This document shows, in pieces, positions 1 to 64,000 of a stretch of DNA of 64,000 bases. The notes under the pieces are model-generated. The model saw nothing but the letters and a program-made list of their open reading frames with translations. It had not been told where the DNA came from and searched no databases. Position numbers and translations under genes: made by a program. Within the stretch, counting starts at the first letter, position 1, and each line of letters begins with the position of its first letter. Source of the stretch: Heliocidaris erythrogramma (lineage: Eukaryota > Echinodermata > Echinoidea > Camarodonta > Echinometridae); contig CM046853.1 of assembly GCA_025617745.1 (NCBI GenBank), positions 7,994,873 through 8,058,872 of the forward strand, in the 5' to 3' direction.

Positions 1-117
1 AATGTCACGGACAGACAAAATGCTATAGCTACTCTTAACCGATCAGGCTCAGGGTGCATGTTGGTTTGAATATTTTCTCTAGAGAAAATGGAGATTTATG
101 ATTCCATTACAGGGCAA

Positions 118-320
118 ATGAAAAAGAGAACCTCGCAAGATACGTCATGGCACCCTGGTCATGGAGTTGCCCATTTGTGTTTGATTAAGTACAACTTCAA
201 AAATTCATAACTTTAGTTTATTAATGTCTCATCGGATTTTGCCCAAAGTTTCTGATATCTTTCTTTCATTTTTCTGCTTCTTTTAAAATCAACTTGATAT
301 CAGGGTGGACTCCCAATTTA
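118..320 (+). repeat. Dispersed repeat, family A, copy 1
   Basis: This stretch shares an ordered set of words with 21098-21320 and 29578-29765: GCAAATG at the start, ACTTCAAAAATTC, CATTTTTCTGCTT, then AAATCAACT. The copies are diverged but collinear over roughly 190 bp. A reversed piece of the same family starts at about 63940 (CCACCCTGATTAC, AAAAGAAGCAGAA) and runs off the window. No ORF is present, so it looks like an old non-autonomous element. The element class is not recognised. Confidence 0.6.
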
Positions 321-654
321 TTTAAGTAAATCACAGTTCGCAGACGAGGAACAGATGTATTTTATTTTCAATATTGTGTTGCTTTCTAGACGTCTAACTC
401 GGGTTCACAATCATGAGTGATGATAGAAATAAAATTACTATTGTAAGAGTAATGATATAGTATAAACTTTCTGTTCTTGGAATAATACCAAGAAAATAAC
501 AAATTTTCTGTGTTCGTTCATATCGTATGATAACTTTATTGTGGGCATAATTTTGACCTGTCATTAATTTTGATTATGGCTTTCCTTTTTGGTTTTACAA
601 TTCGATAAATATTTTGAAACACATAACTTCATGCATGAAGAGTGCGTATCCGGA

Positions 655-1011
655 CAAGTACCCTGGACAATTACCCCCGGACAACTACCCCCAGACAACT
701 ACCCCGGGAAAACTACCCCCTAGGACAATTATACACCCAGGACAATTTACCCCTGGACAACTACCCCCAGGACAATCCCCCAAGTCAACTACCCCCAGAC
801 AACTACCACCAGGACAACTACCACCTGGACAATTACCCCCGTATAACTATACCCCCGGATTCTGTTGTCGGGGGGGGGGGGGGGGTAATTGTCCTGGGGT
901 AGTTGTCCGAGGAGTAGTTGTCCTGGGGTTATTGTCCTTGAGGGTAGTTGTCCAGGGGTATTTGTCCGGGGTAGATGTCCAGGGGTAGTTTTCCAGGGGT
1001 AGTTGTCCTAG
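655..1011. mobile_element. Foldback element built of 14-15 bp tandem repeats
   Basis: The left half (about 655-850) is a tandem array of GGACAAYTACCCCC units. The right half (about 890-1011) is the same unit reversed, GGGGTAGTTGTCC. A run of about 15 G separates them, so the whole stretch can fold into a long hairpin. The apparent ORFs here are only the repeat read in frame. Inverted arms made of short tandem units are the hallmark of foldback transposons such as the TU elements known from sea urchins; membership in that group is inference. A related fragment lies at 9690-9750. Confidence 0.7.
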
Positions 1012-4000
1012 AATCGAAGAGTGAATAACATAGCCAGGCTATTAATTAAAGCAGGAAGTTAAACTCCCTTCCCATCATTAAATCATGGACCTACTTCATA
1101 GTAGGTCCGTGATCAAATTCCTACCTCCCTGATGAAAGTAAGAAGTATTTTGACGATTTTACCCGGATCTGATCATTCAGCCGACACAGCGTGTAATCCG
1201 ACACTAGAATATGCGCCGAATAGGAGTGACCATGGCAACGGTCTAAACAATGAAACCCAGACTCTGACCCCTTGTATGAGTATTCCGGCACCCTCAAGGT
1301 AAGGTCACTGGGCCATAACGAACCCGTTGTGCGCTATAGATTCCTCCGTGCACAAGTTGCCGTTGTCCCGTTCACAAGCCGATTGGTATCGTGGTAGCTC
1401 ATGGTGATGAACTTTTGCTCCGGTACTATTATTACCAAAGTGAAAGAGGAATTACCTTATACGAAGACTTACTTTGAGGCAACATTTCTACATAATTTTC
1501 GTCTCTATAGTATATAATAAATATTGTATAAACATTTATTTTTAAAAATACACTGAATATATCTTGCGAAATGGACAAGACCTCTCACTAACCCGGAACA
1601 TACTGCTGAAGTTCTTTCGTCCATGGCTTGTATACCAACATCATTCACCTATCTCATCCAGGACACAAAACGTCACAACCCCATGTTGTATGTTTTCCAT
1701 CGCCGTGAATGCAATGGGATTTCGAAGATGACATCATAATTGCTTCATCAGTCATTAGGTTTGGATATACAGGTGTACTGAAAAATAAGTTTCCCTTCCT
1801 TCGCTAAGAACGGGTAGGTACTACATCGATATATCATTATTCAAAATATTGTTAAATATATATAGGCCTACACATACTATTCTGGCAAATTAAGCTATGG
1901 TGCATGAATATTGTCTCAATTTCATATGAACGTTTTACATGTCGATTGCAATAAGAGAAAAAGCTGCAATTTTAAACCAATGACAAAAGGTACGATAATA
2001 CGCCAGCGGCGGTCTGTACCAGACTGGAAGAAGAAGAAGAAGAAAAATTCGTGTAAAGTTAAGCAAAATAAATAAATATCAACATGATCAATGACAGCTG
2101 ATAAATGGGGGCAGAAGTTAGGATGTTTGTTCATGTAAGTAGAGCAGCTGTGGAATATAAGTGATTTTTTTCATTTTTATAATCCCTATAATTATGAAAT
2201 ATGTGAAATTATTTTCATGGTGGGTTTTCAGTGTCATGATTGCATGTTGAATAACAGTAAATATATTTTTAAGGAAGATGAAATACTCAAAAGCCCTTGG
2301 GGATACTCGATTATTATTTTCTATATAATGATTATAAGAATGATCTATGATATTTTGATCTAAACAAGACAGCGAATTGAATGGATTTCGTTGCATATTT
2401 CTATCTATATTCTTCAATTTGATCAAGGAGGTACCTCCCTGGTTTGATAAACTATAATTATATATATGACTGTAATTTTCTCTGGGAGATGGAGAAAAAC
2501 AATGATAGTTTTCTATTCTGATTTCAAGAGAAAAAAAAAAAATGAAAGAAGCTCTAATAGCAGAATTCTAAGGAATATCCAGTATCGATGTTAAATGAAA
2601 TTGCAAGCATTTATTTTTATATTGGGATTATACTTTAGAGAGGATTTGTGATTAAATTAGGCCAATTCATTTTGTCACTTGGCCTGTATCCGTTTTACCC
2701 AAATAATTATGAGGTAAAAGGGCCCACGTGAAGGGACAGGCCAGGCATGACAGGTTTGAAATTATATAAGTCCTTTGCCTGAAAATCAAAATGTTTAAAC
2801 CCAGTCAGAGACATCGTTTATGGACACAGAAAACATGTAGACTCGACATGCTCAACAATATTTTTGTCTCGCGATGATGCGACGGCATATGCTAGTATAT
2901 ATCGGCATATCAATATTATGTGAGCCTGACTTTTAGAAAATCTCTTTGTTGTTGCTTTTATGTACTTTCCAATCTCTTATCCCCAAAAGCAAAAGGAAAA
3001 TTTCAAAAATACCAGATCGTTCAGCCATTCATTGGATGAAAGCATGGATGAAAGCATGATTTTGTTCTATTATCCATGCTCTATGACGCGTGTTTATAAT
3101 TATGGTTGCCAAGCTCAGCTTTAAACATGGTGCACGAGCTCTTTTCTCTCACGGTATATATATTTAGTGAAAATCAATATGAACTTTAATTCCTATTACG
3201 ACAGCTACTTTCAATGGCCTAGCCTTGATTCGTCAAACCGCTTACCGATTGTAAATGAATGTAAATAAAGATATTGTAGACGCCTTTAATATATCAACAT
3301 TTCTGACATTATAATAACCCATGCAAGGTATGAACGCTTGGAATGGCTATAAATGAAATCTACCCTGATGAAACAAAAGAAGAGATGGGACATATAAAAC
3401 CTACCTTATTCATATTGAATATGACATTTCCATTTTTCTTACATAAGATGGTATTCAATCCACGTCTAAATACATGTTTGCACAATATTAATTTAAAGTT
3501 TTAGTTTTGCGTTATTTAAGTGCCTTCAGGTAATTTCAAAGGCTGTTTATTTGCCTATAATTTTGTGAATTCAATTAAAAATCCATTGTAAGACTAAATT
3601 AATAATCTTATAAACGAATGTGAGAAAGAAATGTCTAACAACCGAGTATTACTAGAGTAAGTGTGCGAAGAAAGCTAAGAATATCTTAGTGGGTTTTCAC
3701 GATGTGATTTTTGCTGATCCAAACGGTCCCAATGATACATCCACTATAATGAAACAACCTTTTCATAATTAATTGCATGCATGCCATTCCACATTGTCAG
3801 AAGTCAAAATTATCTTTAACATGATTAACAGGAACACACATTTTATTATTAAAAAAACACAGAAAATTAATGTCCACTCCTGCATGGTGCGTTGGACAAA
3901 GCGCTGTACAATTTATTAATATTTATTTCTACAAAATAATTCCTAAAAAATAATATAATGCATGTGCAAATAGTCACCTCTGCATTCTGATGTTCAGACC

Positions 4001-5450
4001 AATTAATATTTGATCATCGTCAGAAATCGTTACCTATTATAAGCTTCGATAACCATCTCATTATTTGCACCATTCCAGTATGACACTGTCATAATCAATT
4101 ATATACTAATGGATTTTGTTGCGGAATGACTTCCATAGCCTAATGACATGTATATCGAGATTAAATTATTGCAGAAAGTATTATAATGCCAAGCTTTGCA
4201 AAATACATAAGTCTTTTAGTTGGCAGCTGCATAATAGTTACATGTAATTCAATTCCTGATCATTAAAGACTCTATTGACAGCTCAGATACAAGATAGAAG
4301 GTATATGCAAGTATAGTGGGAAAAGAGAGAGGGGAGGAGGGGAGATTTCATTGTGAAACATATGGAGATAGATGAATAGATAAACGGAAGGAATTGAGAG
4401 GAGGGGATAGAAAGACAAAGTGAGAAAGAGAGTGAGAGGGAGATAGCATTATTCCATACAGCTTGACATTTTGATGCCACTATCACAGACAAATAACCAT
4501 TATACTCGTGCTGCCGTATTCAACAAGAACGCCCTTGTATGCCATTCATAATGCTAAGATTGTACATGCATGTATCGCTCCCACTATCCCGTGTCAGTTC
4601 TATCGGCCGTTTTGTTATTTGGTTGTCATGGAGTTAATAAACAAAATAGTGTCGAATTACAGTCACCACACACATGCAGACCATGTTTGTACCAAAGTGT
4701 TATTCATTTAAGAAGAGAAGGAATGGGAAGAGAATAGAAAAGAGACGACTTTGAGACATTGTTCTAAAATCGGACGAAAATGATGTAGGCCTACCTTGCA
4801 AGGCCCTGGTGGAGCTAGTTGCAGAAATATTGACACATCATTTTGCCGTGGTTCACTTTTAGCCATTGAGAACAGTCTAATGACAATGTGTCATATTCAA
4901 TATATATACTGAATGATATCATAATATATATATATTTTGATATATATTGATATATAATATTGTAAGGAGATATATTGTATTGTATTTATTTGTCTTTCTG
5001 TAATAATTCCTGATTTTACAACATTCGTGACATTGGTAATAGTAATACAAACATACTTCATTAATATTACAGAGGTATCATAATTCAAGAATATTGTTCA
5101 GAAAGACGAGGTAGCCTGGTAGAAGCATGGCTTGTTGTATCAGGCTCCTCATAAAATAGCAAAACTAGACCGTATAAGAACACAAACTTCATACATTGTG
5201 ATATATGGTATAGATACTTGAGAAACATAATATGACAATATTTACAATGAAACATGGAATCTAATCTAGGAAGAACACAGAAAGAGAAAGACAGGACGAG
5301 CCTAGACGAATACATGAACAAAACAAGAACAAGATAACAGACAAAAATCACAAGACTATTTAACAACACATGGGAGATAAATCGCTACGCTTTCACAACT
5401 GGAGTTGTACATATATTCTAGCATGATGTATAGGTGTAGAGAGTAGTACA
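1012..5450. other. Intergenic, AT-rich, no gene seen
   Basis: I see no convincing exon here. Small items are a 25-bp inverted repeat at 1086-1110 (GGACCTACT against AGTAGGTCC), a GAA-tailed repeat end at 1989-2045, a purine-rich GA tract at 4318-4450 and an AT-dinucleotide-rich stretch at 4918-4985. The short ORFs have low-complexity or AT-driven composition with no protein-family character. Confidence 0.5.
1989..2045 (+). repeat. GAA-tailed dispersed repeat end, copy 1
   Basis: The sequence around CGGCGGTCTGTAC followed by CTGGAAGAAGAAGAAGAA recurs at 36055-36103 with the same order and only a few differences. A conserved block ending in a simple GAA tail is what the 3' end of a non-LTR retroelement or SINE looks like. 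The body of the element is absent at both sites. Confidence 0.5.
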
Positions 5451-5477
5451 CGAATTACACTTTTTATAATCCCACAC

Positions 5478-5634
5478 AGTAATGTTCCAAAAGGGACTCT
5501 TTCAATTTTCGCTTAAATTCAGGCACACTAGCTGCCCCAGTAAGGCCTTTCCAAAATTTGGGGCTAGCGTAAATCAAAGTCCTTCGTGAAAATTTGCTTC
5601 TAAGAAACGGTAAATGATAGCCTGAAGCTTGTCT
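5478..5634 (-). pseudogene. Non-LTR retrotransposon remnant (C-terminal tail of the reverse-transcriptase ORF)
   Basis: On the minus strand the translation holds LPFLRSKFSRRTLIYASPKF followed by W and then FKRKLKESLLEHY. The pattern 'R...R..L.YASPKFWN-L... FKRKLK..LL' is typical of the extreme C-terminus of the ORF2 polyprotein of animal LINEs, just before the 3' UTR. No reverse-transcriptase core motifs are present, so this is a short 5'-truncated copy. An AAT microsatellite at 5636-5660 lies directly upstream of it on the minus strand. Confidence 0.6.
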
Positions 5635-5906
5635 AATAATAATAATAATAATAATAATATGAACATTTGTATTGCGCCGGTATCCATCATGAGAGATGCT
5701 CATGGCGCAGATTATTAGTATAATAATAATTATTCTAATGTATACATGTATCTCAAAGCATTCGCTTGGATCCAGCTGAGGCACGCGGCTTGTCTTTGTT
5801 CAAAACTCACCTGCCCCGACAAAGGAATTAATTAATAAGGTTGAAGATTAATTTTGTCAATCTGTCGGTCAATTGAATCTGCAGGTGTCGCCGAAACCAC
5901 TGACCC

Positions 5907-5977
5907 GTCTCCGTGGTCTGGTGGTTAAGGCATTGGCATTCTAAGCCAGTAACCCGGGTTCGATTCCCGGCGCAGAC
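5907..5977 (+). tRNA. tRNA-like sequence, anticodon loop reads TCT (Arg) - tRNA gene or tRNA-derived element
   Basis: A 71-nt stretch folds as a tRNA. The acceptor stem is GTCTCCG against CGCAGAC with one C-C mismatch. There is an A-box-like TGGTCTGGTGG, an anticodon stem TTGGC/GCCAG with the 7-nt loop ATTCTAA (anticodon TCT, with T at position 33), and a T-arm with the perfect B box GGTTCGATTCC inside a 5-bp stem. A T5 run at 5979-5983 would terminate RNA polymerase III. The D-stem is weak (a C-C mismatch and wobble pairs), so it may be the head of a SINE or a pseudogene rather than a working tRNA. Confidence 0.55.
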
Positions 5978-6072
5978 ATTTTTCAGTCTTTTTTGCAAAA
6001 ATTTCAAAAAGGGAGGACAGCTCTGATGGGGAATTATTCTCTCATACTCATTTCTCACAGTTGTATTTATTT

Positions 6073-6073
<1 letters not shown>

Positions 6074-6106
<33 letters not shown>

Positions 6107-6302
6107 CCACGTTTACATGGCTTTACTTCCGAGGACAACTATTGTTCCTCTATTGTTACTCGTCCTCGGACAGTCGACGGAATAAGGCATAAATTCATTG
6201 TTCGACGTTCGAGGACTATTGTCCGGCTTCCGAGGACCATTGTTGTCATGATTTTTTTTTTGTTCTCTGTCCGAAAATGTCCTCGGACATAATGCTAAAC
6301 AA

Positions 6303-6340
<38 letters not shown>

Positions 6341-6548
6341 ACATGGCTTTACTTCCGAGGACAACTATTGTTCCTCTATTGTTACTCGTCCTCGGACAGT
6401 CGACGGAATAAGGCATAAATTCATTGTTCGACGTTCGAGGACTATTGTCCGGCTTCCGAGGACCATTGTTGTCATGATTTTTTTTTTGTTCTCTGTCCGA
6501 AAATGTCCTCGGACATAATGCTAAACAAACGCACGCGCGCGCGCACAC
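6074..6548. repeat. 226-bp tandem duplication with CA microsatellites
   Basis: The block from GTTTACATGG (6111) to AACAAACGCAC is repeated almost exactly starting at 6337, a period of 226 bp. Each copy is preceded by a CA-dinucleotide run (6074-6104 and 6304-6336), and the second ends in a GCGCGC/CACA run. Inside each copy TTCCGAGGACAA-like words occur in both orientations, so the unit is itself partly palindromic. The high identity of the copies indicates a recent duplication. Confidence 0.85.
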
Positions 6549-7747
6549 TACTAATATTAATATTTTAATTTCCGTCGCAGAACTATTTGAACTACATGTA
6601 TATAGAAGTTGAAATTCAAGTTGTAATTGAACATGAAATTGGCAGTCCTTTTAAAACGGGGAGACCGAAATGCTTCCGTTTAGCAACAGTGCAACTAGAT
6701 TTTATAGAAATGAGGAAAAAAAAAAAGACGGTATACTTTCTTGTACATGGATAGAAGTAGATATAGCCTAGAACCCCTGTTCTTTAAGTGCGGCCAATGG
6801 GCCACTTGCGGTCCGCGAAACGATTTCATGCGGCCCGCCAAAAATATCTGTAGTACAAAAAAATCTTGTTTTATGTACTATGTTGATATAATAATACATC
6901 ATCCTAACTATTGGTATGAATAAAATTAACTTTTTGCTCGCATATCAAATTTTATTCTTTCCCTGCTCTACCATATATATTTTTTAATCAAACGAAGAAA
7001 AAATGAGGTGGGGGTATTCTAAAATCGTTCAACCGTCCTTAAATGAACCATTCGGGTATGTATACATTAACGTCTAAGATGGGGGTGGGGCTGCAGCCCT
7101 CTCCCCCGAGAATATCAAAAAAATTCCTGCATTCGGGCACCCGCCATCTCATTTTACAAAGATCTCTCCTTTGTGATTAGAAGCCATTGTTTAACATGCA
7201 GTTTTTAAATAGTGTATGCCTACTTGGTATACAATAGGCCTGTTATACAAAGGAAACCCGTCATCTCAAGATAGTGAAAAAGAAATTATTTATGCTATCT
7301 GTGTTGTATTAGAGAGAGGCTTTCTTGAAAGCTAAATATCACAAAATTTTCAGAATCTCAACAGCGCGAGTCCTTCTGTCCATACTGATGCAGGCAATGC
7401 ATGGCATACACACGATTTCAATCATCATTAATTTTGATTAATCTCCATTATTTCATCATCGCCATCTGCATCGATGGGCATGCACCTGTGTAGTAAATAT
7501 CTAATGAGTATGACCATATGTGTCGCTTGGTCATTGAAATTGTTAATGATTTAAATACAATTTTTTTTCAGAAAAGATAGACATGCAGCCTTCATCTTGT
7601 TTGTTATCACTTCCATTTCCACTCTTCCTTTTTACCGACGGATTAATAGGACTACGAGGTTGTCATTTTTATGCCTCCGCCCACCGTAGATGGTAGCCGG
7701 AGGCATTATGTTTTCGTGTCGTCCGTCCGTCCGTCCGTCCCCTTTTC

Positions 7748-8195
7748 GTTCTCGCGATAACTTCAAAACTGTTTTTTTTTGGATCAGTTTGTAACTTGGC
7801 CCATGTATGCATATGTGAGGGACGATGAACTGATTAGATTTTGGGGTCTCAAGGTCAAAGGTCAAAGAGGTAATTATGTACATAAAAATGGTTAGTTCTC
7901 GCAATAACTGAAGAACTGTTTTACAGATCAGCTTCTAACATGGCCCATGTTTGCATATGGGAGGGACGATGAACTGATTAGATTTTAGGGTCTCAAGGTC
8001 AAAGGTCAGAGGCGTCATTATGTACATAAAAATGGTTCGTTCTCGCAATAACTTCAGAATTGTTTGACGGATCAACCTCTAACTTGGCCCATGTAAGCAT
8101 ATGTGAGGGACGATGAACTGATTAGATTTTAGGGTCTCAAGGTCAAAGTTCATAGAGGTCATTATATACATAAAAATGGTTTGGTATGTATGGAG
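7748..8195 (+). repeat. Tandem array, about 145-bp units with DR1-like half-site pairs
   Basis: Three units start with GTTCTCGC(G/A)ATAACT at 7748, 7895 and 8039. Each contains TTGGCCCATGT, GAGGGACGATGAACTGATTA and AAGGTCAAAGGTCA or a near variant. The last is a direct repeat of AGGTCA with a one-base spacer. No coding potential is visible. Confidence 0.8.
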
Positions 8196-8239
8196 TCTAG
8201 GCCTACCTATTTTAGAAATTTCAAGGGGACAGTGGTCTA

Positions 8240-8870
8240 TTTGCTATAAAATATCGGGGTCTGCTCGCTAGTCATAAGGACCGCTATTCATAAAAAAAAA
8301 TTATTCATAAGGACCGCTATTCATAATAAGACATAAGGGTTGCTATTCATAAGGGTAATTATTCATAAGGACTGCCATTCATAATAAGACATAAGGATCG
8401 CTATTCATAATATGGAAAGAGGGTCGCTATTCATAATTCCAAATCAGGGTCGTTAATCATAAGGGTCCCTATTCATAATACGAAAATAGGGTCGCTATTC
8501 ATAAAGGTCGCTATTCATAAAGTTCGCTATTCATAAACGTCAATATTCATAAGGGTCGCTATTCATAATCACAGAATAGGGTCGCTATTCATAATAACAT
8601 AAGAGGGTCGCTATTCATAATCGGAGAAGAGGGTCGCTATTCATAATCACAAAAGAGGGTCGCTATTCATAATCACATAAGAGGGTCGCTATTCATAATC
8701 GGAGAAGAGGGTCGCTATTCATAATCACAAAAGAGGGTCGCTATTCATAATCACAGAAGAGGGTCGCTATTCATAATCGGAGAAGAGGGTCGCTATTCAT
8801 AATCACTAAAGAGGGTCGCTGTTCATAATCACAGAAGAGGGTCGCTATTCATAATCAAAGAAGATGGTTG
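8240..8870 (+). repeat. Left minisatellite arm, GGGTCGCTATTCATAATC units
   Basis: About twenty copies of a roughly 27-bp unit, GGGTCGCTATTCATAATC plus a variable AGAAGA-type spacer, run in one direction. The outer end carries CTCGCTAGTCATAAGGACCG, which reappears inverted at the outer end of the right arm near 12600. The outer units are more degenerate and the inner units more uniform, as expected if inner units were homogenised recently. Confidence 0.85.
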
Positions 8871-10753
8871 TCATTTAAATCAAATAAGAAAGGGATATGG
8901 AGGAAGGACAACCCAAGGCCCAACGGTATTGTATTTAAGAAAGCTCTATACAATGCATTTCCGGTTTTTGTCAAATATATCCCTATTTTCTAAAAAAGTG
9001 AACTATATTTATCAATACTCCCCACACTTTGAAAGGCGCTTTGCCAGTGCCTTAATAATTAAAAAAACGATGTCTAATCCATACATCTACGTGGGAGGAG
9101 AGGACACCCCCCCCATCCACACACCCACATACACACAGACATGTGCTTTGTTTTGAATAGTGGAGTGTCATTGCCACACCTATTTTAGAGTTAGGGGAAG
9201 TACTGGTTGTCTATTTATGTACCCTTTTCGTTCTTTCTTTTTTCTTTTTCCTCCTCTCTCTCTCTCTCTTCCTCTTTCCTTCCTTTTCCAGCTTCTTGTT
9301 TCTTTGTTTCTGCATGGTTTTCTGCAAGACATGGACCTCTTGCTTGTACTCTTATTTCCTTTTGTATACTGTTTACGTAGATTTATCATGGAATAATTAT
9401 TGTCATGCCTCTTTCTCAATGTGTTAATATATTTTTGATACATGTGCATTAATATATTTTTCTGTATTCATTCTTATCCATCACGTGCAATTTTTTATGC
9501 TTGAAATTGGGAAATCAGATTGTAACACAATTTGTATCCTTGTTGCATGACAATGAATGAATCACTGAATCATCCAGATCCTCCCGTTTCTCAACTCCTG
9601 TGAATCCTTAGCCTTTATCTCAAGTTCCAGCAATCGTCCATTTGGGGGGAGATGAGGGGAAAGTTGGGCGGGGAGGAGGGGGGGGGGGGGATTCTCGTAG
9701 GGGGTATTTGTCCTGGAGATTAGTTGTAGGGGTAGTTGTCCGGATACGGGCTTAGAAATTGCCGTGAAAAATTTGTTTTCGTTTTTATTTTGGGGTGGGA
9801 TAGTAATATTTTCATAATACGTGATTTTAGTAATGTACAATTCATTGGCATCTACCGTTTTTACAGTGTGCCCCTGTTTATGGGCATGGATGGGAATGAA
9901 GTATGCCCTCCCACGGTTGGGACTTTCAAATTTCCCCGAGTTAAAAATCACCTCTCAGAGCATTTGAGTGCATGTTCTTTCATGGTAATTACTAACTTAT
10001 TTATTTCATTATATTCTTTGAAATCTTTATTTCGGTCTTCCTTATCATAATCTTAACAAAAATCATGACAAAAATTATCACCATGTTGATCGATCGTGAT
10101 CCTATGAATAATAATCATCATGGTCATCCTCCTCCTCCTGATCATATTATTTGATCATGTCATTTATTGAAGGTGAATTATGGCGGGGGGATGATACAAG
10201 CCAATCCTACAGGCCACCCCCCCCCCCCCCCCCCCCATTACAAGGGCATGCGCATCATGTATTTTCTATGTTTGTTTGATCTTAATTCAATTCTATCAAA
10301 TTTATTCCCATTTCTTTATACTGTAAAGCATATTGGTTGTATGTATGTAAACAACCACAGGACCAACAGCTTTAACCCTAACTGAGCCAGGTTATTTTAG
10401 ACCCATCTCACAGCCGGGGGTGGGGGGCTGATTCCGCCCCCTAAGATCTCGGCCGTCCACCGCGCATTCGCAACGAAAATCGGCACACACGTCGCCGACC
10501 ACGTAATCTACAAAACTGTATAGTCAATTTCTCCGAAAAATTTAATAACTAATTAATTATGCTAATTTATGCATAAAATTAATTTGCTCTAATTAATTAA
10601 TTAAAGCCCCAAAACTGCTCATTTTTGGTATAGAGACTCTTTGTCAGATTCTGATCAAATAAACCGGTAAAAATCCTTCTTTTCTTATGTTTTTTATTGT
10701 TTTTTCGATGGAATTTGTCGGCGACACTATTTTAATCCTAAACAACATAAAAT
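8871..10753. other. Interior of the foldback element, no gene seen
   Basis: The interior holds a CT-rich tract (9226-9290), a G-rich tract with a poly-G run (about 9650-9692), a remnant of the GGGGTAGTTGTCC minisatellite (9693-9745) and a poly-C run of about 21 (10217-10237). ORFs of up to 129 aa overlap these simple tracts and show no family character. Confidence 0.45.
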
Positions 10754-10929
10754 TAAACGAAGAAGCTTGACTGGGGAGGAATTTTTAATTTGTAAACAAA
10801 TCTTTCGGCATATTACTCCCAGTGTTTATTCATTACAGATCGAGCATACGATCTTTAACACTGGGAGTAATATGCCGAAAGATTTGTTTACAAATTAAAA
10901 ATTCCTCCCCAGTCAAGCTTCTTCGTTTA
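10754..10929. repeat. Perfect 73-bp inverted repeat (hairpin)
   Basis: Bases 10754-10826 and 10857-10929 are reverse complements along their length, separated by a 30-nt loop that contains GATCGAGCATACGATC. The right arm plus part of the loop recurs at 11122-11193 in direct orientation. The lack of mismatches suggests a recent origin or gene conversion between the arms. Confidence 0.9.
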
Positions 10930-11023
10930 CTAACCATTGTCTACGGCGGACCGTTTGAATATTAATGAGTCAGAAAGAAGAGGATCTTGGGTATTTGATT
11001 CTAGTTCGTCGTGACTTGGCCGT

Positions 11024-11095
11024 GAACCAGAATAGCCTGGTGGTTAAGTCGCTGCCCAGCAAGCAGTAGATGACAGGTTCGAATCCCGCTGGTTC
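11024..11095 (+). tRNA. tRNA-like sequence, anticodon loop reads AGC (Ala) - probably tRNA-derived element
   Basis: A 72-nt stretch has a perfect 7-bp acceptor stem (GAACCAG against CTGGTTC). It also has an A-box-like AGCCTGGTGG, an anticodon stem GCTGC/GCAGT with the loop CCAGCAA (anticodon AGC, but C instead of T at position 33) and a B box GGTTCGAATCC. The T-stem has mismatches. A T6 run starts three bases after the tRNA body (11099-11104), a fitting RNA polymerase III terminator. The missing U33 and weak T-stem argue for a tRNA-derived element or pseudogene. It sits between two copies of the hairpin sequence. Confidence 0.5.
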
Positions 11096-11121
11096 CAATT
11101 TTTTCTGACTTGTGTTTTTCA

Positions 11122-11193
11122 TTACAGATCGAGCATACGATCTTTAACACTGGGAGTAATATGCCGAAAGATTTGTTTACAAATTAAAAATTA
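11122..11193 (+). repeat. Third copy of the hairpin arm
   Basis: This repeats 10833-10904 (loop plus right arm of the hairpin) in the same orientation and almost exactly. The two direct copies bracket the tRNA-like sequence, so the segment 10930-11121 looks inserted or captured. Confidence 0.85.
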
Positions 11194-11914
11194 ATTGTTT
11201 TTAAACAGTAAAAGTAAAAATAATGAAACATTTATGAATTTTAGCTGGAAAGCTTGCCAATTTGGTGATGAGAACTCTTTGCGTGCTCCCCAGGGGGGTG
11301 GATGCAGGGAGGGGGAGATTCCCCCATAGAGTTGTTAGGGGTATGTAACTACATGTATATGGTTTCCCCCCTCCCGTGCGAAAGCTCTGACGTTTTATAG
11401 CAAATCTGAGATAAAGATAATGGCTCGTCGCAGCAATACTGCACTGTATGTAACAGGGGTGGGTGCATGGAGAGGGGGGGGGGGGGGGGGGGGGGTCCCT
11501 CAGACGTTTTGTAGCAAATTTGAGAGAAAGATAAAGGCTCGTACATTTAGCACCTCCTTTTAGGCGGAAAGTTAGTTCGACACCCACGCAATGCTGCACT
11601 GCATGTATCAGGGGTGGGTGCATGGATGGGGAAGTACTTCCCCCTCCCCACGGGAAGCGCGAATACTGACGCAAATTTCGTAGCTTTTATCGTTCTCTTC
11701 CTCCGCTTCCTCATGCTTTTTCGCTCTCGCCTGTTTTTAAGGGGTGTATTTGTTTCATCGCCCGTCCCCATATTAGCTCGACACAGCCGTGGGGTGTCTA
11801 CATCCCATCCAATATTATTATTTTTGTTCTTTCATATTTGAGTGTTCATTGAACAATGAAAATCATATTATAATATTTGACAAATAATCCTAACCCTAAC
11901 CTATTCTTCGATTA
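11194..11914. other. Low-complexity interior with GGGTGGATGCAGGG-like repeats
   Basis: Three diverged blocks (about 11280, 11450 and 11600) share CAGGGGTGGGTGCATGG followed by G- or C-rich tracts and TTTTATAGCAAATCTGAGA-like words. They form an irregular direct repeat of roughly 150 bp. ORFs here are by-products of the C/G runs. Confidence 0.5.
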
Positions 11915-12620
11915 TGAACAGCGCCCCTCTTTCGTGATTATGAATAGCGACCCTCTTCTTTGATTATGAATAGCGACCCTCATCTGTGATTATGAATAGC
12001 GACCCTCTACTTCGATTATGAATAGCGACCCTCTTCTCTGAATATGAATAGCGACCCTCTTCTTTGATTATGAATAGCGACCCTCTTCTGTGATTATGAA
12101 TAGCGACCCTCTTCTTCGATTATGAATAGCGACCCTCTTCTGTGATTATGAATAGCGACCCTCTTCTTTGATTATGAATAGCGACCCTATTCTGTGATTA
12201 TGAATAGCGACCCTCTTCTCCGATTATGAATAGCGACCCTTATGAATATTGACCTTTATGAATAGCGACCCTTATGAATATTGACCTTTATGAATAGCGA
12301 CCCTTATGATTAACGACCCCGATTTGGTATTATGAATAGCGACCCTGTATCTGTATTATGTATAGCGACCCTTATGACTTATTATGAATAGCGGCCCTTA
12401 TGAGTAATGACCCTTTTCTTCGATTATGAATAGCGACCCTCTTCTCATATTATGAATAGCAATCCTTATGAATAATGCTCCTTATGAGTTTATGAATAGT
12501 GACCCCCTTTTCGCTTTATGAATAGCGACCCTACAGGTATAGGAAATTACACGTTATGACTAGCGGTCCTTATGAGCCACTGATCCTTATGACTAGCGGT
12601 CCTTATGACTAGCGAGGTTA
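11915..12620 (-). repeat. Right minisatellite arm, inverted copy of the 8240-8870 array
   Basis: GATTATGAATAGCGACCCTC units of about 27 bp run in the opposite direction to the left arm. The outer degenerate end (CTAGCGGTCCTTATGACTAG) mirrors the outer end of the left arm. The two arms are about 3 kb apart, so the region could form a very large stem-loop. Confidence 0.85.
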
Positions 12621-12997
12621 CCCCAAAATATCTATTTCCTTGGTGTGATGATTGTAAGTCATCATTGGTAAGTTTTTAATTTGTACGGGATGAAAATGAA
12701 AAGAAATAAATTTTCTGTCTCCTGTGCTTTTTAAGTGAAAAGATTTGTAATTTTGTTGGACCAATCCTTCTTAGAGTGTACATGTATGCCATACATTTCC
12801 AATCTGGTGATGGCGGAGGCATAAATTCCGATCGCGCGCGGAGATTCTAGATTAATCTAGTTTAATACTATATATGAAATTAACCTTTTGTAATAATGAT
12901 TCTATACACGTGATCTATTTACTTTTTGACAACTGCAAAAATATGTTTCTGTATAATCCCTTTCTGTCATTATCCTTTATAATAGGATCATCCAAAT

Positions 12998-14158
12998 ATG
13001 TCTGGAGCAGCAGATGACGACTCTGCTCCGTCTAACAGTACACCCCAGTCTCCTGAAGGAGCAGAAGGAGCACCCGACGTGACAGTGACTGAAAGCAAGC
13101 CAGATACACCTGGTAGCCACGTGGAGGAAGACGGAACATCCAGGAGCGAATCCAAAAATGAGACTCCAACAGAAAAACCGAGTGAGAATGTTAAACCACC
13201 GAAGGAAGAGAACGTTGAACCAGAGAAAGGGGAGACTGCAGTAACTAATGACGAGAGCAAGCAAGATGTGGGTCACGGTGTAGCCGAAGTAGAAGAGCCA
13301 AAACCTGAAGGTGGTGAAAGTGCGCAGAATGCTTCAGAAGAAAGTCCTTCAGTTGTCGAAGAAGAGAGAATAGGCAACCCCGCGCCAGATACAGGGGAAA
13401 CCGAACCCGTAAAACAGGAGGATGCAAAGCCTTCAGGAGAGGATAACGAGGCACCGTCCAGTGAGAATGAAAAGGGAGAAACTGGTGAGACTAAGCAAGG
13501 TGACAAGGCCACAAAGAAAGCTGGTGAGACAGAGGATGTTGCAGTACCTGATGAAAGTGGCAAAGAGAAAGAAAACGCTGATGAAGCTGGCTCTGTAGAC
13601 AAAACCAAATCAGAGAATGAATGCAAAAACATTAATGAAATTGGCGGGAACAAGAGTTCAAATACCAGTGACAATAACGATGTTGCAGAAGCTCAGGCAG
13701 AACCATCAACTGATATTCCAGAAAGTGATACACAGGAAATCAAATCAAATGAAGGTGATATTGCTCCAGTATCCGAAGCTGCTGCGGTTGATGAATTGAA
13801 CACTACATCTGCCACGAATGACGATGCACAGTCAGAGAGTGTAGAGAACAAGCATGGTGAATTTACAGAGGAAAATCCTACTTCGAACAACCCAGATGAC
13901 AGGGCAACTTTTTTGAACACTAATGGCGGTGATGCCACTTTGAACCCTGCAGAACATAAAAATGTAGAAATCTCAGAAATAGATTCTTTAAAGTTTGAGA
14001 ACGAGCGCTTGGAGAAGAGGGTCAAGGAACTGGAGGATGAGATAAATAGGATAAGAGACGGTCGTAAAGAAGGGATGAAGGTGCAGGCGGACTACCTTGC
14101 TCGGGAACTAAGCCAGCAGCAGGATACTGAAAAATACCTCAGGGAAAAACTCGCAGAG
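12998..14158 (+). CDS. Exon 1 (coding) of the CaaX coiled-coil gene
   Basis: It encodes 387 aa in phase 0. The open frame runs on for only five codons past the donor before a stop, and coiled-coil heptads continue in the second coding exon, which supports splicing at 14158/14159. Confidence 0.8.
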
Positions 14159-14926
14159 GTTAGTATTCAGATGTAGGGACTAATTATAAAACTGTATAGT
14201 TGATTGCTTTCTAATATCACACACACGCAAACAAAATATGTTAGTGCAGGTATTTGGTAATCTACGGAATTCATGATCCATAATTTTGCTGCATCTGACC
14301 TACTTTTAAAATGGTAATTTTGAATCATTTCTGTCATGTTGCAGCGGCCCATACACCACTTTGAGGAGCAAATGGTGAAGTGCTTCGTCACTGCAAGAAT
14401 CAGACGCTGCACCAAATACTCTTGGATTGGCATATGTTTTCCTCTTATAATATATATAATTGATGTAGTTGATGAATATAAGTGCTCCTTTTTTTATTTC
14501 GTTTACTCGATCGTTCTATAGATAACATTCAGTGAGGGCTTTAAAATAATCTCTTTTGTAGAATAAAATGAATGGTAACGAAAAAGTTGGAATTCTTTCT
14601 TTTGCAATTCTTCTCATACCGTGTAGGTTCTGCAGGAGAAAGAGGAGAGTGAACAACGTGTGAAAGACTTGCAGCTTCGTCTCAAGCGGTTTGCCAAGGA
14701 TGATCAGGCAAAGGATGCTAGGTTAGCTAAGAAGGAAAAAGAGCTCCGGGAAGTCACACGTGAGATCCAGATCCTGGAGAATGTGTTGGACGCTGAAACA
14801 CTTCAGAGTGTGCAGGAGCAGCGGGCCAGCGGAAAGGTTAACGGACCAAGTGGTGCTGGAACGGAGCGGAACAAGGGAACGGCACAACCTCCGCCGCCGC
14901 AATCGAAGACATGCATGATTTTGTAA
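12998..14926 (+). CDS. Acidic coiled-coil protein with C-terminal CaaX prenylation motif (family not recognised)
   Basis: Two exons, 12998-14158 and 14627-14926, join in phase 0 to give 486 aa. The donor is GAG|GTTAGT and the acceptor GTGTAG|GTT. Residues 1 to about 320 are acidic and rich in Glu, Ser, Thr, Pro and Asn, so probably disordered. From about 324 to 448 the sequence is a continuous coiled coil (LKFENERLEKRVKELEDEI, then LQLRLKRF and KKEKELREV). A Gly/Pro-rich tail with PPPP ends in Cys-Met-Ile-Leu, a CaaX box whose final Leu favours geranylgeranylation. The likely picture is a disordered head, a dimerising coil and a lipid anchor on a cytoplasmic membrane face; that role is inference. 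The ATG at 12998 has A at -3 and lies 12 bp after a likely acceptor (AATAG, 12985), so a 5' UTR exon lies upstream. An AATAAA follows at 15120. Confidence 0.8.
14345..14374 (+). CDS. Possible 30-nt cassette exon of the CaaX gene
   Basis: TTCTGTCATGTTGCAG precedes this stretch as a good acceptor, and ATG|GTGAAG closes it as a usable donor. It is exactly ten codons in phase 0 (RPIHHFEEQM), so its inclusion would keep the frame. It would put a Pro and a pair of His into the coiled coil and break it. Without transcript data it could equally be a decoy, or the start of an alternative terminal exon running open to 14521. Confidence 0.35.
14627..14926 (+). CDS. Last exon of the CaaX coiled-coil gene
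   Basis: It encodes 99 aa and the stop. It carries the second half of the coil and the tail ending CMIL. A second acceptor (CTGCAG) nine bases downstream would remove three residues (VLQ) without changing frame. Confidence 0.8.
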   Translation, partial: VLQEKEESEQRVKDLQLRLKRFAKDDQAKDARLAKKEKELREVTREIQILENVLDAETLQSVQEQRASGKVNGPSGAGTERNKGTAQPPPPQSKTCMIL

Positions 14927-15119
14927 AAACTGCCGATTAATCTTGGAGACCATGAGAACATGATTACAGATGATTGTGGTATGATTGTGACAGGTTATAG
15001 TGAACGAGAGTGCCAAATACAAAACCTTTTCACAAATTATTAAACTTTGTTCGACGTCTGAACATTGTTTTCGTCATCATTTTTGTGAGCCGAGTCAAGT
15101 ATAGTTGAGGACATTTCCA

Positions 15120-15125
15120 AATAAA
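15120..15125 (+). terminator. Poly(A) signal AATAAA for the CaaX gene
   Basis: The first canonical AATAAA lies about 190 bp after the stop codon. A second one at 15226-15231 is an alternative. Confidence 0.55.
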
Positions 15126-15231
15126 AGGGTTTCTTCGTATTCTTTAATGAAAGAAAGGAATCATAAGACTAATTTTTTATGAAACATTATTTTTTTAGAT
15201 ATTTTAAATATCGTTTGGGTTACTGAATAAA

Positions 15232-17241
15232 ATCACTAGCTGTGAATCTATTCCATTCTTGCTTGAGCCTTCGCTTCAGCCATTCTTTTTCCTTCCACTT
15301 TTTACTACATATACAGTGCACGTGTAAGGCACATGTAAACATATGTGATGAGTTAACATGAAGTCAGAACTATTAGTATATGTACCCTGATTTCAGAACA
15401 TTACCAAGATAACAGGGTATAATAACATTGCAAGTAATAATCCTGATACATGGTTTTTTATCAAATAATTTATTAGCCGTAAACATAATGCCTGCATTTG
15501 TGGTGTCACATAAAATGTGCATCACTTTTCTCCTTTCCAAGTAATATGCACTAAGTGGATATTACGATAAAAACGTTGCTCTAAATACTGTCTTATTTCA
15601 AAAGGGTTAATTTATAATGAAATACATTTTTATTTCTAGCTATTTTTTTTTCTTCTCATTTTATATACAGACACTTACATTTTCTTCATATGTGTGCTTT
15701 ATTTAGGTATTTTTTTTAAAATAAACTAATTACCTAATTGGTTCTTCCATGTGTGACTAGCTAAGGCCAAGATGTGTGCTATCAATCTGACTTTTCCCTT
15801 GTAATCTTATCTTTATTATGTGCCTGTGACCTCACTAAGTATTATGCAAGATTATACTGGAACATTTGTTTCAAACATGATTTAAAAAAAAAGACTAGAT
15901 GAAGAAACTCATTATCAGATTACTTTTGTACATGTATCTCCTTCTTCACATGGAAAATCTATTTTGACAATCCATGTATAGTTATTTATATTTTTCTTTT
16001 CTTTCTGCAATTGTTCATGTGTATGCAAATTAGATCAGAATATTATGAAGTTGTACAAATTTATCTCTGTGAAATCTGTGAAGTACCAGGCTCATGTAAA
16101 GAATTATGACAATAAATACAAAGTAACAATTAGTTGATCAGAAAGTAATTGATAAGTTATTCTGATCTCTGTTTACTTTCAGAGCCGATTAAGATAGCAA
16201 TGCATTATTAAACAAATTTTGAGCCACAGAACAAATAATTCAAAACAAAGAAAATTTCATTCATTTCACGTAACAGAGATATTAAAAAAACACATAGCAA
16301 ATTCCTTTGTTTTCACATGTAAGCTTGTGATTTAATAATGGTTAGATAAACATTATCACATTGTTCTAATGCCTTTGTTCTTAAAATACGTACAGGGATT
16401 TGTTTTACAACAGTAACGGGTGTGGTTATATCATAAGTAACAATAATTTATGACTTTCCATGTAGAATCAATCAATAGCATAACATGAGTACCAAAAACT
16501 TGGTACTTTGTTATAAAAAATGGGAGGAGGTGAATGTGTGTTTCAATTCTAATTGAAAAATGTTCACTTCCAGCTTAGTACTTTGATGTTAAGATAAAGT
16601 TGAGTTATGGTCATATGATCAGATTATGAAAAAGAACTGTCTGGAAGCAACTGGTGTAAGTTAATTATGTAGTAAATAAATATTGGTGTATATTGTGAGG
16701 TTGTGGAATCATCTATATAAAAAGATGTTGACTCTATCTTGCTACTGTACACACACATGTGACATGAAAGTTTTTTAAAAACTTTTCGCAACTTCTCATC
16801 ATTTCTGGAATGAGGGCAATCAGAGGGCAATCATAGAGCAAGCCTTTTCAGGGGACACATTTTTAATGGTATTCTTCCAAAATGATAAATAAAAGAAGTG
16901 AAACTTCACAAATATACATGTACCAGTAATCTTATTTTCACATATTTTACATCACTTTGTTTTTATCAGTATTTTCATGGGAAGGAAGTGGGGGGGAGGG
17001 GGTTAAAGTATTGCGAGATAAGCCTATTCCTCAATCAAATTGTATCCGTCCATAGATTATATAATCTGTCTTAAATGTGCCATCCACCTGATCTATGTAT
17101 ACCGATGCTTAACAATGTATATTATCTTCCACAGATTATATTCCATAATAAAGGTACAACACTGTACATACTACATGTATAAAAATCGAGTTTCTTGCCA
17201 TTGTCATTTTGTCAGTAGCTGGCCTATAAATATAATTTGTT
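15232..17241. other. Intergenic space between convergent genes
   Basis: This AT-rich DNA lies between the 3' ends of the CaaX gene (plus) and IMP4 (minus). I see no exon-like segment, no long repeat and no RNA-gene promoter. A poly-G tract occurs near 16990. Confidence 0.5.
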
Positions 17242-17247
17242 TTTATT
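17242..17247 (-). terminator. IMP4: Candidate poly(A) signal for IMP4
   Basis: TTTATT on the plus strand is AATAAA on the minus strand, about 370 bp past the IMP4 stop. It is the first canonical signal I noticed downstream of the stop. Confidence 0.45.
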
Positions 17248-17612
17248 GTTCTTGTCTCTTTTGGTAGAAGTTGGGCAATATCAATAACAGCAACAATTTC
17301 AGGTTTCAGTGTTTAAAATAGTTTTAGAATCTCAATAGGTCTAAAACATGAACCATCAGAATTACCTGATATTCAATAAAATTCCAATGACAATTGTGTG
17401 GAAAAAGGAGAGACAATTTATCTTGCTGTAGGGGAAAAGCCTTACTTATATATTCACAGCAGACTCGGATTCCAAAATTGATGTTAATTATTTCCGCTGC
17501 TAACATGTACGTGAGCAATACGGCCACTTTTAAAATGTCATTCTTTGCTCCAGACTCCTTTGGTTCAGTACAGTCCTTGTATACATATTGGAGGATTATT
17601 GTCCATATCTCA

Positions 17613-36403
<18,791 letters not shown>

Positions 36404-36759
36404 TGTCAGCAAATCTGAAGACAAAAACCCCGAACAAACAGTGAAACAATCCGTCTTATGATCTCCGCCTCATTCACGTGCACGGTGTAGCAACTCAAAC
36501 TCAAGCGCTCAAGTCACCGTACATAAGTACATGTGCAAGATATTTATTTTCTTCCGGGTATTTTAATTCGTCAACTTTACGGAAGGTCAAAGTTTTTATC
36601 CAATCACAACACTTGTAAGATATGCATAGGCGCCCAATTTGCTCTTCAAAAGCGAGTTCAATATTATTGGGCTACTTTTAGCGACCAATAAGACTTCCGG
36701 TCCGCGACCAATAAGACTTCCGGTGTCTGCTAGCGCGGAAAACAATAGGATTTGGCGGT
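36404..36759. promoter_or_regulatory. Probable IMP4 promoter, possibly bidirectional, with E-box and CCAAT boxes
   Basis: The 350 bp upstream of the IMP4 ATG hold a CACGTG E-box at 36475-36480, about 75 bp before the ATG, and CCAAT at about 36600. Two GCGACCAATAAG boxes lie at about 36681 and 36704. E-boxes and CCAAT boxes are common at ribosome-biogenesis promoters, where MYC/MAX or USF and NF-Y can bind. The binding here is inference. No TATA box is evident. The GACCAATAAG boxes recur inverted at 58500-58615. Confidence 0.5.
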
Positions 36760-36861
36760 ATGGTGTCTTCAAAAGTTCCAATCGAAAATGAAAGTGTAAC
36801 ATGGGTGATAGAGATGATAAAATTAAACATAAAAAATATTACTCGACATTTTGATGTGAAG
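36760..36861 (+). CDS. Possible first coding exon of a divergent gene
   Basis: An ATG in a strong context (GGCGGTATGG) opens a 34-codon frame starting MVSSKVPIENESVTWVIEM. It ends exactly at GTGAAG|GTAAGC, a consensus donor, in phase 0. It lies just beyond two CCAAT boxes and points away from IMP4. I recognise no family and found no convincing second exon before the satellite begins at about 36985, so it may be a chance ORF or a truncated gene. Confidence 0.3.
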
Positions 36862-36984
36862 GTAAGCTAAGTCATATTATAGCAGAAAACATTTCCTATA
36901 AGATGTTATAATTTCAGAGCTGAAAACTTTCGATTTCAATTTTTAAGTTGAGATTGTTTTTTTGATTGATACATCCCAAATGCA

Positions 36985-39900
36985 CCCAAATTGTTTTAAC
37001 TTTGAAGCCTTTTAAAACTATCGTATGACATTTTAACTAAATAATGACTTATATCAGATGAAAGCTGAATAGTTGCTCTTTACTCTCATATAAGTCACAT
37101 GCCGAAACTTTTTGTCTGGGTCTTACTGTTTTAAAGTGAAATTAGGGCTCAAAACGTCATACGGGAGGTCTTATCCGCACAATATAGCGGAAATGTACAG
37201 AATTCGTTTTTAACTTTTACAACTATCGTATGACATTTTAACTAAATAATGACTTATATCAGATGAAAGCTGAATAGTTGCTCTTTACTCTCATATAGGT
37301 CACATGCCGAAACTTTTTGTCTGGGTCTTACTGTTTTAAATTGAATCCAAGGCTGTAACCGGCATACGGGAGGCCTCATCCGCACAGTACACACGGAAAT
37401 GGACGAAATGCGTTTTTATCTTTTAATGCTTTTTAAACTATCGTATGACATTTTAACTAAATAATGACTTATATCAGATGAAAGCTGAATAGTTGCTCTT
37501 TACTCTCATATAAGTCACATGCCGAAACTTTTTGTCTGGGTCTTACTGTTTTAAAGTGAAATTAGGGCTCAAAACGTCATACGGGAGGTCTTATCCGCAC
37601 AATATAGCGGAAATGTACAGAATTCGTTTTTAACTTTTACAACTATCGTATGACATTTTAACTAAATAATGACTTATATCAGATGAAAGCTGAATAGTTG
37701 CTCTTTACTCTCATATAGGTCACATGCCGAAACTTTTTGTCTGGGTCTTACTGTTTTAAATTGAATCCAAGGCTGTAACCGGCATACGGGAGGCCTCATC
37801 CGCACAGTACACACGGAAATGGACGAAATGCGTTTTTATCTTTTAATGCTTTTTAAACTATCGTATGACATTTTAACTAAATAATGACTTATATCAGATG
37901 AAAGCTGAATAGTTGCTCTTTACTCTCATATAAGTCACATGCCGAAACTTTTTGTCTGGGTCTTACTGTTTTAAAGTGAAATTAGGGCTCAAAACGTCAT
38001 ACGGGAGGTCTTATCCGCACAATATAGCGGAAATGTACAGAATTCGTTTTTAACTTTTACAACTATCGTATGACATTTTAACTAAATAATGACTTATATC
38101 AGATGAAAGCTGAATAGTTGCTCTTTACTCTCATATAGGTCACATGCCGAAACTTTTTGTCTGGGTCTTACTGTTTTAAATTGAATCCAAGGCTGTAACC
38201 GGCATACGGGAGGCCTCATCCGCACAGTACACACGGAAATGGACGAAATGCGTTTTTATCTTTTAATGCTTTTTAAACTATCGTATGACATTTTAACTAA
38301 ATAATGACTTATATCAGATGAAAGCTGAATAGTTGCTCTTTACTCTCATATAAGTCACATGCCGAAACTTTTTGTCTGGGTCTTACTGTTTTAAAGTGAA
38401 ATTAGGGCTCAAAACGTCATACGGGAGGTCTTATCCGCACAATATAGCGGAAATGTACAGAATTCGTTTTTAACTTTTACAACTATCGTATGACATTTTA
38501 ACTAAATAATGACTTATATCAGATGAAAGCTGAATAGTTGCTCTTTACTCTCATATAGGTCACATGTCGAAACTTTTTGTCTGGGCCTTACTGTTTTAAA
38601 GTGAAATCAGGGCTCAAAACGTCATACCGGAGGTCTTATCCGCACAATATAGCGGAAATGTACAGAATTCGTTTTTAACTTTAAAGCCTTTTAAAACTAT
38701 CTTATGACATTTTAACTAATTAATGACCTATATGAGATAAAAGCTGAATAGTTGCTCTTTACTCTCATATAGGTCACATGCCGAAACTTTTTGTCTGGGT
38801 CTTACTGTTTTAAATTGAATCCAAGGCTGTAACCGGCATACGGGAGGCCTCATCCGCACAGTACACACGGAAATGGACGAAATGCGTTTTTATCTTTTAA
38901 TGCTTTTTAAACTATCGTATGACATTTTAACTAAATAATGACTTATATCAGATGAAAGCTGAATAGTTGCTCTTTACTCTCATATAAGTCACATGCCGAA
39001 ACTTTTTGTCTGGGTCTTACTGTTTTAAAGTGAAATTAGGGCTCAAAACGTCATACGGGAGGTCTTATCCGCACAATATAGCGGAAATGTACAGAATTCG
39101 TTTTTAACTTTTACAACTATCGTATGACATTTTAACTAAATAATGACTTATATCAGATGAAAGCTGAATAGTTGCTCTTTACTCTCATAGATGTCACATG
39201 TCGAAACTTTTTGTCTTGGTCTTACTGTTTTAAATTGAATCCAAGGCTGTAACCGGCATACGGGAGGCCTCATCCGCACAGTACACACGGAAATGGACGA
39301 AATGCGTTTTTATCTTTTAATGCTTTTTAAACTATCGTATGACATTTTAACTAAATAATGACTTATATCAGATGAAAGCTGAATAGTTGCTCTTTACTCT
39401 CATATAGGTCACATGCCGAAACTTTTTGTCTGGGTCTTACTGTTTTAAATTGAATCCAAGGCTGTAACCGGCATACGGGAGGCCTCATCCGCACAGTACA
39501 CACGGAAATGGACGAAATGCGTTTTTATCTTTTAATGCTTTTTAAACTATCGTATGACATTTTAACTAAATAATGACTTATATCAGATGAAAGCTGAATA
39601 GTTGCTCTTTACTCTCATATAAGTCACATGCCGAAACTTTTTGTCTGGGTCTTACTGTTTTAAAGTGAAATTAGGGCTCAAAACGTCATACGGGAGGTCT
39701 TATCCGCACAATATAGCGGAAATGTACAGAATTCGTTTTTAACTTTTACAACTATCGTATGACATTTTAACTAAATAATGACTTATATCAGATGAAAGCT
39801 GAATAGTTGCTCTTTACTCTCATAGATGTCACATGCCGAAACTTTTTGTCTGGGTCTTACTGTTTTAAAGTGAAATCAGGGCTCAAAACGTCATACCGGA

Positions 39901-40095
39901 GGTCTTATCCGCACAATATAGCGGAAATGTACAGAATTCGTTTTTAATTTAAAGCCTTTTAAAACTGTCGTATGACATTTTAACTAAAGAATGATCTATA
40001 TGAGATGAAAGCTGAATAGTTGCTCTTTACTCTCATATAGGTCACATGCCGAAACTTTTTGTCTGGGTCTAACTGTTTTAAAATGAAATCAGGGC
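36985..40095 (+). repeat. Satellite array, left arm (A/B dimer of 420 bp)
   Basis: Two monomer types of 205 and 215 bp alternate to give a 420-bp dimer, with successive copies at 37021, 37441, 37861 and 38281 identical over long stretches. Each monomer holds ACTATCGTATGACATTTTAA, GAAAGCTGAATAGTTGCTCT, CCGAAACTTTTTGTCTGGG and CTTATCCGCAC or CTCATCCGCAC. After about 38500 the dimer order becomes irregular. The near-identity of dimers implies recent amplification. Confidence 0.97.
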
Positions 40096-41325
40096 TGAAA
40101 CCTGCGTTTTCTCCCTTTTCTTGTCATTCCTGGACACAAATCGTTTTTTGTTTGTTTGTTGAGTGCTTGATCTGGGCATGCAAAGGCGTTGCAGGAATGC
40201 AAAGATTTTATAGGGGGATGTCAAATCTTCTTTTGAGGGGAATATGCCCCCATCGATCCTTACGTCGGATCACTACGTTCCCTGGTGACAAGAAACGCCA
40301 CTCTAGCATTAGCTCTTTATTTTTGCCCCCAGATGTCAGGAATATCGAGAACATGATTCCCACTATATTGCATTTTGGAATTTGATATAAAGTAATTAAA
40401 CATATATAGACATTTTACTAGATATAGAGCAGCAATAGTTTATTTAATAGGGACATGATTTTAAATGCAATATTGCGCGGGAAGGGGATATATAAAAAGG
40501 TAAAAATTGAGAAATCCGAAACACAAGTGGCGAAAATGAGAAATGTTTTTTAGCGAGGGGAGGGGCTATACAAAAGGGACAGAAAAACATAAGTGGTAAG
40601 GGGGAGGAGCAAAAGCACTGCTCCTAAGAAGGGAGTGGACATAAATCATTATCGCCAGTAAAAGCAAATTAAATTATGACGATAGTATAAGAAACTGGTG
40701 GGGGGGGGGGGCTTGCCTCTCTTTTAAATCAATACTCTTAACAATTTTTCAAAAATCTAATTGTTTACAAATATTTAAAAAAATTGAATAAAATTAGCAT
40801 AAATTATAAAATCTATGAACACTGTTTTTAACATATAATATAGGTCATCACAAATAATCAAATCGTTTGCTCAATCTGTTTTTTCAAACTATTTTAACTA
40901 CTTATTTACATAATATGAATTTCATATACTATTTCCCAATGAATGACTTTCAGAAGTCATTCCGTAAAGCTGTTTCATTTCATATTTTGCATCATATTTC
41001 AAATAGATTTCCACGAACATGACATATCAAAGCTAAAATGCCACGGCATTCTTGAAAACTGGATACATATTCAAAGTTCACAGTTTGAGCAATGCTTATT
41101 CTGGTTGAAAAGTCATTTTGCGTTTTCTGTAAAGAATCAATAATTAAAATACTTAATATGTCATATATCTGATGATGAATGATTGACATGAAACTCAACA
41201 GTTGTGAAAGTACCTCGTATTTGTTTATTTATCAATTTATCTTTTAATTAAAAATTTAATTAATTTAAAAAAATAATTACGATATTAATAATATTCTTCT
41301 CTTAAACTTGAAAATTCTTTGAGAA
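40096..41325. other. Unique-looking spacer, no gene seen
   Basis: AT-rich with a short G run near 40700. ORFs of 66 and 108 aa lack family character, and the first begins inside the last satellite monomer. Confidence 0.45.
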
Positions 41326-42461
41326 TGTCATTCCATAACGCTTGGAATTACAGCAAAATAAAACGGGGGTCATACCTATAGCTAGAAGGTCCGATAGACC
41401 GACACCCAATAGATGGTTCGATAGACTGAATGTACGAGAGGATCCAATATAGTCCGAAGGTTCTATAGATCGAATGACCAACGGGTCCGATAGTCAGAAG
41501 GTCCGATAGATATAAGGTTCGATAGTCCGAATGTACATGAGGGTCAAATAGACAGAAGGTTCTATAGACCGAATCGGCAAAAGGGTCCGAATCGTCCGAT
41601 AGTCCGAAGATTCAGTAGGGGTCCAATAGTTAGAAGGTCCGATAGACCGACAATAAATACGTAAAAATGGTAAAATAGTGGATAGAAAATAAGTGGTTAA
41701 AATAAGTGGGGGCGTTATGTTTTCAAATCGTCAGCCCGTACCGTCCGTCCGTCCCCTATTTGCGCTCTCGGGATAACTTGGGAAACATTCGACGGATCAA
41801 CTTCAAACTTGGCTCATCTAGAGGAATGACTATTATCTGATTTATATTTTGGGGTCACAGGGTCAAAGGTAACAAAGGTTTTTGTGTCATTCCATAACGC
41901 TTGGAATTACAGCAAAATAAAACGGGGGTCATACCTATAGCTAGAAGGTCCGATAGTTAGCGGGTCCGATAGACCGACACCCAATAGATGGTTCGATAGA
42001 CTGAATGTACGAGAGGATCCAATATAGTCCGAAGGTTCTATAGATCGAATGACCAACGGGTCCGATAGTCAGAAGGTCCGATAGATATAAGGTTCGATAG
42101 TCCGAATGTACATGAGGGTCAAATAGACAGAAGGTTCTATAGACCGAATCGGCAAAAGGGTCCGAATCGTCCGATAGTCCGAAGATTCAGTAGGGGTCCA
42201 ATAGTTAGAAGGTCCGATAGACCGACAATAAATACGTAAAAATGGTAAAATAGTGGATAGAAAATAAGTGGTTAAAATAAGTGGGGGCGTTATGTTTTCA
42301 AATCGTCAGCCCGTACCGTCCGTCCGTCCCCTATTTGCGCTCTCGGGATAACTTGGGAAACATTCGACGGATCAACTTCAAACTTGGCTCATCTAGAGGA
42401 ATGACTATTATCTGATTTATATTTTGGGGTCACAGGGTCAAAGGTAACAAAGGTTTTTGTG
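41326..42461 (+). repeat. Tandem duplication of about 560 bp, each with a TCCGATAG minisatellite
   Basis: TGTCATTCCATAACGCTTGG starts each copy at 41326 and 41885. The second differs mainly by a 16-18 bp insertion of GTTAGCGGGTCCGATA type. Each copy contains many GTCCGATAG and GTTCGATAG words and ends with CCGTCCGTCCGTCC and CACAGGGTCAAAGGT, which relate it to the GGCGGAGGCATA repeats. An inverted, shortened copy lies at 44229-44349. Confidence 0.92.
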
Positions 42462-42647
42462 TTCATAATGTCATGAGAAGCTTTGGAGATCACTTTAAAC
42501 ACAGCCCATGTACGTGTATGCACAGAGAAGTGACAATGCTTTTATTAATTTAATAGGACCCGGACCCTCAGTAATTTCAGATAATAATTGCAGTGACAAA
42601 AGTATTTTTTTAGCTCATTACATAGAGTGTAATAAATTGTAAAATAT

Positions 42648-42838
42648 CAAGGGCGTATCCAGGATTTCCTAATAGGGGGGCGCCAGGCATTATTGATCGC
42701 CGTCCTGGGGGAGGGGTCTAAACTTTGAAGCCTATTTAATGAACAACTTTTTTTTTTTGCTAGTCTTTTTTTTTACGACGGCCAATAGGGGGGGGGGGGG
42801 GGCGCCTGTTGCGTCACCCCCTGGATACGCCACTGAAT
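42648..42838. mobile_element. MITE-like hairpin with GGCGTATCCAGG ends
   Basis: GGCGTATCCAGGATT near 42652 and CCCTGGATACGCCACTG near 42833 are inverted, with GGGGGGCGCC and GGGGGGGCGCC runs just inside. A related pair, TGGCAGATCCAGGGGC near 44583 and CCTGGATCCGCCCC near 44716, frames another copy. Confidence 0.65.
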
Positions 42839-44228
42839 ATGAATATGCGATTTGTTTCTTATCCTTTATATGTATAAACTTATTTTGTTATTGCCAATCG
42901 GTCTCGTTGGCTGCCCATCTGGGGCCTGGTGGCCTTAAGTGCTACAGCTCCTGCATGCGAGTGATGTGCCGAATGGGCTTGTACCTTAAATTGTCGGTGA
43001 ACGGAGCAGCAAGAGGGTACCAGGCCTAACTGGGTGAGCTAAGTATTCCAACTGGGTGATGCGAAATGGAATTTGATTTAGGTAATAAACCTCCATTAAA
43101 ATCTTCACAATTATCATCATTATGCAGCAAAGGTATTTAAGAGCTCTTTAACTCAGTGGAATATATAGAAATAGTTTCTGCGCTTATAAATGTTTTATTA
43201 TTATTATCAGTCCATGCTCACTCTACTCATCATCTTTTTAGGTTGTCCGCTTGGGGAGGACCTTATGCGTTTGTGTGACTCTCTGGGCGTAGGCCTGTTT
43301 GTCTGTTTGTGCCTGACGTCAACAAATATTATACACATATTTTCTTTTTACAAAATGTATTCTTTCTTTCATTGTCATTTTACCTCACACCTCTCACTGC
43401 CCCCTCTCTCTCTCGTTCGCTCGCTTTGCTCGCTCATACAATCAAGAAACTAGGCCTAGATTGTTTCTTGCAGCAAGCACCTCTTACGTCCTGCAGCAAG
43501 CCCGAATATCATAATATTCGGGCAGTGAGGTATCCGACTATTCTCGAATTCCCAACCCCCCTTCCCCCCCCCCAAAAAAAAAAATGGTATAATTTACCCG
43601 ACAGAGTCCACAGACTAAAATTTGCCAAAAGGTAGTAGTAACATTCACAAAAGTGTAAAAGCTAACATCATAGCTAGTAGGAAAATATCACCTGACAACC
43701 CTAAAAAAAAAATGGAAACGCCCCCTCCCAAGAAGGTGGTAGGGCCTAATTGAAACAATTTCATTTCTATCCGTCAGAATCTTTTGTTGTCAGAATCTTA
43801 TCTTTTGTTACTTTTAATGAAATTTTAACTATAAAGTGTGCACCCCGTAAGATTTCTTTGTTTAAAATATAACACTTGTGTTAGAAGGGACGCCCTTTCC
43901 TCAGTTTGCTCCACTAGAAAAGAAATGCTTCGGGCATGATGGGCCTCGGGGCTTTAGTGTGCACCATATAATTAGATTTCCATATTTCAAAAAATGGTCA
44001 GCGATCATGATGCTCTGATTAAAATACTTTTAACATGTTGAAAATGTATAAAACAAAACGATAAGTTCCACATTTTTGTATTTTTTTGGGGGGGGGGGGG
44101 TAGGCCTACAGACCTAGTGCATCGGTTTATTACAATACACATGGAAGAAGATAAGGCATTAACCTTTTCCTTTTATGAGATAAAACTATTAACAACTTAT
44201 TGTATCCACTTATTTTACCTTCTTTACG
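42839..44228. other. Centre of the mirrored region, no gene seen
   Basis: This sequence carries low-complexity C, G and A runs (43560-43590, 43700-43730, 44088-44100) and no supported exon. It lies between the two inverted copies of the TCCGATAG repeat. Confidence 0.45.
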
Positions 44229-44349
44229 TTATTGTCGGTCTATCGGACCTTCTAACTATCGGACCCCTACTGAACCTTCGGTCGATCGAACCTTCTATCT
44301 ATTGGGTGTCGGTCTATTGGACCCGCTAACTATCGGTCCTCTAGCTATA
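44229..44349 (-). repeat. Inverted, internally deleted copy of the TCCGATAG repeat
   Basis: Read on the minus strand it runs CTATAGCTAGAGGACCGATA, GACCGACACCCAATAGAT and then CAGTAGGGGTCCGATAGTTA, with GTCCGATAGACCGACAAT at the end. It thus matches both ends of the 41372-41655 unit with the middle missing. Confidence 0.85.
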
Positions 44350-45306
44350 GGGCTGTAACCAATAAAACGTTGTGAGAATGGCGGGGTGTGCCCCCTCGAC
44401 TCCTTTGTGACCCAAAACTCTTAACCCCCCCCCCCCCCCCCCGGTGTCCGGTTATATGCCTTGAAGGTTAAACTTTCTTTCTCGGCGGCTTAATTCCCTG
44501 ACTACTACCCCCCCCCCCCCTCCTCACACGTAAAACAAGATTTGAATGGAAAAAAACTGTCCTCCCTTTTATACTTCAAGCATTGGCAGATCCAGGGGCA
44601 CTTCCGGCCCGTGACCCCCCCCCCCCCCTCCCTGGAAGAAAAGTATGCATTTTGACCATAGAGGATCCGCCCTTTTGTCGATTGTGCCCCCCATACTAAA
44701 TCCTGGATCCGCCCCTGATTTAAGCACCCTGTGGTTGCGTCCTTTCTCGTTTTGCTCCCACTGAATTCTGATTTGGATTTTGAAAATTCAAATCCCTTTC
44801 TTATCATTTCGATTTACCTCAACTTCTAAGATTTTTAGGATTTATCTACTCAACACAAAACTGCCAATATGCTATAGTTTAAAGCCAGATTTCAATTTGC
44901 TACAGTAAGAAGCAGGGAAAAAATCCTTCGGTACCTGACATATAATTATACATACAGCCCCTCTCCCCCCGCCCCTCCTCCCCCACTTTTTGGAGTAGAC
45001 ACGATTCATAAAACCTCGACAAAAAGGTTCGAAAATTGTCATTTTATAATGAGTGAAATCAAATGAGCTCCCCCCCCCCCCACCCCCCACTTTCAAAAGC
45101 CGCTCCGCGGCCCCTGATTTTTGAGAGTGTAAGAGGTTAAATTAATTTTGTTCATGTTCTGAGTACATCAAGTTGTAAAGAAAAATTCTTCAACATTTAC
45201 CTTAATATGTATGCCATTATTTATTTATAATTTCATACAATGCTCTTCACGACAATCAAAGTTATAAAACAATTTATGTCCAACTTGATTTTACTTTCGA
45301 TTCAAC
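44350..45306. other. C-rich spacer with GATCCAGGGGC / CCTGGATCCGCC hairpin
   Basis: Several poly-C runs (44425-44442, 44508-44521, 44616-44630, 45068-45085) alternate with diverged TCCTGGATCCGCCCC-type words. ORFs rich in Gly are poly-C by-products. No gene is supported. Confidence 0.5.
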
Positions 45307-48300
45307 ACTGTGCGGAAAACAGCGAATATGCCGGTTTCCATGTGCACTGTGCGGATAAGACCTCCGGTATGCCGGTTACTGCCCTGAATTCAATTTAAAA
45401 CAGTAAGGCCCAGACAAAAAGTTTCGGCATGTGACATATATGAGAGTAAAGAGCAACTATTCAGCTTTAACCTCATATGAATCATTCTTGAGTTAAAATG
45501 TCATACGACAGTTTTAGAAAGTATTCAAAGATAAAAATGAATTTTGTACATTTCCCTGTGTAGCATGCGGATGAGGCCTCCCGTATGCCGGTTACAGCCT
45601 TGGATTCACTTTAAAACAGTAAGACCCAGACAAAAAGTTTCGGCATGTGACCTATATGAGATTAAAGAGCAACTATTCAGCTTTCATCCCATATAGGTCA
45701 TGATTTAGTTAAAATGTCATACGACAGTTTTAAAAGGCTTTAAAGTTAAAAACGAATTCTGTACATTTCCGCTCTATTGTGCGGATAAGACCTCCGGAAT
45801 GACGTGTTGAGCCCTAATTTCACTTTAAAACAGTAAGACCCAGACAAAAAGTTTCGGCATGTGACCTGTATGAGATTAAAGAGCAACTATTCAGCTTTCA
45901 TCCCATATAGGTCATGATTTAGTTAAAATGTCATACGATAGTTTTAAAAGGCTTTAAAGTTAAAAACGAATTCTGTACATTTCCGCTCTATTGTGCGGAT
46001 AAGACCTCCGGAATGACGTGTTGAGCCCTAATTTCACTTCAAAACAGTAAGACCCAGACAAAAAGTTTCGGCATGTGACCTATATGAGAGTAAAGAGCAA
46101 CTATTCAGCTTTGATCTCATGTAGGTCATTTTTTAGTTAAAATGTCATACGATAGTTTTAAAAGGCTTTAAAGTTAGAAACGCATTCCGTCCATTTCCGT
46201 GTGTACTGTGCGGATAAGACGGCACGTATGCCGGTTACAGCCTTGGATTCAATTTAAAACAGTAAGACCCAGACAGAAAGTTTCGGCATGTGACCTATAT
46301 GAGAGTAAAGAGCAAGTATTTAGCTTTCCTCTCATATAAGTCATTATTTAGTTAAAATGTCATACGATAGTTTTAAAAGGCTTTAAAGTTAAAAACGAAT
46401 TCTGTACATTTCCGCTATATTGTGCGGATAAGACCTCCGGTATGAGGTTTCGAGCCCTAATTTCAATTTAAAACAGTAAGACCCAGACAAAAAGTTTCGG
46501 CATGTGACCTATATGAGATTAAAGATCAACTATTCAGCTTTAATATCATGTAGGTCATTATTTAGTTAAAATGTCATACAATAGTTTTAAAAGCCCTAAA
46601 AGTTAAAAACGAATTCTGTACATTTCCGCTATATTATGCGGATAAACCTCCGGTATGACGTTTCTAGCCCTAATTTCAATTTAAAACAGTAAGACCCAGA
46701 CAAAAAGTTTCGGCATGTGACCTATATGAGAGTAAAGAGCAACTATTCAGCTTTGATCTCATATAGGTCATTATTTAGTTAAAATGTCATACGATAGTTT
46801 TAAAAGGCTTTAAAGTTAAAAACTAATTCTGGACATTTCCGCTCTATTGTGCGGATAAGACCTCCGGTATGAGGTTTCGAGCCCTAATTTCAATTTAAAA
46901 CAGTAAGACCCAGACAAAAAGTTTCGGCATGTGACGTATATGAGATTAAAGATCAACTATTCAGCTTTGATCTCATGTAGGTCATTATTTAGTTAAAATG
47001 TCATACGATAGTTTTAAAAGCCCTAAAAGTTAAAAACGAATTCTGTACATTTCCGCTATATTATGCGGATAAGACCTCCGGTATGACGTTTCGAGCCCTA
47101 ATTTCAATTTAGAACAGTAAGACCCAGACAAAAAGTTTCGGCATGTGACCTATATGAGAGTAAAGAGCAACTATTCAGCTTTGATCTCATATAGGTCATT
47201 ATTTAGTTAAAATGTCATACGATAGTTTTAAAAGGCTTTAAAGTTAAAAACGAATTCTGGACATTTCCGCTCTATTGTGCGGATAAGACCTCCGTATGAC
47301 GTTTTCAGCCCTAACTTCACTTTAAAACAGTAAGACCCAGACAAAAAGTTTCGGCATGTGACGTATATGAGATTAAAGATCAACTATTCAGCTTTGATCT
47401 CATGTAGGTCATTATTTAGTTAAAATGTCATACGATAGTTTTAAAAGCCCTGAAAGTTAAAAACGAATTCTGTACATTTCCGCTATATTATGCGGATAAG
47501 ACCTCCGGTATGACGTTTCGAGCCCTAATTTCAATTTAAAACAGTAAGACCCAGACAAAAAGTTTCGGCATGTGACCTGTATGAGATTAAAGAGCAACTA
47601 TTCAGCTTTCATCCCATATAGGTCATGATTTAGTTAAAATGTCATACGATAGTTTTAAAAGGCTTTAAAGTTAAAAACGAATTCTGTACATTTCCGCTCT
47701 ATTGTGCGGATAAGACCTCCGGAATGACGTGTTGAGCCCTAATTTCACTTCAAAACAGTAAGACCCAGACAAAAAGTTTCGGCATGTGACCTATATGAGA
47801 GTAAAGAGCAACTATTCAGCTTTGATCTCATGTAGGTCATTTTTTAGTTAAAATGTCATACGATAGTTTTAAAAGGCTTTAAAGTTAGAAACGCATTCCG
47901 TCCATTTCCGTGTGTACTGTGCGGATAAGACGGCACGTATGCCGGTTACAGCCTTGGATTCAATTTAAAACAGTAAGACCCAGACAGAAAGTTTCGGCAT
48001 GTGACCTATATGAGAGTAAAGAGCAACTATTTAGCTTTCCTCTCATATAAGTCATTATTTAGTTAAAATGTCAAACGATAGTTTAAAAAGCATTAAAAGA
48101 TAAAAACGCATTTCGTCCATTTCCGTGTGTACTGTGCGGATAAGACGGCACGTATGCCGGTTACAGCCTTGGATTCAATTTAAAACAGTAAGACCCAGAC
48201 AAAAAATTTCGGCATGTGACTTATATGAGAGTAAAGAGCAACTATTTAGCTTCCATCTCATATAGGTCATTATTTAGTTAAAATGTCATACGATAGTTTT

Positions 48301-51300
48301 AAAAGGCTTTAAAGTTAAAAACGAATTCTGTACATTTCCGCTATATTGTGCGGATAAGACCTCCCGTATGCCAGTTACAGCCTTGGATTCAATTTAAAAC
48401 AGTAAGACCCAGACAAAAAGTTTCGGCAGGTGACCTACATGAGAGTAAAGAGCAACTATTCAGCTTTTATCTCATAGAAGTCATTATTTAGTTAAAATGT
48501 CATACGATAGTTTAAAAAGCATTAAAAGATAAAAACGCATTTCGTCCATTTCCGTGTGTACTGTGCGGATAAGACGGCACGTATGCCGGTTACAGCCTTG
48601 GATTCAATTTAAAACAGTAAGACCCAGACAAAAAGTTTCAGCATGTGACCTATATGAGATTAAAGATCAACTATTCAGCTTTAATATCATGTAGGTCATT
48701 ATTTAGTTAAAATGTCATACAATAGTTTTAAAAGCCCTGAAAGTTAAAAACGAATTCTGGACATTTCCGCTATATTATGCGGATAAACCTCCGGTATGAC
48801 GTTTCTAGCCCTATATTTCAATTTAAAACAGTAAGACCCAGACAAAAAGTTTCGGCATGTGACCTATATGACAGTAAAGAGCAACTATTCAGCTTTGATC
48901 TCATATAGGTCATTATTTAGTTAAAATGTCATACGATAGTTTTAAAAGGCTTTAAAGTTAAAAACGAATTCTGGACATTTCCGCTCTATTGTGCGGATAA
49001 GACCTCCGGTATGAGGTTTCGAGCCCTAATTTCAATTTAAAACAGTAAGACCCAGACAAAAAGTTTCGGCATGTGACCTATATGAGATTAAAGATCAACT
49101 ATTCAGCTTTAATATCATGTAGGTCATTATTTAGTTAAAATGTCATACGATAGTTTTAAAAGCCCTAAAAGTTAAAAACGAATTCTGTACATTTCCGCTA
49201 TATTATGCGGATAAGACCTCCGGTATGACGTTTCTAGCCCTAATTTCAATTTAAAACAGTAAGACCCAGACAAAAAGTTTCGGCATGTGACCTATATGAG
49301 AGTAAAGAGCAACTATTCAGCTTTGATCTCATGTAGGTCATTATTTAGTTAAAATGTCATACGATAGTTTTAAAAGCCCTAAAAGTTAAAAACGAATTCT
49401 GTACATTTCCGCTATATTATGCGGATAAGACCTCCGGTATGACGTTTCGAGCCCTAATTTCAATTTAGAACAGTAAGACCCAGACAAAAAGTTTCGGCAT
49501 GTGACCTATATGAGAGTAAAGAGCAACTATTCAGCTTTGATCTCATATAGGTCATTATTTAGTTAAAATGTCATACGATAGTTTTAAAAGGCTTTAAAGT
49601 TAAAAACGAATTCTGGACATTTCCGCTCTATTGTGCGGATAAGACCTCCGGTATGACGTTTTCAGCCCTAACTTCACTTTAAAACAGTAAGACCCAGACA
49701 AAAAGTTTCGGCATGTGACGTATATGAGATTAAAGATCAACTATTCAGCTTTGATCTCATGTAGGTCATTATTTAGTTAAAATGTCATACGATAGTTTTA
49801 AAAGCCCTGAAAGTTAAAAACGAATTCTGTACATTTCCGCTATATTATGCGGATAAGACCTCCGGTATGACGTTTCGAGCCCTAATTTCAATTTAAAACA
49901 GTAAGACCCAGACAAAAAGTTTCGGCATGTGACCTGTATGAGATTAAAGAGCAACTATTCAGCTTTCATCCCATATAGGTCATGATTTAGTTAAAATGTC
50001 ATACGATAGTTTTAAAAGGCTTTAAAGTTAAAAACGAATTCTGTACATTTCCGCTCTATTGTGCGGATAAGACCTCCGGAATGACGTGTTGAGCCCTAAT
50101 TTCACTTCAAAACAGTAAGACCCAGACAAAAAGTTTCGGCATGTGACCTATATGAGAGTAAAGAGCAACTATTCAGCTTTGATCTCATGTAGGTCATTTT
50201 TTAGTTAAAATGTCATACGATAGTTTTAAAAGGCTTTAAAGTTAGAAACGCATTCCGTCCATTTCCGTGTGTACTGTGCGGATAAGACGGCACGTATGCC
50301 GGTTACAGCCTTGGATTCAATTTAAAACAGTAAGACCCAGACAGAAAGTTTCGGCATGTGACCTATATGAGAGTAAAGAGCAACTATTTAGCTTTCCTCT
50401 CATATAAGTCATTATTTAGTTAAAATGTCAAACGATAGTTTAAAAAGCATTAAAAGATAAAAACGCATTTCGTCCATTTCCGTGTGTACTGTGCGGATAA
50501 GACGGCACGTATGCCGGTTACAGCCTTGGATTCAATTTAAAACAGTAAGACCCAGACAAAAAATTTCGGCATGTGACTTATATGAGAGTAAAGAGCAACT
50601 ATTTAGCTTCCATCTCATATAGGTCATTATTTAGTTAAAATGTCATACGATAGTTTTAAAAGGCTTTAAAGTTAAAAACGAATTCTGTACATTTCCGCTA
50701 TATTGTGCGGATAAGACCTCCCGTATGCCAGTTACAGCCTTGGATTCAATTTAAAACAGTAAGACCCAGACAAAAAGTTTCGGCAGGTGACCTACATGAG
50801 AGTAAAGAGCAACTATTCAGCTTTTATCTCATAGAAGTCATTATTTAGTTAAAATGTCATACGATAGTTTAAAAAGCATTAAAAGATAAAAACGCATTTC
50901 GTCCATTTCCGTGTGTACTGTGCGGATAAGACGGCACGTATGCCGGTTACAGCCTTGGATTCAATTTAAAACAGTAAGACCCAGACAAAAAGTTTCAGCA
51001 TGTGACCTATATGAGATTAAAGATCAACTATTCAGCTTTAATATCATGTAGGTCATTATTTAGTTAAAATGTCATACAATAGTTTTAAAAGCCCTGAAAG
51101 TTAAAAACGAATTCTGGACATTTCCGCTATATTATGCGGATAAACCTCCGGTATGACGTTTCTAGCCCTATATTTCAATTTAAAACAGTAAGACCCAGAC
51201 AAAAAGTTTCGGCATGTGACCTATATGACAGTAAAGAGCAACTATTCAGCTTTGATCTCATATAGGTCATTATTTAGTTAAAATGTCATACGATAGTTTT

Positions 51301-53177
51301 AAAAGGCTTTAAAGTTAAAAACGAATTCTGGACATTTCCGCTCTATTGTGCGGATAAGACCTCCGGTATGAGGTTTCGAGCCCTAATTTCAATTTAAAAC
51401 AGTAAGACCCAGACAAAAAGTTTCGGCATGTGACCTATATGAGATTAAAGATCAACTATTCAGCTTTAATATCATGTAGGTCATTATTTAGTTAAAATGT
51501 CATACGATAGTTTTAAAAGCCCTAAAAGTTAAAAACGAATTCTGTACATTTCCGCTATATTATGCGGATAAGACCTCCGGTATGACGTTTCGAGCCCTAA
51601 TTTCAATTTAGAACAGTAAGACCCAGACAAAAAGTTTCGGCATGTGACCTATATGAGAGTAAAGAGCAACTATTCAGCTTTGATCTCATATAGGTCATTA
51701 TTTAGTTAAAATGTCATACGATAGTTTTAAAAGGCTTTAAAGTTAAAAACGAATTCTGGACATTTCCGCTCTATTGTGCGGATAAGACCTCCGGTATGAC
51801 GTTTTCAGCCCTAACTTCACTTTAAAACAGTAAGACCCAGACAAAAAGTTTCGGCATGTGACGTATATGAGATTAAAGATCAACTATTCAGCTTTGATCT
51901 CATGTAGGTCATTATTTAGTTAAAATGTCATACAATAGTTTTAAAAGCCCTGAAAGTTAAAAACGAATTCTGTACATTTCCGCTATATTATGCGGATAAA
52001 CCTCCGGTATGACGTTTCTAGCCCTAATTTCAATTTAAAACAGTAAGACCCAGACAAAAAGTTTCGGCATGTGACCTATATGAGAGTAAAGAGCAACTAT
52101 TCAGCTTTGATCTCATATAGGTCATTATTTAGTTAAAATGTCATACGATAGTTTTAAAAGGCTTTAAAGTTAAAAACGAATTCTGGACATTTCCGCTCTA
52201 TTGTGCGGATAAGACCTCCGGTATGACGTTTTCAGCCCTAACTTCACTTTAAAACAGTAAGACCCAGACAAAAAGTTTCGGCATGTGACGTATATGAGAT
52301 TAAAGATCAACTATTCAGCTTTGATCCCATGTAGGTCATTATTTAGTTAAAATGTCATACGATAGTTTTAAAAGCCCTGAAAGTTAAAAACGAATTCTGT
52401 ACATTTCCGCTATATTATGCGGATAAGACCTCCGGTATGACGTTTCGAGCCCTAATTTCAATTTAAAACAGTAAGACCCAGACAAAATGTTTCGGCATGT
52501 GACCTATATGAGATTAAAGATCAACTATTCAGCTTTAATATCATGTAGGTCATTATTTAGTTAAAATGTCATACAATAGTTTTAAAAGCCCTGAAAGTTA
52601 AAAACGAATTCTGTACATTTCCGCTATATTATGCGGATAAACCTCCGGTATGACGTTTCTAGCCCTAATTTCAATTTAAAACAGTAAGACCCAGACAAAA
52701 AGTTTCGGCATGTGACCTATATGAGAGTAAAGAGCAACTATTCAGCTTTGATCTCATATAGGTCATTATTTAGTTAAAATGTCATACGATAGTTTTAAAA
52801 GGCTTTAAAGTTAAAAACTAATTCTGGACATTTCCGCTCTATTGTGCGGATAAGACCTCCGGTATGAGGTTTCGAGCCCTAATTTCACTTTAAAACAGTA
52901 AGACCCAGACAAAAAGTTTCGGCATGTGACGTATATGAGATTAAAGATCAACTATTCAGCTTTGATCTCATGTAGGTCATTATTTAGTTAAAATGTCATA
53001 CGATAGTTTTAAAAGCCCTAAAAGTTAAAAACGAATTCTGTACATTTCCGCTATATTATGCGGATAAGACCTCCGGTATGACGTTTCGAGCCCTAATTTC
53101 AATTTAGAACAGTAAGACCCAGACAAAAAGTTTCGGCATGTGACCTATATGAGAGTAAAGAGCAACTATTCAGCTTT
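45307..53177 (-). repeat. Satellite array, right arm part 1, inverted relative to the left arm
   Basis: The same satellite runs in the opposite direction. Each monomer shows CAGTAAGACCCAGACAAAAA, GTTTCGGCATGTGACC and GAGAGTAAAGAGCAACTATT, then TTAGTTAAAATGTCATACGA. Monomers differ mainly in the segment around GCGGATAAGACCTCCGG. A higher-order repeat of 2,357 bp (about eleven monomers) is visible: TGTGACCTGTATGAG at 47571 and 49928, and TTAGCTTTCC at 48031 and 50388. Confidence 0.97.
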
Positions 53178-53556
53178 CATACTAAAAGCTTTGTTATCCA
53201 TTGAATAAGATAATGAAATGATGTTGGGCTTTAAATATTCTCTACTGGGTTTGTTAAAATAGAACACCAAACAGAAGTTACAGAAGTTTTACAATGTATA
53301 TTCCTTTTCAACATTATATGCTCGTGTGGAAAACATTCTATAACATTTTTGAATTACGATTGATTTTCAAAGGCATGTTTTGGAAGATATTTTATGAAAA
53401 TTGTACTAGTAGAAATGATTGATAAAATTTTATGCTAATGATTTATTCTATGACTGACCTACCGACTGACTATTTATACATGTATAGCTACTGGCACACA
53501 GGACTCTAGTGGTCAAAAGTGCCATTCCTTTTTACTACAACAACAACAACAACAAC
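53178..53556 (+). mobile_element. 379-bp insertion with CAA tail and ATTCAGCTTT target duplication
   Basis: The satellite is broken exactly at ATTCAGCTTT (53168-53177), and that 10-mer is repeated after the insert (53557-53566). The insert ends in six CAA/ACA units. A 10-bp or longer duplication and a simple tail point to LINE-mediated retrotransposition of a short element. No tRNA-like boxes are seen. Uninterrupted counterparts of the site occur in neighbouring higher-order copies. Confidence 0.85.
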
Positions 53557-54791
53557 ATTCAGCTTTGATCTCATATAGGTCATTATTTAGTTAAAATGTC
53601 ATACGATAGTTTTAAAAGGCTTTAAAGTTAAAAACGAATTCTGGACATTTCCGCTCTATTGTGCGGATAAGACCTCCGGTATGACGTTTTCAGCCCTAAC
53701 TTCACTTTAAAACAGTAAGACCCAGACAAAAAGTTTCGGCATGTGACGTATATGAGATTAAAGATCAACTATTCAGCTTTGATCTCATGTAGGTCATTAT
53801 TTAGTTAAAATGTCATACGATAGTTTTAAAAGCCCTGAAAGTTAAAAACGAATTCTGTACATTTCCGCTATATTATGCGGATAAGACCTCCGGTATGACG
53901 TTTCGAGCCCTAATTTCAATTTAAAACAGTAAGACCCAGACAAAAAGTTTCGGCATGTGACCTATATGAGATTAAAGAGCAACTATTCAGCTTTCATCCC
54001 ATATAGGTCATGATTTAGTTAAAATGTCATACGATAGTTTTAAAAGGCTTTAAAGTTAAAAACGAATTCTGTACATTTCCGCTCTATTGTGCGGATAAGA
54101 CCTCCGGAATGACGTGTTGAGCCCTAATTTCACTTCAAAACAGTAAGACCCAGACAAAAAGTTTCGGCATGTGACCTATATGAGAGTAAAGAGCAACTAT
54201 TCAGCTTTGATCTCATGTAGGTCATTTTTTAGTTAAAATGTCATACGATAGTTTTAAAAGGCTTTAAAGTTAGAAACGCATTCCGTCCATTTCCGTGTGT
54301 ACTGTGCGGATAAGACGGCACGTATGCCGGTTACAGCCTTGGATTCAATTTAAAACAGTAAGACCCAGACAGAAAGTTTCGGCATGTGACCTATATGAGA
54401 GTAAAGAGCAAGTATTTAGCTTTCCTCTCATATAAGTCATTATTTAGTTAAAATGTCATACGATAGTTTAAAAAGCATTAAAAGATAAAAACGCATTCCG
54501 TCCATTTCCGTGTGTACTGTGCGGATAAGACGGCACGTATGCCGGTTACAGCCTTGGATTCAATTTAAAACAGTAAGACCCAGACAGAAAGTTTCGGCAT
54601 GTGACCTATATGAGAGTAAAGAGCAACTATTTAGCTTTCCTCTCATATAAGTCATTATTTAGTTAAAATGTCAAACGATAGTTTAAAAAGCATTAAAAGA
54701 TAAAAACGCATTTCGTCCATTTCCGTGTGTACTGTGCGGATAAGACGGCACGTATGCCGGTTACAGCCTTGGATTCAATTTAAAACAGTAA
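53557..54791 (-). repeat. Satellite array, right arm part 2
   Basis: The array resumes at the duplicated ATTCAGCTTT and continues in the same orientation as part 1. Confidence 0.95.
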
Positions 54792-55521
54792 TGCCTAGGT
54801 CAGACGGACAGATACGCGCGATACGCATGTCTGCGGATGTGCATCCGTAAAAAATCCGTAGAAATCCGCAGCAATCCGTATCATGCGTATCATCCGTAAG
54901 TGCATCCGTAAAAATCCGTGGGAGTGCGCAGGAATCGAGGTCTTCCGCGAAAAAGTTTTGAAAATCTCAAAATTATTTTAAATTTCCCGCGCAAGGTCTT
55001 TTGCGCAGAATTTAGGTAGAATTTGCGTATTGTTCCGTATCATGCGTATTGATCCGTATCTTTGCGTATTTTTGCGTAAAACGTCCGTATCCATCCGTAA
55101 CCTAATCCGCAGGATCCGCAGACATACGCAGATCCGCAGCGTGAATTTTGAAAATCTCAAAATTCTGAAAATTTTCATTTTGAAAATCTCAAAATTCTGC
55201 TGCGGATGAAATATACGTAAGCATCCGCAAAATATACGTTATCCATACATAAACTACGTAACTCATACGTATCGTCCGTAAGTCATCCGTAAGTCGTCCG
55301 TGACATGTGTCAGCGGGTTGGCAGCGGATGGGCTCATCAACAGGTTTTACCCGTAACATCCGTAATTCATACGTAACATCCGTAACTAATCCGTATCGTC
55401 CGCAGAATATAGGTAACTTTTGCTCAAATTTGCGTTATTTGGGGGTAAAAATTACGCATTTTCATTATCCAAATATACGCAGGCATCCGCAGGTCCGTAA
55501 CATGGCCGTGTGACTATTGCA
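54792..55521. mobile_element. 730-bp PIF/Harbinger-like insertion with TAA duplication, interior of CATCCGTAA micro-repeats
   Basis: The satellite word CAGTAAGACCC is split so that TAA appears at both ends (54789-54791 and 55522-55524). A 3-bp TAA duplication is the mark of PIF/Harbinger elements. The ends (TGCCTAGGTCAGACGG and, reversed, TGCAATAGTCACACGG) are imperfect inverted repeats. The interior is almost wholly made of ATCCGTAA, ATCCGCAG, CATACGTAA and TGCGTATT-type words, with no transposase. Empty sites in the same array lie at about 48189 and 50546. Confidence 0.85.
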
Positions 55522-58425
55522 TAAGACCCAGACAAAAAATTTCGGCATGTGACTTATATGAGAGTAAAGAGCAACTATTTAGCTTCCATCTCATATAGGT
55601 CATTATTTAGTTAAAATGTCATACGATAGTTTTAAAAGGCTTTAAAGTTAAAAACGAATTCTGGACATTTCCGCTATATTGTGCGGATAAGACCTCCCGT
55701 ATGCCAGTTACAGCCTTGGATTCAATTTAAAACAGTAAGACCCAGACAAAAAGTTTCGGCAGGTGACCTACATGAGAGTAAAGAGCAACTATTCAGCTTT
55801 TATCTCATAGAAGTCATTATTTAGTTAAAATGTCATACGATAGTTTAAAAAGCATTAAAAGATAAAAACGCATTTCGTCCATTTCCGTGTGTACTGTGCG
55901 GATAAGACGGCACGTATGCCGGTTACAGCCTTGGATTCAATTTAAAACAGTAAGACCCAGACAAAAAGTTTCAGCATGTGACCTATATGAGATTAAAGAT
56001 CAACTATTCAGCTTTAATATCATGTAGGTCATTATTTAGTTAAAATGTCATACAATAGTTTTAAAAGCCCTGAAAGTTAAAAACGAATTCTGGACATTTC
56101 CGCTATATTATGCGGATAAACCTCCGGTATGACGTTTCTAGCCCTATATTTCAATTTAAAACAGTAAGACCCAGACAAAAAGTTTCGGCATGTGACCTAT
56201 ATGACAGTAAAGAGCAACTATTCAGCTTTGATCTCATATAGGTCATTATTTAGTTAAAATGTCATACGATAGTTTTAAAAGGCTTTAAAGTTAAAAACGA
56301 ATTCTGGACATTTCCGCTCTATTGTGCGGATAAGACCTCCGGTATGAGGTTTCGAGCCCTAATTTCAATTTAAAACAGTAAGACCCAGACAAAAAGTTTC
56401 GGCATGTGACCTATATGAGATTAAAGATCAACTATTCAGCTTTAATATCATGTAGGTCATTATTTAGTTAAAATGTCATACAATAGTTTTAAAAGCCCTG
56501 AAAGTTAAAAACGAATTCTGTACATTTCCGCTATATTATGCGGATAAACCTCCGGTATGACGTTTCTAGCCCTAATTTCAATTTAAAACAGTAAGACCCA
56601 GACAAAAAGTTTCGGCATGTGACCTATATGAGAGTAAAGAGCAACTATTCAGCTTTGATCTCATATAGGTCATTATTTAGTTAAAATGTCATACGATAGT
56701 TTTAAAAGGCTTTAAAGTTAAAAACGAATTCTGGACATTTCCGCTCTATTGTGCGGATAAGACCTCCGGTATGACGTTTTCAGCCCTAACTTCACTTTAA
56801 AACAGTAAGACCCAGACAAAAAGTTTCGGCATGTGACGTATATGAGATTAAAGATCAACTATTCAGCTTTGATCTCATGTAGGTCATTATTTAGTTAAAA
56901 TGTCATACGATAGTTTTAAAAGCCCTGAAAGTTAAAAACGAATTCTGTACATTTCCGCTATATTATGCGGATAAGACCTCCGGTATGACGTTTCGAGCCC
57001 TAATTTCAATTTAAAACAGTAAGACCCAGACAAAATGTTTCGGCATGTGACCTATATGAGATTAAAGATCAACTATTCAGCTTTAATATCATGTAGGTCA
57101 TTATTTAGTTAAAATGTCATACAATAGTTTTAAAAGCCCTGAAAGTTAAAAACGAATTCTGTACATTTCCGCTATATTATGCGGATAAACCTCCGGTATG
57201 ACGTTTCTAGCCCTAATTTCAATTTAAAACAGTAAGACCCAGACAAAAAGTTTCGGCATGTGACCTATATGAGAGTAAAGAGCAACTATTCAGCTTTGAT
57301 CTCATATAGGTCATTATTTAGTTAAAATGTCATACGATAGTTTTAAAAGGCTTTAAAGTTAAAAACTAATTCTGGACATTTCCGCTCTATTGTGCGGATA
57401 AGACCTCCGGTATGAGGTTTCGAGCCCTAATTTCAATTTAAAACAGTAAGACCCAGACAAAAAGTTTCGGCATGTGACGTATATGAGATTAAAGATCAAC
57501 TATTCAGCTTTGATCTCATATAGGTCATTATTTAGTTAAAATGTCATACGATAGTTTTAAAAGCCCTGAAAGTTAAAAACGAATTCTGTACATTTCTGCT
57601 ATATTATGCGGATAAGACCTCCGGTATGACGTTTCGAGCCATATTTTCATCTTAAAACAGTAAGACCCAGACAAAAAGTTTCGGCATGTGACCTATATGA
57701 GAGTAAAGAGCAACTATTCAGCTTTGATCTCATATAGGTCATTATTTAGTTAAAATGTCATACGATAGTTTTAAAAGGCTTTAAAGTTAAAAACGAATTC
57801 TGGACATTTCCGCTCTATTGTGCGGATAAGACCTCCGGTATGACGTTTTGAGCCATATTTTCATCTTAAAACAGTAAGACCCAGACAAAAAGTTTCGGCA
57901 TGTGACCTATATGAGAGTAAAGAGCAACTATTCAGCTTTGATCTCATGTAGGTCATTATTTAGTTAAAATGTCATACGATAGTTTTAAAAGGCTTTAAAG
58001 TTAAAAACGAATTCTGTACATTTCCGCTATAATGTGCGGATAAGACCTCCGGTATGACGTTTCGAGCCCTAATTTCAATTTAAAACAGTAAGACCCAGAC
58101 AAAAAGTTTCGGCATGTGACCTATATGAGATTAAAAATCAACTATTCAGCTTTGATCTCATGTAGGTCATTATTTAGTTAAAATGTCATACGATAGTTTT
58201 AAAAGCCCTGAAAGTTAAAAACGAATTCTGTACATTTCCGCTATATTATGCGGATAAGACCTCCGGTATGACGTTTCGAGCCCTAATTTCAATTTAAAAC
58301 AGTAAGACCCAGACAAAAAGTTTCGGCATGTGACCTATATGAGAGTAAAGAGCAACTATCCAGCTTTCATCTCATATAAGTCATTGTTTAGTTAAAATGT
58401 TATACGATAGTTTTAAAAGCATTCC
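55522..58425 (-). repeat. Satellite array, right arm part 3
   Basis: The array resumes with AAGACCCAGAC and runs to AGTTTTAAAAGC at about 58421, where unique sequence starts. The order of monomer variants partly repeats that of part 1. Confidence 0.96.
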
Positions 58426-58499
58426 AATCTAGTCTTTCATTCCCATTGACGTTATCGCCAACCGAGATCCGCAAAATTTTCTTTTTCCTTTTTGATTTG

Positions 58500-58615
58500 A
58501 GATTTTGACGACACTATAAACTCTTTTATTGGTCCGCTGGCTTCCCTTATTGGTCGCTGGCTTATTGGTCGCCAGTTTCAAGGAGCGTTCAATATTGGAC
58601 CGACGATTTAGTTTT
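58500..58615 (-). promoter_or_regulatory. Cluster of inverted CCAAT boxes mirroring the IMP4 side
   Basis: Read on the minus strand, GCGACCAATAAG occurs twice and GCGGACCAATAAAAG once within 80 bp, next to GTCCAATATTGAACG. The IMP4 side at 36655-36715 has GTTCAATATTATTGG and two GCGACCAATAAG boxes in the plus direction. Each cluster lies 100-300 bp outside a satellite arm and points towards it. Activity is not known. Confidence 0.5.
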
Positions 58616-59045
58616 ATGTCTGATTTTCTGAGTCAAAACAGGATAGTGCAGCAAATAAGATGGTAACTTTTAAGCATTGATTTTCGAATATCAATCTGAA
58701 TTACTGATACGTATTTTTAGTACTGATGATGATCATTGATAATTGTATAATTGATAGATTAATGATATTCAATTCAATTGATAATGTCGATGCCAGTTAA
58801 TGTTCATTACATTACAGTCCCATGAGTAGTAAAATGTGTTGGTCAAATGTGAAAATAGTATTATAGTTATACTTATGAGATCATGCTTATACTTTTTATA
58901 GACACTCATAGCTACATTCCTATACTTCGTGTGTAGAATGTAGGCAGTCATACACCTCAACTTTTTAAAACACCACTGCACAAAAGTCACCAACATTCAC
59001 TCAAAATCGGCATTTAATTTACAAAAACCGACCCCAAAATATTCA
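58616..59045. other. AT-rich spacer, nothing identified
   Basis: No exon, repeat family or RNA gene is supported here. Confidence 0.4.
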
Positions 59046-59220
59046 AGAAATACAATAAATTCAACTCACCGATGTTGGAAAAGATATTTCCAAAAATGAA
59101 ATCTGTAAAGTGTAATTTACTGTTGATTCTCGCGAAACGAGCTATCGGAGTCATTGTGTACATTTCTTGGTCGCCGCGGCGCTGACATCTCCCCAAACGA
59201 GTTTTGTCCTTAAAAATTCG
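59046..59220 (-). repeat. Direct repeat copy 1, exon-like on the minus strand
   Basis: The stretch from CCGATGTTGGAAAAGATA to CCCCAAACGAGTTTTGTCC recurs at 60405-60543 with few changes. On the minus strand it holds an ATG (ATGTACACAATGACTCC) opening MYTMTPIARFARINSKLHF and ends at CCAACATCG|GTGAGT, a consensus donor. Immediately upstream on the minus strand a 123-aa frame (59522-59151) continues with LVWGDVSA. It could be a duplicated first exon or part of an element. No family is recognised. Confidence 0.5.
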
Positions 59221-60404
59221 GTCCCTATCGGTATCATGCCTATGGCGTACACGGAAAAGTCCCGATTTTCCGTGTGCGTGATCGTAAAGATCAATGTGCG
59301 CTTGCGATCCCGAGTTTCTTCGTGGACAAAAATTTTATTGGCCGATTTAAGTCTAAGACATCGGCAGTATGTAAACAACACGCGATCGCGAAACAAATCG
59401 GCGGGGATTTCTCTGGTTTTGGACAAAATTTTGACTTTGGATTTTGCTGAAAATATCAAAAGTTCTTCGTAACGGCCATTTGAGGTAGGAGTGAGATTTT
59501 TAAGGGCTGAATTTGAAAGCAAGTATTTAAAATATTTATCTTATTTTTCCCCCCATACCTTTAGTACATGCGACAGAAAATACCAACTATTTTTGCATGT
59601 ATATCTCGTAGTGGTCAATATGACCACTATTCGTGGTGTTGCTTATAGAGTAGTCTAATAAGCGCTTTTTAGTCTACTACTCTATATACTATTTTCGGAA
59701 GGAGTTCCTTTTGCGACAGCCACCTAAAATTGCTCAAATCCAACTAGGCTATAGATCTAGCTAACTCCAGGGTAGCCACTGCCACAAAAAAATAAAAACA
59801 GCACTCACAGTCACAAATCATGCCTTAAAATAATGCTTAATATTCCAATTATCACATAGATGGCTCAAAACTTACCTGAAAATCTCATAAATAGTGAAAA
59901 ATGAGGGCTAAATAGTCCATATCATGTGCTGAAAAATACGTTGACATATTCTTCGTTGCTATGTTAGGCATGTACTATCGATAGTCAAAACCCAAAATCG
60001 AAGGGCTGACTGCATGACAAGCCAATTTCTATGCCTCTCACATATAGGCGATTCACTGCGGCACGGTTATTCAATGACGCATCGATAGATAACGAACTCA
60101 ACTACCATAAAATACAAAGATTCTGACACATTTCACTAAATCAACCACTCAAACTATACAAGAACAATCCTGGGTTTGGTGGGATGCAAAGGGCATCCCG
60201 GGTCGATGAACACACAGGCATGCAGAATACGTCATTGATAAACATAGGGGGACCAATCACAAAGAAAAAATCTCAGATTCATTCGCTTGTCATTCGCTTA
60301 ACACAGGCGGTATCGGAAGTGTGTGCATGCATAGCGGGCCGAATCACGCATTGACTATCTGTGCACTTGCGCGATAGCGCCATCTAGCGCCCGTTGTTGT
60401 GCCT
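59221..60404. other. Spacer with AT-rich and CCAAT-containing sequence, no gene established
   Basis: It includes the left member of an inverted pair, TTCCTTTTGCGACAGCCACC at 59708-59727, whose partner lies at 61649-61668. A 123-aa minus-strand frame (59151-59522) and an overlapping 101-aa plus-strand frame are open, but neither shows recognisable motifs. Confidence 0.4.
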
Positions 60405-60545
60405 ACCGATGTTGGAAAAGATATTTCCAAAAATGAAATCCGTAATTTACTATTGATTCTCGCGAAACGAGCTATCGGAGTCATTGTGTACATTTCTTGT
60501 TCGCCGCGGGCGCTGACATCTCCCCAAACGAGTTTTGTCCTTGGA
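60405..60545 (-). repeat. Direct repeat copy 2
   Basis: It matches 59046-59220 but lacks about ten bases near AATCCGTAATTTAC, which shifts the minus-strand frame. It ends directly at the palindrome that starts at 60551. Confidence 0.75.
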
Positions 60546-60550
60546 GCTAA

Positions 60551-61055
60551 GGTACAAATAACCAAAGTCGACCTCACCCATTAGTATGGCTAGTCGCATC
60601 GCTTAATTTCGGCAGGTAAGATAGAAATTTGTACTTACATTTCAAGAGAATTACTGTAACTATCTAAGAGGCTCTTTGATTTTATGATTTAACGATTATT
60701 TCGATGAAAAAAAAATGGAATTTCCTCGCCGAGCCGATCTTTCCCCGTACTGTACCGTCGATTCAAATGACTCGATCGCACTGTGTGATCGAGTCAGCGA
60801 CGGTATACGGTACACATTACGCACCGTGCGATCGAGTCATTTGAATCGACAGTACAGTACAGGGAAAGATCGGCTCGGCGAGGAAATTCCATTTTTTTTC
60901 ATCGAAATATTAGGTAAATCGTAAAATCAAAGAGCCTCCTAGATAGTTACAGTAATTCTCTTGAAATGTAAGTACAAATTTCTATCTTACCTGCCGAAAT
61001 TAAGCGATGCGACTAGCCATACTAATGGGCGAGGTCGACTTTGGTTATTTGTACC
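60551..61055. mobile_element. 505-bp near-perfect palindrome
   Basis: GGTACAAATAACCAAAGTCG at 60551 and its reverse complement ending at 61055 bound two arms of about 230 bp. They pair with only a few mismatches (for example CACCCATT against AATGGGCG). The centre carries a nested hairpin, GACTCGATCGCACTG and TGTGATCGAGTC. The 60 and 69 aa ORFs are by-products. A foldback MITE is the likely nature. Confidence 0.9.
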
Positions 61056-61189
61056 TGGAGTTAGGCTATAGCGACCATTCTAAAAGAGGGCGATATTTTT
61101 GATGGGGGTTGAATAAAAAAATGGGGCATGGAAATTTTTTTGGGGTATTCTATTTCTCTGTCTCCTCAGCCTTTTCCACAGTATATCTA

Positions 61190-61405
61190 GCGTCTTTTGG
61201 CAAGACATTAATCCACATTTGCCACTCTCCACCCAGGTGTAGTAAATGGGTACCTGGCAGGATTTATTCCTTGAAATGCACTGTGCGCTGATTACGGCTG
61301 CCGGAGCTAAAGCCAGGGTAATAATATCCAAAACCTTTTGGAAGCGCATAGGGACGTTATATTATAATGTGATATGCGTTATACAAGAACAGTGGTATTA
61401 TTATT
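61190..61405 (-). repeat. Dispersed SINE-like repeat, family C, copy 2
   Basis: Reverse complement of the unit at 22150-22345: ACATTTGCCACTCTCC, AGGTGTAGTAAATGGGTACC, GCTAAAGCCAGGGTAATA and a terminal TTATTATTATTAT run in the mirrored order. Confidence 0.75.
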
Positions 61406-61461
61406 ATTATCTGTAATTCTGTAGAGAGAAAACATTGGTTAGTAACAAATGAAACAAACAA

Positions 61462-61545
61462 CAAATGACAAAGCTGGGTATCGAACCTGGGTCCTCGATA
61501 TTGCCAGTCCTCCGACTTAACGATGTACCTGCAAGAACGAGTTGA
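61462..61545 (-). repeat. tRNA-derived SINE-like sequence on the minus strand
   Basis: Read on the minus strand, CAGGTTCGATACCCAGC is a good B box with a short T-stem, and ATCGTTAAGTCGG about 40 bases earlier is a degenerate A-box region. The rest does not fold as a tRNA. Confidence 0.4.
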
Positions 61546-61740
61546 CGTCGATGGTGTTCAAAACATATATATACGTAGATTAGACTATATCGTGTTGGTC
61601 GCTAGATGGCGTTGCCATTCTATCCAAAGGTATAAAGCAATTTTGGGTGGCTGTCGCAAAAGGAACTCTTCCCCCTATTTTCAAATAGCATGGTTAGTGA
61701 GTTACCACTTTGAAGGAACGAAGATGACCATATTCACCCA

Positions 61741-61828
61741 GTCACATGCGGCAAAAAGAAGAGAAGAAGAACAGAAGGAGAAGAAGAAGAAGAAAAAGGA
61801 GCGAGAGGAAGAGGAGGAAAAGAAATAG
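61741..61828 (+). repeat. Purine-rich GAA/GAG tract
   Basis: AGAAGAAGAACAGAAGGAGA and further GAA/GAG units give a Glu/Lys-only ORF tail. Similar tracts follow at 62495-62680. Confidence 0.7.
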
Positions 61829-61829
61829 T

Positions 61830-62713
61830 TATGTAGGACTTTACTGTGTATACAGCTGCCCATTCACTAGCGTTGCGAACCGCGACTACAAAAATGTGAC
61901 TAGCCTACATGCTTTTCGCTGAAATTGCATATATTTTTCATCTAAAAATTAAACTAAATAAAACTTCAACTATTGATTGATTGCATTCATTAAGTTAAAT
62001 TTAGTTAACCAACTTACAACTTACCAAAAACGATGATTTATTGCGTCATCTGCCCACAGTCGATGGCAGAATGTAATCGCGCTGCACTTTTTGAAAGGTC
62101 ACAACCGTGCGTAACTATACACAGCGCTGTCGCAAAGTGGTACCGCGACGGACATGTTTTGGCAGTCAAAAGTAAAGTTGAAATTTTATACCCTGTGGAC
62201 ATTGCCTGATGGCTTGCTGGGGATGGAACTTCAACAAATCCATCCAAGCAATCGATTTCGTGTGAGTATAACGTAAAATTGGAAGTTTAACATACATTTT
62301 AAATTAATTTTGTACATTGTTTTTAGCAACATTGAGGGGTGTCGTAATGAAAGTCAATGTGTCCTTATCAGACGCCGTGCAAAGCACGGCATCTGGTCGG
62401 GCTAGTAGGACTAGGTCTAGGAGGAACACGAGGAAAGGAAGAAGTGGAAATCTACAAGTATTTATAATCAGTGCTTTGATTTTCAAAACTAGAATGAAGA
62501 AGGAAAGGAAGGAGCAGACTGAAGAAGATCATGAAATTGAAGATAGAGGAAGAGAAGAAGGAGAAGAAAAAGGAAGGAGGAAAGAGTCAATCTCTGTATT
62601 GGTATTAGTGCTTTGATCTGCAAAATAGGAAGGAGAAGAAAAAGAAAAATATATAGTAGGAGAGAAAAGAAAAAGGGGGTTAAAGGGGAGGTCCACCCTG
62701 ACAATAAGTTTAG
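61830..62713. other. Spacer, short ORFs without family character
   Basis: An ATG frame at 62034-62210 (58 codons, MIYCVICPQSMAEC...) and a nearby donor-like CGT|GTGAGT at about 62260 could suggest a small exon. No conserved domain is apparent and the reading is weak. A hairpin GCCGTGCAAAGCACGGC occurs at about 62374. Confidence 0.3.
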
Positions 62714-62905
62714 TAAGCAAATAATTACTGTTGGTGAAGGTGATGGGACAAACTCACTTCCGAGGCGATCTGGATGTAGCTATCTTTCTGAAGAATAAAT
62801 TCACAAAAGATGTTAAAACCACATAAACCGTACCCCTGCCTGGGTGCGCACAATTGTTTTATTATTTTAAGCGCGCAATTGGGCAGTGCGCGCTTATTTT
62901 AGTTT
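62714..62905. repeat. Dispersed repeat, family B, copy 2 (internally deleted)
   Basis: AAGCAAATAATTACTGTTGG, TGATGGGACAAACT and TTCCGAGGCGATCTGG, then AAACCGTACCCCTGCCTGG and GCGCACAATTGTTTTA, match 17777-18146 in order, with the hairpin right arm missing. Confidence 0.75.
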
Positions 62906-63939
62906 ATATATAGTTTGATTGATTTAATACAGCTTTAAATTCATTCTCTTTTCCTTTATTGGTCTGTCTCTTCTGGGTTTTTTTTTTTTGGGGGGGGGGT
63001 AGCCTTTAAAGAAGGTATTCAAAGAAAATCACAAATATGGCAATTAATGTATCACTAGAAACTGGGAAGCTTACAGATGGCAATCGTATAAGTTTTATGT
63101 CAACTGCGTATCTGATGATTATAAAAACAACACAAATAAAAGCTCTTCTCAGCATCTGGAATATCTGAGGATTTGCCAGAAATATAGCGATGTTTTGATG
63201 TCGTCACACTCGGGATCGATCCTGCTTAAGGAGACGACGTCCTATAATGAATGAACGTAATTGCAATGCAATTATTTATCAAATTATAAAGAGTTTGGTG
63301 TATTTAAACATGACCTTATTTCACACCATTATAAAGGGAAAGTGAAACTGATTCTGATAGCTAAAACCGTTTGATTGTAAATACACAGGAGAAGGGTCAG
63401 TGATCAATGAAATAAACCCCACTTTCAAATTGAAAAGCCCTCCGAATAATAGCAGGATGGTATTCGTTGCCTCTTGAAACGCCGAACATGCCCCGGTGCA
63501 AGCAGCTGAAAATACAATGGCGTCTTATTTTGTTTACAAGTGACTGATTCCTTTATTTTTTTAACGCTGCATTTTTCATCAAAATAATACCATACACAAA
63601 GTTAAGAGTGAGGCAACAGACTAACATTAAGACTGACGCTAGTGAAGGAAGAGAAATAAGTGAAGAGGAGATGACAAAATAGGCTCTGAAAAATGTGTAA
63701 GATGTTATGGGACATCGTCTGCTTAGACAGGACTGGTCCATGGTGTGTCGTCACATATCTCAGCAGCGTTCGAGGAGCTCTTCAGCTGCTATATCGGGGG
63801 CTGTATTTTACCGTTTTATAATTGATAATAATCATTACTTCAAATGTTTCCAAGCGTTGAATTTGGATAACCTTGTTTAATTTATGCCATCTATGCAATA
63901 ATAAGTATTGAGCCAATATTTAAAATCATTAAAGTTCTA
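62906..63939. other. Intergenic, nothing identified
   Basis: A T-run/G-run pair occurs near 62979-62998. No exon, RNA gene or long repeat is supported. Confidence 0.45.
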
Positions 63940-64000
63940 CTTTAAAGGGAAAGTCCACCCTGATTACAAGCTGGTTTTAAAAGAAGCAGAACATATAAAG
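63940..64000 (-). repeat. Dispersed repeat, family A, fragment cut by the window end
   Basis: GGGAAAGTCCACCCTGATTA and AAAAGAAGCAGAACATATAA match family A read in reverse: in 118-320 the order is TTCTGCTTCTTTTAAAATCA and then AGGGTGGACTCCC. Confidence 0.55.

Follow-up and report, generated by a model that had tools for sequence, protein, structure and literature searches.

A giant foldback DNA transposon with satellite arms, probably of Mutator type, carries a smaller nested element in the sea urchin Heliocidaris erythrogramma

A mirrored 22-kb block in the genome of Heliocidaris erythrogramma is a single transposon, here called element A (36666-58587; 21,922 bp), and this recently active mobile element holds a smaller one in its middle. 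Very probably, the block is a non-autonomous giant cut-and-paste foldback DNA transposon, and the transposase that moves it is most likely of Mutator type (MULE/IS256-like). Here, we describe its ends, satellite arms, core and nested element, together with its copies across the genome.

The stretch analysed (the window; 64,000 nucleotides, C1:7994873-8058872) belongs to a genome of 1.06 Gb in 26 contigs, and positions given without a contig refer to it (Table 1). The window contains a reverse transcriptase, as well as exons that we take to be IMP4-like. No convincing host gene within the block emerged from splice-site scans or open-frame lists, and Rfam at gathering scores gave a single tRNA, outside the block.

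Table 1. Features of element A and of the nested element B in the window
Feature	Position	Strand	Evidence
Left target-site duplication of A, TTCAATATT	36657..36665	.	Aligned flanks, TSD comparison
Left end of A: tip asymmetric; GCGACCAATAAG box present twice (36681-36692, 36704-36715); inverted repeat weak and diverged	36666..36993	+	118 genome matches, first 35 bp
Left satellite arm: 420-bp dimer (205+215 bp) with 15 anchor sites; identity of monomer copies reaches 100%	36994..40100	+	
Core (middle domain) of A, also present in other copies, in some of them in flipped sense	40101..45306	+	
Tandem duplication of ~0.57 kb spanning left end of B	41326..42462	+	Self comparison, core-mark spacing
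Left target-site duplication of B, AATAAAACG	41916..41924	.	
Nested B: inverted TCCGATAG minisatellite ends; internally deleted relative of 13.9-kb MULE element; main gap between ~43390 and 43404	41925..44360	+	
Right target-site duplication of B, AATAAAACG	44361..44369	.	
Right satellite arm: 56 anchor sites, monomers ~214 bp, higher-order period ~2357 bp (11 monomers, from best matches)	45307..58419	-	
730-bp insert in right arm, bordered by TAA (54789-54791, 55522-55524); ends short, TGC...GCA, 11/16 inverted	54792..55521	.	By eye
Right end of A: GACCAATAAG boxes in inverted sense (58546, 58561); tip reading CGCTCC inward	58420..58587	-	101 genome matches, last 27 bp
Right target-site duplication of A, TTCAATATT	58588..58596	.	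Aligned flanks, TSD comparison

An initial annotation had proposed three mutually inverted parts (CCAAT boxes, opposed satellite arms and a TCCGATAG pair), all of which were recovered in the mirrored order by sequence search, TRF and self comparison. It had set the limits of the block at 36500 and 58615; the aligned flanks of recurrent loci move them to tips at 36666 and 58587, with TTCAATATT flanking each side. Exactly two GACCAATAAG sites were found on the plus strand (36683, 36706) and two on the minus strand, and a 12-bp box is common to both ends in inverted sense. Beyond this box the inverted repeat is weak, because the 28/35 stretch found 70-130 bp inside the ends in inverted sense (score 35, maximum 30 in 200 shuffles) has a direct-sense control that also beats its shuffles (29 versus 26). 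Self comparison of the window displayed the inverted layout, with no other homology between the outer flanks of the block.

Target-site duplications (TSDs) were compared at 15 loci, made up of 7 of the 11 fetched elements and 8 simple end pairs hand-picked from the 64 described below; C16, C18, C7 and C9a, with an end altered, missing or nested, were left outside this comparison. The duplication was 9/9 at 10 loci, 8/9 at two, 7/9 at one and absent at two, the last being perhaps recombinant. On C12, one A copy starts 9 bp beyond the right end of another, and the identical 9 bp stand at its far side. A 9-bp TSD points to the Mutator group, in which duplications measure 8-11 bp and commonly 9 in the account cited (PMC6446971). 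Inverted arms of variable-number tandem repeats around a middle domain, TSDs and dispersed copies are the foldback features present in A, which is probably a Mutator-type foldback element.

With up to 3 mismatches allowed, 118 genome places matched the left end (its first 35 bp) and 101 the right end (its last 27 bp), with none for either reversed-pattern control. When 100 of each were listed, 64 left ends had a listed right end as partner in the correct order and strand, at distances of 4.7-40 kb, against a random expectation of ~0.3 pairs by an arithmetic estimate; the partners comprised 61 distinct right ends, and some pairs were nested or composite. The full plan (left end, plus-strand satellite, core, minus-strand satellite, right end) was found in 8 of 10 other fetched loci (20-kb stretches), including C16 with an altered left tip and C9a joined to a neighbour; C18 and C7 had no left arm within the fetched DNA, which contained 500 N. 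This recurrence of the same order excludes a chance arrangement, which the initial annotation had already thought unlikely. Among 11 copies, the cores diverge by 0.15-1.5% (median, 0.75%), and cores so nearly identical indicate that A spread recently.

The innermost inverted part has another origin. The TCCGATAG repeats (41374-42275, in two tandem copies, and inverted at 44189-44351) are the ends of a separate nested element, B, and stand outside A proper. On C19, a 13.9-kb element with inverted TCCGATAG ends is collinear with 41925-44360 of the window, save for ~11 kb missing in the window and smaller gaps; within a tandem duplication it carries a MULE-domain frame of 328 codons (PF10551; E, 1.5e-11). 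The TSD of B is exact in the window, stands beside a C-run in the C6 copy (by eye) and is blurred by an A-run on C19; two further A copies, L043 and L078, have the empty site, joining the two flanks of B with a single 9-bp overlap. Together, the C19 relative, the TSD and the empty sites mark this part as a separate, internally deleted MULE, and the MULE domain between the same ends and the 9-bp TSD are features of the Mutator superfamily. The three parts of the initial annotation are thus truly inverted and do not form one unit, since TCCGATAG belongs to a transposon of its own. The stretch at 44189-44351 gave at least 54 scored genome matches (40 of 1111 candidates scored), 12 of them full length and 100% identical, the window's own included. 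The surrounding core was common to all 20 fetched TCCGATAG loci, the window among them, and continued into satellite in the same order in 19 (one being the window). The genome search suggested by the initial annotation hence returned the same order elsewhere, not satellite and TCCGATAG repeats in unrelated orders.

Satellite monomers measure 205-216 bp, and the elements read carry 5-23 of them in the left arm and 7-56 in the right. TRF placed the right arm of the window at 45348-58419, with a partial monomer reaching back to ~45307 (by eye), and the 730-bp insert within it is presumably Harbinger-like. A conserved 30-bp anchor of the monomer had 2706 genome matches; the 100 listed (exact, on C1-C3) fell within paired ends, between two left ends or, in 3 of the 100, up to 4.3 kb from an unpaired left end (by eye). 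Among 384 monomers from 11 elements, 230.8 had their nearest relative within their own arm (26.8 expected), 1.5 in the other arm of their own element (13.7 expected), 142.5 in an arm of the same side in a different element (220.1 expected) and 9.1 in an opposite-side arm of a different element (123.4 expected), which shows that arms grow locally and that left and right arms are separate lineages. Even copies at 0.15-0.2% core divergence differ in arm length and monomer order; some monomer types are common to them and the innermost types hold their place, and likeness between elements is highest in the innermost monomers (0.953 and 0.958, versus 0.905 and 0.895 mid-arm). Arm length may change by block duplication and unequal exchange within each arm.

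The left-end box has a counterpart in the satellite, as ATAAGACYTCCGGT is common to each monomer at 13/14 letters. In eight comparisons made, this match was reached by none of 200 shuffles of the 95-bp left end and by 27 of 200 when a 325-bp end was used, and the right end had no such match to the monomer (82 of 200 shuffles). The reading of the monomer as an amplified terminus was rejected, since the box match is not robust, and is retained as a hint. The monomer can also form a hairpin with a 14-bp stem (z, -2.9; equalled by 2 of 200 shuffles). As a working hypothesis, the monomers are putative transposase sites; for Galileo, the source cited reports a proposal that tandem repeats in the ends are extra transposase sites (PMC3573991). 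A transposase supplied in trans would bind the end boxes, and perhaps the box-like sites in each monomer too, and so move the whole unit.

The core marks stand 5090 bp apart in the window and ~4500 bp apart in most other copies. Exactly one mark per core end was found in 24 end pairs, 19 in the usual orientation and 5 flipped. The right mark alone was found in 6 pairs in the usual and 5 in the flipped sense (some pairs using one and the same right end), and the left mark alone in 3 pairs, in the usual sense; one pair had two right marks in the usual sense, one was mixed, and 24 of the 64 had neither mark. Flipping is the expected outcome of recombination between inverted arms, and the core may turn over now and then through such exchange. 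In L043 and L044, left ends stand at both sides and host flank is copied inverted, over at least 38 bp in L043 and ~94 bp in L044, where the flank lies in a 319-column match (90.6%) that includes the end of the element. This left-left form is the expected outcome of fold-back copying, so palindromic copies including host flank may arise in that way at the inverted arms. A 4.7-kb copy, L045, has ends and satellite without the core. Six of the 24 pairs lacking both marks were sampled with two 350-bp slices each. Slices were read from nine pairs without the left core mark: four had diverged core (two also satellite), one had coding DNA (C5), one had a retrotransposon-like frame (by eye) and two had nothing recognised. 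The ninth, at C13:12374966, combined right-end-like sequence with a LINE-like frame, so this pair is probably composite.

A transposase catalytic domain was not found in A: of 31 PF10551 places in the genome, one was near listed A ends and that one was B's, and none of 56 PF20700 places lay within a listed A pair (by eye). The MULE match on C19 was considered as the transposase of A and rejected, as the locus shows B inserted beside A ends. Coding DNA was found in three A copies, two with a ubiquitin-protease (USP/UCH) domain, at C5:38850899-38862022 and C13:26170221-26181259; the C5 copy has a TSD of 9/9. A first coding slice from C5 had 23 genome matches, the top three inside A end pairs: C5 itself (100%), C13:26174277 (99%) and C13:12375659 (76%, with a stop; this pair is probably composite). 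Next, at 59%, came about a dozen places whose open frames reach 1981 codons. The second slice, taken 2.2 kb further along, matched C5, C13:26176553 (97%, one stop) and the 1981-codon family. In the region of this slice, PF00443 matched the 1981-codon loci (E, ~2e-27), the C13 copy (E, 1.8e-16; one stop) and the C5 copy (E, 7.3e-6); the second slice alone scored below the curated cut-off. Genome-wide PF10551 and PF20700 places gave no match at the C5 and C13 coding copies or their family, a PDB search with the USP piece gave no match at an E of 1, and no PHD finger was seen at candidate coding copies among the 150 of 1186 PHD candidates scored.

We infer that the protein of the coding copies could be the transposase of A. 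The C5 and C13 protein has relatives in a family whose single open frames reach 1981 codons, and it is conceivable, at a strength we put no higher than tentative, that A has an autonomous line of its own. The C5 and C13 copies would then encode a long protein that combines a zinc-finger-like part and a USP-type deubiquitinase with a transposase yet to be recognised, and the arms would be adjustable arrays of subterminal transposase sites that allow elements of >20 kb and act as a travelling source of satellite.

Two rival readings were weighed first. The CCAAT clusters could be promoters of two host genes, with NF-Y and ETS-like sites by an open frame with a splice donor and intergenic satellite between them by chance. 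The left boxes do stand upstream of an ATG at 36760 with 34 open codons and a strong donor, yet boxes and open frame lie inside A and are repeated along with it, and the 34-residue peptide had no Pfam match at an E of 1 and no PDB match at an E of 10; once the boxes proved to be repeated with the element this reading was dropped, and we give it practically no credence. The initial annotation had weighed a giant foldback transposon with satellite arms against an old local inverted duplication whose satellite was amplified later, a one-off without mobility. The inverted, unequal arms, each with its own higher-order repeat, would suit the duplication; ends, arms and core nevertheless recur at tens of loci with 9-bp TSDs and 0.15-1.5% core divergence, which refutes it and bears out the transposon, with its defined ends and ~60 end pairs.

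The remaining readings accept that A is a transposon and concern what moves it. Descent from another foldback lineage, whether the P superfamily (as Galileo), hAT or a Helentron with a central satellite, appears improbable: a Helentron would be expected to leave no TSD, and the 9-bp TSD at 10 of 15 A loci misfits the 7-bp TSD of Galileo and the P superfamily. In its favour, no catalytic domain was found in A with PF10551 or PF20700 against the listed pairs, foldback shape is convergent, Galileo being described with ~210-bp TIR repeats together with a P-type transposase and a 7-bp TSD (PMC3573991), and satellite-like arrays are described from oyster Helentrons (PMC7492417). Mobilisation of A in trans by a B-type MULE transposase, the USP coding DNA in a few A copies being a passenger, is a possibility that we hold with reserve. 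B resides in the same genome, makes 9-bp duplications too and has a MULE domain, and the uptake of host DNA is among the properties reported for MULEs (PMC6446971), but the terminal letters of A and B differ, and the coding piece has its three top genome matches within A end pairs.

As a Mutator-type foldback transposon, A offers a gauge of the maximum size of such elements; according to one review, a survey recorded no Pack-MULE longer than 7 kb (PMC6431247). The USP domain in its coding copies would extend a repertoire of transposon-linked ubiquitin-type proteases that, as outlined in one source, comprises Ulp1 in Mutator, OTU in Helitrons and a peptidase C19 case in Trichomonas (PMC2836005). 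A shows mobile DNA carrying, spreading and rearranging satellite DNA, and it ties a satellite directly to a recently mobile element, with the 100 monomer sites listed of 2706 in or beside the transposon. Arms that differ between copies with 0.15% core divergence are a natural series for the study of satellite expansion, inverted-array flips and palindromes.

Foldback shape with repeats in the arms is also found in the TU elements of sea urchin and FB of Drosophila, which have short repeat units. A literature search, with coverage mostly outside subscription journals, found element A unnamed in the best-matching titles. Galileo of Drosophila, as described, resembles A in long TIRs with ~210-bp tandem repeats, independent change of TIR length and chimeric copies without a matching TSD, and differs in its P superfamily membership, 7-bp TSD and longest TIRs of ~1.26 kb (PMC3573991). 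Rehavkus has in common with A a 9-bp TSD, MULE relationship and repeats near the end; the units of A are longer than a minisatellite and occupy both arms, whereas Rehavkus is characterised by a PHD finger and is listed in this source from arthropods and annelids (PMC6446971). Tm1, a Mutator/foldback element of root-knot nematodes, has tandem repeats in variable number in its TIRs and classes that differ in the middle, one encoding a MULE transposase (PMC3169594). According to the same description, it is like A in its 9-bp TSD, in having asymmetric motifs at the tips, beyond the inverted repeat, and in the tandem repeats of its arms, the repeats being ~14 bp against ~210 bp in A (PMC3169594); with its short TCCGATAG repeats and the MULE protein in its long relative, B stands nearer to Tm1 than A does.

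Compared by description, the design of A appears to be nearest to that of Tetris from Drosophila virilis, whose arms are much shorter. Tetris is presented as a non-autonomous element with a flanking domain, ~220-bp tandem repeats in inverted arms and a middle domain, an 8-10 bp TSD, a proposed place in the Mutator superfamily and many rearranged forms (PMC4079207). The same succession of domains, the non-autonomous state, the Mutator proposal and the rearranged forms are seen in A. The TIRs of Tetris reach 1,735 bp and three copies are given as structurally complete (PMC4079207), in contrast to arms of up to 13.1 kb and ~60 end pairs for A, and, on that description, A alone has a second MULE-type element nested in the core. 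A is set apart from Tetris and Tm1 by the scale of its arms and of the whole element, by the nested MULE and by the USP-coding copies.

Besides the satellite-armed foldback transposon (element A), a second foldback-like element lies in the window, with outer ends that read GGGGT... and an 8-bp duplication, AAAATATC, placed exactly at either end. An inverted pair of 14-bp repeat arrays is also present, and a further inverted repeat and a palindrome had no clear target duplication. A 730-bp insert interrupts the right satellite arm of element A and, by eye, contains many CCGTA/CGTA repeats.

To the left of element A, exons at 31120 to 32438 (reverse strand), which we take to be like those of IMP4, lie about 4 kb away from its left end. 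An open frame for reverse transcriptase at 33564 to 34451 (forward strand; PF00078, E = 1.4e-28) appeared LINE-like by eye.

Structures in the window (window positions) and related places elsewhere in the genome (contig:position)
Feature	Position	Description
Second foldback-like element	8256-12624	Inverted arms built from 16/26-bp tandem repeats (CTATTCATAA...)
Inverted pair, 14-bp repeat arrays (CCGGACAACTACCC)	645-1015	Possible 8-bp duplication GAAGAGTG, more weakly supported because it came from a search over offsets
Inverted repeat	19071-20747	Arms ~0.57 kb, 86% alike
Palindrome	60550-61056	0.5 kb, 92%
Insert in right satellite arm of A	54792-55521	730 bp; TAA duplication and short inverted ends (by eye)
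Two A end pairs without target-site duplication (L056-L059)	C6:26870206, C9:7360676	
USP family places	C7:17687891-17690905, C8:3241838, C17:22727808, C16:25688087	Examples; the family has other places besides these

Elsewhere in the genome, one copy of element A (L060, L061; C12:15826117) starts 9 bp past the right end of another, and the same 9-bp sequence flanks the inserted copy on both sides; further close tandem or tail-to-tail neighbours occur among the left-end and right-end matches listed. At the two end pairs lacking a target-site duplication, the sequences on the two sides of the element, where a direct duplication would be expected, instead match briefly in inverted sense (TGTAT/ATACA; CCGTC/GACGG). 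Two further loci (L043, L044) hold copies bearing a left end on each side, and their host flanks are inverted duplicates too, which looks as though a palindrome of the neighbouring DNA had been made with the element as template.

The ubiquitin-protease (USP) family matched by coding pieces in a few copies of element A comprises open frames of up to 1981 codons with a full USP/UCH domain, found at about 12 places in the genome with nearly equal scores.
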